Shown here: positions 1-56,265 of the stretch, one piece after another
How the letters are laid out: each line of letters begins with the position of its first letter
Position numbering within the stretch: the first letter of the stretch is position 1
Made by a program: the position numbers and the translations under genes
Assembly: GCA_013297655.1 (NCBI GenBank)
Contig: JAAFHV010000011.1
Location: 19,406-75,670 of the forward strand
Direction: 5' to 3'
DNA: 56,265 nt
From: Myxococcales bacterium
GTDB lineage: Bacteria; Myxococcota_A; Polyangia; Polyangiales; Polyangiaceae
Notes under the pieces: model-generated
The model's database searches: none
What the model saw: only the letters and a program-made list of their open reading frames with translations
What the model was told of the DNA's origin: nothing

Positions 1-293
1 ATCCCAGTCTTGCCGACGAGGACGAGGGTCGTCTCGTCGAAGTCGAAGTCCGAGAGTCCACCGAGCGTTCCGACCGTGCGCACCGGCGGCGGCGTGGACG
101 GGCAGTGCGATGGCGCGGGCGCCGCCGGTGGTGCTACCGGCCCGTCCTCTTGCGGCCTCGTCTGCGGCCCCGGCGTCGGGTTCATGGTCTCTGCCGGCGG
201 ATCCGGGATCTCGAACCGCTCCGCGTTGCAGGCGCCCGCGGCTCCGGCAAAAACCAACAAAAGAACCTGCGAACTGAGGCGATGTGCTTCCAT
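1..293 (-). CDS. lipoprotein, 3' end cut by window edge
   Basis: Partial gene whose C-terminal coding part lies beyond the left edge; 97 codons are visible from an ATG at 291-293. The product begins with a short basic stretch, a hydrophobic core (LLLVFAGAAGAC) and a lipobox Cys at residue 22, so it should be lipidated and exported. A Pro/Ala/Thr-rich linker follows, then the start of a folded segment (VRTVGTLGGLSDFDFDETTL). I do not recognise the family. Choice of start rests on the signal peptide; no strong ribosome binding site is visible. Confidence 0.75.
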   Translation of the reverse strand, partial: MEAHRLSSQVLLLVFAGAAGACNAERFEIPDPPAETMNPTPGPQTRPQEDGPVAPPAAPAPSHCPSTPPPVRTVGTLGGLSDFDFDETTLVLVGKTG

Positions 294-341
294 GACGTGC
301 TGCGTTATAAGGACGCCCGTGCACTGCGTCAACCCGGGGTT

Positions 342-378
342 ACAAAACAAAACGCGCGCCCCTTGACGGAGCGCGCGT
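342..378 (-). terminator. rho-independent terminator of the beta-helix lipoprotein gene
   Basis: Read on the minus strand, an 8-bp perfect GC stem (ACGCGCGC / GCGCGCGT at 371-378 and 352-359) with an 11-base loop is followed by TTTGTTTTGT. It begins about 20 bases past the stop codon at 399 and before the left-edge gene, so it separates the two transcripts. Confidence 0.75.
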
Positions 379-398
379 GTTGATCGTTTACGCCACCG

Positions 399-1841
399 TC
401 AGCGCGCGGACCACACGGCCCACGTGCCACGCGTCGCCCAGTTGTCCGTCGCGTCCTTGAACGCGCCGACGTAGGCGGCCTTGTCGTCGAAGAAGCCGTC
501 CGCGGGAGGCGCGGCGGCGGTCTCGGTCAACGCCTTGGCCGGGCCGAAGACGGGCTTCTCTTGGTCGTAAGGCGCCGAGATCGCGGGGTCGACGTTCCAG
601 GTGTTCTTGCTCGCGGGCGTCTTCAGCCACGCGATCTCGTCGAACGCGCCGTCGTTGTCCTTGTTCGGCGCGGCCTCACCGGTCTCGGGGTACGCCAGGT
701 TCTCGAGGACCGCCGCGTTCTTGGTGTTCCAGAAGAGGCTGTTCGTGAGGGTGAGCGCGTTCTGCGTCACTCCGTCACGCGTCGAGGTGTCACGAACGTC
801 GATCGACGACTCGAAGCCGGCGACCAACAGGTTCTTCAAGGTGGCGCGCGTGTTCTTGCGGAGGAGGAGGCCGTACTGCACGTTGTCCGCGTCGTTGTTC
901 TTCCCGAAGAGCGAGGCGTTGTAGATCGTGGGGTTCGAGAGGGGCACGTTGCCCGAGCCCTGCGCGTCGTTGTCGCCCTCGAAGCCGTTGTCTTCCCCGA
1001 CGTGGCCGGGCGACTGCTGCAAAACGAGGAACTGAAGGCGGCCGGAATAGCCGTTGTCCCAGTCGAAGCCGTCGTCCTCGTTGCCTTGGCAGGCGAGGTA
1101 CTTCGCGTCCACGGTGCCGCCGAAGAACTCGAAACAATCGTCGAGCGCTTGGCGCACTTGCACGTGGTCGACCTTGGTCCCGCGGCCGACGCCGCCGAAC
1201 GTGACGCCGTTGACCTCGTTGTCCTGCGCGAGGATCACGCCCGCGTACTCGACGCGGACATAGCGGAGCACGCCGCTCGAGTCGTCGGGATCGGTCCCGC
1301 CGTATTGCGTGCCGCTCACGGTCTTGAGGATGCCCTCGACGTTGCCCTTGCCACCGGGCACGTTCACCGGCGCTTTGCCGAGAATGACGAGACCGCCCCA
1401 GTCACCCGGGCGACGGTCGGCCGGCGCGGCCTGGCTCGTGAACACGATCGGCTCCGACTCGGTGCCCTCGGCGATGAGCTTGGCCCCTGCCTCTACGAGG
1501 AGGATCGCCTTGCTCTGCGCCTCTCCCTTCACGACGGTGCCTTTTTCGATCGTGAGCGTCGCGCCTGCTTTGACGACGACGAGGCCCTGGAGCATGTAGT
1601 CGTTGACGGCGCTCAGGCTCATCGCGGTGGTGATCTCGCCCTTGAGGGTCTCGACCTTCTTCGGCTTCGGCGGGATCGCGCCGTCCGGCAAAGGCTCCAC
1701 GGGCGTCGTGGACGTGGGTGACGTCGATCCGTCCTTCTTGGCGTCGACCGGGAGCGCGCCGTCGTCCGAACAAGCGCCGAACGTGAGGACGACGGGGAGC
1801 GCGAGCGCGAAGGCGAGGGCGGAGGCTTTCAGAGAGCGCAT
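399..1841 (-). CDS. secreted lipoprotein with right-handed beta-helix
   Basis: 480 aa. Start taken at ATG 1839-1841 because it opens directly into a signal peptide (MRSLKASALAFALALP) ending in a lipobox-like FGAC with Cys24; the frame is open further upstream but that part is not coding-like. After a Pro/Thr linker (about residues 25-65) comes a long repeat-rich region with the look of a parallel beta-helix: VVKAGATLTIEKGTVVKGE, then GDWGGLVILGKAPVN, DCFEFFGGTVDAK and DDGFDWDNGYSGRLQF. Clustered Asp/Asn turns suggest Ca2+ binding. Families with this layout are cell-surface proteins; substrate unknown. An AAAGG about 10 bases upstream could serve as ribosome binding site. Confidence 0.8.
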   Translation of the reverse strand: MRSLKASALAFALALPVVLTFGACSDDGALPVDAKKDGSTSPTSTTPVEPLPDGAIPPKPKKVETLKGEITTAMSLSAVNDYMLQGLVVVKAGATLTIEKGTVVKGEAQSKAILLVEAGAKLIAEGTESEPIVFTSQAAPADRRPGDWGGLVILGKAPVNVPGGKGNVEGILKTVSGTQYGGTDPDDSSGVLRYVRVEYAGVILAQDNEVNGVTFGGVGRGTKVDHVQVRQALDDCFEFFGGTVDAKYLACQGNEDDGFDWDNGYSGRLQFLVLQQSPGHVGEDNGFEGDNDAQGSGNVPLSNPTIYNASLFGKNNDADNVQYGLLLRKNTRATLKNLLVAGFESSIDVRDTSTRDGVTQNALTLTNSLFWNTKNAAVLENLAYPETGEAAPNKDNDGAFDEIAWLKTPASKNTWNVDPAISAPYDQEKPVFGPAKALTETAAAPPADGFFDDKAAYVGAFKDATDNWATRGTWAVWSAR

Positions 1842-2407
1842 GAGGATATGCCTTTTGGGTTCGGCGACAGCATCGCCATAGGGGAGAACGAAAGGAATCG
1901 AGTGGCGTCGATTTAAATGCGAAAGGTTACGGTTGCGCCTCTGTCGCAAGAATTGTCGGCGACGAAACTGTGTCTGTCGGGTTCACGCCGAAGCGGAAAA
2001 GCCACAAAAGGAAAAGGCCAGGCACGCCCGCGCGCCCGGCCCTGATACGCGAGATTTTGTCTCGGCAGGGGTCGCCCCCCGCAAGAGGTACTGTCGCGTC
2101 GTCGAGTGACGGCGTGGTTACGACTCGGCGAGAACCTCGAGAGCTCGTCGTGTCGAGGGCGACGTCGCGCGATCCAAATGCCGAGAAAAGACCAGCTCAC
2201 GCTCAAGAATGCCACCAGCGCGCGGACCCCACGCCAGCTTCGTTCGCCGTTCGCACCAAAGCGGTGGGGCCACGGATGACCGAATGTCGCGGCCTCGCGG
2301 CCGTATCGTCACACGATGTCGCCAAGTCGTTGCGGCGCGCCCGTCATTGCCAAGTAGCCTGCTTGCGGCCGAAGGGCGCGGAGTGCGCCCGCCCACCCGG
2401 AGACGCG
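1842..2407. other. 566-bp gap, no confident intact gene
   Basis: The stretch between the divergent lipoprotein and phosphoesterase-like genes holds the promoters of both and a possible decayed transposase (entered separately). The 1860-1960 part is relatively AT-rich, consistent with a promoter for the minus-strand lipoprotein. No other reading frame has convincing composition. Confidence 0.5.
2178..2390 (+). pseudogene. possible relic of a REP-associated (RAYT/IS200-like) transposase
   Basis: A 33-codon frame at 2178-2279 encodes a basic N-terminus beginning MPRKDQLTLKNATSARTPRQ and ending FAPKRWGHG. This resembles the N-terminal tail of REP-associated tyrosine transposases just before their Gly/Arg-rich WGG-RRPGAGRP segment. 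In another frame about 35 bases on, HDVAKSLRRARHCQVA resembles the next conserved block (HVTLRV-x-SLRRRRCYRAVR). The blocks are in different frames and closer than normal, and no HUH catalytic region follows, so this could only be a remnant. Resemblance is from memory of the family and may be chance. Confidence 0.25.
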
Positions 2408-3028
2408 ATGCCGAAGCTCTGTGTCCTCGCCAACACCAAGATGCGGCACGATTGGCTTCGCGTTCCGCGCGCGGTTCTTACCGTGCACGCTGGCAACTTC
2501 TCGCGGCGTGGCACGCTGCGCGAGAGTATCGGGTTCGTCGAATGGTTTGGCGCGCTGCCAGGGATGAAGGTCCTCGTCGCCGGCGCCGCGGACCTCGCCG
2601 CGCGCGATCAACGAAGAGACTTCGAGGCGGCGTGCGCCAAGAATGGGATCGTGTACCTCGCCGGCGATCGCGCCACCGTGGCTGGCCTTCGGATTTGGGG
2701 TGGGCCCGGCGCGCCGCCGCCCCACCGCATGGACCTCGATCTGCTCCTCACGCACGAGGCGCCGTTCGGCATCGGCGACCGTCGCGCGTTCCGGTCCCCG
2801 CGCGGCTCGCTGGCGCTGTTGCGTCGCGTGCACGAGCTCCGGCCACGCGCTCACGTCTTCTGCGGCTCGACCCACGAGGCTGGCCGTCATCTCCGTGGCG
2901 AACTGGAGGGTACGGTGTTCTTGAACGCCGCGCTCGCGCCGCTCCGATACTTGCTTGGGGGTCCGCTGACGCACGACCTTCGGTCGGCGACCGCGGTGTG
3001 GAACGACGAGACGACAGTCACGCGCTAG
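2408..3028 (+). CDS. metallophosphoesterase-fold protein, degenerate active site
   Basis: 206 aa, start ATG 2408 (MPKLCVLANTKMRHDW). The sequence follows the MPPED/UPF0046 calcineurin-like phosphoesterase pattern: beta-strand 1, VHAGNF, a VEWFGALPGMKVLVAGAADL block, IWGGPG, LLLTHEAPFGIGD, and HVFCGSTHE near residue 160. In active enzymes the blocks read DxH, HAGD, GNHD, TH-x-P-x-G-x-GD and GHxHE. Here the first Asp-His pair is absent, HAGD is HAGN, GNHD is GAAD and GHxH is GSTH. Only the TH..P..GD block is intact, so metal binding is doubtful. It is a paralogue of the protein at 3662-4291 on the opposite strand. The frame is open further upstream, but that part is not coding-like. Confidence 0.7.
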   Translation: MPKLCVLANTKMRHDWLRVPRAVLTVHAGNFSRRGTLRESIGFVEWFGALPGMKVLVAGAADLAARDQRRDFEAACAKNGIVYLAGDRATVAGLRIWGGPGAPPPHRMDLDLLLTHEAPFGIGDRRAFRSPRGSLALLRRVHELRPRAHVFCGSTHEAGRHLRGELEGTVFLNAALAPLRYLLGGPLTHDLRSATAVWNDETTVTR

Positions 3029-3661
3029 CCAGCATCCCGTTGCTTTGTAAAGAGGCCAGTCGCCCTCGTCGGCGACTTGCGGGCTCGTAGCGTCGTCGTC
3101 CGCGAACCCATGAGCTCGTCATTCGAACCGCCGGCTTCGCAGCCAGCTCGAATCGTGGCTCGACGCGTGCCAACTTCCCTCCCATTCCCGAGTACGCCTC
3201 GTGGGTCAGCGAGGACCTACGGGGGCACTCGGGCACGTGGCGGACGGCCAGCATGCCTAAACGGCGCAAAGCTCCTCGGCGCCGATGGCAGCGAGACATC
3301 GTGGAGCGCGGATCGAAGCGACAGCGGTTCGGTCCCGGCGCGCGGATATGCGTGCGCAACTCTCTCCGCGCTCGCGCTCCCGTCCGTGGAGGGCGCCGTT
3401 CTCGTCCTCTGCGCGCACCGACGTTCACACGCGGCCCGTTGCCCATTCGGGGGATCTTCGGCGACCGGCCGCGCCCATGAACCATGCGTGAGACGAGTCA
3501 CCTGACAAGCAACGAGAGCGCGATTTCTCTAGGGCTTGAGTCGAACGACGACCGGTAGCGACAACTTACGACAATTGGCGAGCCATACCGGTCGCGGCCG
3601 CCACGATTGGAGTGATGGTGTTTGCCTGAGGAACAGGCCGATCCGCTCTCTCGACGGGAGC
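3029..3661. other. 633-bp gap between convergent genes, no gene seen
   Basis: Several open frames cross this stretch on both strands, but all are Arg/Pro/Ser-rich with no hydrophobic core or recognisable motif and look like the random open frames of GC-rich DNA. No terminator hairpin with a T tail was found. It may be decayed sequence. Confidence 0.5.
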
Positions 3662-4291
3662 TCATGCACCGCGCGAATCCTCGCGCGCGACGCGCTCGTT
3701 TAGGTTGACGACGATCGGCTTTGGCCGCCCCACGCGGCCGATCCCCGCGTTCACGAAGAGCGTTCCGGTCCCGTCCGGGCAAGGGTACGTGCCGGCTGAG
3801 GCGGGCGCGCCGCCGAAGACATGTACGCGCGGGCGAGCCTCGAGCGCGATCTTGCGAACGAACGCGCTCCCCGTCGCGCCGACGAACCAATCGAAGTCGC
3901 CGATGTCGCGAGGCGCGTCGTGCGTGACGAGGACGTCGAGCTTGTCGACGAACGGCAGCGACATGAACAAGCTGTCCTCGCCGACCGTCGCGCCCATGCC
4001 CCACAGTTTCACGCCTGCGCGCTCGAGCGGTTTGCCATGGAGGAGATCGACCCCCATCCCGCGGCATGCGGCCCGAAAGCGCGAGACCTGCAGGCTCGCG
4101 ACGGCGTCCAACCGGCCGGGGACGACGACCTTGTGTCCGCGGAGCCCGCCGAACCACTCCAGGAACGCGAGGGTCTCGTCCCAAGTGCCGGTCGCGGTGA
4201 AGTTGCCCGTGTGGACCGTCACGTCGACGGACGGGAGCGGGATGGTCTCGTGAGCCATCCGCGTATCGGAGAGAAACGCGAGGTGCGCCAT
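3662..4291 (-). CDS. metallophosphoesterase-fold protein, degenerate active site (paralogue)
   Basis: 209 aa, start ATG 4289-4291 (MAHLAFLSDTRMAHET). Collinear with the product at 2408-3028: shared blocks are VHTGNF, LEWFGGLRGHKVVVPGRLD, LWGMGA, VLVTHDAPRDIGD, RPRVHVFGG and FVNAG. Compared with the active MPPED/UPF0046 family, DxH reads DTR, HAGD reads HTGN, GNHD reads GRLD, and the C-terminal GHxH is lost (GGAPA). First Asp and TH..P..GD survive. Both proteins carry the same D-to-N change in the second motif, suggesting the loss preceded the duplication. Likely a ligand-binding or structural pseudoenzyme; a redesigned active site cannot be excluded. Confidence 0.75.
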   Translation of the reverse strand: MAHLAFLSDTRMAHETIPLPSVDVTVHTGNFTATGTWDETLAFLEWFGGLRGHKVVVPGRLDAVASLQVSRFRAACRGMGVDLLHGKPLERAGVKLWGMGATVGEDSLFMSLPFVDKLDVLVTHDAPRDIGDFDWFVGATGSAFVRKIALEARPRVHVFGGAPASAGTYPCPDGTGTLFVNAGIGRVGRPKPIVVNLNERVAREDSRGA

Positions 4292-5100
4292 GGCGATGTT
4301 TGTTACGACCGCGAATGACGCTACGGAGTCGCGCGCGTGCGGTCGGCGTGAAGTCGCGCGACCCGCGAGGCGCACGCGAGGCGCACACGAGGCTCGTGGC
4401 GAAGCGGAGTAGCGCGCAGGAGAGCGCAGGAGAGCGCGGTCGAGCACGCGGTCGTGCCCATCCCGGCCGACCTCGCGGGCGACGCGCTCGTGCCACGTGC
4501 TTCTTCGCGTCAGTGTATCGATAGAAGCTGCGAACAAAGCGAAGCCGGCCGACGGAATGACGGACCTCGACGACCTCGTCGCGCTCATGCGTGCCCACGC
4601 GACCACGTACGCCAAGCTGACCAAAACTGAACGGCGCGGCCGAACGCGCGGCCGAGCTCGCGGTGCGCCTCCGCACCCAGCCCGACCGCGTGCCCGCGGC
4701 CGCTCGGCTCGCGTCACGGAACCGCGCGCTTGTCGCGGTAGGCCTTTTCGCTCAAGGAGATACGCGCGGGCGTGCCGCAGGCAGATGACGCGCCGATATC
4801 GACACAATGACACTGAATTCGCCGCCCACTCGAATCGCGAACGTTGCCGTTTTGCCACCTTCAACAACCCTGTGGACAGGGTGTGCGGAAACCGTCCAGC
4901 GCCGGGGCACTCCGATCTCGTCCGCGCAGAGATAGGCGAGCACGGAGCCTCGGAGTGGTCACGGCCAGCCCTGCAGCCAACCTGCAGGCACTAAGACGCG
5001 AACACTCGAGAGCGTCTCTCGCTCGCTCTAGCAACTACGCGCGGGGTCGAAGTCCGCTCAATGCGCGTCCCGCGAACGAAGTGAAACGTGAGAACGCAGA
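4292..5100. other. 809-bp gap, mostly non-coding
   Basis: Apart from the broken small ORF at 4557-4788, no frame is convincing. Small inverted repeats occur, for example CCCTGTGGACAGGG near 4870. The 3' half is more AT-rich than neighbouring genes. Confidence 0.45.
4557..4788 (+). pseudogene. small helical protein gene broken by a one-base frameshift
   Basis: From ATG 4557 the frame encodes MTDLDDLVALMRAHATTYAK and then loses coding character. Removing one A from the AAAA run at 4623-4626 joins it to a second frame that stays coding-like (LNGAAERAAELAVRLRTQ, then ALVAVGLFAQGD) to a TGA at 4786-4788. The joined product would be 76 aa, mainly helical, with strongly GC-ending codons in both halves. 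No family recognised. A sequencing error in the homopolymer would make it an intact gene instead. Confidence 0.4.
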
Positions 5101-6177
5101 CTACAAACGCGCGCTGATCCAGCGATTGAACGCGTTGCTCTCGGCGGGGAGACCGAGGAGCTTGCCCGCGCCGCGACCCACGTCGCCGAGCGATACGTCG
5201 GTGCCCGGGCCAGTGCCTCGTGCGACGAGCGGACCAGAGACCAGCATGAAGCCGAAGCGAGACTCCGGCGTCGCGCCGCCATGGTCGCGGAAGTTCGCTG
5301 CGCGCCCGTGATCGGTCACCACGATGATGGTCGTCTTTTGTCCGCGCTCGCCGAGCCAGCCGAGCCGGCCACGGAGCTCTCCCACGAAGGAGTCGGCTTG
5401 GGTGAGGGCGCTTACGTAGCCGTCGTAGTTTCCCTGGTGGGCGTGCTCGTCGGTGTCGCCGAGGCCGACGAAGAGGAAGTCGGGGTGCTTCGTCTCGAGG
5501 ACGCGGAGCGCGATTTCGGCGGTCGCTGCGTCGGGGCGGTAGTCGTCGTGGCCGGGACCGGGGCCCATCGTTTTGGCGGCGTCGACGAGCGAATCGAGCG
5601 TGCCGTCACCTTCGGAGTCGAGCGTGCCGTGGTTTCGCCCGCACGTCGCGTCGAGCTTGCTCTCGTCCATGGCGGCCGCGAGGCAAATGCGTTCCCACGA
5701 GGTGACCACAGCCGCGCGCTGCCCGTGGTCTGCCATCGCGTCGACGATCGTGGGCACTTGGGTGCGACCGCACTCGTTCGTGGTGCAGTGCACGGCGCGC
5801 GCTCCCGAGAACATCTCGGTATAGCCAGGTAGGGAAACGTAGTTGGGGCCCGACGCCGTTACGCGCTCGTCTTTTCCGAGGAGGTGCCCTTCGACGCCGA
5901 GGGCATGGATGTTGGGGGTGAGCTCTTTCGCAGAGCGAAGCGGGCGCCTCTTCACGAACGTAGGATCTTCGCCGTCGAAGATCTCGCGGGGGCGGACGCC
6001 GTCGATCGCGACGACGATCACGGGATATTCGACCGGTGCGTCGGCGCGGCTGCGGGTCGCCCCGATGGAAAACGCGGACTCGGTCTCGCCCGTGCGCGCG
6101 AACGCCCGCGCTCTACCGGCGCCCGGAGGCGCGAGCACGATGGCGACGGTGAGGATGGCGAGGAGGCGCTTTCGCAT
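5101..6177 (-). CDS. secreted alkaline-phosphatase-superfamily phosphodiesterase
   Basis: 358 aa with an N-terminal signal peptide (MRKRLLAILTVAIVLAPPGA, likely cleaved near GRARA). Superfamily metal ligands are visible: VIVVAIDGVRP with Asp59; the nucleophile region SLPGYTEMFSG (probable Thr nucleophile); GLGDTDEHAHQGNYDGY (Asp and His ligands); and VVTDHGR followed by DHGG. This pattern fits type I phosphodiesterase/nucleotide pyrophosphatase or phosphoglyceromutase-like hydrolases acting in periplasm or outside. It sits downstream, on the same strand, of the secreted PHP and phosphodiester-glycosidase genes but about 190 bp away, so it may have its own promoter. Substrate cannot be told from sequence. 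Confidence 0.85.
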   Translation of the reverse strand: MRKRLLAILTVAIVLAPPGAGRARAFARTGETESAFSIGATRSRADAPVEYPVIVVAIDGVRPREIFDGEDPTFVKRRPLRSAKELTPNIHALGVEGHLLGKDERVTASGPNYVSLPGYTEMFSGARAVHCTTNECGRTQVPTIVDAMADHGQRAAVVTSWERICLAAAMDESKLDATCGRNHGTLDSEGDGTLDSLVDAAKTMGPGPGHDDYRPDAATAEIALRVLETKHPDFLFVGLGDTDEHAHQGNYDGYVSALTQADSFVGELRGRLGWLGERGQKTTIIVVTDHGRAANFRDHGGATPESRFGFMLVSGPLVARGTGPGTDVSLGDVGRGAGKLLGLPAESNAFNRWISARL

Positions 6178-6252
6178 GACTCACAGGGTGAAGCGGCGAA
6201 GTGACGGCCGCATTCCACATCGGTAAGTCTTTGGTCGCGTCCGTGCACGCAT

Positions 6253-6273
6253 CCGTTCACGTTTTCGTGACGG
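6253..6273 (-). terminator. hairpin downstream of the PHP lipoprotein gene
   Basis: CCGTTCACG-TTTT-CGTGACGG forms an 8-bp stem with one bulged base about 95 bases past the stop codon at 6368. There is no T-rich tail on the minus strand, so it could be a weak terminator or mRNA 3'-end stabiliser. Confidence 0.35.
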
Positions 6274-6367
6274 CGCGGTGTCGGCGCCTGCGGGCATCGT
6301 CCTCGCTCCGGCAATGCGCCACGGCGAGGGCCGAGGTCTGCGCACCGCAGTCAAAATTGCCCCATGA

Positions 6368-8809
6368 TCAACGCGTCAGGGTGAGCTTGCCGTCGCCGTC
6401 TCGGTCTACGTAAAAAGGAGTCGTGAAGGCGATGGCACGAGCATCTTTTTCGTGCAAGACGCGCGGCAAAGGAGCCTTCGCTTCGACCCAAACGACGAAC
6501 GTGGCGTCCTTGTCGAAGCGCACCGGAACGGTGGTCCGAAAGCGCACCCCGTTCTTCGGTTTGGCGGTCACGTCGAACGTACGTACCGGCTCTCCGTCGA
6601 CGAGAAAGGTGACCTTCTCGACCGGGATCCACGCCGGCGCGATCACCGTCACGCGGACCTCCGCGCTCGCCCCTTTCGGGTGAACCACGCTGCCCGGGAG
6701 CGCGCCGTCCATCGTCGCTTCGAGGTACGGTCCCGAGCTCACCACCGTGCTCCGCGCTTTGAGCGCGGCGACGACACGCGCCTCGGTCGTGCCAGCCTCG
6801 CTGCCGAGCATCACGTAGGTCCGCGGGTATCCCGGCTCCTCGAGGAAGAGCTTGTGAGAGTCGCTGTTGCCGGTCGCGGCGCAGAGCTTGCCCCGGCGCG
6901 CGAGCCCGATCACGTCGAGCAAACCTTCGCGCACACGCTCTGGCGACTCGAGCCATAGCCCGTTGTGCGCCTCGACGGCGTCGAAGTCGTCCGCGAAATT
7001 CGGTCCCGCCTCGCCCGTTTTGGCGACGAACCCGACCTGGTCGAAATAGCCAATCTTGGGCGGCATTCGCGCGTGATTCACCTGCACGATCGGAGCGCCC
7101 TTGCGACGTGCCCCCGCGAATAGGTCTTTCGGCGAGACTCCAAAGTAAGGAATCGTGTAGTCCTCCGGCGCTACCCCGGCGGGGAGCGGCGCGAGGGGAA
7201 ACGCGTTGAAGTGCCCATAGAGCGAGCCGCCCCCCGACGTGATCTCGTCGCCGACCGCGAGCTCGGGGAACAGCGCGCGAGGCACCGTGACGAGGGAGTC
7301 CTTCGCTGGCCCGTAGTCGGTCACGCGGTTGTGATCGGTCGCGACGGCGAACCCGATGCCCTCGCTCGCGAGCGTCGCCATGCGCTCCGCGAGGCTCACC
7401 GTGGAGTCCGGGCTCGGCGCCGCGTGAAGGTGAAAGTCGGCCCCGAGGGCGCCCTTCGGGAGCACCGTGCGGATCTCCGAGGCGACGTCGAGCGACGCCG
7501 ACGGCGCGAGCACGACGTGCCGCTCGTCGATCGTGCTCCCGGGGCCACGCGTCACGATCACCTGGTATTTCCCGGGTGCGACCTCGACGTCGGCGCGCCC
7601 GTCGAGCGCGTAAACGCTGTTCCTCGCCGACACGCTGCGGAGCTTGCCGTCTTGCGGGACGAGGTCCACCAGCGTGGGGTCGGGCGTGCCTTCCTCGCCG
7701 TGCACGAGGGCATGGAACGGAGCGGGCACGTGGTCGTCGGCGTGCACGGTGAACCCGATCCGCGCGCTCTTCGGGCACGCGGCCTTCGCGAGGGAGGGCG
7801 AGGTGGTCGCGTCGGTGGCGCACGGAACACCCTTCGTGTCGGAGACACGGGCGCGCGCGGCGAAGCCCTTCGCGACGTCGACCACGAGCCCGTCGGGAGG
7901 GATCGCGAGCCGCGCGATGTCGCGCCCTTCTCCGTCGAGGAACGTGACGTTGCCCGCTTCGCCGCCGAGCGCGAAGGTGGCTCTCTCGGTGGCGAGGCCG
8001 GCGTGAGCGAGCGCGCGGACGGGGTCGGTCTTTTCCACGACGAGACGCCGCTCGGCGCGGGCTCCGCGATAGGCCACGATGACGGGCGACGGGAATACCT
8101 CTTTGGCGATGTGGACGAAGGTGCGCGTCGCGCTCGCGGGCACCCGCGGGACGAGGACAAAACTGGTCTTCGGGCCCACCACCGCGAGCGCGCGGACCTC
8201 GTGTGTGCCTTCCCACTCCGCGCCGCCACGATCGAGGACGACGGGCGAAGGGCCGGGCCCGAGGTCGTCCGCGAGCTCCGCGTCGGGGGGGAGATTCTTC
8301 GCCTCCGTCACGACGACGAGGCCACCGTCGGCGGAGGACGTCGGGCAGAGCGTCGTCGTGAGAGTCGCGCCTTCGACCGGGCCCTCGACGCGCACGCCTT
8401 CGTGAATGTGCCCCTTTTCGTCGGTGCAGGTCGTGCGCTCCGGCGCGGCGATGAGCGGGTGCATCGCTCCGCCCTTGTCGCGGTAGCCGGCGCGGAGCCA
8501 AAGCAGGGGATCCTCGCTGTCCGTGTCGTCTACGTCGGCGTCGACGAGGGCGCCGCGGAGAGGCTTTTTTCCCACTTCATCGACGGAGGTCGACAACGTG
8601 TACCGAGCATCGCCCCCGACGATCACGCGGTCTCCGCTGCGGCCGTAGGCGTGGGGCGCGAGGCGATGGGATCCCCGCGTCGTGAGGTGGCGCTCGACGG
8701 GGCCGGCAGGGTCGCGCGGCGGAACGCTCGCTGGCGCGGGCTCCCCTCCGCAGGCTGCGAGCAAGACGATGACGACGAGCGGGACGTGCGAAGACGAAGT
8801 TCGTTTCAT
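6368..8809 (-). CDS. lipoprotein with C-terminal PHP-type phosphoesterase domain
   Basis: 813 aa. ATG 8807-8809 overlaps the stop of the preceding gene (ATGA) and opens a lipoprotein signal peptide (LVVIVLLAACGG). The N-terminal 430 or so residues look like beta-sandwich modules. The C-terminal half matches the PHP metal-dependent phosphoesterase superfamily (CehA/McbA-like), with DFHLHAAPSPDS (HxH), FAVATDHN, YGHFNAFPL, VQVNHARMP, FDAVEAHNG and TGNSDSH. Family members use a two- or three-metal centre. After the PHP domain there is an Ig-like segment ending YVDRDGDGKL. Last gene of the gpsA/phosphodiester glycosidase chain, so it is probably a surface enzyme acting on a phosphoester-containing glycoconjugate; this role is inference. 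Confidence 0.85.
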   Translation of the reverse strand: MKRTSSSHVPLVVIVLLAACGGEPAPASVPPRDPAGPVERHLTTRGSHRLAPHAYGRSGDRVIVGGDARYTLSTSVDEVGKKPLRGALVDADVDDTDSEDPLLWLRAGYRDKGGAMHPLIAAPERTTCTDEKGHIHEGVRVEGPVEGATLTTTLCPTSSADGGLVVVTEAKNLPPDAELADDLGPGPSPVVLDRGGAEWEGTHEVRALAVVGPKTSFVLVPRVPASATRTFVHIAKEVFPSPVIVAYRGARAERRLVVEKTDPVRALAHAGLATERATFALGGEAGNVTFLDGEGRDIARLAIPPDGLVVDVAKGFAARARVSDTKGVPCATDATTSPSLAKAACPKSARIGFTVHADDHVPAPFHALVHGEEGTPDPTLVDLVPQDGKLRSVSARNSVYALDGRADVEVAPGKYQVIVTRGPGSTIDERHVVLAPSASLDVASEIRTVLPKGALGADFHLHAAPSPDSTVSLAERMATLASEGIGFAVATDHNRVTDYGPAKDSLVTVPRALFPELAVGDEITSGGGSLYGHFNAFPLAPLPAGVAPEDYTIPYFGVSPKDLFAGARRKGAPIVQVNHARMPPKIGYFDQVGFVAKTGEAGPNFADDFDAVEAHNGLWLESPERVREGLLDVIGLARRGKLCAATGNSDSHKLFLEEPGYPRTYVMLGSEAGTTEARVVAALKARSTVVSSGPYLEATMDGALPGSVVHPKGASAEVRVTVIAPAWIPVEKVTFLVDGEPVRTFDVTAKPKNGVRFRTTVPVRFDKDATFVVWVEAKAPLPRVLHEKDARAIAFTTPFYVDRDGDGKLTLTR

Positions 8810-9624
8810 GGAGTCTTTCGGCGAGTGACCACGATGGCTTGGCGAACGGGGCCGCGTAGTGGCCATTCCAATTTGCCATTCGGACCTGCGTAAACGGCGC
8901 CGGTGGAGGGGCCGCCGTCGAGGGCGAGCGCGTCGCGGCAGCCCTTCTGGGCGAAGTAGCGGCCGAGGGCAAAGAGCGAGGGCCCCTTCTCCTCGTTCTT
9001 GACGATCGCGAACGAGAGCCGCTTCCCGTTGCCGAGGATGCAGACGGACGTACGCTCGGCGCGTTTCTTGTCGTCGCTCTTCACGTTCGCTTTGCCGGCG
9101 ACGACGAGACGTGGGCGGCACTGGACCGCAAAATCGGGCGCCCGCGCGGTGTCGTACGTCTCCGTTTCGAGGAGGGTCGCGACGCCGTGATGCACCTCCA
9201 GGACGCCGCCGGAGAGCTTGGGCGCGAACGCCGAGAGCTGGGCCTTGTTCGACCGCGAGAGGCCCACCGGCGCGTCGTGCTCGTCGAAGAAGCCCGCGTT
9301 CACGGTGAGCACGTCGTCCGCGGATTTCAGCGTCGCCCCGAGATCGCGCGTCGCCCCGACGTCGACGAGGGCGAGGCTCACGTCCGCGAGCGCGAAGGTG
9401 AACGTGTCGACGACGAGCCGCTCGCCCTCGACCACGGTCTCTTCGTGGGAGTGGACCTCGGGGGGCGCGTGCGCCTTCGTGCGCGACGAAGACGAGGAAG
9501 TGCCGCTCGGTAGCCCCGACGGTGACGGTGCGGGGCTCGCGTCGATCGGATCGGCGCTCCCCACGCGGCAGCTAACGAGCAGCGTGAAGAGCGCGGCGAC
9601 CTTGGCACCCACGCGCACGTTCAC
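8806..9624 (-). CDS. phosphodiester glycosidase-domain (NAGPA/DUF2233-like) lipoprotein
   Basis: 272 aa. A GTG start at 9622-9624 overlaps the gpsA stop (GTGA); its own stop overlaps the next ATG. The signal peptide ends in a lipobox (FTLLVSC, Cys19), followed by a Ser/Pro linker to about residue 60. The remaining domain carries the hallmarks of the NAGPA family, best known from the lysosomal uncovering enzyme that removes GlcNAc from phosphodiesters: LTVNAGFFDEH, an SNKAQLSAFAP stretch, and ALDGGPSTGAVYAG near the C-terminus. Expected at the cell surface, cleaving a sugar-1-phosphodiester. Coupling to gpsA and a PHP phosphoesterase supports a phosphoglycan or teichoic-like substrate, but this is inference. 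Confidence 0.85.
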   Translation of the reverse strand: MNVRVGAKVAALFTLLVSCRVGSADPIDASPAPSPSGLPSGTSSSSSRTKAHAPPEVHSHEETVVEGERLVVDTFTFALADVSLALVDVGATRDLGATLKSADDVLTVNAGFFDEHDAPVGLSRSNKAQLSAFAPKLSGGVLEVHHGVATLLETETYDTARAPDFAVQCRPRLVVAGKANVKSDDKKRAERTSVCILGNGKRLSFAIVKNEEKGPSLFALGRYFAQKGCRDALALDGGPSTGAVYAGPNGKLEWPLRGPVRQAIVVTRRKTP

Positions 9625-10640
9625 CCGCGGGCGATGCCGTAAAGCTCGGACTTCGAGCTACGAACGAGCAGCGATTTCAGCGCATCCGCGAGCGAGCGCC
9701 CCTCGTGGAGGACCGCGTGTACTTGATCCGTAATGGGCATCTCCACGGCGTGCTTTTTCCCGAGGGCGTGCGCGGCGGCCGAGGTGAGATACCCCTCCGC
9801 GACGCTGCGCTGCGAGGCGACGTAGACGGCGGGATCGACCCCTTCGGCGACCCGAAGGCCCAACGTGCGGTTGCGCGACAGGTCGCCCGTGCACGTGAGG
9901 ACGAGATCGCCCATCCCCGCCATGCCCATGAACGTGAGCGGATCGGCGCCCATCGCGACGCCGAGGCGGGCCATCTCGGACAGGCCGCGTGTCATCAGCG
10001 CGGCGCGCGCGTTGAGGCCGAGCCCGAGCCCGTCGCAGGTGCCGGTCGCGACCGCGAGCACGTTCTTGACCGCGCCGCCGACCTGCACCCCGATGGGATC
10101 GGTGCTCGTGTAGATGCGGAACGTGGGGGCGTGCAAAATCTCCTGGATCGCCTCGGCGCAGGCGAGGTCGCGCGAGGCGATGACCGAGTCGGTCGGGAGG
10201 CCGGTCGCGACCTCCTTCGCGAAGTTCGGCCCGGAGAGAAACGCGAGGCGATCCCAGCCGAGGCCCGCGATCGTCTCGGTGACCACGTCGCTCATGAGCT
10301 TGAGCGAGCCCTCCTCGAACCCCTTCGTCGCGACGAGCACCGAGGCGGTCTTCCCGAGGTGAGGCGCCACGTTCTTCGTGATCGCGCGGAGGTGCGACGA
10401 CGGAGGCACGAGCACGACGAGCGATGCCCCCGCGACCGCCTTCGCGTAGTCGTGGGTGGCGCGGAGCGACTCCGGCAGCGGGATCCCTGGAAGATACACG
10501 GAGTTGACGTGGCGCTCGTTCACGTCCTTCGCGACGTCCTCCTCGTACGCCCAGAGGGTCACGTCGTTCTTCCAGCGCGCGGCGTGCGCGGCGATGGCAG
10601 TTCCCCAGGCTCCCCCTCCGACGACGGCGATACGGCTCAC
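9621..10640 (-). CDS. gpsA: NAD(P)-dependent glycerol-3-phosphate dehydrogenase
   Basis: 339 aa, usual size for GpsA. Reduces dihydroxyacetone phosphate to sn-glycerol 3-phosphate for phospholipid synthesis in the cytoplasm. Visible motifs: N-terminal Rossmann loop VVGGGAWGTAIAAH; VVLVPPSSHLR; LSGPNFAKEVATGLPT; the catalytic Lys in VGGAVKNVLAVATG (about residue 192); and the substrate-binding MGMAGMGDLVLTCTGDLSRNR block. Start ATG 10640 gives the nucleotide-binding motif from residue 4. Translationally coupled to two secreted phosphoester/glycoside hydrolase genes downstream, an unusual setting for a housekeeping enzyme. Confidence 0.95.
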   Translation of the reverse strand: MSRIAVVGGGAWGTAIAAHAARWKNDVTLWAYEEDVAKDVNERHVNSVYLPGIPLPESLRATHDYAKAVAGASLVVLVPPSSHLRAITKNVAPHLGKTASVLVATKGFEEGSLKLMSDVVTETIAGLGWDRLAFLSGPNFAKEVATGLPTDSVIASRDLACAEAIQEILHAPTFRIYTSTDPIGVQVGGAVKNVLAVATGTCDGLGLGLNARAALMTRGLSEMARLGVAMGADPLTFMGMAGMGDLVLTCTGDLSRNRTLGLRVAEGVDPAVYVASQRSVAEGYLTSAAAHALGKKHAVEMPITDQVHAVLHEGRSLADALKSLLVRSSKSELYGIARG

Positions 10641-10725
10641 GGGGCGACCGTACCAGAGATGGACCCCACCTCGGAACAGGGAGATTTAGGGAAATTCGAG
10701 CCCTACGTATGCAAAATGCACGTGA

Positions 10726-11079
10726 TCACAAGAGGCCCATCGCACGGAGAACGAGCCCGACCACTACGCTCGCGGCGTTGGCGAGGAGCGACACGAGGGC
10801 CGCCCGCCGGAGCGGGACGCCGTGAACGAGGACGAGAAACGCCGCCTCTACGAGCCACGCGAACGTCTCCGCCGCGACAGCCATCGCGAGGTACGAAACG
10901 CCTCGCTCCTGGAGGCGCGGGAAGACGAACCACACGAACGGGTGCGTGATCGCGGACGGCGCGAGCGCGGCCCACAGCGGGACGGGCGTGACCTTGCGGT
11001 AGATCGGGGCCTCGACGAGCTGCGTGAGCACGAAGGCCCTCGCCCAGGCGAGCAGGTAGGCCGGCGCGAGGTAGTCCAC
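10726..11079 (-). CDS. small multi-pass membrane protein
   Basis: 117 aa from a GTG start at 11077-11079 (MDYLAPAYLLAWARAFVLTQ). Three to four hydrophobic segments are apparent (about residues 3-20, 36-52, 60-80, 92-115), with short polar loops (VEAPIYRKVTP, PRLQERG). No family recognised. It lies 85 bp upstream of gpsA on the same strand and 42 bp after the GNAT gene, so it may be part of one transcript. Confidence 0.7.
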   Translation of the reverse strand: MDYLAPAYLLAWARAFVLTQLVEAPIYRKVTPVPLWAALAPSAITHPFVWFVFPRLQERGVSYLAMAVAAETFAWLVEAAFLVLVHGVPLRRAALVSLLANAASVVVGLVLRAMGLL

Positions 11080-11121
11080 CGCGGGCGAGGGTAGTCGACT
11101 CGGAGTCCGTGCGTCTGGGCG

Positions 11122-11952
11122 TCAGCGTCGGCGGGTGAGATCGGTCTCGAGGACGAGCCACTGACGCTCGGCCGACGCGAGCGGATCGGAGGCGTCCGAC
11201 CACCAGCCTTTTTTCACGAAGCCGGCGCGGCGGTAGGCGCGGAGCGACGGAAGATTCCTCGCGTTTACGTGTACATAGACGCTCTCGAGCCCCATCCGAA
11301 CCGCGAGCGACGTCGCGCGTTCGATCATCGCGAGGCCGCCCCCGAGTCCGCGGTAGCGGCGGTCGACGAGGGTGTACGCCGAGTACGACGTCGCCCCGAG
11401 CACGAGGTGGATGTTCGCGCCGACGAGCGCCTCTCCGTCGAAGAGGCCGATCGCTTTCTGGTTCGTTTGCGCTTCGACGGGGAGCTCGTCGCCGCACGAT
11501 GCCCTCCAAAAAGCTCGCACACGGGGCCATTCGTCGACGGTGAGCTCGCGGGTGGTGAACGACGTCGCCCGTGGTCTCGTAGGTGCAGGTGCCACCCTTC
11601 GCCTCGCCGCAGCCGCGTGCGCGAACGTGATCGCCGCGCGCCAGCTCGCGCGGGTGAACAGCTCCGCGTCGATCGCGACGAGTCGATCGAGCGTGCGCGG
11701 CCTCACGCACCCGACGATGGGCCCGTCCCAACGATCCTCGAAGGGCGCGACGTCGGCGCGGAGCCGCATGCCCGCGTCGGTGATCGCGAGCACACGTCGG
11801 AACGCGAGCCGTGTCCCCGAGGCGACACAAACGACGCTCCCCGGGCGAGGGTCGCGCGGCTCGACCACGAGCTCCTCGTTCGCGCGCGTAAAGATGCCGC
11901 AAACGCCAGGACGCACGCGCCGCGCCGTCTCTGCCGTAGCTGCGGCGCTCAT
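11122..11952 (-). CDS. GNAT acetyltransferase with N-terminal S26/S24-like domain
   Basis: 276 aa. The C-terminal half (about 125-270) is a GNAT fold: TRELTVDEWPRVRAFWR, a central VGANIHLVLG strand, the acyl-CoA loop DRRYRGLGGGLAMIERA (RxxGxG-type), and YVHVNARNLPSLRAYRRAGF, the classic N...A...Y...GF block. The first 75 residues (RPGSVVCVASGTRLAFRRVL, then PFEDRWDGPIVGCV) resemble the beta-barrel of signal peptidase I/LexA-type S26/S24 domains without obvious Ser/Lys catalytic residues. GNAT proteins acetylate amines using acetyl-CoA; the substrate here is unknown. ATG 11950-11952 overlaps a possible small upstream ORF (ATGA). Confidence 0.8.
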   Translation of the reverse strand: MSAAATAETARRVRPGVCGIFTRANEELVVEPRDPRPGSVVCVASGTRLAFRRVLAITDAGMRLRADVAPFEDRWDGPIVGCVRPRTLDRLVAIDAELFTRASWRAAITFAHAAAARRRVAPAPTRPRATSFTTRELTVDEWPRVRAFWRASCGDELPVEAQTNQKAIGLFDGEALVGANIHLVLGATSYSAYTLVDRRYRGLGGGLAMIERATSLAVRMGLESVYVHVNARNLPSLRAYRRAGFVKKGWWSDASDPLASAERQWLVLETDLTRRR

Positions 11953-12113
11953 GTCGACCCCGCCGTGAGCGCTCGCGACACGTACGCGTGCGGCGGCGTG
12001 GCGAAGAGCGGAGAGCGTGTTGGCGCGTCGGCGGTCACGGGAGCGGGTGCACTCGCGCGGGTCTCGTCGCCCTCGTGAGCGAACCGGCTCGCGCGCGAGG
12101 GTGCTCGAGGCAC
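11949..12113 (-). CDS. possible 54-aa ORF coupled to the GNAT gene
   Basis: The frame ends with a TGA that overlaps the ATG of the acetyltransferase (ATGA), the junction used by many real gene pairs in this window. From a GTG at 12113 it would give 54 aa with mostly GC-ending codons and a C-terminus SPLFATPPHAYVSRALTAG. There is no ribosome binding site and no recognisable domain, so the overlap may be chance. Confidence 0.25.
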   Translation of the reverse strand: MPRAPSRASRFAHEGDETRASAPAPVTADAPTRSPLFATPPHAYVSRALTAGST

Positions 12114-12205
12114 GTCCGTGGTCTTAGCATTCCCATCACGATCGCACAGCGACGGACCTTCGCCCACGTCTCGCCGGCGTCGCCTTTTCTTTTCGAACGA
12201 GGGAT

Positions 12206-12241
12206 GCCCTCCGAGCATGCGCCACGGCAGGCTCGGAGGGC
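12206..12241 (-). terminator. terminator hairpin after the comEA-like gene
   Basis: GCCCTCCGAGC (12206-12216) pairs perfectly with GCTCGGAGGGC (12231-12241), an 11-bp GC-rich stem with a 14-base loop, starting 16 bases beyond the stop codon at 12257. No strong T tail. Confidence 0.55.
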
Positions 12242-12256
12242 TTCGCTCGCTTCGGG

Positions 12257-12865
12257 TCAGGGGGTCTTCTCCGGCTCGTCCACGCGCACGAGGGGACGGA
12301 GCTTCTTGAACGTGCCGCGGCCGATGCCCTTCACGCGCAAGAGGTCTTCCGGGCGGCGGAATTTCCCTAGCTTCGTGCGGAGCGCCAAGATCGCCTCGGC
12401 CTTCTTCGGGCCGACCCCGGGGAGGCGACGGAGGTCTTCCATCGTCGCGGTGTTGAGGGTGACCGGGCTCTCCGGCGTCGCGCGTCCGGAGCTCGGCGCG
12501 CTCGGTTGAGATGGCGTCGCGCCCGAGTCGGCGCGCGGCACCTCGATGATCGTCTCGGCGAGGGCGATGACCTTCGGCTCCGTCGCGCCGGCGTCGAACG
12601 CGGGGAGAGCGAGGGCCATCGTCGTCGGCGCCGGTTCCTGAGGCATCTTCGCGCCCGCGAGCGCCGAGCCCCCGATCGCGGAGAGCACGACGAGCGCCAA
12701 GAACGCACCGAGCACCTTCAGCGCAGGCCGCGCCCAAGGCGATTCGCCGAGCCTCGTCACGAGGAGGCGGGCTTTGGACGGCGGGGAAGGCGTAGAACGC
12801 GGTGGAGGAAAGGGGGGAGCCCCCGCCGGAGCGCTTGCTCCGGCGAGGGTCGACCGCACGATCAT
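12257..12865 (-). CDS. ComEA-like helix-hairpin-helix protein, membrane-anchored
   Basis: 202 aa. Residues 1-45 are a cytoplasmic Pro/Ala/Arg-rich tail; a single membrane segment follows (ALKVLGAFLALVVLSAIGG), then an outside linker to about 130. The C-terminal 65 residues are a ComEA-type HhH pair: VTLNTATMEDLRRLPGVGPK, KAEAILALRTKLG and FRRPEDLLRVKGIGRGTFKK. ComEA proteins bind incoming double-stranded DNA during natural transformation. The long N-terminal tail before the anchor is unusual, and no other competence genes are nearby, so a transformation role is only inferred. The ATG overlaps the stop of the 77-aa gene upstream (ATGA). Confidence 0.8.
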   Translation of the reverse strand: MIVRSTLAGASAPAGAPPFPPPRSTPSPPSKARLLVTRLGESPWARPALKVLGAFLALVVLSAIGGSALAGAKMPQEPAPTTMALALPAFDAGATEPKVIALAETIIEVPRADSGATPSQPSAPSSGRATPESPVTLNTATMEDLRRLPGVGPKKAEAILALRTKLGKFRRPEDLLRVKGIGRGTFKKLRPLVRVDEPEKTP

Positions 12866-13095
12866 GCGAACCTCGGCTCGGCCGGGCGGGCCTCACGGCC
12901 CCCGAAGTCGCGGTCCTCCTTGGGCTCCCACTCGCGCACCTGAAGGGTGCCGTTGGTGGGGACGGCGTCGAGCTTCAGGTTGAGCGAGCCATCCTGGTTC
13001 TCGAACCCCACGCCGACGCGGACCCAATACGACTTCTGTCCGCGATCGACCACGGTGTAGACGACCTTCATTTTGCTGCTGCGCTGCTGATCCAT
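12862..13095 (-). CDS. small conserved-looking cytoplasmic protein, unknown
   Basis: 77 aa, start ATG 13093-13095 with a good ribosome binding site (GAGGAGAAACAGCC before ATG). The sequence (MDQQRSSKMKVVYTVVDRG, then SYWVRVGVGFENQDGSLNLK, TLQVREWEP) looks like a compact all-beta fold with a charged tail. No membrane segment, signal peptide or metal site. It resembles small 'single-strand-binding-like' or hypothetical beta proteins seen in proteobacteria, but I cannot name the family. Coupled (ATGA) to the ComEA-like gene, so both proteins are probably made together. Confidence 0.75.
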   Translation of the reverse strand: MDQQRSSKMKVVYTVVDRGQKSYWVRVGVGFENQDGSLNLKLDAVPTNGTLQVREWEPKEDRDFGGREARPAEPRFA

Positions 13096-13380
13096 GGCTG
13101 TTTCTCCTCGCCCCATTTCGTTGGGGCACGCCATCCCCTTAGCGAGCGCAATGCCAAGTCTTGTTCTATGAAATGATTGGGTAATTTTGAGTCGGAAGTG
13201 TCCGCGGACGGTTCGAGGGGCGTCCCGGGACGGTGGCGCGGATTTCCGTGGCACGTTCGATGGAAAGGGTGCTCTCGGTCGAGGCGGGTTTCGCGGTTCT
13301 TGCCCCATTTCCAAAAGCGCGTAAGAGAAAACAAAAGGCGCGGGCGTACGTGCCCGAGCCGTTTTCCTCCGAGGAGCGTG

Positions 13381-14526
13381 ATGCGCCTTACCGACGAAAC
13401 GACCGAGACCGCCCGCATCGAAGATTCGCTCACCCCCGAAGCTGGCGCGACGCGCCGAGCCTTCCTCGGTGCAGCCGGCGTGGCGCTCGTCGCCCCGTTC
13501 GCGCTCGAGGGCGTCGCCGAGGCAGCGGGAGCCGCCGAAGGCCCGAGCCTCGCCGCCGTTCCGCCGGACGGCTTCCGTCCCTTCCAAGCGCCGGGCCGGG
13601 TCATCAAGGTGTCCAAGAAGGACTGCCTCCAGGCCAACCAGCTCTACCCGAAGCCCGAAGACGCGAAGGCCATGCTCACGCGCGTGCTCACGGAGCTCAC
13701 CGGCAAGGCGGATCTGCTCTCGGCGGTGAAGGAGTTCGTGCACCCGAAGGACAAGGTCCTCGTGAAGGTGAACGGCATCGCGCGCGAGAACATGAGCACC
13801 AACAAGGAGCTCGTGATCCCGTTCGTCGAGGCCCTCGTCGCCGCCGGCGTGCCCGCCAACCAAATCACGCTCCTCGAGCAGTACGGCGGCTTCTTCTCGG
13901 GCACGCGCATCACCCCCGCCGCCCTCCCGGCCGGCGTGCAAGTCGCGATTCACCAGAACGGGAAAATCAAAGGCCCCGACGGGGACAAAGAGAACCCCGC
14001 GATGGTCGCGATGGCGGAGCGGCTCATCCCCGGCACCGGCACCCGCACCAAGTTCGTGCGCCCGCTCACCGAGTGCACCGCCGCCTTCAACTTCGCCCTC
14101 GTGAAGGACCACAGCATCTGCGGGTTCACCGGCGCGCTGAAGAACATGACCCACGGCTGCAGCGTCAACCCGCACGATTTCCACGTGCACAACGCGAGCC
14201 CCCAGATCGCGCTCATGTACGCGCAAGACGTCATCAAGTCGCGCGTGCGCCTCTCCATCCTCGACGGCTTCAAGGTCATGGCCAACGGCGGGCCGCTCTG
14301 GAAGATGCCGCAGCACGTGAAGCCGCACGAGGCCGTCTACGCCTCCACCGATCCGGTCGCCCTCGACACGATCGGCTGGGAAGTCGTCGAGAAGTACCGC
14401 GCCGAGCTCGGCCTCAAGACGCTCGCGGAAGACCGCCGCGCACCGCTCTACATCAAGGCCGCGGGCGAGCTCGGCCTCGGGATCGCCGACCGCGCGCGCA
14501 TCCAGCTCAAAGAAATCACGGTCTGA
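13381..14526 (+). CDS. Tat-exported DUF362 domain protein
   Basis: 381 aa, ATG 13381 with GAGGAGCGTG just upstream. The N-terminus carries a twin-arginine motif (TRRAFLGAAGVALVAPFAL, about residues 25-43), indicating folded export. The mature region matches the DUF362 pattern: VHPKDKVLVKVNGIAREN, the EALVAAGVPANQITLLEQYG strand, FNFALVKDHSICGFTGALKNM, THGCSVNPHDFHVHN and VYASTDPVALDTIGWEV. DUF362 proteins are often annotated as ferredoxin-like or iron-sulfur proteins, but no CxxCxxC cluster is present here; function unknown. Likely monocistronic, divergent from the ComEA pair. Confidence 0.85.
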   Translation: MRLTDETTETARIEDSLTPEAGATRRAFLGAAGVALVAPFALEGVAEAAGAAEGPSLAAVPPDGFRPFQAPGRVIKVSKKDCLQANQLYPKPEDAKAMLTRVLTELTGKADLLSAVKEFVHPKDKVLVKVNGIARENMSTNKELVIPFVEALVAAGVPANQITLLEQYGGFFSGTRITPAALPAGVQVAIHQNGKIKGPDGDKENPAMVAMAERLIPGTGTRTKFVRPLTECTAAFNFALVKDHSICGFTGALKNMTHGCSVNPHDFHVHNASPQIALMYAQDVIKSRVRLSILDGFKVMANGGPLWKMPQHVKPHEAVYASTDPVALDTIGWEVVEKYRAELGLKTLAEDRRAPLYIKAAGELGLGIADRARIQLKEITV

Positions 14527-14751
14527 TCTCGGGCCGTCGTGCTCTCGGGGGCCCTGCCAATCGGCACGGGTCCCTAGAGCACCGAGCCGTTCGATTCGGT
14601 CGGCTTTTCGCCGATTTGCTTCGCCGTCCCTCGTCAGGGACGTGCGGCCGCGGCCCTGTAGCGTCGTCGTCGCGCCTCGCACGGCTCGCAACTCAGCGAA
14701 AATCCTCGGTCATCGAACTGTTCGGTGCCCTCGGTCGTTTCGAGGATACGA

Positions 14752-15102
14752 ATGGCCCTTCGTCCTGCGCTCCGTCTCGTTCTTCAAGAGCTCCTCTCGC
14801 GCAGCGCGCAGTCGCGCGTGCTCACCCTCGACGACGTCGCGGGCGCGATCGGGACAGTGGCCGCCTCCGCGGACGACGTCGAGTCACTCTTCGCTGCGCT
14901 CGAGGGCGAGGGGCGAACGATCTCCGACGCGGACGTGAGCCACTCCCCGAAGGCCGACCTCGCCGTCGTCCTCGCCGCCGCGCGTGCCCTCGCCGCCGAG
15001 ATGGGCGCGCGACCCACCCCGTCGGCGATCGCAGGTCGCGCGGGCCTCTCGGTCGAACGCGTGCGCGCCGCGCTGCGGTTCGCGACGATCATGGCCCGCT
15101 GA
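14752..15102 (+). CDS. small sigma-70-like protein (region 1.1 and region 3 look-alike)
   Basis: 116 aa from ATG 14752, preceded by GAGG eight bases upstream. The first half (VLTLDDVAGAIGTVAASADD, ESLFAALEGEGRTISD) resembles region 1.1 of primary sigma factors, which has the same pattern 'LTYDEV...LP...S...I...L..L...GI.V'. The second half (ARALAAEMGARPTPSAIAGR, AGLSVERVRAALRFA) resembles sigma region 3 ('LGREPT..EIA..LGLS.E.V'). Regions 2 and 4, which bind promoter and core polymerase, are absent. It could regulate RNA polymerase or be a DNA-binding HTH protein of another family. Domain assignment is by eye. Confidence 0.65.
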   Translation: MALRPALRLVLQELLSRSAQSRVLTLDDVAGAIGTVAASADDVESLFAALEGEGRTISDADVSHSPKADLAVVLAAARALAAEMGARPTPSAIAGRAGLSVERVRAALRFATIMAR

Positions 15103-15212
15103 ATCACGTGCATAACGCAAGCGACGGCCCCTGCGAGCTGTAAATTACGGCGACTCGTGACCCCTTTCGCGGTGCGGCGCGACGATGGTGCAGGCGGCCG
15201 CGGCGATTTCGG

Positions 15213-16148
15213 GTGGAGCGAGAGGTGGGTACGAACTACTCTCCTCTCGTGCGGGAAAAGCTCTCCACGCTGAAGACACCCTTTACCCTCGGCAATCGCG
15301 GCTCGATGCCCGATTTGCCCGACGGGGCGGCGTTCCTCGTCATCCTTTACGGCCCGGACATGGGCCGGCGCATGCAGCTCGGCGAAGAGCCGTTCGTGAT
15401 CGGCCGCGTCGAGCCAGCGGACCTCTGCATCCCGCAGGAGAGCGTGAGCCGCAAGCACTCGCGCATCTTCCGTCGCGACGGTCGTCACCACATCGAAGAT
15501 CTCGGCTCCACGAACGGCACCTTCGTGAACGACGTGCTCGTGAAGGAGCACCCGCTCGAGAACGGCGTGCAGATCAAGATCGGCCGCAGCATCTTGAAGT
15601 ACATGATGGGGAACGACGTAGAGGCCCGATATCACGAGGAAATCTACCGCCTCATGATGACGGACGCGCTCACCCAGGCGCACAACAAACGCGCCTTCAG
15701 CGAGGCCCTCCCGCGGGAGGCGGCGCGCGCGCAGAGGTACCGTCGCCCGCTCTCGCTCGTCCTGTTCGACATCGATCACTTCAAGAAGATCAACGACACG
15801 TACGGCCACGTCGCGGGGGACTCCGTGCTCCGTCAGCTCGCCGGCCTCGTTCGCCCGCGCATCCGCGAGCACGACATCTTCGGTCGTGTCGGCGGCGAAG
15901 AGTTCGGCATCTTGCTCCCCGAGGTCGACGTCGAGGGGGCGAAGGTCGTCGCCGAGAAGGTGCGCGCGGCGGTCGAAGCGGCTCGTTTCCTCATCAAGGA
16001 GGAGTCGTTCTCCGCCACCGTCAGCCTCGGGTGCGCAGGCCTCGAAGGAACGAGCGGTGGCGTCGCGGACAAGCTCTACGAGCGCGCCGACAAGGCCCTC
16101 TACGCAGCGAAGCAGGGCGGTCGGAATCGCGTGGTCGTCGCCGAATGA
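15213..16148 (+). CDS. FHA domain diguanylate cyclase
   Basis: 311 aa from GTG 15213; a later GTG at 15252 is an alternative. Residues 44-125 are an FHA phosphothreonine-binding domain (FVIGRVEPADLCIPQESVSR, KHSRIF, IEDLGSTNGTFVND). Residues 150-311 are a GGDEF domain: DALTQAHNKRAF, LFDIDHFKKINDTYGHVAGD, an intact GGEEF at about 227-231, and RADKALYAAKQGGRN. An RxxD inhibitory site (REHD) lies five residues before GGEEF, so product inhibition by cyclic di-GMP is expected. It links Ser/Thr phosphorylation, via FHA, to c-di-GMP synthesis; the Ser/Thr kinase at 49189-50646 is one possible but unproven partner. Coupled (ATGA) to the following lipoprotein gene. Confidence 0.92.
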   Translation: MEREVGTNYSPLVREKLSTLKTPFTLGNRGSMPDLPDGAAFLVILYGPDMGRRMQLGEEPFVIGRVEPADLCIPQESVSRKHSRIFRRDGRHHIEDLGSTNGTFVNDVLVKEHPLENGVQIKIGRSILKYMMGNDVEARYHEEIYRLMMTDALTQAHNKRAFSEALPREAARAQRYRRPLSLVLFDIDHFKKINDTYGHVAGDSVLRQLAGLVRPRIREHDIFGRVGGEEFGILLPEVDVEGAKVVAEKVRAAVEAARFLIKEESFSATVSLGCAGLEGTSGGVADKLYERADKALYAAKQGGRNRVVVAE

Positions 16149-17077
16149 AGGAGCGCCGAGCGAAGGGCGCGCGGCTTCGAGGGCTCGTGGGCGCGGGCGC
16201 GGTAGCGCTCTTTCTCGTTTTCGCAGCTCCGGCGTGCCGCGGGAAAGCGACCCCCGATCCGCTCGACGCGACCCCGAGTGGATCGCTCGCTGCTCCGTCC
16301 ACCTCGCAGGCGCCCGTCGTCGAGCCGGACCCGCCGATCGAGGCAGACGCGGGCGCGTCGCGCGGAAAAATCTCCAACGGCACCCCCGCCGAGGGCCCCG
16401 AGGATCCGAAGAAGAGCTTCCTCGACAACCGGATCGCGAAGGGAAAGTCCGGGGTTGCCGAGATCGTGAGCCTGCGCGTGTGGCACTGCGGCCCATCGTG
16501 TACCTGCCCCGAGCCGTGCATCGAGACCGTCACCGAAGAGACGGGCCTCCGCTGGATCGACCTTCACGACGAGGGAGGCGCCGACGTGTCGCTCGCGGAC
16601 TGGGCCAACGCCGACGTCACGGGGCGGTTCACCGGGCGCACGCGGCTCGCGAAGTCTCCCAGTGGTGGCGAGCCGTATGTCGTCCCCGAGCTGCGCCTCA
16701 CGAGCTCACCCACGATCGTGAGCACGAGCATGGGGCCCGAGATCGAGGGCGCCCACGCGAAGGTGGTCCTCGCCGGCCCCGCCGCTCAGAAGCTCGTCAC
16801 GCGCGTCAAAGACGACAAGCCGTGGCTCGTGATCGCCGGCGCGTTCCCGCTCGCCGACGCGACCCGCGCCGACACCGACGCGAGCGCCCTCTTCGAGAAG
16901 CTCGACAAGCTCGGCATCAAGGACGCCGAGCGCTACGACAGCCGCGCGTTCGTCGGCCTCGCGTGTTGCTTCGACGTGGTGCTCGGTGGTCGTTTTGCAG
17001 ATCCGAAGGCCGCGGAGGCGAGGGCGCGCACGCTCTCCGCGCGCGGCGTGAAGGCGTACACGAAGAAGGGCTTCTGA
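16145..17077 (+). CDS. lipoprotein of unknown function, SPOR-like C-terminus
   Basis: 310 aa. ATG 16145 overlaps the cyclase stop codon. A basic N-terminus, hydrophobic core (GAVALFLVFAAPAC) and lipobox Cys at about residue 31 mark a lipoprotein. A Ser/Pro/Asp linker (to about 85) is followed by a Cys-rich patch (WHCGPSCTCPEPCIE) and a mixed alpha/beta domain. The last 35 residues (DVVLGGRFADPKAAEARART, SARGVKAYTKKGF) have the beta-alpha-beta look of a SPOR repeat. Coupling to a c-di-GMP synthase suggests an envelope output or sensor, which is inference. Confidence 0.75.
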   Translation: MKERRAKGARLRGLVGAGAVALFLVFAAPACRGKATPDPLDATPSGSLAAPSTSQAPVVEPDPPIEADAGASRGKISNGTPAEGPEDPKKSFLDNRIAKGKSGVAEIVSLRVWHCGPSCTCPEPCIETVTEETGLRWIDLHDEGGADVSLADWANADVTGRFTGRTRLAKSPSGGEPYVVPELRLTSSPTIVSTSMGPEIEGAHAKVVLAGPAAQKLVTRVKDDKPWLVIAGAFPLADATRADTDASALFEKLDKLGIKDAERYDSRAFVGLACCFDVVLGGRFADPKAAEARARTLSARGVKAYTKKGF

Positions 17078-17135
17078 GTCGTACGCGCTCGGCTCGCGCG
17101 CACGACACGACGCTGACTCGGACACGCAGCAGGTC

Positions 17136-18581
17136 TCACGCCGGGGTGCGCCGGCGCACGCGCATTCGAATGCCGTAGCGGGGCCGGAGGGTCGCGCTCG
17201 GCTCTGGCTCGTCGTCCCCCATCAGCTCGAATTCGAACCGCCGGAGCAGCACTGCGAGCGCGAGCTGAGCCTCCATGTAGGCGAAGTGATTCCCGAGGCA
17301 GACGCGAGGGCCGGCGCCGAACGGAAGGTACGCATAACGGTGCCGCTTCGCCTCGTTCTCGGGCAAGAAGCGATCGGGGTCGAAGCGCTCTGGATCCGGG
17401 TAAATCGCGGCCGATCGGTGCATCGCCCAAGGCGAGATCATCACGTTGGTGCGGCGCGGGAGGCGGCACTCGCCGATCGTCACGTCGCTCGTCGCGTCGC
17501 GCCCGAACATGTAGACCGGCGGGTAGAGCCGGAGCGCCTCTTTGAACGCACGGAGGCACAGCCCGAGACGAGGAAGATCGGCGAGGGTAGGGGAGTCGCC
17601 CACCTCGTCCACCTCGGCGTGCATCTGCGCGAGCACCCCCGGGGTGCGGCACGCGGAGTAGAGCGTCCACGCGAGCGCGGTCGCGGTGGTCTCGTGACCG
17701 GCGACGAAGAGGGTGAGCACCTCGTCGCGCACTTGGCGATCGCTCATCGCCTCGCCGCTGTCTGCGTCGCGCGCCTCGATGAGCCGCGCCAACAAGTCCT
17801 CGTGGCGGGTCGATGTCGACGAGCGACGGTCGTCGATCATCTTTTGCACGTGCTCGTCGAGGAAGCGGATCGCCTCGGCGAATGGCTTGCCGCGCGCTCC
17901 GGCGAGGACGACCGGCCCGGTGAGCTTCTTCGCGATCGCTCCTGCGCCTCGCCGGGTCGGCGCGGGGCCTCGCGTCGCCAGCTCGTCGAAGAGCCGCTTC
18001 GCCACGACGTGCAAGAGCGCGACCGGCTGCCCGATGACCCAACCCGTCCAGTCGAGGGCGACGGTGAGGGCTTCGCCGATCTCGTCGGCCTCCGAGAACG
18101 TGTCCGCGTCGAAGAGGGTCTTTGCTGCGATCCCCATCGTGAGGCGCGTCGTCTCGTGGGCGAGGGTGATCGTCTCGCCGTCTTTCCAGGTCGCACAGGT
18201 GCGGACCGAGCAGGCGACCATGTCGCTCGCGTACGCGGCGAGGGCCTTCGGCGTGAAGAGCGGGGCCATCGTCTTTCGTTGGCGGCGCCACAGCTCCCCG
18301 TTCGACGTGAAGAGACCCTCGCCAGCGAGGTTCCACAGCGAGAACCGGAGCATGTCGGATTTGTCGAAGCTCTTCGCCTTCTCGACCAGGATCTCTTGCA
18401 CGAGATCGGGATCGATCGCGACGCACGCGCGCGCGATCGGGAGGCCGGGGCGGAGCCGCTGCATCGGGTCGGTCGCGTCGGCCAGGCGGCTCAATGTGCC
18501 GAGGCGGTTCCTTCGGAACGCAGCCGCGTGACCGCCGTAACCTTCCCCACCGGGGGCCAACGGGATCGACTCGTATCGCAT
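17136..18581 (-). CDS. cytochrome P450
   Basis: 481 aa, start ATG 18579-18581 with AGGAGA five bases upstream. Full P450 fold: C-helix WRRQRKTMAPLF, I-helix VAGHETTATALAW (oxygen-activating Thr), K-helix ExxR as KEALRLYPP, PERFDPDRFLPE, and the haem-binding FGAGPRVCLGNHFA with Cys428 as iron ligand. The class resembles bacterial CYP102/CYP110-like fatty-acid or terpenoid hydroxylases rather than camphor-type enzymes. No ferredoxin or reductase gene is adjacent, so redox partners must come from elsewhere. It lies 35 bp after a lipoprotein gene on the same strand. Longer upstream extensions of this frame are not coding-like. Confidence 0.93.
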   Translation of the reverse strand: MRYESIPLAPGGEGYGGHAAAFRRNRLGTLSRLADATDPMQRLRPGLPIARACVAIDPDLVQEILVEKAKSFDKSDMLRFSLWNLAGEGLFTSNGELWRRQRKTMAPLFTPKALAAYASDMVACSVRTCATWKDGETITLAHETTRLTMGIAAKTLFDADTFSEADEIGEALTVALDWTGWVIGQPVALLHVVAKRLFDELATRGPAPTRRGAGAIAKKLTGPVVLAGARGKPFAEAIRFLDEHVQKMIDDRRSSTSTRHEDLLARLIEARDADSGEAMSDRQVRDEVLTLFVAGHETTATALAWTLYSACRTPGVLAQMHAEVDEVGDSPTLADLPRLGLCLRAFKEALRLYPPVYMFGRDATSDVTIGECRLPRRTNVMISPWAMHRSAAIYPDPERFDPDRFLPENEAKRHRYAYLPFGAGPRVCLGNHFAYMEAQLALAVLLRRFEFELMGDDEPEPSATLRPRYGIRMRVRRRTPA

Positions 18582-18616
18582 CGAATCTCCTAGTGAATTT
18601 GCGTCGCTCGGGTTCT

Positions 18617-19501
18617 TCAGGGGCCGATCGTGAGCAGGCACGTGGCGTCGCTCGTGGTGCGGCACGGGCCGCGGACGTGAAACCGGAGGCCGTCGTCGCT
18701 TACGTCGACGATCTCCGCGACCTTCCCGGCTGCGCCCGGCGCGAGCGTGATCGGGACCGGCGTCGTGAACGCGCTCGCCGTGTCCATGCGCGAGAAGAGC
18801 GCGATCCGTGCGGCATCGCCCATGCCCGTGAGGCCCGCGAGCAAGAGGCCGTTCGGCGACACCGCGAAGCCCCCGAGCTCTTGCCCGTCGTACACCGTCG
18901 CCGGGTTGTCGCAGTCGGTCTCGACGTCCGGAAACCGAGCGCCGCATGCGACGATCTTGGTGCCGGAGCTCGACATGGCCCCGACGAAGACGTGCCCGTC
19001 GCGCCCATGAGCACGGCCCGCGTCGACCCTCGCGCCGTACACGCGCGACGTGGTTTCGCTCTCGATGAACGCGAAGAGCCCGCGATCGGCGGGGATCGCG
19101 TAGAGGGCGAGCGGCGACGCCGCCCGTTTCCCGAGAGCGACCAAGCTCGAAGGCGCGTTGGGCTCGGGGCTCGTGAACAGCGTCGCGGTGGTGGTCACGT
19201 CGATGGCGCTTACGTTGGTGGTGGATGCGTCGTAGACGAGCGCGACGAGGGCGCCTGCCGGATCGAAGGCGAGCGCGACGACCCCGCTCGGTGGGACGGG
19301 CCGCTCTTGCCGGACGTCGAAGGTCGCGGTGGGGGGCGAGGTGTCTGGCCGACTCCCATCTGCAGCGGTCGGAGGTGTCACGCTTGCCGCCGCGTCTTGC
19401 TCGGGCGGCGGAGTCGCGCTCGTAGGGTCGACCGCGAGCGAAAGGCCACATCCGACGAGGGCGAGCGTACCGAACGCCGAGCCCAACGAACCACGCGCCA
19501 T
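18617..19501 (-). CDS. lipoprotein, beta-propeller-like, unknown
   Basis: 294 aa, ATG at 19499-19501. Signal peptide with lipobox (GTLALVGC, Cys18), then a Pro/Thr/Ala linker to about residue 60. The rest alternates short beta strands and turns (VVALAFDPAGALVALVYDAS, GGFAVSPNGLLLAGLTG) and resembles WD40/YVTN-type propeller blades. No enzymatic motif. It is divergent from the FG-GAP lipoprotein gene only 56 bp away and upstream of the P450 gene on the same strand; the pairing with P450 may be functional or incidental. Confidence 0.7.
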   Translation of the reverse strand: MARGSLGSAFGTLALVGCGLSLAVDPTSATPPPEQDAAASVTPPTAADGSRPDTSPPTATFDVRQERPVPPSGVVALAFDPAGALVALVYDASTTNVSAIDVTTTATLFTSPEPNAPSSLVALGKRAASPLALYAIPADRGLFAFIESETTSRVYGARVDAGRAHGRDGHVFVGAMSSSGTKIVACGARFPDVETDCDNPATVYDGQELGGFAVSPNGLLLAGLTGMGDAARIALFSRMDTASAFTTPVPITLAPGAAGKVAEIVDVSDDGLRFHVRGPCRTTSDATCLLTIGP

Positions 19502-19540
19502 CGCACGAGGTTAGCACGGGCGAATGCGCCGCTCGGCTCG

Positions 19541-19557
19541 CTATGTATACTGGTCGC
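19541..19557. promoter_or_regulatory. candidate shared -10 region between divergent lipoprotein genes
   Basis: Only 56 bp separate two divergent gene starts. The one AT-rich segment, CTATGTATACTGG, contains TATACT on the plus strand (19546-19551), only six bases before the ATG at 19558, and TATACA on the minus strand. If TATACT is a -10 element the plus-strand mRNA would be nearly leaderless. No clear -35 box seen. Confidence 0.3.
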
Positions 19558-21252
19558 ATGCCGCGAGCTTTCTTCCTGCGTTCCCTTTTCCCCGCTGCCC
19601 TGGTCGCTCTCGCCGTCGTCGCTCCTTCGTGCGGAGGCGACGAGCCTGGCACCACCAGCGATGGTGGCCCTGGTGGAAACGAAGGAGGCGGCGGCGGAGG
19701 AGGCGGCGGGGGTGGCAACCCCGAGGGCGGCGGTGGTGGTGGCACCGAGCCCCCGCAGGCGTCGTGCAAACCAGGCACGGGCGGCTCGGCCACCGTCGCC
19801 GTACCAACGGTGAAATCTTCCCTCAGCGCCGATGGCGAGAGCGGCTGGCTCGGCTCGCCGGCCGTGGTCGACCTCGACGGCGACGGCAAGCTCGAGATCG
19901 TGGTCACACGAAACTCCGACGTGGTCGTCTACGGCGCCGATGGTGCGCAAAAATGGACCGCGCGCGCGGGCGGGGGTCGCATCTGGTCGAGCGTGGTCGT
20001 CGCGAACCTCGCGGGCGACGCGAAGCTCGAGGTCGCCGTCGCGGCGCGCGACAAGGTGTTCGTCTTCGACGCCGCTGGCGCCGGGGTCGCTGGGTTTCCC
20101 GTCACGTTCACGGACGAAATGCGCGCGATCGCGGCGGGCGATCTCGACGGCGACGGCAGGGCCGACATCGTCGCGTCTACTGGTCGCTCGAACCCGGCCG
20201 ACGTCGTCGCGGCCTGGAAGGGCGACGGCGCTCGCGTCGCTGGATTTCCACCGAACGCCGCGACCGTGAGCGGCTGCACCGGCCGCGCCGCACCGAGCCC
20301 TTGTTACCTCGCTGGCGCCTACGACCAGAACCTGGCGATCGCCGATCTCGACGGCGACGGGAAACAAGACGTCGTCGTTCCCCACGACAACGCGTACGCG
20401 AGCTTCCACAAGGGCACTGGCGAGGCGTTCGACTGCGCTGCCGACTACGAGGACAAAAAGAAGACTCCCGGCGTTCGCTATTTGCACGACCTCGCGGAGG
20501 CGAGACAAGGCTACTCCGACACGGAGGCCACCTCGCTCCAAGCCCACTTCACGAACACCGCGCCCGCGATCGCCGACGTCGACGAGGACGGGAAGCTCGA
20601 CATCGTGATGCTCGGGAGCGTGCAGAACGCGGCCCAGAACCGCCGCCAGCTCGGGGTCGGCCTTTGGGTCGTGCACCCCGACGCGTCGCGCGCGGCGGGC
20701 TGGGACACGCCGCTGCACGTGCCCGAGTACCTCGGCGGCCTGGAGGACCTCGGCGGCAACTTGGTCGGGGAGACGAACCAGGTCTCGATCGCGGACATCG
20801 CGCCCGCCGAGAAGGGCAAGGAGATCGTCTTCGCCGGGTTCGACGGGAAAGTGCACGCCGTGAGCGCAGCCAAGAAGCCGCTGTGGGCCACCGGGTTCAC
20901 AACCGATCCGGCCGTGTTCACCGCCGGCGTCGCGATCGCCGATCTCTCCGGCGACGGCTCCCCCGAGGTCGTGTTCGCGACCTACGGGGCAGCGGGGAAG
21001 TCGCTCGCGTTGTTCGTGCTCGACGCGGCGGGGAAGAAGCTCCACGAGGTGAAGCTCCCTGGCCGCGGCTCGATGGCGGTGCCGACGATCGCGGACGTGG
21101 ACGGCGACGGGAAGCTCGAAATCCTGGTGAGCCTCAAGGACCCCGATGGGGCCGCCGAGGTTCAAATTTACGCCGTGCCCACCGCGCAGACGAACTGCGT
21201 CTTGTGGGCCACCGGCCGCGGCAACTACACGCGCAACGCGTGGGTGCGCTGA
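19558..21252 (+). CDS. FG-GAP/VCBS-repeat beta-propeller lipoprotein
   Basis: 564 aa from ATG 19558, chosen because it starts the signal peptide (MPRAFFLRSLFPAALVALAV) with lipobox Cys about residue 25; an upstream ATG at 19543 adds five residues. A poly-Gly linker (11 Gly in a row, broken by NPE) is followed by an integrin-like seven-bladed propeller. Calcium-binding DxDGDGxxD loops recur: VVDLDGDGKLEIVV, AGDLDGDGRADIVA, IADLDGDGKQDVVV, IADVDEDGKLDIVM, IADLSGDGSPEVVF and IADVDGDGKLEILV. A surface protein, probably adhesive or ligand binding. Its stop codon and that of the opposing gene share the palindrome TGATCA (21250-21255). Confidence 0.9.
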   Translation: MPRAFFLRSLFPAALVALAVVAPSCGGDEPGTTSDGGPGGNEGGGGGGGGGGGNPEGGGGGGTEPPQASCKPGTGGSATVAVPTVKSSLSADGESGWLGSPAVVDLDGDGKLEIVVTRNSDVVVYGADGAQKWTARAGGGRIWSSVVVANLAGDAKLEVAVAARDKVFVFDAAGAGVAGFPVTFTDEMRAIAAGDLDGDGRADIVASTGRSNPADVVAAWKGDGARVAGFPPNAATVSGCTGRAAPSPCYLAGAYDQNLAIADLDGDGKQDVVVPHDNAYASFHKGTGEAFDCAADYEDKKKTPGVRYLHDLAEARQGYSDTEATSLQAHFTNTAPAIADVDEDGKLDIVMLGSVQNAAQNRRQLGVGLWVVHPDASRAAGWDTPLHVPEYLGGLEDLGGNLVGETNQVSIADIAPAEKGKEIVFAGFDGKVHAVSAAKKPLWATGFTTDPAVFTAGVAIADLSGDGSPEVVFATYGAAGKSLALFVLDAAGKKLHEVKLPGRGSMAVPTIADVDGDGKLEILVSLKDPDGAAEVQIYAVPTAQTNCVLWATGRGNYTRNAWVR

Positions 21253-21546
21253 TCAGGCCGCGCGCGACGTGACGACGGCGGGAGCCTCCCGCCGCACGGG
21301 CTTCGCCTTGCACGCCGAGAAGGCCTTCGCGAGCGCGAGGCCCGAGAGCGACAGCCGCATCCGGAGCGCGTCCACGTGTCCTTCGGCGTGGAGGCGCGAG
21401 ATCACGTCGCGAACATCGGGCCTTCGCACCTGGAGCGTCTCCGCGAGATCGGCGGCGGTGATGTTCCGTCCCTTCTGCGCGGCGCGAGCGAGGGCGACGA
21501 GAACCTGAGCGGCGAGGGCGTGAGAATCGAGCGACGACGTGGACAT
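21253..21546 (-). CDS. small winged-helix DNA-binding protein
   Basis: 97 aa from ATG 21544-21546, with GGAGG five bases upstream; the frame extends farther but the RBS favours this start. The sequence ALAAQVLVALARAAQKGRNI, TAADLAETLQVRRPDVRDVI, SRLHAEGHVDALRMRLSLSG reads as helix-turn-helix plus recognition helix and wing, like MarR/PadR-type or phage-type repressors cut to the DNA-binding core. Probable transcriptional regulator, targets unknown. Convergent with the FG-GAP lipoprotein; stop codons abut. Confidence 0.7.
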   Translation of the reverse strand: MSTSSLDSHALAAQVLVALARAAQKGRNITAADLAETLQVRRPDVRDVISRLHAEGHVDALRMRLSLSGLALAKAFSACKAKPVRREAPAVVTSRAA

Positions 21547-21994
21547 GGGACCTCCGATGGGGCGGGGCGTGGATACCCATGCATTGTGCAAGTGTGGGGC
21601 CGAAGCCGGTCGCGCCCGCCTCGGATGCGCATCCCCTGGAAAATTCAATGGAAGGCGAAAATGTGAATCATTACCTACTTATAGAAGTGGGTGAGGCATC
21701 GATCCAAGAATGCCCCGGGGTCACGATCCAGTCGCGTACCGAAGCACTTCATGAAGTGACGGCGCCGACCGCCGCTCCGGGGAACGGGAGGGGTTGCCAA
21801 CAGACATCCCGCTCGTCACCGGCCCACGTAACGCTTACGTAAGTCGCGCCAGGTCGAGCCCAACTCCTCGTGTGCATTGGCTATTTGTGCGGTGAACCGT
21901 GACGAGCGCTAGCTTACGCGGTCGTTGCTTGAACGGCACTTCCGCGAGCGGTTCGCTGAGAGCGTGGCGTTTTTGCGCCGCGCTTGGAGGCAGA
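21547..21994. other. 448-bp divergent intergenic region
   Basis: Lies between the winged-helix gene (minus) and the carbonic anhydrase gene (plus) and must hold both promoters. The centre (21640-21760) is relatively AT-rich, with CATTACCTACTTATAGAAG, and contains short inverted repeats such as CACTTCATGAAGTG (about 21746-21759) and CTTACGTAAG (about 21834-21843) that could be regulator sites. No convincing gene. Confidence 0.45.
21746..21759. promoter_or_regulatory. palindrome CACTTCATGAAGTG, operator candidate
   Basis: A perfect 14-bp palindrome in the divergent region next to a winged-helix regulator gene. Location and symmetry suit an operator for a dimeric regulator, possibly that neighbour. 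A second 10-bp palindrome, CTTACGTAAG, lies about 75 bp away. Confidence 0.3.
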
Positions 21995-22945
21995 ATGGTG
22001 AAACAAGGGGTAGTGCTGGTCGCGGCGCTCGCGCTGGTCACGGCGACGGGGCTCGGGGCGTGTACGGTCGAGCTCACGAACGGAGATGTCGACGGCGGCA
22101 CCTCGGAGGCCGACGCGAGCCGCGAGGATAGCGGCCACGACGGTGGTCACGGGGAGTGCGCGGAGCTCGGGCACGATCCGCACTGGAGCTACGAAGAGAG
22201 CGAGACGGTCGGTCCTGAGTTCTGGGGCGAGCTCAAGCTCAAGGACGGCGCGGTCGCGTTCCCCGACTGCGCAAGCAAGACGAAGCAGCAGTCTCCGATC
22301 TCGATCCCGGCGATTGAAACGGTCGACTCCGGCGTGCTCGCGCCGGGCACGTTCAAGCTCGGGACCGAGCTCCAATGGAAAGACGGCGCGACGGTGAAGA
22401 GCCTCCACCACAACGGCCACACCTGGCTCGCGGGGATGGACCGTTCGCAAAAGCTGGTCGTCGACACGACGGCCTACGAGCTCGCGCAGTTCCATTTCCA
22501 TGCGCCCGCCGAGCACAACATCGGCAACAAGGAGTACCCTCTCGAGGCGCATTTCGTTCACGTGAACCCCACCGCGAACGCGACTGGGCAGCCCTTCGCC
22601 GCCGTCGTCGGCGTGATGTTCGAGGAGAGCGCGGAGGACAACGCCGAGCTCGCGAAGGTGTGGTCGAAGTTCGACAAGTGTCCGCACGAGACCGCGAAAG
22701 ACGTGAGCGGCGTCACGGTGGACCTCACCAAGCTCCTTCCGGCGAACCGCAGCTACGTGCAATACGACGGCTCGCTCACGACGCCGCCCTGCTCGATGAC
22801 GGTGCGGTTCCACGTCCTCGTCGAGCCGATCAAGGCCTCGAAGAAGCAAATCGAAGCGCTCAAGGAAGCGGTCGGGAAGAACGATCGTCCCCACCAGCCG
22901 ATCCTTTCGTCGACCAACGTGAGCTTGTGCTCGCAGAGCAAGTAG
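21995..22945 (+). CDS. alpha-type carbonic anhydrase lipoprotein
   Basis: 316 aa from ATG 21995 with GGAGG five bases upstream; the frame is open upstream but the RBS and signal peptide fix the start. Signal peptide with lipobox (TGLGAC), then an Asp/Gly-rich linker. Catalyses reversible CO2 hydration in the periplasm or at the surface. All alpha-CA landmarks are present: the proton-shuttle His in HHNGHTW, zinc ligands in FHFHAPAEH and LEAHFVHVN, and the Thr gate in GSLTTPPCSM. QSPISI also matches. The stop region overlaps 19 bp with the following lipoprotein gene, so the two are likely co-expressed. Confidence 0.92.
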   Translation: MVKQGVVLVAALALVTATGLGACTVELTNGDVDGGTSEADASREDSGHDGGHGECAELGHDPHWSYEESETVGPEFWGELKLKDGAVAFPDCASKTKQQSPISIPAIETVDSGVLAPGTFKLGTELQWKDGATVKSLHHNGHTWLAGMDRSQKLVVDTTAYELAQFHFHAPAEHNIGNKEYPLEAHFVHVNPTANATGQPFAAVVGVMFEESAEDNAELAKVWSKFDKCPHETAKDVSGVTVDLTKLLPANRSYVQYDGSLTTPPCSMTVRFHVLVEPIKASKKQIEALKEAVGKNDRPHQPILSSTNVSLCSQSK

Positions 22946-23745
22946 CCACCCGGATCCGGCTCGCGTGCGGGAGCGTCGCGCTCGTCGCGGCGTGCTCGCG
23001 CGCGGCGCCTCCCGCTCCTGCGCCGACTCCGGAAGCGCCTCTGCCTGCGTCGTCCGGAGTCGTCGCGTCCATCGCCTCGGTCGCTCCGGCCGCCGCGGGT
23101 GAAAAAAGCGCCTGCACGAAGACCGCCTACGTCGACGAGGCGGGCGAGCCGACCGGCCCTGCCCCCACGTGCAAAGACGGCGAGGTCCTCGTCGTCGGGA
23201 AGGCGTTCACGACTGCCGCCGCGGGTGAGGGTGCGCTCTTGGCCCCTTCGCATCGTGTCGTCGTGAAGAGCTTCTGCCTCGATTCGACGGAGGTGAGCAT
23301 CGGAGCGCTCAACCGCTGCGGCCCGTGCGTCGCGGCGATGGGGCCGATCCCGGGAAACGCCTCCCGGCCGGCGCGCGGGCTCGATCCGGCGACGATGGAC
23401 CGCTTCTGCGCGGAACAGGGAAAACGCCTGCCGACGGAGCCCGAGTACGAGCTCGCGTCGCAAGGGCTCGCGCCGTCGACGTGCGCCGGCAGTTCCCCCT
23501 GCGACGTGGGCGCGACGGCGGGCGATCGTGCGGGATCGGGAGCGATGGACCTCGCGGGCAACGTGGCCGAGCTCACCGCGACGGAGGTGTGCGCGTGCGA
23601 GCCGGCCGGCACGTGTCGGCTCGGGCGCGTCGTTCGAGGCGCCACCTACGCGGCTCCCCTCAAGGGCACCCGCGCGCGATCCCTCCGCCTCGCGAGCGAT
23701 GGAACCCAAGAGGCGCTCGGTTTTCGCTGCGCACGAAGCCGCTGA
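22927..23745 (+). CDS. lipoprotein with formylglycine-generating-enzyme (SUMF1) domain, catalytic Cys missing
   Basis: 272 aa from GTG 22927, inside the end of the carbonic anhydrase gene. This start gives a short lipoprotein signal (LACGSVALVAAC). Residues about 95-270 follow the FGE-sulfatase/SUMF1 pattern: SFCLDSTEVSIGALNRC, RFCAEQGKRLPTEPEYELAS, SGAMDLAGNVAELTAT, RVVRGATYAAP and EALGFRCARS. Active FGEs have a Cys pair in the RS.C...YC.RYR block; here the segment is KGTRARSLRLAS with no Cys, so oxidase activity is unlikely and the fold probably serves binding. The next gene is convergent, with a shared terminator. Confidence 0.75.
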   Translation: MLAEQVATRIRLACGSVALVAACSRAAPPAPAPTPEAPLPASSGVVASIASVAPAAAGEKSACTKTAYVDEAGEPTGPAPTCKDGEVLVVGKAFTTAAAGEGALLAPSHRVVVKSFCLDSTEVSIGALNRCGPCVAAMGPIPGNASRPARGLDPATMDRFCAEQGKRLPTEPEYELASQGLAPSTCAGSSPCDVGATAGDRAGSGAMDLAGNVAELTATEVCACEPAGTCRLGRVVRGATYAAPLKGTRARSLRLASDGTQEALGFRCARSR

Positions 23746-23752
23746 AACGCGT

Positions 23753-23780
23753 CGCGGCGCGATCTCTCGATCGCGCCGCG
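23753..23780. terminator. bidirectional terminator between convergent genes
   Basis: A perfect 12-bp stem, CGCGGCGCGATC and GATCGCGCCGCG, closed by a TCTC tetraloop. It sits between stop codons at 23745 (+) and 23804 (-), which is the expected place for a two-way terminator. Confidence 0.75.
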
Positions 23781-23803
23781 CGAGGAGCGTGGGCTGGGCT
23801 CGC

Positions 23804-24511
23804 TTAGGGCTTGGGGCCGGCGGGGCTCGGCGTGGGAACGGGCGCGACGGCCTTCGGCGCGGGGGTCGTCGCGGGTGCGCTCGCCGGCGCTGCCGCGGCG
23901 CGCTCGCCGGTCGCAAAATCGCCCTTCGGAAACTCGATCTCGAGCGCGGCTCCTGCGCCCTGCTGTTGGCCCGGGTTCACTTTGAACGTGGGCGCCGAGG
24001 CCGCGCGCAAGTCGACGACGAGGTGCAAATCGCCGCCGTGCGGGACCAGCCGCGCCTGCGAGACCGGCGTGTTGAAATGCACCGTGACGAGCGGGTTCGT
24101 GTCGTTCCAGCGGTTCACGTGCACACCCTTCAAGATGTACGTCACGCTCCCGGCGGCCTTGCGCTCCTCGACCGGTACGCTCCCCGAAAGGTGGACCACG
24201 ATCCTCGAGCCGCCGCCGTCGGTCGCGGTGAACGAAGGAAACGTAGCCGAGGGCCCCGAACGCACTGCGCGGGGCCTCGCCGCACCGGCGCGCTTCGGGC
24301 CCTTGTCGCTGTAGCTGTAGCCGCCGGCGGCGCGCTTCTCTTTCACGGCGGTGTCGTCGAGCTTGACCACCTCGCCCGAGGCCTTCGGTTTGCCTTGGTC
24401 CTTCGAGCCTTTGTACGCGGCGTCGAGGGCGTCCGCCAAAGCGAACGCGTGTCCAGAAGTGAGCATGGTGCCAAGGAGGCCGAGGATTCCCACGAGGCTG
24501 CTCGTCTTCAT
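23804..24511 (-). CDS. secreted protein with AMIN-like domain
   Basis: 235 aa from ATG 24509-24511; the frame runs upstream but this ATG begins the signal peptide (MKTSSLVGILGLLGTMLTSG, cleavage after HAFA). A Lys/Ser/Gly-rich stretch (about 35-85) leads to a domain of paired beta strands (SRIVVHLSGSVPVEERK, VTYILKGVHVNRWNDTN, PLVTVHFNTPVSQARLVPHG, DLHLVVDLRA) typical of the AMIN domain of secretins (PilQ) and N-acetylmuramoyl-L-alanine amidases, which targets proteins to the periplasmic cell wall. The Ala/Pro tail is low complexity. No catalytic domain follows, so this is probably a structural or localisation factor. Confidence 0.7.
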   Translation of the reverse strand: MKTSSLVGILGLLGTMLTSGHAFALADALDAAYKGSKDQGKPKASGEVVKLDDTAVKEKRAAGGYSYSDKGPKRAGAARPRAVRSGPSATFPSFTATDGGGSRIVVHLSGSVPVEERKAAGSVTYILKGVHVNRWNDTNPLVTVHFNTPVSQARLVPHGGDLHLVVDLRAASAPTFKVNPGQQQGAGAALEIEFPKGDFATGERAAAAPASAPATTPAPKAVAPVPTPSPAGPKP

Positions 24512-24565
24512 GTCGAAAAGTAGAGCACGCACCTTTCGGGGCGACAAATCGGGAACAAAAGAACA

Positions 24566-24597
24566 GGAGGACCCGGCTCCGAAAAACCGTGTCCTCC
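24566..24597 (-). terminator. terminator after the peroxiredoxin gene
   Basis: GGAGGAC (24566-24572) pairs with GTCCTCC (24591-24597), with an inner CGG/CCG extension. On the minus strand the stem is followed by TGTTCTTTTGTT. It starts 50 bases past the peroxiredoxin stop at 24647. Confidence 0.6.
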
Positions 24598-24646
24598 CAT
24601 GTAGTTGCGAGGCGAATGGCGCTTACGCGCTCGCGCTCGTTCAGGC

Positions 24647-25240
24647 TCAGAGCTTGGCGGCGTTTTCCTTGAGGTACGCGGCGACGCCGGTGGGGTTCGC
24701 CTTCATCGCGGTCTTGCCCTTCTGCCAGCCGGCGGGGCAAACCTCGCCGTGCTCTTCGGTGTACTGGAGCGCGTCCACCAAGCGGAGGGTCTCCTCGACC
24801 GAGCGGCCGAGCGGGAGATCGTTGACCGTCTCCTGGCGGACGTTGCCGGCCTTGTCGATGAGGAACGTGCCGCGGAGGGCCATGCCGCCATCGAGGAGCA
24901 CGCCGTAATCACGAGCGATGGTCTTGTTCACGTCCGCGACGAGCGGGTACGTGATGGCGCCGATGCCGCCGTCCTCGGTCTTCGTGTTGCGCCAGGCGCG
25001 GTGCACGTGGGCCGAGTCGATCGACACGCCGAGCACCTCGGTGCCGCGCTTCTTGAACTCTTCGATGTGGTTCGAGAACGCGAGGATCTCGGTGGGGCAC
25101 ACGAAGGTGAAGTCGAAGGGGTAGAAGAAGAGCACGACGTACTTGCCCTTGTAGTCCGAGAGCGAGATCTCTTTCTCGCTGCCGTCGGCGAGCACGGCGG
25201 TGGCCTTGAAATCGGGCGCGGGCTTCTGAACGAGGGACAT
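24647..25240 (-). CDS. typical 2-Cys peroxiredoxin (AhpC/Prx1 group)
   Basis: 197 aa, expected full length. Reduces hydrogen peroxide, alkyl hydroperoxides and peroxynitrite in the cytoplasm. Peroxidatic Cys48 lies in [13 protein letters not shown]; resolving Cys168 in [12 protein letters not shown]; catalytic Arg and support residues lie in the ALRGTFLID block. GGIG and a C-terminal helix bearing YLKENAAKL suggest a robust, over-oxidation-sensitive Prx1-type enzyme. No ahpF or trxB partner is adjacent. Separate transcription unit with a terminator downstream. Confidence 0.95.
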
Positions 25241-25409
25241 GGCTTTGCTCCTAAAGGGGTCGGGACCGCCTTCTTACCACCGAAGTCGGCCCGTGGGAGC
25301 TGGCTCCCGCATGGCGACGAAAGATGCGCCCCTCCGAGGCATCAGCGCCTTCCGCGGCGGCCGCACCAGCGAACGAGATAGCTCGCTCTTGCGCACGAAA
25401 ATAGGCGCA

Positions 25410-25475
25410 ATGAGGCGAGGCTCAACGAGGCGAGGCGCGAAAGGCGAGGCCCGAAAGGCGAGGGTACGAGGCGAC
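25410..25475. repeat. short GAGGCGAGGC-type direct repeats
   Basis: About 66 bp of imperfect 10-14-bp direct repeats (GAGGCGAGGC twice, CGAAAGGCGAGG twice, then GAGGCGACG) immediately past the stop of the lipoprotein gene at 25477. Probably slippage-prone non-coding DNA. Confidence 0.5.
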
Positions 25476-25476
25476 G

Positions 25477-26577
25477 CTAGTCGGTGCCGGCGTCGCTCGA
25501 AGGCGCACCGTCGGTCGTCGCGTCTGGAGCGCCCGCGTCGAGCTGAACACCACAACCGCCGCACTCGGGCACGTCGGCGCCCTGCGCGATCCAGAGCCGA
25601 ACCTTCTCCCGCTCTTGGAACGTCAGTGGCAGCTCCTCGTAAACGGCGGGCTTCGCGACGGGGAACGGCATCTCGCGGCCGAGCACGAGGTTGGAGAGCA
25701 CGTCCGTCTCTGCCTGGGTGGGGGCCTCGCTGTAGGGAGCGAGCGGCGTGTAGCTTTCGGCCTTCGCGGTCGTGGCTTTGGTGCAGACGTAGTTGGCGAC
25801 CGTGGGGCTCGTGGTGGGGAGCGAGGCCATGACCACCTTGTAGAGGAGCCAGCTATTCGATGGGTTCCCCGGATCGACGACCGGCATGTCGATGCCGAAC
25901 ACCTTGCCTGGCGCCGAAGGGGCTGCGCGCGCGCCCGTGTTCGCGCCCTGAGCGACCCTTCCGACGGCGGTGACCTTGATGCCGACCGACGTATCGAGGA
26001 CCAAGCTCGCGGCCGCCTGCGACCCCGAGTGGCACCCGCTGCCAAGGCATTTTGCCGTAAAAATAGGCAAAATATCGGTGCAGAGGTTCACCTTCGGCTC
26101 GGCGTATTCGGCGATCGCGGGCGGGCCGACGCGGAACGTGAGGCTCAGCGGGCCCTCCAGCTTGCCGCCGTCGATCGCGAGGACCTGCTCGGGGTTCATG
26201 TCGAGCTTGTAGATTTGGTCCTGCGCGAGCCATGGGCGACCCGGGCTCGGGTTTTGGATCGTGACCGTGCGCGCGACCGGATCGTACGCGACGATCGGGG
26301 GAGGCACCGCTCCACCACCGACGGCGGTGAGCACGAACGCCTGGCGCGTGACGTTGCTCGGCATGAGGTAACGACTGAACGAGAGCTGGACCGCGCCGTT
26401 CAGGGGCATCGGCTTGTTCTCGCCCACGTTCGACCCGAGCATCACCAACGCAAACGCGGGCTGCGTCGCGGGATCGACCCGAAACGTGCCCGCGTCACAC
26501 GCCGCAGCGAGGGCTGCACCCACGAGCGCCGCGGCGAGGACGAAGCCCAGGCCGCGCGCGCGTGCGCTCGACTTCAG
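25477..26577 (-). CDS. lipoprotein with Ig-like and CxxxxCH haem-like motif; probable CTG start
   Basis: 366 aa if started at CTG 26575-26577. The frame contains an ideal lipoprotein signal peptide (KSSARARGLGFVLAAALV, then AALAAAC) but no ATG, GTG or TTG at a usable place before it; the CTG overlaps the TGA of the preceding gene (CTGA), matching the ATGA couplings elsewhere. The mature part opens with an SbsA/Ig-like domain (LNGAVQLSFSRYLMPSNVTR) and then DILPIFTAKCLGSGCHSG, a C-x4-C-H variant of the c-type haem motif, followed by a cytochrome-like helical region and a Cys cluster ECGGCG near the end. Fits with the multihaem cytochrome just upstream: a surface electron-transfer or sensor component. 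Confidence 0.75.
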   Translation of the reverse strand: MKSSARARGLGFVLAAALVGAALAAACDAGTFRVDPATQPAFALVMLGSNVGENKPMPLNGAVQLSFSRYLMPSNVTRQAFVLTAVGGGAVPPPIVAYDPVARTVTIQNPSPGRPWLAQDQIYKLDMNPEQVLAIDGGKLEGPLSLTFRVGPPAIAEYAEPKVNLCTDILPIFTAKCLGSGCHSGSQAAASLVLDTSVGIKVTAVGRVAQGANTGARAAPSAPGKVFGIDMPVVDPGNPSNSWLLYKVVMASLPTTSPTVANYVCTKATTAKAESYTPLAPYSEAPTQAETDVLSNLVLGREMPFPVAKPAVYEELPLTFQEREKVRLWIAQGADVPECGGCGVQLDAGAPDATTDGAPSSDAGTD

Positions 26578-26828
26578 CTCTCGCTGTAGTTCGTGAGCTC
26601 TTGTTTGATGACCTGCTCGTTGATCCCGGTCCGGAGGTGCTCCTTGAGCACGTCCGCCGTCGCGAGCAGCAGGTCGTCCACACCCTTGTCCTCGATCAGC
26701 TTCTGGAGGAGGGCTTTCGCCTCTTTGCTGTCGTCCCCTCGCAAGAACTGTCGGACCTGATCGAGGGAGATTTCCCCCTGGAAGTCCAGGTAGAGATTCT
26801 CCAAAAGATACCGGACGAGCTCTTTCAC
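26574..26828 (-). CDS. 84-aa helical protein, unknown
   Basis: Starts at GTG 26826-26828 behind a perfect AGGAGG (spacing six). The product (MKELVRYLLENLYLDFQGEI, SLDQVRQFLRGDDSKEAKAL, LQKLIEDKGVDDLLLATADV) is almost entirely helical, soluble and highly charged, without signal peptide. No family recognised. It sits in the middle of the cytochrome/lipoprotein operon, its stop overlapping the proposed CTG start of the lipoprotein; possible assembly factor or regulator, inferred from position only. Confidence 0.8.
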   Translation of the reverse strand: MKELVRYLLENLYLDFQGEISLDQVRQFLRGDDSKEAKALLQKLIEDKGVDDLLLATADVLKEHLRTGINEQVIKQELTNYSES

Positions 26829-27141
26829 GGGACGCCTCCTTTCGACCCTCGGGACGGCCCCGGGGGGATAGGCTATATCCCCCCGCGGAAGGGTCTGGCA
26901 ACAAATAGGTCGCGTTCGGCGCGAGGTCGGTGACGGTAGAGTGCGCCGGCGGACTCCCTTCGACGCCTTCGACCCCCTCGACTTCTTGCTGCGCCGGGCT
27001 CGCGCAGGCATCGGGCGCGCGGGGACCCGCAGCGGCAGACGGGGGCGAATCCGCGCGCGACGACGCAGCGACGGTCCCGATGGTGTCGTCCGCCTCGATC
27101 GACGCGGCAGACGTAGGGGTGGGCTCGGTGGGGCGGCTCAT
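26829..27141 (-). other. 313-bp stretch with a coding-like open frame coupled to the cytochrome gene
   Basis: The cytochrome stop codon overlaps an ATG (ATGA at 27138-27141). The frame from there has about 80% G or C at third positions and encodes a Pro/Ser/Glu-rich sequence (MSRPTEPTPTSAASIEADDT, then ASPAQQEVEGVEGVEG). It has no stop before the small 84-aa gene and runs on in the lipoprotein's frame, which makes a separate gene unlikely; a truncated or frameshifted ORF is possible. The hairpin at 26862-26884 lies inside it. Confidence 0.3.
26862..26884 (-). promoter_or_regulatory. intercistronic hairpin upstream of the 84-aa gene
   Basis: Perfect 9-bp stem GGGGGGATA / TATCCCCCC with loop GGCTA, 34 bases before the GTG start at 26828. 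No T tail. It could be an attenuator, mRNA processing site or a stabiliser separating cytochrome and downstream messages. Confidence 0.4.
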
Positions 27142-28553
27142 CGGCATTGATTCAGCTTCGCGTCCTGGGGATCGTGGCAAACGAAACAGGGCCGCGGGTT
27201 GCGCGAGAACTGCGTGTTGCAGCTCGCGAGGAAGCCGCCCTGGTGCGGGTTGAAGCCGCCGCCGATGCCCTGACCGCCGTGGCAGGCCACGCAGTCACGC
27301 TCGATGTGGCACGACACGCAGGCGTTCAAGTTGCGCTTCGCCTCTTGTGAGTGGTGCCCGGGATTGCGCGGCGGATCGCTCCAGATGTTCTTCGGGGGGT
27401 GGAACCGACCCGCGTTTCGGGCGTCGCTCGGGCCGCTCATGGTGATGCCGAGGCGCTGGTGGCACTGGAGGCAGAAGCTCTGCTCGCGGTGGCAGCTCGT
27501 GCACTTTTGCATCGCGAGGCGCGCCTCGACCGGGTGCATCGAGATGTAGTCGTTCGGGTGGATGCTGCGCGGGCGAACGCGGCCATCGTGGCAGCCGGTG
27601 CAGAAGTCTTCTTTGTGGCAGTTGGCGCAGAACTGGGAGTCGTTCGCGGCGACCATTTTGTGGCGCTGGATGAAGTCCGGGGTGTGCGCGGCGTTGTGCA
27701 TCCAGCGCGGTGGCGCGAGCGTGCCGGAGGGGAAGGCGATCTTCATCTTGTTCCCGGTCGTGCCGCCGCCGGTGATGTGGCAGTTCTCGCAGTTGCCCTT
27801 CGCCATGCCTTGCGCGGCTGCGTCGGGGAACTGGTGGCAGCCGAAGCAGCCGCGCATGCGGGGGAGCTGATCGCGCGTCGCGAGCTCGAGCTCTTGGACC
27901 TCGCCGTGGCACTGCTGGCAGTTGATGTTCCGGTCGGCGTGCTTCTTGTGGTTGAAGATCATGTTCGCGCGGGGCAAAACGAGCTTCGCGACGCGGTTTC
28001 CGTCGCTCGGCTTGTAGCCCTCGTGGCAAAACGCGCACTGGCCGGTCAGGTCGTCGCCGGCCTTCACGGCGGCGAGATCTTTGTGGTCGGAGCCGTGGCA
28101 GTCGTCGCAGGTGACGCCGGTCGGCACCAGGTGATCTTGGGCCGATTGGCTCGTCGTCGCGCCCTTGTGGCAGGTCGTGCACTTGGTGCCGACCTTCGTC
28201 TGGTGGAGCTTGTGGTTGAACCGGATCGTGAGCGACTGCGGCGGGTAGATGCCCACGCTCGGTCCCGTGTCCGGATCGAAGGCGCCCGCGGGCAGCCATT
28301 TGAGGGGCACCTTCGCGTTCGCGGGGAGCGGCGCGTGACCGGAAGCAAACTCTCCCGGTACCACGAGCCCGCCCGCCGCCACGATCGCTGCCGAGCTCGA
28401 TGGCGAGGGCGAGGCCGACGTCGCCGTCGGGGCGCCGGCGTCTGCGAGGGGCTTCTGCGGATCCGCGAACGCCATCGACAGCGCCCCGAGGAGGGCGAGC
28501 GCGAGCGCGAACGTGAGCGAAACGAAGGAAAATCCAGAGGTTCGGCGGTTCAT
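27138..28553 (-). CDS. 13-haem c-type cytochrome, secreted
   Basis: 471 aa from ATG 28551-28553, which overlaps the stop of the barrel gene (ATGA). Signal peptide SFVSLTFALALALLGAL cleaved near MAFA-DP. I count 13 CxxCH haem sites: CTTCH, CDDCH, CAFCH, CQQCH, CFGCH, CENCH, CANCH, CTGCH, CTSCH, CLQCH, CVSCH, CVACH and CFVCH, with many additional His for axial ligation (FNHKLHQ, FNHKKHADRN, MHNAAH). A Pro/Ala/Ser linker follows the signal. Covalent haem attachment and periplasmic or surface electron transfer are expected. Coupled to an outer-membrane barrel, reminiscent of porin-cytochrome conduits. Confidence 0.92.
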   Translation of the reverse strand: MNRRTSGFSFVSLTFALALALLGALSMAFADPQKPLADAGAPTATSASPSPSSSAAIVAAGGLVVPGEFASGHAPLPANAKVPLKWLPAGAFDPDTGPSVGIYPPQSLTIRFNHKLHQTKVGTKCTTCHKGATTSQSAQDHLVPTGVTCDDCHGSDHKDLAAVKAGDDLTGQCAFCHEGYKPSDGNRVAKLVLPRANMIFNHKKHADRNINCQQCHGEVQELELATRDQLPRMRGCFGCHQFPDAAAQGMAKGNCENCHITGGGTTGNKMKIAFPSGTLAPPRWMHNAAHTPDFIQRHKMVAANDSQFCANCHKEDFCTGCHDGRVRPRSIHPNDYISMHPVEARLAMQKCTSCHREQSFCLQCHQRLGITMSGPSDARNAGRFHPPKNIWSDPPRNPGHHSQEAKRNLNACVSCHIERDCVACHGGQGIGGGFNPHQGGFLASCNTQFSRNPRPCFVCHDPQDAKLNQCR

Positions 28554-30232
28554 TTTGTCACCGCCAAGGTGAGCCAAAGCATGAGGCGGAAGCGGTTCCC
28601 GACGACGCGGTTCACGTCGTGCTCGAATTCGACCATCGCCTGCGACCGCGGCGAAAGAATGTACCCTGCACCCAACACGTAACCGAAGCTGGTCGCGCTC
28701 CTATCGGGTCTGAGGCTGTCCTTCCAGTACCAGGCGCCGGCCCGCGCGGACACGAGGTACCGGTTTTGGAACGTATGATCGGCGTACACGTCGCCGCCCG
28801 CGCGCCCGCCGGTGCCGCCGCCGTCGGCCGCGCCACGAAGGCTCACGTTGCCGCGGGTGTAGCGGTACTTCGCGGCGACGTTGCCCCCGCCGTTCACGTA
28901 GAACGCGCCCTCCGGGTAGTAGTTGCCGCTCGCGAGGCCGTTCGGGCTCGTGGGGGCGCCGAGGCGGGGCTCGGTGGTGTCGTCGGTAGCGCTCTCGGTC
29001 TGGTTGTTGAAGAGCCGAACGTGGCCTCCGCCGGAGATCCCGAGGTGGTCGTTGGCTTGGTACGCGAGCCGGCCGCCGATGTCGTTCGTGGGACCGGAGA
29101 CGAAGAAATTCCAGATGCTGTCGCCGTCGAACGTGGGCCGGAAGTGGTCGAAATCCGCGCTGAGGGTGAGCTTCTGCGTCGCGTACACGTCGGTCGACAA
29201 GTAGAGCTGGCTGAATTTTTTGACGTAGAGGTCGTAGACCAAGCCGCCCTTCACGCCGCCGACGTTGGGCAGGCTCCCGTCGAACGCGTAGCCGATGCGC
29301 TCGGACGAGACGCGGGTCCCGTCGTACTGCACCGGGCTGCGCAGGCCGTCGTCGTACATCGAGACGTTCGAGGCGCCTGTATTGTACACGCGTCGATAAG
29401 TGACCCGCGTGTGCACGAAGCTGGTTCCGGTGGACTCGAGGGCGGCGCCGAACGCGGGGGCCACGCGCGCCGGCTGGAACGAGGTCCACGCGGCGGGGTC
29501 GAAGTTCGTGCGGCTGCCGCGCATGATGCCGTCGCGTTCGAAACGCGGGGTGCTGAGGGGCATGCCCCCGCGCTGCTCGAGGCCGCCGTAGGCCTCGACC
29601 GCGACGAAGAACGGCGTCGTCGCGCGCACGGTCGCGCCGTCGAACGACCACCACCCGAGCACGTCGGTGACGTATTGGCGCCCGAGCTTGAACCCCGCGA
29701 CACCCTTGAAGAATCTGCGGCCCTCGACGTACGCGTACATGAGGTCGATCGGCCCACGGTTGAAGCCGGGGACGAGCGTCTCGGGGGACTGCCGGTTCGC
29801 CTCTTCGCCGCCGGCGCCGTAGTCGGAGTCGAAGCGCACGCGGGCACGGAAGAGGAGCTCGGGGGCGAGCGGATCCTGCGCGCGGAGCTTGTCTTTGTTG
29901 AGGAGGTCGGTGCCCGCGACGCCGAGGGTGGCGGTGAAGCGGCGGCGCGTGAGCACACGCTGCCCGTCCGGGCTCGTGACCTCGTAGAACTGCGCCGCGG
30001 TGTCGGCGGTGACCTCGGGCTCGACCGCGAGCGCGGGGGCCGTGACGCCCAGCACGAGCGCCGCGCTAGCCGCTCCGAGGACGAGCGCCCGCGCGCGCGC
30101 GCGGGGCGACGCCGAGTCCAGCGAGCGCGCCGATCGCGCCGGCGGAGCGGGCAAGCTCCCGACGCTGGAAGCGCGTAAAATGGCCGCTGCGTCGCGGAGC
30201 TCGACAAGAGACGTTCGCATGAAAGGCACCAC
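28550..30232 (-). CDS. outer-membrane beta-barrel protein coupled to multihaem cytochrome
   Basis: 560 aa from GTG 30232; GTG 30229 or ATG 30220 are alternatives. A long positively charged leader (to about residue 48) precedes a signal peptide (LVLGAASAALVLGVTAPALA). The mature part has alternating amphipathic strands with aromatic girdles (RRRFTATLGVAGTDLLNKDK, LLFRARVRFDSDYGAG, IDLMYAYVEGRRFFKGVAG, FKLGRQYVTDVLGWWSFDG) and ends in strands FRLMLWLTLAVTK, typical of 16-plus-stranded porins. Not clearly MtrB/PioB by motif. The ATGA overlap with the 13-haem cytochrome argues for a joint function, for example letting electrons or a substrate cross the outer membrane. Confidence 0.8.
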   Translation of the reverse strand: MVPFMRTSLVELRDAAAILRASSVGSLPAPPARSARSLDSASPRARARALVLGAASAALVLGVTAPALAVEPEVTADTAAQFYEVTSPDGQRVLTRRRFTATLGVAGTDLLNKDKLRAQDPLAPELLFRARVRFDSDYGAGGEEANRQSPETLVPGFNRGPIDLMYAYVEGRRFFKGVAGFKLGRQYVTDVLGWWSFDGATVRATTPFFVAVEAYGGLEQRGGMPLSTPRFERDGIMRGSRTNFDPAAWTSFQPARVAPAFGAALESTGTSFVHTRVTYRRVYNTGASNVSMYDDGLRSPVQYDGTRVSSERIGYAFDGSLPNVGGVKGGLVYDLYVKKFSQLYLSTDVYATQKLTLSADFDHFRPTFDGDSIWNFFVSGPTNDIGGRLAYQANDHLGISGGGHVRLFNNQTESATDDTTEPRLGAPTSPNGLASGNYYPEGAFYVNGGGNVAAKYRYTRGNVSLRGAADGGGTGGRAGGDVYADHTFQNRYLVSARAGAWYWKDSLRPDRSATSFGYVLGAGYILSPRSQAMVEFEHDVNRVVGNRFRLMLWLTLAVTK

Positions 30233-30237
30233 GGTTC

Positions 30238-30690
30238 TCAGAAGTCACATGCGCGCTTGCCGCCGAACTCGGCAGCCAAGCGATCGTCGAATTTGTCTGC
30301 GAGCCCGGCGACGTGGCGCAGCGTCTCCACGACCTCTTCGGCCTCGAGGTTCTTCGTGGGGCGCTCCGCGACGAGCACGATGCTGTCGTGGATGATCCCG
30401 AACGCGCACCAGGAGAGCCCCGCCGCGTTCAGCTTGAGCAGATGGTGAAAGAGTGCCTCGCGCTTCTCCTCCGCGAACACGACGACCGGCGCGACGACGC
30501 GGAGGTGGAGCGCGTCTTCGCCGATGGTCTCGCGTTGCACGAGGCCGACGACGACCTTCGCGCTGCCGCGTTTCATCGTCCACGAAGGGAGCGCCTCCGG
30601 CTTCGAAACGAGGGCCTCGTCCGGCGGGCACCCCAAAGTGCGCAACGCGGTCTCGACGACTTCCCGACCTTCATCCAACGCCGACGGCAT
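30238..30690 (-). CDS. YbjN/type III-chaperone-fold protein
   Basis: 150 aa from ATG 30688-30690 behind GGGAGGAG; the longer open frame to 30750 lacks an RBS. Sequence blocks (VVVGLVQRETIGEDALHLRV, FHHLLKLNAAGLSWCAFGII, HDSIVLVAERPTKNLEAEEV) fit the small alpha/beta YbjN or SycE/CesT-like fold, which binds partner proteins. The stop is six bases before the barrel gene start, so it is probably the first gene of the barrel-cytochrome operon and could act as a cytoplasmic chaperone or regulator for it. Confidence 0.7.
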   Translation of the reverse strand: MPSALDEGREVVETALRTLGCPPDEALVSKPEALPSWTMKRGSAKVVVGLVQRETIGEDALHLRVVAPVVVFAEEKREALFHHLLKLNAAGLSWCAFGIIHDSIVLVAERPTKNLEAEEVVETLRHVAGLADKFDDRLAAEFGGKRACDF

Positions 30691-30818
30691 GGCTCCTCCC
30701 ACGCGGCCCACCGTCTCACTTTTTTCGGACGCCTGGCAAGGACCTCGCACGCGCTGTCACCCGGTGCGCCCGAGGCTCGAGTTTCGGGTCCGATGGCCGA
30801 ATTGCGGCGCTCGGAGCC

Positions 30819-31799
30819 TCAGTGGTGGAAGATCTCGAGGCTCGCGATTCGGAGGCCGAAGAGCACGATGCAGCCGATGGCGGCGAACGTCGCGACCCGC
30901 TGGCGCGATACGATCGGCGCGAGCGTCTCTTCTCGGGTCTCTGCGAGGAGCATGATCGCCGAGCCCCGCGCGGTGGTGCGGTAGGTCTGCTCGGTGCGCT
31001 CCACGAGCACACGATCGCCGTAGGGGATGTCGCACACGCGGGCCAGCGATCCGCGCTCGGCGTCGCTCGCTTGCGAGAGAATTTCGACGCCTGGCTCGGT
31101 CCCCCCGAAGACGCGCGTGACGAACGAGCGCCTCGCAGCGTCGCGACGCGCGAGCACGACGAGCCCCGCGAGCCCGAGCCCCGCGACGGCCGAAGCAGGC
31201 ACGAGCTCCTCCGCGTCGAGGATCGCGAGGACCAACGTCGCGGCGAGCGTCGCGGTGGCGAGCGCCGGTACCCCGAGCTTCTCTTCCGCGTCGAGCACGG
31301 GCGGCAAAGCCTCGAGCGCGCGGAGCCCGATCGCGATCGCGACGTACGCGCCCACGCCCGCGAGGGCGCCGAGGAGGGCCCCCATCACGATCCAAACTAC
31401 CCTATTTTGTCCGAGTGGAATGCCGCAGAGCCAGAGCTGCTCCCACGCCGCGAGGCGGAGCGCGACGTACGTCTGGCTCGCCGCCCCGAGGAGCGCGCCG
31501 CTCACGATCGTGACGAAGAACGGCTTGGTCGAGGGGATACCGTCTCGGCTCGTTCCTCGGACGGCGGCGGCGAGGTAGGTGGTGGGCGCGCCCGCCGCGC
31601 ACGCGAGGAGCACGGTGATCACGAGCTGTCCGCGGTCGATCGCGGCGACGTTCGTGACGTGGCAAACCAGCGCCGCGAGTGATCCGAAGGCGACCGACAT
31701 CGCGATCGCGAGCGGTACGCGGGGCGAGGTCGCGCCGACTCGGGAGCGCGACGGGAGGAGGGCCGAACGGGATGGGGGGGCGAAGAGGCGCGTGATCAT
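30819..31799 (-). CDS. integral membrane protein, unknown
   Basis: 326 aa, ATG 31797-31799. Basic N-terminus then about seven hydrophobic segments: VPLAIAMSVAFGSLAALVCH, QLVITVLLACAAGAPTTYLA, FFVTIVSGALLGAASQTYVA, VVWIVMGALLGALAGVGAYV, LATATLAATLVLAILDAEEL, VAGLGLAGLVVLA and, after a soluble 85-residue stretch, VATFAAIGCIVLFGLRIASL. The soluble part (GTEPGVEILSQASD to SAIMLLAE) could be a cytosolic domain. No transporter signature. Confidence 0.7.
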   Translation of the reverse strand: MITRLFAPPSRSALLPSRSRVGATSPRVPLAIAMSVAFGSLAALVCHVTNVAAIDRGQLVITVLLACAAGAPTTYLAAAVRGTSRDGIPSTKPFFVTIVSGALLGAASQTYVALRLAAWEQLWLCGIPLGQNRVVWIVMGALLGALAGVGAYVAIAIGLRALEALPPVLDAEEKLGVPALATATLAATLVLAILDAEELVPASAVAGLGLAGLVVLARRDAARRSFVTRVFGGTEPGVEILSQASDAERGSLARVCDIPYGDRVLVERTEQTYRTTARGSAIMLLAETREETLAPIVSRQRVATFAAIGCIVLFGLRIASLEIFHH

Positions 31800-31908
31800 C
31801 TCGGCTCCGCAGGCGAAGGGGCTCGGGAGACCGCGAGCGAGGGCGGAAGTTCCCGTTCGAGCGACGGGTGACCTGCACCGGGCGAGAACGAGCTGCTACG
31901 ATTCGTGG

Positions 31909-32841
31909 ATGTCTCGTTCTTTGGCCGCCCTCTTTCTCGTCCCTGCGTTCCTTGCCTGCTCGGGCTCCACCCCAGGGGACACCCCCGACGCGGGCACCCC
32001 CGAAGAAGACGCCGCGATCCCGACGGCGGACGCCTCGAACCCTCCCGATGGAGCCGTCGTCGCCGACGCAGGCGACGCGGCTGTCGTCGCGCCGGCGAGC
32101 ACCAAAGGGAGCGGCGGTATTTCCTGCACGAGCCGCGGAAGCCTCGGCGGGACGCGCACGTTCTGCAACGCGACGATCGGCGGCACCGACGTGAAGCTCG
32201 CCGAGCCGGAGGGAGGCTCCGGGCCCTACAAGATCGTCGCGTACCTGCACGGCGACGGAGCGGCGGCCCACAACAGCGGCAGCGCGATGCGTGCCCTCTT
32301 GCCGTGGGCCGACAAGCACCACGCGATCGTGCTCTCGGTGCTCTCCCCCAACAAGTGCGCCTGGTGGCAGGCTCCCACCCAGACCGACTGCTCCGCGTCC
32401 GCCACTCCTGTCGCCGACACCGATGGGCTCAACGCCGACTCGTTCAAGGGGGTGCTCGACGCGGTGCGATCCGGCTACGACGTGACCCTCGGCAATGCTT
32501 TCTATTACGGGTCGTCAGGCGGCTCCGTGTTCCTCACGGTGAGCTTCTTCCGGAAGTTCGGCGACACGTTCCCGGGCATCTACGCGCTCGCGTGCGGCGG
32601 GGAGAAGCCCGCGAAGCCCGTCGCCTGGGACACGGCCGACGCCTCCAAGCGAGCCGGAACGAAGCTCTTCTTCACCTATGGCGATCAAGACTTCCTCAAG
32701 GGGGACATCGAGATCGCGATCCCCTACTTCAGCGGGCTCGGCTTTCCCACGGACACCAAGGTCATTCCCGGCGCAGGCCACTGTGAGTTCGATGGCCACG
32801 GTCGGAGCGTCGAAATCTTCGAGGCCACCGTTGGTAAGTGA
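31909..32841 (+). CDS. alpha/beta-hydrolase-fold esterase lipoprotein
   Basis: 310 aa from ATG 31909. Signal peptide with lipobox (LFLVPAFLAC, Cys17) and an Asp/Ala/Pro-rich linker to about residue 65. The hydrolase domain has the oxyanion strand VAYLHGDGAA, nucleophile elbow FYYGSSGGSVF (GxSxG with central Ser), an acid residue in FTYGDQDFLKGD and catalytic His in PGAGHCEFDGHG. Pattern fits feruloyl- or PHB-depolymerase-like esterases at the cell surface; actual substrate unknown. No neighbouring gene on the same strand within 100 bp. Confidence 0.85.
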   Translation: MSRSLAALFLVPAFLACSGSTPGDTPDAGTPEEDAAIPTADASNPPDGAVVADAGDAAVVAPASTKGSGGISCTSRGSLGGTRTFCNATIGGTDVKLAEPEGGSGPYKIVAYLHGDGAAAHNSGSAMRALLPWADKHHAIVLSVLSPNKCAWWQAPTQTDCSASATPVADTDGLNADSFKGVLDAVRSGYDVTLGNAFYYGSSGGSVFLTVSFFRKFGDTFPGIYALACGGEKPAKPVAWDTADASKRAGTKLFFTYGDQDFLKGDIEIAIPYFSGLGFPTDTKVIPGAGHCEFDGHGRSVEIFEATVGK

Positions 32842-32950
32842 TTGAAATAGTTGTGTTTTGAGATTTGCGCAGACCTTGCGTGACGCAGACGTTGCAGAAA
32901 CGACACAAAGGCGAAGACGCAGCGTCATTCTAAGTGGGCACTTCCTTTTC

Positions 32951-33217
32951 ATGAGCAACGGCACTGGAACCCCGAGCGACCACGACACCTCCTTCGGTCT
33001 CGCGATTCGCGCCCGGGACGCTCGCACCTCGGCCACCCTCGCCTTCGTTGGAACCGTCCCCACGGTCTTCGTCGCGGTGCACTGGCACGTGCTCGTGTTC
33101 CTTCCCGCGCTCGCCCTCGCTCTCCTGGTGAGCTCGCTCTACCGTCTCGCTCGTGTCGCGGGCGATCACACTCGCTTCGAGCAGCGCCACCAGCGCGACG
33201 CCACGTCGGAGACCTGA
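32951..33217 (+). CDS. small two-helix membrane protein
   Basis: 88 aa from ATG 32951. The hydrophilic N-terminus (MSNGTGTPSDHDTSFGLAIR) is followed by two hydrophobic helices (SATLAFVGTVPTVFVAVHW and LVFLPALALALLVSSLY) and a charged C-terminus. The frame is open upstream, but the segment before the ATG is not coding-like. Function unknown. Confidence 0.6.
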   Translation: MSNGTGTPSDHDTSFGLAIRARDARTSATLAFVGTVPTVFVAVHWHVLVFLPALALALLVSSLYRLARVAGDHTRFEQRHQRDATSET

Positions 33218-33270
33218 GCGGAGGGCTCTCGAGCGAAGATCCGCTCCGAGCGCTTCGTCCGCGAACGAAA

Positions 33271-33303
33271 CGAGCCGGCGATCCTGGAGGATCGACCGGC
33301 TCT
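33271..33303. terminator. bidirectional terminator
   Basis: CGAGCCGG-C-GATCC / GGATC-GA-CCGGCTCG-type imperfect hairpin with loop TGGA lies between converging stop codons at 33217 (+) and 33323 (-). Confidence 0.6.
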
Positions 33304-33322
33304 CGTGCTTCGAACGGCGGGG

Positions 33323-34171
33323 CTATTTGACGTAGATGGCGGCCTTGTAGGCGCCGCTGCCGCTGTCGACCTTGAGCTGGTACTTGTACATCCCGCTCTC
33401 TTTCGCGCAGTGGCCCACCATCGTGGTCTCCGATTCGCTCTTGTTCTCGGTCACGCGGTGGGACTTGGGATCCCAGAGATAGAGGAAGAGCTTCTTCACC
33501 TTGCCCGGCTCGCCAGCGCCGATGATCCAGTAGCACTTGCCCGCCTCCATCGCGGTGTAGAGCTCGCTCGTCTCGGCGGTGCCGTCGACGAAGTCACCGG
33601 AGCGTTTTGCGCCGACGGCCGATTGCGCCGCCTTCTTCTCGATGATCGCGGCGAGATCGACGTCGGACTTTTTCTCGACCGTCGGCGCCGGCGCGACGAC
33701 GACCTTCTTTTCGGGGCCCTTCGTCTTGTAGACGACGACCGCGTAGTGGCCGGCGCCGTCGGCGACCTTGCCCTGCAACCGGTAGATGCCGCTCTGCTCC
33801 GCGCAGTGGGTGAACACGCCCTGCGGTGGCCGACCTCGCGCGCTGTCGAGGCGGTGGTCCTTCGGGTCCCAGATGTACATCGAGAACTTCTCGACCCCGG
33901 CGTCGCCCGCGTAGCCGAACCAATAGCAGGTGCCCTCCTCGAGCTGGACGCGCCAGTCGGTGTTGCCGTCGCTGCGCCGGGCGACGCCGCGCAGCACCTC
34001 GCCGATGCGCTCGCCGTCCCTGGCGGCAGCGTGCGCTTCGGTGTCGGCGCGGAGCTCGAGGTCGGCGGGCGGCGACGGCGAGACGATGATTTGCTCGTGG
34101 TCGCCGCAACCGAGGCCCGAGGTGGTGAAGAACAGGGAGGAAATAAGGAAGAGTTCGGCACGAAGCTTCAT
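33323..34171 (-). CDS. lipoprotein with two tandem copies of one domain
   Basis: 282 aa from ATG 34169-34171 (signal MKLRAELFLISSLFFTTSG, lipobox LGC at residue 22). Two homologous halves of about 110 residues: half one has RVQLEEGTCYWFGYAGDAGV, KFSMYIWDPKDHRLDSARG, HCAEQSGIYRLQGKV and HYAVVVYKTK; half two has YTAMEAGKCYWIIGAGEPGK, KLFLYLWDPKSHRVTENKS, HCAKESGMYKYQLKV and YKAAIYVK. Each copy keeps two Cys that could form a disulfide. The beta-sandwich look and Trp-Asp-Pro core suggest a binding module. Family not recognised. Confidence 0.75.
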   Translation of the reverse strand: MKLRAELFLISSLFFTTSGLGCGDHEQIIVSPSPPADLELRADTEAHAAARDGERIGEVLRGVARRSDGNTDWRVQLEEGTCYWFGYAGDAGVEKFSMYIWDPKDHRLDSARGRPPQGVFTHCAEQSGIYRLQGKVADGAGHYAVVVYKTKGPEKKVVVAPAPTVEKKSDVDLAAIIEKKAAQSAVGAKRSGDFVDGTAETSELYTAMEAGKCYWIIGAGEPGKVKKLFLYLWDPKSHRVTENKSESETTMVGHCAKESGMYKYQLKVDSGSGAYKAAIYVK

Positions 34172-34286
34172 GCTTTCGGTCCTAGACGAGCCGCCCCGAC
34201 GATGCAAACGCAGGCACCAAAAACGGCGCCCATGCCCCTGCTGACGCGCCGTGCCTCCACGCTCGCCGTGTTCGCGCTCGGCGCCG

Positions 34287-34304
34287 GAATCTTCGAAAAG
34301 ATTC
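34287..34304. promoter_or_regulatory. inverted repeat GAATCTT-CGAA-AAGATTC
   Basis: A perfect 7-bp inverted repeat in the 197-bp divergent region between the two-repeat lipoprotein gene and the ADP-ribosylglycohydrolase gene. Symmetry and AT content suit an operator; it could also be a small hairpin in the hydrolase leader. Confidence 0.3.
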
Positions 34305-34368
34305 GTCTTTTCGCCGGACGGTGGGCTCGATCCGAACGCAGCGAGCAAAAGAAGGGTAGCTTCGAGCA

Positions 34369-35250
34369 ATGACCCCGCTCGCCCGTGCACGGCTTTCTCT
34401 CGAGGGTCTCTCCGTCGGCGACGCGTTCGGAGAGCAGCTCTTCGGAGAAAACGCGGTCGTGCTCCAGCGGCTCGAGCAACGCGACGTTCGCCCGCCGCCG
34501 TGGACGTACACGGACGACACCGAGATGGCGCTCTCGATCTTCGACATGCTCCGCGAGACCGGAGAGATCGATCGCGACGCGCTCGCGCAGGCCTTCGCGA
34601 AGCGCATGACGTACGCCCGCGGCTACGGCAAGGGGGCCTACGAGCTCCTCGAGGCCGTGCGCGGCGGCGCTCCTTGGAAGTCCGCGAGCGCGAATCTCTT
34701 CCGCGGCAAGGGCTCCTTCGGCAACGGCGCGGCGATGCGGATCGCCCCGCTCGGAGCTTATTTTTCCGACGATTTGACGCGGGTCGTCGCCGAGGCGCAC
34801 AAGGCCTCGGAGGTCACTCACGCGCACCCGGAGGGCATCGCCGGTGGCGTCGCGGTCGCGGTCGCGGCGGCCCTCGCCTGGAACGAGCGCGAATCGCCGA
34901 AGCTCGGGAGCGCCTTCGTCTCGCGGGTCGCCGACGAGGTGCCTGTAGGATACACGAAAGACGGTCTCCTCGCCGCAGAGCGCCTCTCCGCCGACGCACC
35001 GTACGCTCACGTGGTGGAGACGCTCGGCAACGGCGCGGCGGTGACGGCGGCCGACACGGTGCCGCTCTGCGTGTGGATCGTGGCGCACGCGACCTCGTTC
35101 GAGGAGGCCCTGTGGCAGACCGCGGGCGCGCTCGGCGATCGCGACACGACGTGCGCGATCGTGGGCGGAATCCTGGCGCTGCGCTTCGGTGACGCGGCGA
35201 TCCCCGCGCCGTGGCGAGCCGCGCGAGAGAAGCTCCCCCTCGACCCGTGA
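34369..35250 (+). CDS. ADP-ribosylglycohydrolase (DraG/ARH) family protein
   Basis: 293 aa, ATG 34369. Removes ADP-ribose from modified proteins or nucleic acids, using two Mg2+. Metal-binding residues are visible in WTYTDDTEMALS (TDDT at about 48-51) and GDRDTTCAIVGGILAL near the C-terminus (GDxDT). GxGxFGNGAAMRIAP and the SEVTHAHPEG loop are typical of the family. Expected cytoplasmic. The nearest convergent gene is an RNA ligase, which together could hint at RNA repair or ADP-ribosylated RNA ends, but this is only positional. Confidence 0.9.
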   Translation: MTPLARARLSLEGLSVGDAFGEQLFGENAVVLQRLEQRDVRPPPWTYTDDTEMALSIFDMLRETGEIDRDALAQAFAKRMTYARGYGKGAYELLEAVRGGAPWKSASANLFRGKGSFGNGAAMRIAPLGAYFSDDLTRVVAEAHKASEVTHAHPEGIAGGVAVAVAAALAWNERESPKLGSAFVSRVADEVPVGYTKDGLLAAERLSADAPYAHVVETLGNGAAVTAADTVPLCVWIVAHATSFEEALWQTAGALGDRDTTCAIVGGILALRFGDAAIPAPWRAAREKLPLDP

Positions 35251-35261
35251 CGGCGACGACC

Positions 35262-35361
35262 CTCGCGCCTCGAGAGCGACGCGAGGCTCGCGCCTCGAGA
35301 GCGACGCGAGGCTCGCGCCTCGAGAGCGACGCGAGGCTCGCGCGTCGAGAGCGACGCGAGC
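35262..35361. repeat. four tandem copies of a 25-bp GC-rich unit
   Basis: Units start at 35262, 35287, 35312 and 35337, each 25 bp (CTCGCGCCTCGAGAGCGACG followed by CGAGG). The fourth copy has one C-to-G change and diverges at its last base. Each unit is itself partly palindromic (CTCGCG...CGCGAG around CTCGAG). It fills the gap between two converging stop codons, 35250 and 35362, so may act as a terminator array or a recent slippage expansion. Confidence 0.85.
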
Positions 35362-36957
35362 TCAGCCCTTCACCGTGCAGAGCGGCCATAGGCGCGCGGT
35401 TCGGCTCGCGATACGTGCATCTTCCACCGAGCTGACGACCGGCTCGATGCCCTTGTACGCGCGCGGCGACTCTTCGAGCAGCCTCGCGCGGTGCTTCGCG
35501 AGGATGTCGCGTCGGTTGCGGAGGGCAGGGGAGCGCGGATCGATCGGGGTGACGACGTGGAGCGCGTCGATCTCGGCCTGCGCTTTGTCGCCCGCGTGGG
35601 CCGCCCTCCCACGGGAGAGCACGCGCCCCGCGCCGTGGCACGCGCTCTCGAGCGCCGCTTCGTTCCCGAGGCCGGACAGCACGTAGCTCGCAGCGCCCAT
35701 CGAGCCCGGGACGAGCACCGGTTTTCCGAGCCAACCCGAGCCTTTCGGACCCTCCGCCGGCGTCGCGCCCTTCCGATGGAGAAAGCGCTCTTCGCCAGGG
35801 AAAATCAGGTTGTGAGGCGCATCGTAGACCAGCTTCGCGTCGACACCGCGCCCTGTCACCTCACGGATCGCACGGAGCGCCATGAGACCGAGGAAGAGCC
35901 GGTTCGCGAAGGCGAAGTTGGCCGCGTTCGCCATCCCGTCGAGGTACGAGGCCCCTTCGTGCGCGAGGGGCCCGCTCGTGGGGAGCGGGAAGAAGCCTCC
36001 CTTCGGAGCGCGAACCGCGGTCGGGAAGATCTCCCGCGCGCGGTCCATGAAGTGGCCTCCCACTGCGTGCCCTACGCCGACGGAGCCGGAGTGCACCATG
36101 ATCGCGAGGTTGCCACGGGAGAGCCCGTAGGCCCGGGCGGCGTGGCCGTCGTAGAGGCGCTCGACCCGTTGGAGCTCCACGAAATGGTTCCCTCCACCCA
36201 CGCACCCGATCTGCGGATCGCGCCCGTCGATGCGTCCCGAAGAGCGCACGAACGAATCGAAGCCGAACAGACCTCGGGCGTGGAGGTGGCCTCCGAGGTG
36301 CGCGTCGTCGAGCGAAGCGCGTTGCTCTTCGGGGTCGTAGTGACGCCACACGCCGACCCCCGCGTTGTCCTCGCGGACGTCGTAGAGCCCGGGGAGACCG
36401 TCGCGGAGGATGGCCTCGCGCTGGCGGGGAGAGAGCGGAATGTCCCGCTTTCCCTCGAAGAAAATAGCGCGAAGCCTTCGCGTGAGCTCGGGCATGAAGG
36501 GGCCGATCGCGTCGGCGGGGAGGTCCGTCGCGAGCAGGCGCATGCCGCAGCAGACGTCGTTGCCGATCGCCTTCGGCACGACCATGTGGCGAGCGTCCAC
36601 CACGGTGCCGACGGGAATGCCGGAGCCCTTGTGGAAATCGGGAGTGAGCACGATGCGCGCGATGCCCGCGCCTTCGTCGCCGAAGAAGCGCGCCCCGCTC
36701 GTCCTCGTCATCGCGTGGAGATCCTGCGCCGCGCGCGCGAGATCGGCGAAGTCGAAGAGCTGACGGAACGCGTCCTCCGAGACGGGGACGTCGGGGCTCG
36801 CGAAGAAACGAATGTCGAGATCGAGGTCGGGGTGCTCGACGCGCGCGGAAGCGGACGAGTCTCGATGGAGAAACGGAAACGTAGGAATCAAGAGAGCCTC
36901 TGCGAACGCGTCGCTCGCAGGCTCGAGAGAGCTGCGTCGCGAACGCGCACGAATCAC
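35362..36957 (-). CDS. rtcB: RtcB-type RNA 3'-phosphate ligase
   Basis: 531 aa from GTG 36955-36957; start uncertain, since the frame is open to 37176 but that part overlaps a divergent gene. RtcB joins RNA 3'-phosphate or 2',3'-cyclic phosphate to 5'-OH using GTP and Mn2+. Motifs: LTPDFHKGSGIPVGTVVDAR, AIGNDVCCGMRL (Mn-binding Cys), CVGGGNHFVELQ, MVHSGSVGVGH, VYDAPHN, PGSMGAASYVLSG and ACHGAGRVLSR with the guanylylated His. It lacks an rtcA or archease neighbour. The HSGSVGVGH motif differs from the common HxGSRxxGH by an Arg-to-Val change. About 70 residues precede the usual start of the fold. Confidence 0.9.
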   Translation of the reverse strand: MIRARSRRSSLEPASDAFAEALLIPTFPFLHRDSSASARVEHPDLDLDIRFFASPDVPVSEDAFRQLFDFADLARAAQDLHAMTRTSGARFFGDEGAGIARIVLTPDFHKGSGIPVGTVVDARHMVVPKAIGNDVCCGMRLLATDLPADAIGPFMPELTRRLRAIFFEGKRDIPLSPRQREAILRDGLPGLYDVREDNAGVGVWRHYDPEEQRASLDDAHLGGHLHARGLFGFDSFVRSSGRIDGRDPQIGCVGGGNHFVELQRVERLYDGHAARAYGLSRGNLAIMVHSGSVGVGHAVGGHFMDRAREIFPTAVRAPKGGFFPLPTSGPLAHEGASYLDGMANAANFAFANRLFLGLMALRAIREVTGRGVDAKLVYDAPHNLIFPGEERFLHRKGATPAEGPKGSGWLGKPVLVPGSMGAASYVLSGLGNEAALESACHGAGRVLSRGRAAHAGDKAQAEIDALHVVTPIDPRSPALRNRRDILAKHRARLLEESPRAYKGIEPVVSSVEDARIASRTARLWPLCTVKG

Positions 36958-37147
36958 GGAAGCGGCGAGGCACACGCGGGCACGAGGGTGCCTCTGGTCT
37001 CGCCGACCATCCCGGAATCGAGGGGTTGTCCGCGCTCGGGTGGCGCGGCCTCGCAGCAGCCCTCGGGATGTAGCAGCCGAAAAAAGTCGCGCAAGGAGCA
37101 ACGTTTTGTCCGGGCCGGTCGAGAGGCGAGCGAAAGGCAGGTCGCTC

Positions 37148-37366
37148 ATGAACTCGGTCGTCTCGCGTCGCTTCAAGAAGCTCTATCTCCGCTACGCCGC
37201 TCGCCTCGTCGCGATCGTGCCGCTCGTCGTGGTGCTCGCGCTCCCGATCCTCGCGCGCTCGTCGCCCGTGGCGCGCATCCCCGCCCTCGAGCCGGTCGGC
37301 AAAGAGGCCGGCAAGCGCGCGACGGCTGCAGTGATCGGCGCGCTCCGGCCGAGCCACGGGCCTTGA
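37148..37366 (+). CDS. small single-pass membrane protein
   Basis: 72 aa from ATG 37148 with AAAGGCAGG ten bases upstream. Basic N-terminus (MNSVVSRRFKKLYLRYAARL), one membrane helix (VAIVPLVVVLALPILARSS), a Pro/Ala/Lys-rich tail. Divergent from rtcB. No family recognised; codon use (GC-ending) is like the genes around it. Confidence 0.5.
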   Translation: MNSVVSRRFKKLYLRYAARLVAIVPLVVVLALPILARSSPVARIPALEPVGKEAGKRATAAVIGALRPSHGP

Positions 37367-37389
37367 GTAAATATCTCGTTGGGTATAGT
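37363..37389 (+). promoter_or_regulatory. candidate sigma-70 promoter for the ParA/Roadblock operon
   Basis: TTGAGT (37363-37368), 15 bases, TATAGT (37384-37389), in an AT-rich patch directly after the stop of the small membrane protein gene. The spacer is two bases shorter than ideal. Transcription from here would give about 190 bases of leader before the ParA gene. Confidence 0.35.
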
Positions 37390-37589
37390 TTTCGCGCGCA
37401 AGCGAAATGAAAATGCGAGGTGCAACGCTCCGACAACGCGCGCGATTTGGGCGCGCCGCAATTTTGGAGGTGCGGCGAAGAGCGCGGCCCACGTAGCTTG
37501 AAAGCTTCCTCAACGATCGGCCCTGGGGGGGCTCGGGGTCGACGCTGAGGTAGCAACGGAAGCGTCGAGTCCTTGTGGAGGACCCTCGA

Positions 37590-38396
37590 ATGATTCGTGT
37601 CACGGTCGCAAGTCCGAAGGGTGGCGTGGGCAAGACCACGATCGCTCTCAATCTGGCCTACGCTCTCGCCCAGCGCGGTCGTCGTGTGCTGCTCGTGGAC
37701 GCCGATCCGCAAGGAGGCATCGGTCATTCACTGACCGGCCGCGCGAAAGAGGCAGAAGGCCTCGTCGAGGTCGTGAACGGGACCGCCTCCGCCGACGTGC
37801 TCATCGACACGAAGGTGAAAGGTTTCTCGATCCTCCCGATCGGGCGCGTGCCCTGGGCGTCGCTCGAAGAGTGGCAGGGGCGGCTCGCGGCGGGCACGGA
37901 CCTCGCGCACTGCCTCGCGCCGTTCGCGTCGCGCTTCGACGTCTGTCTCGTAGACACTCCCGCCGGACTGAGCGGGCTCACCCGCGTCGCCCTCGAGTGG
38001 GCGGAGCACGTCGTGCTGCCGATCCAGACCGAGCCGCTCGCCCTGCGATCCGTATCGTCGCTGCTCGAGGTGCTCGGTTCGCTCCGCGCACGTGGGCTCC
38101 CCGTGAAGCTCTCCGCCGTCGTGCTGTCGATGGCTCAGTTCCGCGACGACCTCTCGCTCGGAGTGTCGCAAGAGGTGTGGTCTCTCTTCCCGGAGGCGCT
38201 CGTGCTCGACGCGTTCGTGCCGAAGGATCCCACCTTCGTGGAGGCGAGCGCGAAGGGCGTGCCGGTCGCGCTCTTGAAGCGAAGGCCACCGCCCGTCACG
38301 GCCGTGTTCGACCGAATTGCAAGCGACCTGGATGCACGTCTCGGCCTGGAGGAAGCGACCGATGGTGACGACGAACCGCTCTCTCTCTTGGATTGA
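37590..38396 (+). CDS. ParA/MinD-family ATPase
   Basis: 268 aa from ATG 37590, with GGAGG eight bases upstream. Deviant Walker A at residues 8-17 (SPKGGVGKTT, with signature Lys10 and Lys15), VLLVDADPQGGIGHSL (Walker A' Asp), and DVCLVDTPAGLSGLTR (Walker B). Such ATPases dimerise on ATP and bind nucleoid or membrane to place partners. No ParB gene or parS-like palindrome is present, so this is likely an orphan positioning or switch ATPase rather than a chromosome partition protein. First gene of a seven-gene coupled operon with Roadblock, V4R, kinase and regulator genes. Confidence 0.9.
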   Translation: MIRVTVASPKGGVGKTTIALNLAYALAQRGRRVLLVDADPQGGIGHSLTGRAKEAEGLVEVVNGTASADVLIDTKVKGFSILPIGRVPWASLEEWQGRLAAGTDLAHCLAPFASRFDVCLVDTPAGLSGLTRVALEWAEHVVLPIQTEPLALRSVSSLLEVLGSLRARGLPVKLSAVVLSMAQFRDDLSLGVSQEVWSLFPEALVLDAFVPKDPTFVEASAKGVPVALLKRRPPPVTAVFDRIASDLDARLGLEEATDGDDEPLSLLD

Positions 38397-38961
38397 TCGC
38401 TCGCGCTGGGGCAGCCTCCTCGGCGCTGCGGTCGGTGATCCTCAGTTCGCTTCGGCGCCCGCTCCCGCTCCTACGGTCGCGATCGAAGCGAAGCCACAAA
38501 GGCGCACGCTCAGCCCGCCGAGCATGGGGTTCGCGGCGGCGGTGCCCTCGTTCTTGCCGCCCGAGAGCCAGCTCGATACGCGCCTCGCCGCGTTCCTCGC
38601 GTGGGTCGTCGAGCGCACCCAATGCTCCGCGGTCTTCGTCGCCGACGAGAGCGGCCTACCCGTCGCGGAGCACGCCGGCAGCGATCTCGCGCGTGTCGCC
38701 GCAGTGTCGGCCGTGCTCGGCATGCTCCAGCAGTTCCGTCACGCCGTCGGTGAGTCCACCGGCGCGTGGGTGAGCGTGCACCTCGACGACCAGGTCATGC
38801 ACTTCGTCGAGGTGCAGAGCGACTGGGGCCGTTTCGGCGCGGGCCTGCTCACCCCCGACTCTTTACCTTCGCGCGATCTCGTCGAGGTCCGCGACGCGCT
38901 TTTTCGGGCGTTCGTTCCGGGAGGAACCCCGGTCGCCGCTCCAGCCTGGAGGAATCGATGA
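38362..38961 (+). CDS. Roadblock/LC7-like protein A
   Basis: 199 aa from ATG 38362 behind GGAGG, overlapping the ParA gene by 35 bp. Residues 1-65 form a linker (MVTTNRSLSWIDRSRWGSLL then Ala/Pro-rich). The rest has the Roadblock pattern: LDTRLAAFLAWVVERTQCSA, VFVADESGLPVAEHAG, LARVAAVSAVLGMLQQFRHA, WVSVHLDDQVMHFVEVQSDW and FGAGLLTPDSLP. Roadblock proteins such as MglB act as small-GTPase activating partners or adaptor dimers. The operon contains no GTPase, so ParA may be the nucleotide-binding partner (inference). Stop overlaps the first 22-codon micro-ORF (ATGA). Confidence 0.75.
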   Translation: MVTTNRSLSWIDRSRWGSLLGAAVGDPQFASAPAPAPTVAIEAKPQRRTLSPPSMGFAAAVPSFLPPESQLDTRLAAFLAWVVERTQCSAVFVADESGLPVAEHAGSDLARVAAVSAVLGMLQQFRHAVGESTGAWVSVHLDDQVMHFVEVQSDWGRFGAGLLTPDSLPSRDLVEVRDALFRAFVPGGTPVAAPAWRNR

Positions 38962-39087
38962 ACATGCAAAGGAGCCGGAGGCGACTGGCTTGCCTGTGGG
39001 GACCGAGCGAAGCGAGGGAGCCATGAACATGCAAAGGAGCCGGAGGCGACTGGCTTGCCTGTGGGGACCGAGCGAAGCGAGGGAGCC
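38958..39087 (+). repeat. tandem 65-bp duplication encoding two coupled 22-codon micro-ORFs
   Basis: Two identical 65-bp units (38958-39022 and 39023-39087). Each starts with ATG, encodes MNMQRSRRRLACLWGPSEAR plus Glu-Pro, and stops at a TGA overlapping the ATG of the next unit or gene. ATGA junctions are at 38958, 39023 and 39088. Each unit also supplies GAGGGAG before the following ATG. Because 65 is not divisible by three, each copy restores the same coupling without fusing frames. Either real tiny peptides or a translational spacer. Confidence 0.9.
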
Positions 39088-39663
39088 ATGAATCCGTCCG
39101 TCGACGAAGCTGTGCGCGACGCCCCGCAGCTCGTGGGGCTCTTCGTGGCCACGATGCCCGACTGCCTACTCTACCACTCGTGGAGTCGCTCCGCGACGGA
39201 GTGGGCCGCGGACGAGGTCGCGGGGTACTTCGGCGACCTCATTCGCGCGAACCGCGAAGGTCTCCGCGCCCTCTCGGCCTGGTCCGCCGACATGCAGGTC
39301 ACGATCGAGTCGCGCGACGCGCTCGTGGTCTTGAAGGAGCTTACCCCCTCGTTCGCGATGGGCTGCGTCTTCGATCGCAACGCGCCGCTCGGCCTCGTGC
39401 GACTCCACATGAAGCGGCTCGTCGATCGTGTCACCGCTGCCCTGCCGGACGTTGCCCCCGCGGAGCGCTCGCGCGGCGAGAAGATCGTCGAGTTCCTCGA
39501 GCGGTACGCGCCGGACCCGCACGCCGTGTTGCTCCGCGTGTCGCTCCGTACCGGGCTCGCGCTCGATCGCCTCCGCGACGCGAGCTCCTTGTCCGCGCCC
39601 GAGGTCGAATCGGTCGAGCGCGTCGCGTGTCAATTGCTCGGCCTCGCCAAGCTCGCCGTATGA
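39088..39663 (+). CDS. Roadblock/LC7-like protein B
   Basis: 191 aa from ATG 39088, coupled to the second micro-ORF. Core pattern: VGLFVATMPDCLLYHSWSRS, YFGDLIRANREGLRALSAWS, MQVTIESRDALVVLKELTPS, FAMGCVFDRNAPLGLVRLHM and a long C-terminal helical part (residues 115-191). Roadblock-like with an extra helical tail; not alignable end to end with protein A, so they may form a heterodimer. Ten bases separate it from the V4R gene. Confidence 0.7.
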   Translation: MNPSVDEAVRDAPQLVGLFVATMPDCLLYHSWSRSATEWAADEVAGYFGDLIRANREGLRALSAWSADMQVTIESRDALVVLKELTPSFAMGCVFDRNAPLGLVRLHMKRLVDRVTAALPDVAPAERSRGEKIVEFLERYAPDPHAVLLRVSLRTGLALDRLRDASSLSAPEVESVERVACQLLGLAKLAV

Positions 39664-39673
39664 GGGACCATTC

Positions 39674-40939
39674 ATGAGCGTCGAGAGCCTACGCACGTTC
39701 GACAAGGCGCAAAGCCTCACGTTTTTGGCAGGAATTCCGTATGTTTATCACTGCCATCACTACAATCTGTTCCACGACCAAACGGTCGACGACGCGCTCG
39801 GCGACGAGGCGGGGCTCGAGGTGCGGACCCGCTCCGCGCGCAACGCGTTCCGGTCCGTCCTCGAGGCCGCCTCGAAGGAGCTCCACGCGACCACGCCGGT
39901 AGAGAAGGTGCAGCTTGCACGCGAGCTCTTCCCTTGGATGGGGCTCGGGAACCTCGACATCTCGACCTCCGCGTTCGGGGGCGAAGCGCGCGGGGCGACC
40001 CTCCACTACGGCTTCTCTTGGCGCGAGAAATACGGCGCGCAGGTGAAGCGCACGCTCCCCGCCGACGCGGTGGCGTCCGGTTTCGCCGCCGCCGTGACCG
40101 AGGTCGCGTACGGCCTACCCTCGGGATCGGCGTGGACGGTCGAAGAAGAGTGCGTCGCGGCGAAGGCTGCACAGTGCAGGTTTCGTATCGAACGCCGTCC
40201 GCTCGGGGGCTGGGAAGAGCCGCTCCCGACCGTGATCGACACCGCCGCCGCCATCGCCGCTGCGGGCCCTCCCGAGCGCGGTGTCGACGAAGATCGCATC
40301 GCCAAGATCGGGTCCGGCTTGACCGACTTCATGAAGGGCGTGCGCGGCGACGAGCGTGGCCTCGTGCAGGCCTTCTCGGTGTTCGTCGCGGCCCAGCTCT
40401 CGAGCTACTACAACGAGTCGATCTTCGAGATGATCACGCGTCTCGAGAAGCGAAGCCCGGAGCTCGCCCCCGTCGCGGAGGACCTCGCCCGCGAAGCGGG
40501 GCGGGTGTGCGTGTTCAACACGTTCGGCAACGTGCTCTTGTCGCCGGAGTGGGAGGCCCTCGTCGGCCCGCTCGGCAACGATCCGGCCGACATCGTCAGC
40601 TTCTGCCTCGCCATCGCGCGCGGCTTGGGCTTCGGTCACTGGTACCTCCACGAGTACGAGCCGCGAAAGCGCTTCGTGATGCGGGCCTCGAGCAGCTACG
40701 AGGTTCCGTTTTACGTCTCTCGCTACGGCAAGGCCGATCGTCCGCGTGGCTACTTTTTAGGTGGATCGGCGCACGCGATCGCCGCCCTCGCGGAGGGGGT
40801 GCGCTGGGGCGAGCGGCCCAAGCTCGACGGTGAGCTTTACATGAAGCTCCTCGGTGGCAGGAATCGCGCGCACGTGGAGCAGACCAAGTGCCAAATGCGC
40901 GGTGACGAAATCTCGGAGCTGGTGGTCACCCTGCCATGA
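39674..40939 (+). CDS. protein with two V4R-like domains
   Basis: 421 aa, ATG 39674. The first half has a V4R (4-vinyl-reductase) pattern: FGGEARGATLHYGFSWREKY, SGFAAAVTEVAYGLPSGSAW, VEEECVAAKAAQCRFRIERR (Cys of the V4R zinc/ligand site). The second half repeats it: ADIVSFCLAIARGLGFGHWY, YFLGGSAHAIAALAEGVRWG, RNRAHVEQTKCQMRGDEISE (second Cys). V4R domains in bacteria and archaea are small-ligand sensors, often for hydrophobic or aromatic compounds. The middle (about 205-290) is helical. Likely the sensory input of this operon; its stop overlaps the next ATG (ATGA). Confidence 0.75.
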   Translation: MSVESLRTFDKAQSLTFLAGIPYVYHCHHYNLFHDQTVDDALGDEAGLEVRTRSARNAFRSVLEAASKELHATTPVEKVQLARELFPWMGLGNLDISTSAFGGEARGATLHYGFSWREKYGAQVKRTLPADAVASGFAAAVTEVAYGLPSGSAWTVEEECVAAKAAQCRFRIERRPLGGWEEPLPTVIDTAAAIAAAGPPERGVDEDRIAKIGSGLTDFMKGVRGDERGLVQAFSVFVAAQLSSYYNESIFEMITRLEKRSPELAPVAEDLAREAGRVCVFNTFGNVLLSPEWEALVGPLGNDPADIVSFCLAIARGLGFGHWYLHEYEPRKRFVMRASSSYEVPFYVSRYGKADRPRGYFLGGSAHAIAALAEGVRWGERPKLDGELYMKLLGGRNRAHVEQTKCQMRGDEISELVVTLP

Positions 40940-41253
40940 TGCGGCCGCTCCAGCGCGATCACTCTTGCATGAAGCACCTGGCGTTCAGGATGGACCTCTT
41001 GAGCCCTTCCTTCGCCGACGTTCTTCGTGAGATCGCGCTCGGGCTCGGCTTCGTCGAGGAGGCGCCGATCGTGGGCCTCTCCAAGCTCGTGTCGCCCGAA
41101 GGGCACGAGATCCTGCTCGTGCCGCGCACTGGTCGCGCGCAACTGCGTGTATTTTACATGACTCCACAGGAGGAGCGGCGCCACGTCGCGGAGGACGTGT
41201 ATTGCCGCATCGCGCGAGTCTTCGTCGCGCGTGGAGCCGCGAATGGTGGATGA
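40936..41253 (+). CDS. small protein of the Roadblock/V4R operon, unknown
   Basis: 105 aa, ATG 40936 overlapping the V4R stop. Sequence (LLSPSFADVLREIALGLGFV, ILLVPRTGRAQLRVFYMTPQ, EERRHVAEDVYCRIARVFVA) is soluble alpha/beta without signal peptide. Family not recognised; the pattern of a helix, two beta strands and a terminal helix suggests a small regulatory or adaptor fold. Confidence 0.7.
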   Translation: MMRPLQRDHSCMKHLAFRMDLLSPSFADVLREIALGLGFVEEAPIVGLSKLVSPEGHEILLVPRTGRAQLRVFYMTPQEERRHVAEDVYCRIARVFVARGAANGG

Positions 41254-42331
41254 CGGCGGCACGATCGCCCCGGCGGCCCTCGCCCACGTGCTCGAGCAGA
41301 TCGATCTCGGCGTGGTGGGGGTGCGGCTCACCGAAGAGCCGCGGGTGCTCTTCTCGAACGAGAAGGCGCGCGAGCTGCTCGGTGCCACGATCGAGGTCGC
41401 GCTCGTGGTGCGCCTGTTCGGCGGAAAGCTCCGCACGTCGCGCCACAGCTCCGCGTCGTTCATCGTCGGCGATTGGATCCGCGTCGGCGAAAAGAACGTG
41501 GGCTTCTCGGTGTACGAAGTACCCGACGGCTCGCAATGGATCATCCTCCGCGACGTCACCGAGAAGCTGCGGATGCAGCGCGCGGCGGAGGGAATGACGG
41601 TCGCGAACAACCTCGGATACACGTTCGCGGGAGTAGCGCACGAGCTCGGCAACCCGGTGAACTCGGTGAAGATGGCGGCGACCGTGCTCCGCGACAACGC
41701 GCAGACCTTCAGCCCCGAGAAGCAGCACGAGTACCTGACCGAGATCCTCTCCGAGACGAACCGGATGCAAGACATCTTGCGCCTCATGCAGGGGTTCATC
41801 GGAATGGCCTCGCTCGAGCCGGTGACGTGCGATCTCGCGGCGGAGTGCCGCGCGGTGGTGGAGCGGGTCGGTCGCGACGCGACCCAGAAGGGCGTCGTGG
41901 TCGTCTCCGCGTTCGCGGCGCGCGGTCAGGTCCCGTCGCGCGTCGACCCGCCCGCGTTCAGGCAAGTGCTCATCAACCTCTTCGCGAACGCCGTAGAGGC
42001 CGTCGCGGGGGTATTTGGTCCTCAGGTATCGATCGACGCCTTTTTGGGAGAACGAGCGGCTCACGTCCGCGTATCGGACAATGGCAAAGGCATCGACAGC
42101 GCCCAAAAAGAGCGCCTCTTCTTTCCTTTTTATTCCACCCGCCCCGGCGGAATGGGGTTCGGTCTCGTCATCGTGAAGAAGCTCGTCTCCAGCATGGGCG
42201 GCACGATCGAGGTCACGAGCGCTCCCGGGATCGGCACCTCGTTCGAGCTCCTGTTGCCGCTCGCGGACGAGGTCGCGGTGCGGAGCGACACCGGCGATTT
42301 GGCCGCCGCGTCGAGCCGGAGGGGCGCATGA
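41243..42331 (+). CDS. sensor histidine kinase (soluble)
   Basis: 362 aa from ATG 41243 (GTG 41231 possible); 11-bp overlap with the small gene before it. Residues 8-110 look like a PAS-type input domain (LEQIDLGVVGVRLTEEPRVL, then WIILRDVTEKLRMQ). DHp helix with phospho-accepting His133 in AGVAHELGNPVNSVKMA. HATPase domain: N-box LINLFANAVEAVAG, G1 VSDNGKGIDSAQ, F-box LFFPFYSTRPGG, G2 GGMGFGLVIVKKLV. No membrane segment, so it senses an intracellular cue. The response regulator follows directly (ATGA), giving a cognate pair. Confidence 0.93.
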   Translation: MVDDGGTIAPAALAHVLEQIDLGVVGVRLTEEPRVLFSNEKARELLGATIEVALVVRLFGGKLRTSRHSSASFIVGDWIRVGEKNVGFSVYEVPDGSQWIILRDVTEKLRMQRAAEGMTVANNLGYTFAGVAHELGNPVNSVKMAATVLRDNAQTFSPEKQHEYLTEILSETNRMQDILRLMQGFIGMASLEPVTCDLAAECRAVVERVGRDATQKGVVVVSAFAARGQVPSRVDPPAFRQVLINLFANAVEAVAGVFGPQVSIDAFLGERAAHVRVSDNGKGIDSAQKERLFFPFYSTRPGGMGFGLVIVKKLVSSMGGTIEVTSAPGIGTSFELLLPLADEVAVRSDTGDLAAASSRRGA

Positions 42332-43782
42332 GCGCCGAGCCGAAGACGGTGCTCGTGGTCGACGACGAGCCGCTATTCGTGCGGAGCCTCGCGGACGGAC
42401 TCCGGCCCCTCGGCGAGCGCGACGGGTTCGTCGTTCTCACCGCGACGAACGGGCGTGACGCCGTCGCCGCGCTCCAGTCGGAGCAAGTCGACCTCGTGCT
42501 CACCGATTTGCGCATGCCGGGGATGGACGGGTTCCAGCTCATCTCTTGGATGATCGCGCAAAAGCGGAACGTGCCGGTGGTGGTCATGACGGCGATGCCG
42601 TCGCTCGAGGCGCGCGTGCAACTGCGGCAAACCGGGGCCTTCACCGTGCTGCAGAAGCCGGTCGATTTGGCCGAGGTCCACAAGTGCATCGTGAGCGAGC
42701 TCGCGGTGCGACGAGTGCGGGTCGAGGGGCTCGCGACGAGCGCATTTTTGCAGCTCGTTTCGATGGAACGTGTCTCGTGCGTGCTCACGATCCGCTCCGG
42801 GACGCGTGTAGGACACATGGGAATCGTGGGCGGCGATCTGGTCCACGCCGAGCTCGAGGATCGCGACGGTCTCGCCGCGGCGCACGCGCTCGTCGGCCTC
42901 CCCGACGCGGTCATCGAGATGGTCGAGCGCGAAGACGTCCCCAAGTCGGGTATCGTCGTCCCCCTCGCCGAGGTGGTGCTCGATGCGCTCCGCAGCCACG
43001 ACGAGCAGGCGCGCGGCGAAGGGAGGATCACCGCGCCGCCCTCCGCGCCGGGCGAGATCGAGCTCGAGTTCGATCTGTTGAAGTCGAAGCGGCCTCCCCC
43101 GCTCGAGGTGGAGACAACGCCGCCGCCCGCGCTCGTGGCGGTGCTCGCGAGCGCCAAGGCTCCCGTGGTCGACACCCCCACGAGCGGGCCGCGGTCGACG
43201 CCGCAGGCGGGAACGCCGAAGTCGGCGTGGCCCTCCTCGGTGCCCGCTCCGGCTGCGCCCGTCCCTACGCCGCGCGAACCTGCGCCGCGTGAAACGAACG
43301 ACGAGCGTGGTCTCCCGACGAGCGCGCCGCCGCCGATTCCGCCGCTGCCTCTTCCGCCCGCGCTACAGGCACCGCCACTCCCAACGAACGAGGATCCCCT
43401 TATGAACGTGATTAGCGTCGAAAAGGCCAATATCGCCGTCACCAAGCTCCGGGAGTCTCTCGGCGCTGGCCTCGTCGCGACCGACGTTTGGAACGTGGAT
43501 GACGGAATGCCGATCGCGGGTTTCAACTCGCAGCCCGTCGCGACCGCGCTCTTCAACCGCATCACCGACGTCATCAGCGAGACGCTCGCCGAGTCCGGCT
43601 TTCCGGCGCTCAACAAGTATTACCTCCTCGACCTCGAGGGCGACAAAATCGTGGTCGTCATTCCGCTCGGGAAATACCGGGCAGGGATGCTCGTCGACAA
43701 GAAGAAGGCGCAGCTCGGCGTCGTCGTCAGCGTCGCGCTCCCTAAGTACGTGAACGGGCTCGAAGAGGCCATTCGGGGCTGA
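42328..43782 (+). CDS. response regulator: REC + DUF4388 + Roadblock-like domain
   Basis: 484 aa. Receiver domain (1-125) with acidic pocket VLVVDDEPLF, phospho-acceptor Asp60 in LVLTDLRMPGMDGF, Thr in VVMTAMPS and Lys in VLQKPVDLAE. Then DUF4388 (about 132-205: LATSAFLQLVSMERVSCVLT, MGIVGGDLVHAELEDRDGLA), the PatA-type domain common in myxobacterial regulators. A Pro-rich linker (about 235-355) leads to a C-terminal Roadblock/LC7-like domain (NVISVEKANIAVTKLRESLG, VWNVDDGMPIAGFN, YYLLDLEGDKIVVVIPLGKY). It links phosphorelay output to a Roadblock module, so it may dock with the two Roadblock proteins or ParA. Last gene of the operon. Confidence 0.9.
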   Translation: MSAEPKTVLVVDDEPLFVRSLADGLRPLGERDGFVVLTATNGRDAVAALQSEQVDLVLTDLRMPGMDGFQLISWMIAQKRNVPVVVMTAMPSLEARVQLRQTGAFTVLQKPVDLAEVHKCIVSELAVRRVRVEGLATSAFLQLVSMERVSCVLTIRSGTRVGHMGIVGGDLVHAELEDRDGLAAAHALVGLPDAVIEMVEREDVPKSGIVVPLAEVVLDALRSHDEQARGEGRITAPPSAPGEIELEFDLLKSKRPPPLEVETTPPPALVAVLASAKAPVVDTPTSGPRSTPQAGTPKSAWPSSVPAPAAPVPTPREPAPRETNDERGLPTSAPPPIPPLPLPPALQAPPLPTNEDPLMNVISVEKANIAVTKLRESLGAGLVATDVWNVDDGMPIAGFNSQPVATALFNRITDVISETLAESGFPALNKYYLLDLEGDKIVVVIPLGKYRAGMLVDKKKAQLGVVVSVALPKYVNGLEEAIRG

Positions 43783-43871
43783 CGCTCACCCCGGGCCGAC
43801 GCGCGCGGATCTCGTCGCGACCGCCGTCGAGATAGCCTGTTTCCGCCCGTCGGCGTACGGTCGTCCGTCTT

Positions 43872-45158
43872 ATGTGGCTCCGCGCTCGCGCTTGGCATCT
43901 CGGCGCCTTTCGGGCTTGCGTCGCGTGCGTCACGCTCGCCTCGCCGGAGCCGGAAATGGCGCTCGCGATCGCGAAGGGACCACCTTCGCTCCGGTTTTAC
44001 CCCGGCCTGCTCGTGCGCGTCGCCGAGGTGGTCCCCGTCACGGAGGGGCTCGCGCTCGCGGCGCGGACGCTCTTCTACGTCAGCGGCGCGCTCTCGCTCA
44101 TGGGGCTCTTCACGCGGCCCGCGCTGGTAGGCTTCGCGCTCTCGTCGCTCTATCTCTTCGGCGTCGCGCAGCTCACCGGTGAAGTGGTGCACGACATGCA
44201 CCTCGTGTGGATGCTCGCGCTCCTCGCTGCGAGCCCTGCTGGTGACGGCTTCTCGCTCGACGCCTGGTTCGCAAAGAGAGCGCCGCGCGGCCCGCTTCGC
44301 GGAAAAGCCGAGTACGATCTCACCCTCGCGTTCGCGCGTGGCCTCCTCGGGATTGTCTATTTCTTCCCCGGATTCTGGAAGCTCGCCACCTCCGGCTTCG
44401 CCTGGATCACGACCAGGAACGTGATCCACCAGATGCACTGGAAGTGGGCACAATGGGGCGGCTACCGACCGCCGATACGAATCGACGAGGCGCCGTGGCT
44501 CGTTTCGCTTGGTGCGGCGGGCGTGGTCGCGTTCGAGCTCGGGTTCGGCTTCGTGTCGCTCGGCCCGAAGTGGCGTCGTGCGCTCGCGTGCGTAGGATTC
44601 GGGTTTCACCAGGCCACGCGCGTCTTTTTCCTCATCACCTTTACGAGCCTGTGGGCCTGCTACGGGTGCTTGCTCTTCACGTCCACGCGTCCGATCGGGA
44701 GGCGACGCGCCTTCTCTCGCGCGACGCTCCCGGTGTGGGCAATGGGGCTCTTCCTCGTCGCTGGCGCGGGCGTCGAGGGGATACGCGGCCGCACGCAGAG
44801 CTATCCGTTCGCGTGTTACCCCACGTTCGAGCATATGGTCGGCCCCGAGATGCCCGACGTCGCGCTCGAGGCGATCTTCTCCGATGGCCGCGTGACGCTG
44901 CTCCCGGCGGTGCCGCGTAGCCAATCGGAGTGGGGAATGGCGTGGCAAATCGCGGGGCTGTTCGGAAAACGAGCGAGCCACGAGGCGACGCTCGCGTTCG
45001 TGAAGAACGATCTGGCGAAGGTAGGGCTCCCCGAGCGTGCGTCGGCGGTGCGTGTCCGCGTCGCTTATCGCGCCGTCGATCCCGACTCCGACCACACGCG
45101 GCTCGACGCCGAGCTGGCGGTGCTCTCGCGCGCGGAGCTCGAGCCGAAGCGCGATTGA
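43872..45158 (+). CDS. HTTM-type membrane protein (vitamin K gamma-carboxylase-like)
   Basis: 428 aa, ATG 43872. About seven hydrophobic helices; characteristic HTTM pieces are RFYPGLLVRVAEVVP, VVHDMHLVWMLALLAASPAG, FARGLLGIVYFFPGFWKLAT, HQMHWKWAQWGG and FHQATRVFFLITF. The C-terminal 120 residues are a soluble alpha/beta tail. HTTM proteins include vitamin K-dependent gamma-glutamyl carboxylase; the catalytic Lys cannot be placed here by eye. Bacterial homologues are mostly of unknown substrate. Confidence 0.8.
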   Translation: MWLRARAWHLGAFRACVACVTLASPEPEMALAIAKGPPSLRFYPGLLVRVAEVVPVTEGLALAARTLFYVSGALSLMGLFTRPALVGFALSSLYLFGVAQLTGEVVHDMHLVWMLALLAASPAGDGFSLDAWFAKRAPRGPLRGKAEYDLTLAFARGLLGIVYFFPGFWKLATSGFAWITTRNVIHQMHWKWAQWGGYRPPIRIDEAPWLVSLGAAGVVAFELGFGFVSLGPKWRRALACVGFGFHQATRVFFLITFTSLWACYGCLLFTSTRPIGRRRAFSRATLPVWAMGLFLVAGAGVEGIRGRTQSYPFACYPTFEHMVGPEMPDVALEAIFSDGRVTLLPAVPRSQSEWGMAWQIAGLFGKRASHEATLAFVKNDLAKVGLPERASAVRVRVAYRAVDPDSDHTRLDAELAVLSRAELEPKRD

Positions 45159-45229
45159 GCACGGCGGGATCGCGGCGCGTAATGCTCGTTCTTCGCGCGC
45201 CCCGAATACGTGTTGGATGCACGTGAATC

Positions 45230-45300
45230 GGCGGACATTCGAGAAAAACAAAGTCGAGTATTTCTCGTCGAAGACACCAAATTTCGTGATCCGTATCGTG
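45230..45300 (+). promoter_or_regulatory. AT-rich promoter-like region of the barrel gene
   Basis: The segment around CGAGAAAAACAAAGTCGAGT and TTTCTCGTCGAAGACACC is far more AT-rich than its surroundings and lies directly upstream of the barrel gene. I cannot fix -35 and -10 boxes. Confidence 0.3.
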
Positions 45301-45313
45301 CGCCGCCTCACCC

Positions 45314-46036
45314 ATGACGAGCGAGGTGTCCATGCTCTCCTTCCCCCGCTCCCTCGTCGTCGTCCTCGTGGTCGCTCCGCTCCTCGCTGCTCCCGGCGTC
45401 GCGTACGCGGGGCTCGTTCCGCCCGCCGATGGCCCGTCGCCGCCGGTGGTCGAGGTCGCCCCCGCGGCGGCCGATCGCCCCAAGGGGGAGGAGCGGGAGC
45501 GGGAGTGGGAGGACAAGGACCACGTGCGTGTCGGCGCGCTGCTCGGCCTCGGTTATCCGCGTCCGGTCGCGCTCGAGGTGATGGTGAAGATCGAGCGCGC
45601 GCTCGGTCTCGGCGTCGAGGCGGGAATGATGCCCCCGCTCACGGTCGGCCCACTCTCGACGTCGTTTTGGGGAGTCGCGGGCGATCTCCGCGTGTTCCCG
45701 TTCCAAGGTGCGTTCTTCATCGGGATGCGCGCCGGGTACCAGCGAATGAAGGCGACCGCGACTGCCTCCGTTCCCGGGCTCGGCACCCTCTCCGAGTCGG
45801 CCGTCGCGGATACCTATTTCGTCAATCCGCGGATCGGCTTCTTGTGGACGCTCGAGTCGGGCGTGACGCTCGGCCTCGACGTCGGCGTGCAAGTGCCCAT
45901 TCAGAAGTCGTACGTCGACACGCTCCCCGACAGCGTATCGAGCGAGGTTCGAGGGTCGCTCGTCGGCGTCGCGAACGCGTTCGGCTACACGGTGACGCCC
46001 TCGGTCGACTTGCTTCGGATCGGCTTCCTCTTCTGA
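45314..46036 (+). CDS. outer-membrane beta-barrel protein
   Basis: 240 aa from ATG 45314; ATG 45332 (MLSFPRSLVVVLVVAPLLAA) also fits. Signal peptide cleaved after YAG or ALA. A charged linker (KGEEREREWEDKD) precedes an eight-stranded-looking barrel: HVRVGALLGLGYPRPVALEV, ALGLGVEAGMMPPL, GAFFIGMRAGYQRMKATAT, YFVNPRIGFLWTLESGVTL and terminal VDLLRIGFLF with the C-terminal Phe typical of outer-membrane barrels. Function unknown. An AT-rich promoter-like region precedes it. Confidence 0.75.
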   Translation: MTSEVSMLSFPRSLVVVLVVAPLLAAPGVAYAGLVPPADGPSPPVVEVAPAAADRPKGEEREREWEDKDHVRVGALLGLGYPRPVALEVMVKIERALGLGVEAGMMPPLTVGPLSTSFWGVAGDLRVFPFQGAFFIGMRAGYQRMKATATASVPGLGTLSESAVADTYFVNPRIGFLWTLESGVTLGLDVGVQVPIQKSYVDTLPDSVSSEVRGSLVGVANAFGYTVTPSVDLLRIGFLF

Positions 46037-46037
46037 T

Positions 46038-46053
46038 GCGCCATGTATGGCGC
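46038..46053. terminator. short hairpin between convergent genes
   Basis: GCGCCAT-GT-ATGGCGC, a 7-bp perfect stem with a two-base centre, directly after the barrel stop codon and 25 bases from the stop of the opposing gene. Confidence 0.4.
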
Positions 46054-46077
46054 GTCAATCGTGGAGGATGCGGCTCC

Positions 46078-47070
46078 TCAGCGGTGTGCGTCGAGGAATA
46101 CGATCGCGGCGTTGTCGCCCAGCTTCGCGCCGGGAAGGAACGGATCCTTCAACGCGGGATCCATCCGCTGGAGCTTCACGATCACACGCTCGACGAGCTG
46201 CTTCAGGACGGTCGCGTCCGTCTTGGTAATGCCGGCTGCGCCACGCGACGCGCACGTGAGCGCGGCGTCACGAAATACCAACGTTTGGCCTTCGCCGCAC
46301 ATCGGGATTCGACCGGTGCGGAGTGACGACTTTACGGGCCGGGCGAGCTCGCGCGGGGGCTGATTCTCCACGATGCGATAGAGATAATCGAGAGTGCGGG
46401 CGAGGAGCGGCTCGTCGATCGCGCCCTGGTTCCGCGCGACGCAGTCGATCGTGATCCCGTCGTGGCTCGTCTGCCCGGAGGCGAAATCCGCGCACGGTAG
46501 CGCGACGCGGCCGGCGGGGAGGTCCGCGCACTTGACCTCGCGTTGGGCATTGAACGTCACCGTCTGACCCGCACCGCACTTGAGCGTCGGCAACACGGGC
46601 GCTTCGGTCTTCGAGGGCGTGGTCTCGCAGCGGTAAGCTTCTGCGGAGATTTTGGTGAAGGCGCCGCATTCGAAGGTCTTCCCGGTGGGGGCGGCGCTCG
46701 TCGGCAAACGAGCGCCGGTGCCCGCGTCGAGCCAGCGCGCGAGGGCATCTTTGCGTGTCGTGTAGTACGCGTCGGTTTGTCCGGTCCCTCGTGGGACACA
46801 GGTGGCGGTCCCGTCGTCTTGTGCGCTCCCGAGCGAACAATCGGGAGCGAGGGTGGCCGGTACGGCAGACAGGAGCTTGCAGACGTACGTGCCTTCGGCG
46901 CGGACGGCGAGCGCCTCGTTCGCGTTGCAGACGGGCAGGCGAAGTGTCTTGGGCGCGTGCGGGACCGGGGAGGGCTCGTCTGCGCGCACGTTCGCCGAGG
47001 CCGCGAGCGAGACCAGCAGGAGCGGCGCGGCGAGGACGCGAAAACCGAGCGACGAGCGCAGCGTATCCAT
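46078..47070 (-). CDS. secreted protein with repeated Cys-pair modules, unknown
   Basis: 330 aa from ATG 47068-47070; upstream extension of the frame is not supported. Signal peptide (RVLAAPLLLVSLAASANVRA). The mature chain contains recurring units of the form LPVCNANEALAVRAEGTYVC, PTLKCGAGQTVTFNAQREVK and IPMCGEGQTLVFRDAALTC: a short Cys-containing strand, a turn with Gly/Gln and a second Cys. This spacing suggests disulfide-pinned beta hairpins. No enzymatic motif. C-terminal part is helical (LKQLVERVIVKLQRMDPALK). Confidence 0.7.
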   Translation of the reverse strand: MDTLRSSLGFRVLAAPLLLVSLAASANVRADEPSPVPHAPKTLRLPVCNANEALAVRAEGTYVCKLLSAVPATLAPDCSLGSAQDDGTATCVPRGTGQTDAYYTTRKDALARWLDAGTGARLPTSAAPTGKTFECGAFTKISAEAYRCETTPSKTEAPVLPTLKCGAGQTVTFNAQREVKCADLPAGRVALPCADFASGQTSHDGITIDCVARNQGAIDEPLLARTLDYLYRIVENQPPRELARPVKSSLRTGRIPMCGEGQTLVFRDAALTCASRGAAGITKTDATVLKQLVERVIVKLQRMDPALKDPFLPGAKLGDNAAIVFLDAHR

Positions 47071-47265
47071 CGTGACAATGATGCACGACAGGCCGCGATT
47101 TCCCGGCTTCTTTTTCCGAGAGGCCGCGAAATTGTGCGCCGTGAGTGCCACCTACGATGTGCGTCGCGGGCGGGATTGCCCATTCCCGAACGCGATCGCG
47201 GGCCGAGCGCGCATCGAGCCGCCGAGAGCCCAGGCGGAGCACATTGTTCCCGACGAGATAGTGCG

Positions 47266-48075
47266 TTAGGTCGTGACGGCCATCGGGTCGATGCCGCGTT
47301 CGCGGAGGGGCGCGAGCACCTTCTCGTCCATCGATTTGCGGGCGAGGGCGAGGTACGCCCCCGATTCCATCCACGCGAGCGCGTCGCCTGCGTTTTCCCC
47401 CCGCGGGGGTCGCTTGCGAATGTCCTCCCACTGCGCCGAAATGGCGTCGATCGCGAGTCGCGCGTGGCGAGCGAGGTGCGCGAGGTCGGCCTCCGAGAGA
47501 CGCGGAACGGCCCAGTCGAGGAACGCAAACCCGAACGTGCCGTGGGCGGCTTCGTCGCGCACGATGCGGCCGAGCACGGCCCTCGGGAGCGGATGCCGCG
47601 CCGCGTGCCACGTGCCACGCAAGAGCGGGATCGACAGGGCCTCGCCGACGCAGAAGAAGCGGACCACGAGCTCTGCCGCGCGAAGGAGAGGCGGAGTGCC
47701 CTCTTTGGCGTCGAGCACCATCACGTCCGGATCGTGGATGATCTCCGTGCCGCCGCCGAGCTCCATCGCCATCCGCGCGCACAGCTCGACGTGGACCATC
47801 TCGTCGAGCGGGAAACGCGACGCGAGGCCGATGAGGTCGACCGGCGCGCGGCACTCGATGAGCGCACGAAGGGTGGCCGCGCACGCGATTCCGGTGCGGT
47901 GCTCTTGGAAAGCCGCGCCCGTCCACGCGCGCCGTCCCGCGATGAGCTCGGCCTCGGGGATCCCGCTCGTGTCGATCGTGCCCCACGGCATCGCCTCGAC
48001 CTCGGGCCGCATCTTGCGATAACGGCGCTCGATCCCACCGCCGTAGAGCTCGAGCTCGAACAGCTCACCTTCCAT
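47266..48075 (-). CDS. ferritin-like (di-iron four-helix) protein
   Basis: 269 aa, ATG 48073-48075, preceded by a purine-rich AAAGAGAAGG. Helices with metal-ligand pattern: WTGAAFQEHRTG, FPLDEMVHVELCARMAME (ExxH) and VRDEAAHGTFGFAFLDWA (ExxH), consistent with a carboxylate-bridged di-iron centre as in ferritin-like oxygenases or stress proteins. Cytoplasmic (no signal). It is the third gene of a tight operon with two GNLM-repeat lipoproteins; similar lipoprotein/ferritin-like neighbours are suggestive of metal-dependent maturation, but I cannot support a specific reaction. Confidence 0.75.
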   Translation of the reverse strand: MEGELFELELYGGGIERRYRKMRPEVEAMPWGTIDTSGIPEAELIAGRRAWTGAAFQEHRTGIACAATLRALIECRAPVDLIGLASRFPLDEMVHVELCARMAMELGGGTEIIHDPDVMVLDAKEGTPPLLRAAELVVRFFCVGEALSIPLLRGTWHAARHPLPRAVLGRIVRDEAAHGTFGFAFLDWAVPRLSEADLAHLARHARLAIDAISAQWEDIRKRPPRGENAGDALAWMESGAYLALARKSMDEKVLAPLRERGIDPMAVTT

Positions 48076-48093
48076 AACGACCTTCTCTTTTGC

Positions 48094-48447
48094 CTATGGT
48101 TTCGCGGGCTTGGGGTGGGGCGGGGGCGGCATGAGGTTGCCCGGCGGGTGATGCGGGGGCTTCTTCGGGATCGGCCCCGCGTCCGGCGGCGGCGGAGGCG
48201 GCATGAGGTTCCCGGGGGGCGCCATCTCGAGGGCCGATGCGTCCGCGGCCGTGGGCACGACCACGGTGTCCGTGGGGGGCGGCATGAGGTTTCCGCTCGT
48301 GGGAGGGGCGCTCGCGTCCATCGCGTGGGGCTCGGGCGCCATCAAATTCCCCGGCGGATACGGGTCCTTTTTCTCGCACGCGTAAAGAACCGTGGCGACA
48401 CCGATCGAGGCGACCAAGAGCTTTCGGCTTTGCACGAACCGCTTCAT
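48094..48447 (-). CDS. GNLM-repeat lipoprotein 1
   Basis: 117 aa from ATG 48445-48447. Signal peptide RKLLVASIGVATVLYAC with lipobox Cys24. The mature part is low-complexity Pro/Ala/Asp, punctuated by four copies of a GNLM motif: PPGNLMAPE, SGNLMPPPTD, PPGNLMPPPPPP and PPGNLMPPPPHP. The conserved core is therefore (P/S)GNLM(A/P)P. Spacing between copies is about 20-30 residues. Same signal-peptide sequence style as the adjacent paralogue at 48486-48785. No fold predicted. Eighteen bases before the ferritin-like gene. Confidence 0.75.
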   Translation of the reverse strand: MKRFVQSRKLLVASIGVATVLYACEKKDPYPPGNLMAPEPHAMDASAPPTSGNLMPPPTDTVVVPTAADASALEMAPPGNLMPPPPPPDAGPIPKKPPHHPPGNLMPPPPHPKPAKP

Positions 48448-48485
48448 GGCCACGAGGCTAACCGGTTTTTGCGGCGGTGCGGAAG

Positions 48486-48785
48486 TCAGTCGGTCTCGGC
48501 GTCGGCGCTCGCGTCGCCGCCATCGCCCGCGTCGACCGGCGGGGGAGGCATGAGGTTGCCCGAAGTGACGGGGGCGTCGGCTCGCGCGTCGGCCACCGGC
48601 GGAGGCATGAGGTTGCCCGAAGTGACGAGGGCGTCGGGCTGGGCGTCTTCTTCGGCCGAGGCGTCCACCTCGGGCGCCATCAGGTTGCCCGACGTCTGCG
48701 TGGTGGTGCACGCCACGTAGCTAATCGCCGCGACCCCGACCGATGCCACGAGCAACTTCCGACCGATGACGCGCTTCTTAGCCAT
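48486..48785 (-). CDS. GNLM-repeat lipoprotein 2
   Basis: 99 aa from ATG 48783-48785. Signal peptide RKLLVASVGVAAISYVAC with lipobox Cys26, nearly the same as its downstream paralogue. Three copies of the motif: TSGNLMAPEVDA, TSGNLMPPPVADA and TSGNLMPPPPVDA, separated by acidic Asp/Ala stretches. The two proteins share motif but not charge: this one is acidic, the other Pro/His/Lys-rich. Both should be exported and lipidated. First gene of the GNLM/ferritin-like operon. Confidence 0.75.
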   Translation of the reverse strand: MAKKRVIGRKLLVASVGVAAISYVACTTTQTSGNLMAPEVDASAEEDAQPDALVTSGNLMPPPVADARADAPVTSGNLMPPPPVDAGDGGDASADAETD

Positions 48786-49188
48786 CCCACGTTCCTTCCT
48801 CGCACGGGAAACCCGCCGCGAACGTCAAGCATGCGGCGTGCCGCGCGGAAGGGGCGGGAATTTTGCTGGGCGGGCACGTCCGACCGGACGCGAGAGGCAA
48901 GGGTGGCTCATCGTGGCACCACACACGATTCATCTCGGGATCCGGAGCCAATGTGCCTTGACCCGGCTCGTGACACGGTGGCACCCTGTTTGCGCCTCTT
49001 CCGGGCCTGTCTTCACGTTCGAAGCCCGGGTTCGAAAAGGTGCTCGCCGAAGCCAACGCGGACGGCCCGTAGAGGGTCGATTCTTCGAGGTTTTCCCGTG
49101 CACCCCGCGGACCTCGTTGTCCGCGACGAGGTGCGCGGCCTCGTGACGGCGGCGCGGGAGACCCTCTCCCACCTTTCCGGGAGCCTTC
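48786..49188. other. 403-bp divergent intergenic region
   Basis: Between the GNLM lipoprotein operon (minus) and the Ser/Thr kinase gene (plus); both promoters must lie here. No convincing gene and no strong inverted repeat besides GGGAGACCCTCTCCC-like sequence near 49157-49171, close to the kinase start. Confidence 0.4.
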
Positions 49189-50646
49189 ATGTCCGAATCG
49201 CAGCAGCGCTACCGCGTCCTCCAGAAGCTCGAAGCGGGCGGCATGGCCGAGGTGTTTCGCGCGGAGAGCGAAGGCCTCCAAGGGTTCAAAAAGCAGGTCG
49301 CGATCAAGCGCGTCCTCCCCGACCTCGGAAAGAAGAAGAAGTTCATCTCCATGTTCTTGGACGAGGCGCGCCTCTCGGCGCAGCTCTCGCACTCGAACTG
49401 CGTGCAGGTCTTCGACATCGGCGCGGGCGACGGCGCCTACTTCATCGTCATGGAGTTCGTCGACGGCGCGAACCTCAAGGCGATCGCCGAGTCGATGAAG
49501 AAGCAGGGGCGCGAGTTCCCCGTACCCGCCGCCGCCTTCATCGCGAACGAGATCTGCAAGGGCCTCTCCTACGCCCACGAAATGAAGGACGAGAGCGGCA
49601 TGCCGCTCCACATCGTGCACCGCGACATGTCTCCGCCGAACGTGCTCGTCACGAAGTACGGCGAGGTCAAAATCGTGGACTTCGGGCTCGCGAAGGCCTC
49701 GTCGCAGCTCGAAAAGTCCGAGCCCGGAATCATCAAAGGCAAGTTCTCGTACCTCTCGCCCGAAGCGGCGATGGGGCAAGAGGTCGACCACCGCACCGAC
49801 ATCTTCGCGGTCGGCATCATCTTGTGGGAGCTGCTCACCCAGCAGCGTCTCTTCCTCGGCGAGACCGACTACCAAACCGTCAAGCGCGTCCAAGACTCGG
49901 TCGTTCCCAGCGTGTCGCAGCTCAACGCGCGGGTGCCTCGCGAGCTCGAGCGGATCGTGAACCGCGCCCTCGCGAAGGACATGCACGCCCGCTACCAGTC
50001 GGCGCGCGAGCTCGGCCAGGATCTCACTCGTTTTCTCTTCGCGAACGCGGCGCCGGTCGGCACCTTCGACATCGCCGACATCGTCGCGTCCGCCATGCGC
50101 GAGCGCGAGAAGATCCGCGCGCCGCAGGGCTCCAAGATCGACAAGCTCATCGAAGAGGCGCTCTTCGAGTTCACGTCCCTCCGCGAAGACGAAGATCCGA
50201 ACACCCAGTCGCAGCAGCAGCCCGGCGCGCAGCCTATCCACGGCGGCTCGTTCGTCGATCCGACCAACTGGGCGAACGAGCTCAACCTCGGCGGCGATTT
50301 GCCTCGCACCGCCACCATGTCGATCGCGGACTCGCTCCCCAACCTCGCCGACGGCAACCTGTCCGCCCTCGAGGACGACGACATGCCCGAGGTGCCGTCG
50401 CAGCCGCGGATGAACGCGATCGTGTCGAACAAATCCGTTCCCCAGGTCGCAGGGCAGGTGCTCCCGCAAGCGACTCCTCCGCCGCAGATCGGCACCTCCC
50501 CGGCCGGAGCGATGGTGCCGCAGCCCGGTGGTGCCACGGCGGGTGGGGGTGGCATCGGACCGGCCGCGATCGGCGTCGTCGTCACCGTGGTCATCGCCGC
50601 CGCTGCGGGCGCGGCGTACTTCGCGGGCGCGTTCGGTCACCACTGA
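49189..50646 (+). CDS. Ser/Thr protein kinase with C-terminal membrane anchor
   Basis: 485 aa, ATG 49189. Hanks-type kinase domain (8-275): glycine loop EAGGMAEVF, Lys40 in VAIKRV, catalytic HRDMSPPNVLV (Asp146), DFG at 164-166, GKFSYLSPEAA (APE equivalent), HRTDIFAVGIILWELL. Then a helical stretch with acidic patches (about 280-340), a Pro/Gln-rich linker and one C-terminal membrane helix (IGVVVTVVIAAAAGAAYFAG) ending near the last residues, so the catalytic part faces the cytoplasm and nothing substantial is outside. Myxobacteria use many such kinases; FHA proteins such as the cyclase at 15213-16148 read their phosphothreonines. Confidence 0.95.
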   Translation: MSESQQRYRVLQKLEAGGMAEVFRAESEGLQGFKKQVAIKRVLPDLGKKKKFISMFLDEARLSAQLSHSNCVQVFDIGAGDGAYFIVMEFVDGANLKAIAESMKKQGREFPVPAAAFIANEICKGLSYAHEMKDESGMPLHIVHRDMSPPNVLVTKYGEVKIVDFGLAKASSQLEKSEPGIIKGKFSYLSPEAAMGQEVDHRTDIFAVGIILWELLTQQRLFLGETDYQTVKRVQDSVVPSVSQLNARVPRELERIVNRALAKDMHARYQSARELGQDLTRFLFANAAPVGTFDIADIVASAMREREKIRAPQGSKIDKLIEEALFEFTSLREDEDPNTQSQQQPGAQPIHGGSFVDPTNWANELNLGGDLPRTATMSIADSLPNLADGNLSALEDDDMPEVPSQPRMNAIVSNKSVPQVAGQVLPQATPPPQIGTSPAGAMVPQPGGATAGGGGIGPAAIGVVVTVVIAAAAGAAYFAGAFGHH

Positions 50647-50723
50647 GATGCGCGCGTGTGCGTGCGTTCTGCACGCGTCTAGCGCGCTCCGTGTACCCTA
50701 CACGAGCTTCGCGGGCGATCCGC

Positions 50724-51596
50724 TCACGCGCCGAAGTGGAACCACTGGGTAGGGTAGGCGCGGAGAAATTCCGTCATCCTATCGGCTACTTGCTGTGCCG
50801 CATCGAGGAGCACCTCGGGGCTCGCGTGGCGGGGGACGAAGATCGGCGGACGCACGATCACGTGGTAGCTCCGGAAGCCTGCGCGGACGCAGAAGAGGGG
50901 CACGATCGGGGCGCCGGAGAGCTGCGCGAGCCGGAAGGGGCCCTGCGGGATCTTGGCGGGACCGTCGCACAGCGTGACGTCGAACGTCTTCATGCCGGCG
51001 GGGGTGCGGTCGCACAGCAACGCGACGATGCCCTTCTCCTTCAGGGCACGAAGGAGCGGGAGGGCGGCGAGCGGATCGTCCCCCGCGTGCGCGATGTTCA
51101 CGCCGGACTTGGTGCGCACCTCGTCGTGGAAGCGGCGCGCGCCGGGATCGCGCTCGGGCTCCATCACGATCGTGAGCTTGGTGTCGACCCTGTCGGAGAA
51201 GAGCGAACCGAGTACGTCCCACCCGCCCGAATGCAGGCTGGCGACGATCACGCCCTTGCCCAGGTCGAGCGACGAGTACATGTGCTGCTTGCCGTCGACG
51301 GTGTGGCTCTGGAACTGGACTTGGTTCTTCGAGCCGCTCGCGAGCGCCTCCGCGAGGGAGCCTGCGTAGGCCCCGAACGTACGAGCGACGTCGAGAGCGT
51401 CCTCGTAGGGCGGCTTCTTTCCGCGCATCCGATGGAGGTTTCGCAGCACCGCGCGCCGCGCGTCGGGCACGAGGGCCATCGCGGCGAGACCGATGAGCGG
51501 CGGGCTGTAGCGGAGCAACCACTCCGGGCCCTTCGCAGCCCCGAGCATCGCGAGCTTGCGGAAGAAGTAACCATCGTAACGAAAGCGCTCGCTCAT
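50724..51596 (-). CDS. LpxL/HtrB-type lysophospholipid or lipid A acyltransferase
   Basis: 290 aa from ATG 51594-51596. Contains the HX4D acyltransferase motif in VASLHSGGWDVLGS, the RDPGARRFHDEVRTKSGVNI block, KEKGIVALLCDRTPAG and FRLAQLSGAPIVPLFCVRAG, matching the late acyltransferase (LpxL/LpxM) family that adds acyl chains to lipid A precursors or ornithine/phospholipid substrates at the inner membrane. Hydrophobic N-terminus (PEWLLRYSPPLIGLAAMALV) is the anchor. Single-gene unit divergent from mltD-like. Confidence 0.85.
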   Translation of the reverse strand: MSERFRYDGYFFRKLAMLGAAKGPEWLLRYSPPLIGLAAMALVPDARRAVLRNLHRMRGKKPPYEDALDVARTFGAYAGSLAEALASGSKNQVQFQSHTVDGKQHMYSSLDLGKGVIVASLHSGGWDVLGSLFSDRVDTKLTIVMEPERDPGARRFHDEVRTKSGVNIAHAGDDPLAALPLLRALKEKGIVALLCDRTPAGMKTFDVTLCDGPAKIPQGPFRLAQLSGAPIVPLFCVRAGFRSYHVIVRPPIFVPRHASPEVLLDAAQQVADRMTEFLRAYPTQWFHFGA

Positions 51597-51733
51597 CGGG
51601 ATCAGCACGCTTAGCACGGCAGGCCTCGGCGTCGATGCGCGCGACCACGTGGAGACGCGCCGTGTCGAGGTCGAGAGAGCGGGGGCTCGGCCGAAAGGTT
51701 GACCCCGCGCGGTCCCGGTGCGAGGAACCAGGC

Positions 51734-53923
51734 ATGCGAGCGGCCCGCCTCCTCGGTCTCGTCGTTGCCCTCGGGTGCGGCATCGGCAACGCCCACGGCG
51801 CGGAACCGCCGAAGGCCCCCCAGGGCGCGAAGCCGGCACCGGCTGCAAAACCGGTGCAAAAACCTGCATCTACGCCCTCTTCGCCCTCTTCGCCCGCGCT
51901 GCCGAAGCCGGAGACCCGCGGCGAGAAGGGCGAGCCCGCGTCGGCTCCTGCCGCCACGGCGCTCTCCGCCGCGCTCGCCCCGAAGGCCGCGATCACCAAG
52001 CCGGCTCTCAAGACCGCGACCGACAAGCCGCCGAGCTCGGCGCGTCCGGCCACGAAGCCTCCCGCGCCGCACGCAAAGAGCGCGCGGGTATCTCCGGAAC
52101 GCAAAGACGATCCGCGCGGGCGCAAGGCGATCGCGGGGGGGCCCACGTTCGACGAAGCGTCGCTCGGGGCGGAGAGCGCAGAGCTGAACGCGCTCCACGA
52201 TGCCGAACGTGAGCTCTTTCCGCCTGCGATGCCGCCCCTCGGCACGCCGTGGCCTTCGAGCAACCCGAGCCCGATGGCGAACGAGGGAAACCCCTCTCGT
52301 CCGCACGCGACCGGCACGCTCCCTCTTCCGCCGCAGGACAACGTGCCGCGCGAGCCGGGCCGCGATCTGTCGTGGCTCGAGGGGCTCGAGATGCCGGAGC
52401 TGCCGGTTCGTTGGGACACGCGCCTCGTGCGCTACCTCGAGTTTTGGAAGAACGATCCGCGCGGTCACGCGATGTTCGGTCACTGGCTGAAGCGCTCCGG
52501 GCGTTACCGCGACGCGATCCGAAAGACGTTCGCGAAGAAGGGGGTCCCCGAAGATCTCGTGTGGCTCGCGATGGTGGAGAGCGGCTTCGAGCCCACCGCG
52601 CGTTCGCCCGTCGGCGCGCTCGGCATGTGGCAGTTCATGCCCGAGACCGGGAAAATATACGGGCTCACGCAAGATCGCTGGGCCGATCAGCGCATCCACG
52701 TTCAAAGCGCGACCGAAGCGGCGGCAGATTTTCTCCTCGATCTCTACCGTCGGTTCGGGACGTGGGATCTCTCGATGGCCGCCTACAACATGGGCTACGG
52801 CGGGATCTCGAACGTCGTGAAGCGGTACAACACGAACGACTACTGGGCGCTCTCCAAGCTCGAGGGCTCGCTCCCGTGGGAGACCACGCTCTACGTTCCG
52901 AAGATCCTCTCCTGCGCGATTGTCTCGAAAAACCTAGCAAAATTCGGGTTTTCCAACGTTGACGTGGACGCCGCGGTGGAGGCCGACGAGGTTCGCGCGC
53001 CAGCGGGCACCGCGCTCGCGACGGTGGCGCAGGCCGCGGGGGTGAAGCCGAAAGAGCTCGAGACATTGAACCCCGAGCTGCGAGCCCAACGCACGCCTCC
53101 GGGCGAGCCGGGCTCCACGTACGTGGTGCGTGTGCCGAAGGGCAGAGGCGCGGCGTGCGCGTCGATGCTCGCGAAGTCCGCCGGCAAAGGCGAGACCCCC
53201 GATCGCTACGTCGTGAAGACGGGAGAGTCGATAAGCGACATCGCCGAGAGCCACCGTGTGCCTGCGCAGCGCCTCGTGGAGCTAAACGCGCTCGCCCCCG
53301 GCGAGGTGCTCCACGGCGGGACCGTGCTCCTCGTCCCGAGGGCCGACGACGACCTCGCGAAGCCCGAGCCGGTGAAGCTCGGCGCGCGCGCCGACAAGCT
53401 CGAGAAGCCGGTGGTCGTCGTGCCCGCCGACGTCTTCGTCTACCCCGACAGGACGCGTGTATTCTACAGGATCAAGAGCGGCGACACGGTCGACAAGCTC
53501 GCCGCCGTGCTGGGGGTGACCCTCGACGAGCTTCGCCGCTGGAACGCGCTCGATCTCCGCGCGCGCCTGCTCGACGGCATGACGCTCCAGGTGTTCGTGA
53601 AGGACGCGAAGAAGCTCGCCGACGCGAAGGTGCTCCTCGAGCCAGACGTGAACGTGCTCGTCTCCGGGAGCGAGGCGTTCTTCGCGCACTTCGAGGAGAA
53701 GGGGCGGAAGCGGATCGTGGTTCAAGCGAAGGCGGGCGAGACGCTCGAGGACATCGGCAAGCGTCACTCGGTGTCGCCCAAGCTGATGGAGCGGATCAAC
53801 CGCCGAGGGAAGAGCGAGCCGCTCCGCGAAGGCGAGAACGTGGTGCTCTACGTGCAGGCGAACGACGGTCCGCAAAAGGGCGAGGTCGCGCCCCCTGTCG
53901 TTTCTGCGCTTCCTCCGCCCTGA
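51734..53923 (+). CDS. MltD-like lytic transglycosylase with LysM repeats
   Basis: 729 aa from ATG 51734 (GAGGAACCAGGC before it). Signal peptide MRAARLLGLVVALGCGIGNA; cleavage after HG or at the Cys (weak lipobox). Residues 25-215 are a Pro/Ala/Lys linker. The SLT domain (about 225-395) has LVWLAMVESGFEPTARSP with catalytic Glu282, GALGMWQFMPETGKIYGL and MAAYNMGYGGISNV. LysM or LysM-like modules follow: about 420-475, RYVVKTGESISDIAESHRVP, FYRIKSGDTVDKLAAVLGVT and VVQAKAGETLEDIGKRHSVS. Cleaves peptidoglycan glycan strands to 1,6-anhydro ends; LysM binds peptidoglycan. Confidence 0.9.
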   Translation: MRAARLLGLVVALGCGIGNAHGAEPPKAPQGAKPAPAAKPVQKPASTPSSPSSPALPKPETRGEKGEPASAPAATALSAALAPKAAITKPALKTATDKPPSSARPATKPPAPHAKSARVSPERKDDPRGRKAIAGGPTFDEASLGAESAELNALHDAERELFPPAMPPLGTPWPSSNPSPMANEGNPSRPHATGTLPLPPQDNVPREPGRDLSWLEGLEMPELPVRWDTRLVRYLEFWKNDPRGHAMFGHWLKRSGRYRDAIRKTFAKKGVPEDLVWLAMVESGFEPTARSPVGALGMWQFMPETGKIYGLTQDRWADQRIHVQSATEAAADFLLDLYRRFGTWDLSMAAYNMGYGGISNVVKRYNTNDYWALSKLEGSLPWETTLYVPKILSCAIVSKNLAKFGFSNVDVDAAVEADEVRAPAGTALATVAQAAGVKPKELETLNPELRAQRTPPGEPGSTYVVRVPKGRGAACASMLAKSAGKGETPDRYVVKTGESISDIAESHRVPAQRLVELNALAPGEVLHGGTVLLVPRADDDLAKPEPVKLGARADKLEKPVVVVPADVFVYPDRTRVFYRIKSGDTVDKLAAVLGVTLDELRRWNALDLRARLLDGMTLQVFVKDAKKLADAKVLLEPDVNVLVSGSEAFFAHFEEKGRKRIVVQAKAGETLEDIGKRHSVSPKLMERINRRGKSEPLREGENVVLYVQANDGPQKGEVAPPVVSALPPP

Positions 53924-54016
53924 CTCCGAACCGGCGCCTTCGGACCCGAGGGCGCGCATGTCACCCTTTTGGGTACAGGCGTCGGAGTTTTCGGAAAAGC
54001 GTGCGAAACTGCCGCC

Positions 54017-55570
54017 ATGATGAACGCTCCCGTGAAGCTCATGGAGCAGCGCTGCCCTTCCTGCAACGCGCCCCTCACAGTGAGCGCGGCCGACAACGTC
54101 GTCACCTGCCGCTACTGCAACAACTCGATCACCATCAATCGGCAGAAGCCGCCCGCGAACGTGCCGCGAGTGACCACGTTCGGCACTCCGGGCCACGTGC
54201 CGTCGACCGTGCTCTACATGCCGGCCGCCACGATCGGCGCTTCGATTTTGCCGGCGCTGATCCCGGTCGTCGTGCTCTTGGTCGTCGCGATCGGCGGCGC
54301 GATCACGGCGCTCGGGCGCCGGTTCGTCTCGCTCCCCGCCACCTGCCACCCCAACGAGACGATGACGATCTCGGGCAAGAAGTTCGACGGCACGCAGCCG
54401 GCGATCGTGGCGGGCGTGAACTGCAAAATCACCATCAAAGACAGCACGATCACCTCGACCGAGCCGATCGTGAAGGGTGGCATCAACCTCGAGCTGCGGA
54501 TCGAGAACAGCAAGCTCAAGAGCAAGACCCGCGCGATCGATCTCGCCTCGACGAACGCCAAGATCTGGATAAGCGGGAAGAGCGAAGTCTCGGGTGACGA
54601 GGCCGGGATCTACGGCGAGAACAACGTCGAGGTAGAGGTGAAAGACTCCACCGTGAGCGGCGGCCAGGACGGCATCCACCTCGGGACGAACGGCAAGCTC
54701 GCGCTCATCGACGCGAAGGTGAGCGGCAAGGAGCACGGGGTCACGCTCGGGACGAACGGCAAGCTCAACTCCAAGGGCTCGACCATCACCGGCGAGGAGG
54801 CGGGGCTTCACTTCGAGGGCAACGGCGTGCTCGAGATGCGCTCGACCACCATCACCTCGAGCGACGTCGCCTTGTTCTTCCAGTCGAACGGGGACGCGAA
54901 AATTACCGACAAGAGCTCGATCAAATCGAGCAAGAGCGACGGCATCGGCACCACCTCGAGCTCGACCAAGATGCAGATCGAGGACTCCAAGATCGACGGC
55001 GCCGACGTCGGCATCCGCGCGTCGAGCAACTCCGAGATCCGCCTCCGGAAAGGCGCCTCCGTCCACGGAACCGCGGCCGGCATCAAGGCCGAGAACAGCT
55101 TCAAGCTCTCGGTCGAAGGCGCATCGATCGACAGCGCCGGGCCTGGCGTGCAGGGCAGCTCGAACGCCGAGATTCGCGTCACGGTGGGCAGCATGGTGAA
55201 GGGCACCCCCGCCTTCCAGTTCCCGTCCCAGCCTTCGCGCTTCGACGTGCCCGATGGCACGTTCACCGGGGAAAAACAGCTCGATTCGAGGTCGAGCGGC
55301 GGCGGGAGCGGCTCGAGCACCGCGGACAACATGGCGATGCGCTTGGTGGTCCAGTCGACGAATTCCCTCGTCGCGAGCTGCAAAGACGGCAAGAGCGGCG
55401 TCCTCACGGTGAAAATCTTGGTCGCGCCGAACGGCAAGGTGACCGACGTGGTCAAGGGCGCGTCGACGGTCTCGAAGACCGTCGAGACGTGCGCGATCTC
55501 GAGACTCCGCGGGATGTCGTTCCCGTCGCGCTCGGGCACCACGACCATCGCTACGACCTACACGTTCTGA
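54017..55570 (+). CDS. zinc-ribbon / membrane / beta-helix / TonB-like C-terminal protein
   Basis: 517 aa from ATG 54017 (ATG 54020 also possible). N-terminal zinc ribbon CPSCNAPL...CRYCNN (Cys pairs about residues 13-16 and 34-37), one membrane helix (ILPALIPVVVLLVVAIGGAI), then about 300 residues of a right-handed beta-helix built from 20-25-residue rungs such as SGGQDGIHLGTNGKLALIDA and SGKEHGVTLGTNGKLNSKGS. The last 75 residues (LVASCKDGKSGVLTVKILVA, VSKTVETCAISRLRGMSF) resemble the TonB/AgmX C-terminal fold with a possible disulfide. Order suggests cytoplasmic zinc ribbon, periplasmic helix and C-terminal domain. Unusual combination; function unknown. Confidence 0.8.
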   Translation: MMNAPVKLMEQRCPSCNAPLTVSAADNVVTCRYCNNSITINRQKPPANVPRVTTFGTPGHVPSTVLYMPAATIGASILPALIPVVVLLVVAIGGAITALGRRFVSLPATCHPNETMTISGKKFDGTQPAIVAGVNCKITIKDSTITSTEPIVKGGINLELRIENSKLKSKTRAIDLASTNAKIWISGKSEVSGDEAGIYGENNVEVEVKDSTVSGGQDGIHLGTNGKLALIDAKVSGKEHGVTLGTNGKLNSKGSTITGEEAGLHFEGNGVLEMRSTTITSSDVALFFQSNGDAKITDKSSIKSSKSDGIGTTSSSTKMQIEDSKIDGADVGIRASSNSEIRLRKGASVHGTAAGIKAENSFKLSVEGASIDSAGPGVQGSSNAEIRVTVGSMVKGTPAFQFPSQPSRFDVPDGTFTGEKQLDSRSSGGGSGSSTADNMAMRLVVQSTNSLVASCKDGKSGVLTVKILVAPNGKVTDVVKGASTVSKTVETCAISRLRGMSFPSRSGTTTIATTYTF

Positions 55571-55602
55571 GCGAGGCGCCACGCCGCGCGCAGCGCCCAC
55601 GA

Positions 55603-55641
55603 AGGACCTCGGAGACGCGATCTCCGAGGTCCTGTCGTTTT
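55603..55641. terminator. bidirectional rho-independent terminator
   Basis: AGGACCTCGGAGA (55603-55615) pairs perfectly with TCTCCGAGGTCCT (55621-55633): a 13-bp stem with loop CGCGA, followed by GTCGTTTT on the plus strand. It separates the beta-helix gene from the convergent permease gene. Confidence 0.85.
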
Positions 55642-56265
55642 CAGACCTCGGCGAACAGCTTCGGCGTCGCGACCGCGCAGCCCTTCGCGAGATCGAGCCG
55701 TACGGGCACCACGATCATCGGGATCCCGCGTCGCTGTAGGTTTTGCTGAACGATGAGCGCGGTCTCGTTGTGGAGGATGCGGTTCTCGAACGACTCCTCC
55801 TCGAACACGAGCTGCCCTGCGACGAAGAGCGCCTTCGGAAACCGCGTGATCAAGTCGGCGGCGACCTTCTCGATTTCGACGGCCACCTCGGTGCCGACCG
55901 AGAACGCGCTCGCGGCAGGGAGGCCGAGCGTCTTGGCGTACCGCTCGTAGGAGAGGAGGCCGTCGCGGGTGCGTTTTTCGAGGCTCGCGACCTCGTCTTT
56001 TCCTTTGAAGGACTCGGAGTCGACCACCGCGACGCTCACGAACACGACACCTCCGAAGTGCTCCGGGAACATGCGCAGGAGCGTGAGGAGCGCGTGGCGA
56101 CCGAGACCGCCGTACCCGCCGACGAGCAAGATCGCGGTCGGCTTCGCGCGATCCGGCGCCGCTTCGTCGCGGTGCTCGTAGAGCCCCTTCGTGGGGCCGT
56201 CGGCGAAGAGCTCGATCGTCGAGCGTGGGCCGTCGGTCTCCTCGTCGACCTCGGGGGGAGAGGGG
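55641..56265 (-). CDS. APC-family amino acid permease, C-terminal cytosolic part (5' cut)
   Basis: Partial gene; the frame is open through the right edge and about 207 residues of the C-terminus are visible. No membrane segment in the visible part. The block TAILLVGGYGGLGRHALLTL, FPEHFGGVVFVSVAVVDSES, FKGKDEVASLEKRT, FPKALFVAGQLVFEEESFEN, RILHNETALIVQQNLQRRGI and PMIVVPVRLDL matches the soluble C-terminal domain attached to some APC-superfamily (amino acid/polyamine/cation) permeases. The membrane domain would lie beyond the window. Substrate not determinable. Confidence 0.75.
   Translation of the reverse strand, partial: PSPPEVDEETDGPRSTIELFADGPTKGLYEHRDEAAPDRAKPTAILLVGGYGGLGRHALLTLLRMFPEHFGGVVFVSVAVVDSESFKGKDEVASLEKRTRDGLLSYERYAKTLGLPAASAFSVGTEVAVEIEKVAADLITRFPKALFVAGQLVFEEESFENRILHNETALIVQQNLQRRGIPMIVVPVRLDLAKGCAVATPKLFAEV

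Follow-up and report, generated by a model that had tools for sequence, protein, structure and literature searches.

Do seven tightly packed genes of a myxobacterium, coding for a ParA ATPase, Roadblock and V4R proteins and a two-component pair, belong to one system, and what could this system do? They lie in a stretch of 56,265 nt (Myxococcales bacterium, GCA_013297655.1, contig JAAFHV010000011.1), from here on the window, whose numbering is used for all coordinates. ParA ATPases organise bacterial cells via partner proteins, and eukaryotic TRAPP and Ragulator are built from Roadblock and V4R domains. The operon puts ParA, Roadblock and V4R under a sensor kinase, and would offer a small defined system for the signal steering of ParA, as well as a setting in which to study the ligands of bacterial V4R proteins and to ask if scaffolds of Roadblock and V4R served NTPases outside the Asgard line. 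An earlier note on this DNA had not recognised the set as a described system, and the literature searches that we have made also gave no published description of the operon. On balance we favour a ParA system under sensor control, with Roadblock proteins standing in for ParB-type partners, a model that we rate as somewhat better than even.

Gene content of the operon

The seven genes occupy positions 37590 to 43782, all on the plus strand (Table 1). Their coordinates agree with the coupling proposed before, with four overlapping junctions: ParA/Rb1 (35 nt), V4R2/p105 (4 nt), p105/HK (11 nt) and HK/RR (4 nt).

Table 1. Features of the operon, in window coordinates.
Feature	Position	Strand	Basis and remarks
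ParA/Soj-type ATPase, core gene 1	37590..38396	+	Pfam AAA_31/CbiA; alternative GTG start 37575
Rb1, core gene 2	38362..38961	+	hhalign to MglB-type profile; 29-row alignment
65-bp tandem repeat at the Rb1-Rb2 junction	38958..39092	+	TRF; outside conserved system
Rb2, core gene 3	39088..39663	+	hhalign; AF2, Foldseek, VIA
V4R2 (two V4R domains), core gene 4	39674..40939	+	V4R profile over aligned members; MJ1460 match
p105, core gene 5	40936..41253	+	37-row alignment
Soluble histidine kinase HK	41243..42331	+	Pfam HisKA + HATPase_c; alternative GTG start 41231
Response regulator RR: REC + DUF4388 (PATAN) + Pro-rich linker + RRc	42328..43782	+	Pfam

Family or fold is established for six of the seven proteins. 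Pfam confirmed the ParA, HK and REC-DUF4388 identities of the earlier note; the HisKA/HATPase kinase and the REC domain place the pair among two-component systems. The window ParA matched AAA_31 (6.1e-28) and CbiA (2.9e-19), its closest solved chain was 1wcv, a "segregation protein" (6.1e-25), and FleN is one of its solved relatives. The deviant Walker A motif KGGxG[K/R]T was present in 31 of 32 ParAs of the module, that of the window included, the remaining one being a fragment. In the ParA tree, from which 11 of 67 rows (each of at least 420 residues) were left out, the module ParAs do not form one supported clade. A ParA 51% identical to that of the window occurs in another genome (G022), with no other core gene noticed adjoining. 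A role in anti-phage defence was rejected, PADLOC giving only partial matches (the ParA to three models, the REC part to one).

The Roadblock nature of Rb1 and Rb2, already suspected, emerged from profile comparisons. Rb1 consists of a conserved N-terminal peptide (majority M..SLSWID), a Pro/Ala-rich linker and a C-terminal Roadblock domain (29-row alignment). It matched an MglB-type Roadblock profile with an hhalign probability of 93.4% (E 2.5e-7), the same comparison giving 0.3% for p105 as control; Pfam was weak here, with Robl_LC7 in 2/29 members and LAMTOR5 in 4/29. Rb2 reached 95.6% (E 1.2e-8) against the MglB-type profile, with a Pfam score of almost nil. It has a Roadblock domain at about residues 1-123 and a helical C-terminal part at about 125-191, and its AF2 model (pLDDT 92.7) retrieved 9jue (2.7e-7) and MglB 6izw (2.0e-6) with Foldseek, and 9jue (Z 17.0) and 6h5b (Z 16.5) with VIA. 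Compared with one another, the profiles of Rb1 and Rb2 gave no match (hhalign 2.0%).

The junction between both genes is an exact 65-bp tandem repeat (2.1 copies, 100% matches by TRF) whose second copy ends at the Rb2 start codon, a context read without a control for chance ORFs. The earlier note had taken it for a micro-ORF unit that bridges the junction and, with the overlaps, makes a fixed stoichiometry likely. This idea had to be abandoned: the repeat is dispersed, with 15 matches in its own genome and none in 29 relatives, and elsewhere a single locus of 32 had an Rb1-Rb2 gap of +64 nt, the other 31 lying between -11 and +35 nt. The repeat therefore says nothing about stoichiometry.

In V4R2, the V4R profile stayed below its cut-off for the window protein alone (19.7 bits against 31). 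The identity was nevertheless borne out by the aligned members, 41 of 53 of which matched (best 6.3e-14), and by positions 60-172 of the V4R2 profile, in its first half, for which MJ1460, a V4R protein of solved structure, was a match (E 8.3e-4). The following gene, p105, codes for a small protein of alpha/beta type, in which C11 is nearly invariant and a TGR.QIR stretch is conserved; no Pfam family was matched by more than one of the 37 aligned rows. Its AF2 model (pLDDT 95.1) gave a best Foldseek E of 0.042 and a best VIA Z of 8.3 (BamC), where numerous rows without relation to it scored 6-8; in VIA searches a family missing from the list is not thereby excluded. From such matches we claim no fold family for p105.

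V4R2, Rb2 and p105 might instead form a complex that assembles or carries a cofactor (metal, Fe-S or tetrapyrrole) and that the ParA loads as an ApbC/NifH-like deviant-Walker ATPase, which we consider improbable. V4R2 carries a motif HCHHYN near its N-terminus, and H26, H29, H111 and C160, together with N31, are invariant over the 53 rows, as could be expected from such a complex; H26, C27 and N31 are replaced, however, in a second paralog group that falls outside this alignment (L058-L060). The P-loop of the window ParA also scored above the cut-offs of PF10609 (NUBPL, 43.4 against 27.1 bits) and Fer4_NifH (26 against 25), but the protein is devoid of CxxC, its top matches are AAA_31/CbiA and Soj-type proteins, and p105 had no ferredoxin match. 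At L061 and L077, genes related to V4R2 have a class-V aminotransferase (cysteine-desulfurase family) next to them, as is the case, by eye, at L065, L082 and L052-L055; those noticed belong to loci without ParA-Rb1. V4R genes do occur in the pre-PcyA and slr0144-slr0149 clusters, according to an excerpt of PMC10151467.

Conservation of the core and the tie between Rb1 and ParA

The conserved unit is smaller than the operon. It comprises five genes, ParA-Rb1-Rb2-V4R2-p105, whose order and co-occurrence are kept across records of Myxococcota and Acidobacteriota, so that the conserved gene module foreseen in the earlier note does exist. Upstream DNA of 2.6 kb or more was available for 49 V4R2 loci, and all 31 of these that bear a ParA also carry Rb1 and Rb2. 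This count was taken from L086-L146, all found via V4R2, and therefore cannot reveal Rb2 or ParA without V4R2. Separate genome searches with Rb2, Rb1 and p105 were run to catch such cases, scoring per genome the best 8 candidates for Rb2 and for Rb1, the best 13 for p105 and the best 4 for V4R2. In 377 genomes of the same phylum, the 14 Rb2 loci with E <1e-13 (among the best 8 candidates per genome) and the 12 p105 matches with E <1e-18 (among the best 13) all adjoin V4R2; these thresholds were chosen after viewing the lists, one of the strong p105 matches having an E of 1.2e-19. The next Rb2 match (G221:C177, 2.1e-13) belongs to a genome without V4R2 match, and three weaker p105 matches (1.1e-9, 1.2e-9 and 2e-4) are not next to V4R2. 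V4R2 was found also without ParA, Rb1 or Rb2. Thus the proposed co-occurrence holds for the strong Rb2 and p105 matches and for five genes rather than seven, and V4R2 is not confined to the set. Truncated, long or uncertain-start rows were left out before alignment (Rb1 10/38 loci, Rb2 8/53, V4R2 9/61, p105 3/39), and the locus sets are not independent, since several loci from different searches are the same contigs (for example L086 = L046, L101 = L047).

The overlap, gap, peptide and linker statistics cover those loci for which a start codon was assigned; the Rb1 figures in addition require a ParA. An overlap of 26-32 nt joins the parA and Rb1 genes at 26 of 28 loci, and at the remaining two the spacing is +26. 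Part of the DNA of the Rb1 motif also codes for the ParA C-terminus, so some of the motif conservation may be shared; the non-overlapping L120 and L121 retain a version of the motif, and L127 keeps it though no ParA was found there. The partners in ParA/MinD positioning systems carry essential positive residues on a short N-terminal peptide. Of 29 Rb1 proteins, 27 have Lys or Arg among their first 20 residues. With two lacking them and a net charge there of -5 to +4, the peptide is not of the classic basic kind. The linker has a median of 70 residues, 66% of them P/A/S/G/T/Q/E, versus 48% in ParA. One genome (G131) has ParA-Rb1 without V4R2 match, and no adjoining sensor gene was noticed; G250:C735 is a contig-end case and not a free pair.

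MglB regulates the nucleotide state of MglA, and FleN acts on FleQ. By analogy, the ParA might be a nucleotide-dependent output switch and not a motor, with the Roadblocks setting its nucleotide state and the ATP form acting on some target. This is rather unlikely in our opinion, even if no conserved cargo gene was noticed, by eye, beside the module among the neighbours listed, FleN is among the solved relatives, and passages of PMC4316618 describe Roadblock proteins as predicted NTPase regulators. Against it, Rb1 has the peptide plus linker typical of ParA partners and is not a bare MglB-like domain, and the closest solved matches of the ParA are segregation or ParA-family proteins.

Kinase, response regulator and the sister operon

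The N-terminal third of the window HK had no Pfam match, which leaves the PAS-like domain once assigned to it without confirmation. In the RR, DUF4388 (PF14332) scored 30.4 bits against a cut-off of 25. The C-terminal part, RRc, had been called Roadblock-like, a call that profile comparison did not confirm (hhalign 0.5%, 5.8% and 1.3%, from alignments of just 4-5 rows). RRc was found in 4 of 59 genomes, the window included, once as a standalone protein directly after ParA-Rb1 (L167).

Close relatives of both HK and RR are next to the core in only one of the surveyed loci (L087), where the HK relative (2e-120) is divergent. This would be expected if the seven genes were a chance co-transcribed run with separate functions. 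We regard such a run as very improbable: the five core genes keep their order and co-occurrence across records of two phyla, which excludes chance for them and leaves it possible for single accessory genes, and HK and REC-DUF4388 recur in a sister operon, HK-Roadblock-ODP-REC-DUF4388-ParA-Rb1. The latter was found at L171, L172, L174 and L175, the Rb1 of L175 having been recovered by the genome search with Rb1. Its own Roadblock gene codes for a canonical Robl_LC7 protein, and V4R2 is replaced by an ODP oxygen sensor next to the same ParA-Rb1 pair; the ODP family (PF19583) we take to be oxygen-binding di-iron proteins. HK and RR are accessory in the window-type branch and both recur with ParA-Rb1 in the sister operon, the sensor set being exchanged (V4R2-p105-Rb2 versus ODP-Roadblock).

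A possible mechanism and related systems

In the sensor-controlled ParA system that we favour, Rb1 would be the partner of ParA, because a peptide, a linker and a folded domain are the architecture of ParA partners. Its N-terminal peptide would touch the ATP-bound ParA dimer and the Pro/Ala-rich linker would be a tether, while the Roadblock domain would pair with other Roadblocks, with Rb2 in this operon and, in the sister operon, with the Robl_LC7 protein. Rb2 may bear the sensor assembly V4R2-p105, with a metal, a gas or a hydrophobic molecule as putative ligand of the V4R pocket. HK and the REC-DUF4388 regulator could switch the assembly by phosphorylation, with DUF4388 and RRc as docking parts. 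Depending on the signal, the ParA cycle would position, cluster or release the sensor-Roadblock complex, so that interchangeable sensors and the phosphorelay would decide which Roadblock complex ParA positions. We infer all the physical contacts, the stimulation of the ATPase by Rb1, the ligand, the nucleoid as track and the cargo.

The ParA/MinD positioning systems (McdAB, PomXYZ, chemotaxis-array ParA, ParABS) likewise have a deviant Walker A ATPase and a neighbouring partner with N-terminal peptide, linker and folded domain. Here, in contrast, the partner fold is Roadblock, there are an extra Roadblock gene, a V4R gene and a phosphorelay, and there is no known cargo; among the seven proteins Pfam found neither a ParB domain nor a match above cut-off to small-GTPase families, both absences as stated earlier. 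A kinase and Roadblocks also share one operon with a P-loop NTPase in MglA/MglB and the conservon of Streptomyces (HK, Roadblock, unknown protein, GTPase), but theirs is a small Ras-like GTPase and not a ParA-class ATPase, and V4R2 and p105 are without counterpart there.

TRAPP, Ragulator and their Asgard relatives share Roadblock/longin and V4R (Bet3) folds as scaffold parts, with a P-loop NTPase coupled to them. The window operon differs in being bacterial and having a ParA, without Rag GTPase and with no Rab-type GTPase or longin subunit found by Pfam in its seven proteins. We tentatively consider, as a possible but doubtful extension, a bacterial TRAPP/Ragulator-like Roadblock-V4R scaffold with ParA as its NTPase, that is, a ligand-gated platform of two Roadblocks and a double V4R that ParA would move or assemble, with interchangeable V4R2/ODP sensors and a phosphorelay. 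If true, NTPase-Roadblock signalling machines of this kind would form a new class.

The pre-PcyA and Synechocystis slr0144-slr0149 clusters also encode two V4R domains alongside small partner genes, but with a globin and an Fe-S protein and sometimes a heme oxygenase or FDBR, none of which Pfam found in the seven operon proteins. The third gene of the cyanobacterial loci matched p105 weakly (hhalign 21.8%, E 1e-3). The small gene after a split V4R pair (L072-L075, L077, L080-L082) matched it at 94.8%, and that of L067-L071 and L078 did not match (0.7%).

PixE is a PATAN (DUF4388) response regulator, and PATAN regulators such as PatA share with the window RR a REC and a DUF4388 within one protein; here, in contrast, DUF4388 belongs with ParA-Rb1 and has RRc fused to it. 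Among hand-picked neighbours, DUF4388 was above the cut-off in the window RR, L046, L047, L087, L097, L105:8025, L109:12067 and L167. It fell just short of the cut-off in L171 (24.9 against 25), scored below it in L129 (20.2) and was absent from L107:8149, L109:7028, L105:6082 and L107:11541. PATAN genes occur near some mglA/mglB genes, according to passages of PMC4316618. DUF4388 was found in 34 of 34 genomes, with 3-32 copies per genome among the matches listed.

The seven-gene operon and its distribution

Seven plus-strand genes had been read from sequence alone at 37590-43782 as a candidate signalling or positioning system. The gene coordinates confirm them, together with the four overlapping junctions (35, 4, 11 and 4 nt). 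They code for a ParA protein, two Roadblock proteins (Rb1 and Rb2), a double-V4R protein (V4R2), a 105-aa protein (p105) and a kinase and regulator pair (HK and RR). The PAS-like domain that the earlier note gave to the HK was not recovered, with no PAS match in Pfam.

Genes of the window operon and their Pfam matches
Gene	Position	Strand	Pfam
ParA	37590-38396	+	AAA_31, 6.1e-28
Rb1	38362-38961	+	nothing useful
Rb2	39088-39663	+	nothing useful
V4R2	39674-40939	+	V4R, 19.7 of 31 (under cut-off in the window protein alone)
p105	40936-41253	+	nothing useful
HK	41243-42331	+	HisKA + HATPase_c
RR	42328-43782	+	Response_reg + DUF4388 (30.4 bits, cut-off 25)

Upstream are found, by Pfam, an ADP-ribosylglycohydrolase gene (34369-35250, plus strand) and an RtcB ligase gene (35362-36891, minus strand). 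The window also has a 25-bp tandem repeat of 4 copies between two genes (35262-35360) and a 57-bp one of 1.9 copies within a small minus-strand ORF (48528-48637).

Between Rb1 and Rb2 there is a repeated 65-bp unit (38958-39092), the second copy of which ends at the Rb2 start. This unit gave 15 matches in its own genome and none in 29 relatives. At 7 of 13 places its end is 0-5 nt upstream of a start codon that is followed by at least 200 open codons, a count in which the chance-ORF background is uncontrolled. It looks like a dispersed repeat carrying a putative ribosome-binding site. Since the Rb1-Rb2 gap elsewhere is -11 to +64 nt (32 loci), the repeat in the window is probably a late insertion. 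A second tandem pair of the unit is located on contig C182 (L003/L004).

V4R2 was matched in 35 of the 377 genomes of the window's phylum, taken to be Myxococcota. With a 9-row V4R2 alignment as query, a scan of named genome contigs provided 61 V4R2 loci (loci here and elsewhere carry L numbers), almost all from metagenome-assembled records, with titles indicating Myxococcota, Acidobacteriota/Thermoanaerobaculia, cyanobacteria, Bacteroidia, WOR-3 and others. Iterated HMM searches in all six frames gave the one-strand order ParA-Rb1-Rb2-V4R2-p105, which appears also in the Acidobacteriota-titled L088, L098, L099 and L145. When at least 2.6 kb were available upstream of V4R2 (49 loci), Rb2 was present in 42, Rb1 in 33 and ParA in 31, and all 31 ParA-bearing V4R2 loci had both Roadblock genes. 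With at least 700 b downstream, p105 was found in 39 of 53 (strict HMM). Rb2-V4R2 without a ParA match was found in the cyanobacterial L128, L131, L132, L134 and L140 and in WOR-3 loci; L129 (Deinococcus group) has 2.1 kb upstream, below the length needed to judge ParA. L124 (Lujinxingia) and the similar L052-L055 combine a kinase-REC protein with V4R2 and p105, and no ParA or Roadblock match was found within the stretch.

Several loci carry other neighbors. L131 has two Rb2 genes upstream of V4R2 (8172-9869), and a PAS-SpoIIE protein gene is near V4R2 in the Bacteroidia record L137 (389-1552). In L109, genes read by eye as [NiFe] hydrogenase subunits and a maturation protease come after the ParA module (13093-16579). 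A small protein with a recurring VQTE/LQTE stretch adjoins the module in L105 (6703-7149), L107 (11541-11954), L109 (11591-12067) and L048 (3949-4461); the L107 copy had no Pfam match.

The co-occurrence of the genes, proposed as a check in the earlier note, was borne out in the 377 genomes for the strong matches of Rb2 (14/14 loci with E <1e-13 adjoin V4R2) and p105 (12/12 with E <1e-18). The next Rb2 match (2.1e-13) came from a genome where V4R2 gave none, and many weaker Rb2 matches were MglB-like. Three weaker p105 matches were not beside V4R2. Strong p105 was found at 8 of the 14 Rb2 loci, and Rb2 was absent from four p105 loci. Rb1 gave 14 matches with E <1e-14, 11 of them adjoining V4R2. 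Two more (G094:C105 and G250:C735, genome and contig) are at contig ends and, as the V4R2 contigs of both genomes also stop at Rb2, they are probably the same operon split between contigs. The last, G131:C53, belongs to a ParA-Rb1 pair, and its genome gave no match to V4R2. Therefore, Rb2 and p105 depend on V4R2, which can stand without either, and the ParA-Rb1 pair is associated with V4R2 loci and with other loci as well.

Domains and folds of the V4R2-linked proteins

Of the 53 sequences in the V4R2 alignment, 41 matched V4R (best 6.3e-14), and positions 60-172 of the V4R2 profile matched MJ1460, a V4R protein of solved structure (E 8.3e-4). H26, H29, N31, H111 and C160 were invariant across the 53 rows, but H26, C27 and N31 are replaced in a second paralog group (L058-L060); L130 (= L058) was excluded from the rows. 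Class-V aminotransferase genes (cysteine-desulfurase family) adjoin V4R2 relatives in L061 and L077 (Pfam) and in L065, L082 and L052-L055 (by eye).

Against the MglB-type Roadblock profile, hhalign gave 95.6% for Rb2 (E 1.2e-8), 93.4% for Rb1 (E 2.5e-7) and 0.3% for the p105 profile; Rb1 against Rb2 gave 2.0%. The AlphaFold2 model of Rb2 (pLDDT 92.7) had Asgard Roadblock3 9jue as best Foldseek match (2.7e-7), with Myxococcus MglB 6izw at 2.0e-6. Over residues 1-121 its VIA Z values were 17.0 for 9jue and 16.5 for MglB in 6h5b; beyond these residues the C-terminus is helical. The p105 model was confident (95.1) and had no Foldseek match at 0.001.

ParA-Rb1 and its other contexts

The best solved match of ParA was the segregation protein 1wcv (6.1e-25). 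In a 56-row tree, 8 of 13 other ParA-like rows from seven related genomes formed a 100/100 branch and 4 a second branch; the ParA of genome G022 grouped among module ParAs, which were not one supported clade. The Rb1 start overlaps the parA end by 26-32 nt in 26 of 28 loci (35 nt in the window) and is 26 nt downstream in the other two. At its N-terminus Rb1 has a conserved peptide (majority M..SLSWID), followed by a linker of 36-227 residues, with 66% P/A/S/G/T/Q/E compared to 48% in ParA, and the Roadblock domain. ParA/MinD partners are described in PMC13170346 and PMC10241942 as acting via a short peptide at the N-terminus whose positive residues are essential. The architecture of Rb1 fits, and K or R is present within its first 20 residues in 27 of 29 cases. 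However, the net charge of these residues, just -5 to +4, falls short of that in the classic cases. In L120 and L121, where the two genes do not overlap, a version of the motif persists, an argument for its selection in Rb1 itself. L127 retains the motif with no ParA match in 8.6 kb upstream, an argument against ParA binding as its sole role.

Weaker Rb1 matches led to a sister operon with the order PAS-HK, Roadblock, ODP (oxygen-sensor family PF19583), REC-DUF4388, ParA and Rb1. In L171, Pfam gave Robl_LC7 (1.7e-16), ODP (9.2e-68) and DUF4388 (24.9 bits, cut-off 25); identities to the window over aligned parts were 42% for ParA, 28% for the kinase and 27% for the regulator. L172, L174 and L175 have this gene order by similarity to L171, the L175 Rb1 being found by the Rb1 profile (2.0e-7) and missed by the local HMM. 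Here the ParA-Rb1 pair recurs with a different sensor. In L173, which gave no ODP match, Rb1 is followed by a Protoglobin gene (3.1e-31). L178 contains RR-ParA-Rb1, a kinase-like match upstream of it, and ODP and Roadblock some 4 kb off; L179 has HK, Roadblock, RR and Rb1, with no ParA match.

Close HK/RR relatives were found beside the V4R2 core in L087 only, and it is mainly because sister operons carry them with ParA-Rb1 that we assign both genes to this kind of system. The RR C-terminus (RRc, 119 residues, after REC, DUF4388 (PATAN) and a linker) was found in 4 of 59 genomes, one of them the window's own. In G416 (the L087 locus), HK and RR run divergently from the core. G032, with no V4R2 match in the genome, has a pair of HK and REC-DUF4388-RRc, 1.8 kb from genes identified by eye as mglA and mglB (L166, 690-3103 and 4932-6069). 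In G417, RRc has a gene of its own (124 aa) immediately after ParA-Rb1, preceded by a DUF4388 gene (27.8 bits) and, by eye, a TPR-like gene; no Rb2, V4R2 or p105 match was found in the 16 kb of this locus. Because of these contexts, RRc seems to belong with ParA-Rb1. Its Roadblock-like nature, proposed in the earlier note, is putative, with 0.5%, 5.8% and 1.3% in three hhalign comparisons.

Possible mechanism and literature

Beyond gene co-occurrence, we infer the following likely steps. A ligand would be sensed by V4R2, with p105, and Rb2 and Rb1 may pair via their Roadblock surfaces. HK would phosphorylate REC, and DUF4388/RRc could dock on the Roadblock or ParA side. The Rb1 peptide would drive the ATP cycle of ParA, and the complex might then be positioned, clustered or released. 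As a first guess the ligand is metal, heme or redox, given the conserved His and Cys residues in the main group of V4R2 proteins, the oxygen-type sensors of sister operons (ODP or protoglobin) and the class-V aminotransferases beside other V4R2 genes. A metal site common to all V4R2 proteins is disfavored by the paralogs without H26 and C27.

In the open-licence literature searched, no paper was listed as describing the gene set, in keeping with the earlier note, and no description was found of the sister operon, which couples an oxygen-sensor family to ParA and Roadblock proteins. Related elements appear in excerpts of several papers: PATAN genes in the neighborhood of some mglA genes and MglB homologues, and the conservon (PMC4316618); V4R pairs with Fe-S protein, globin and FDBR (PMC10151467); V4R-Bet3 (PMC2253512); and H-NOX, with PoxR, among the structural relatives of a TRAPPC3/V4R fold (PMC10933270). 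PMC11580455, PMC13174344 and PMC9880817 were also consulted.
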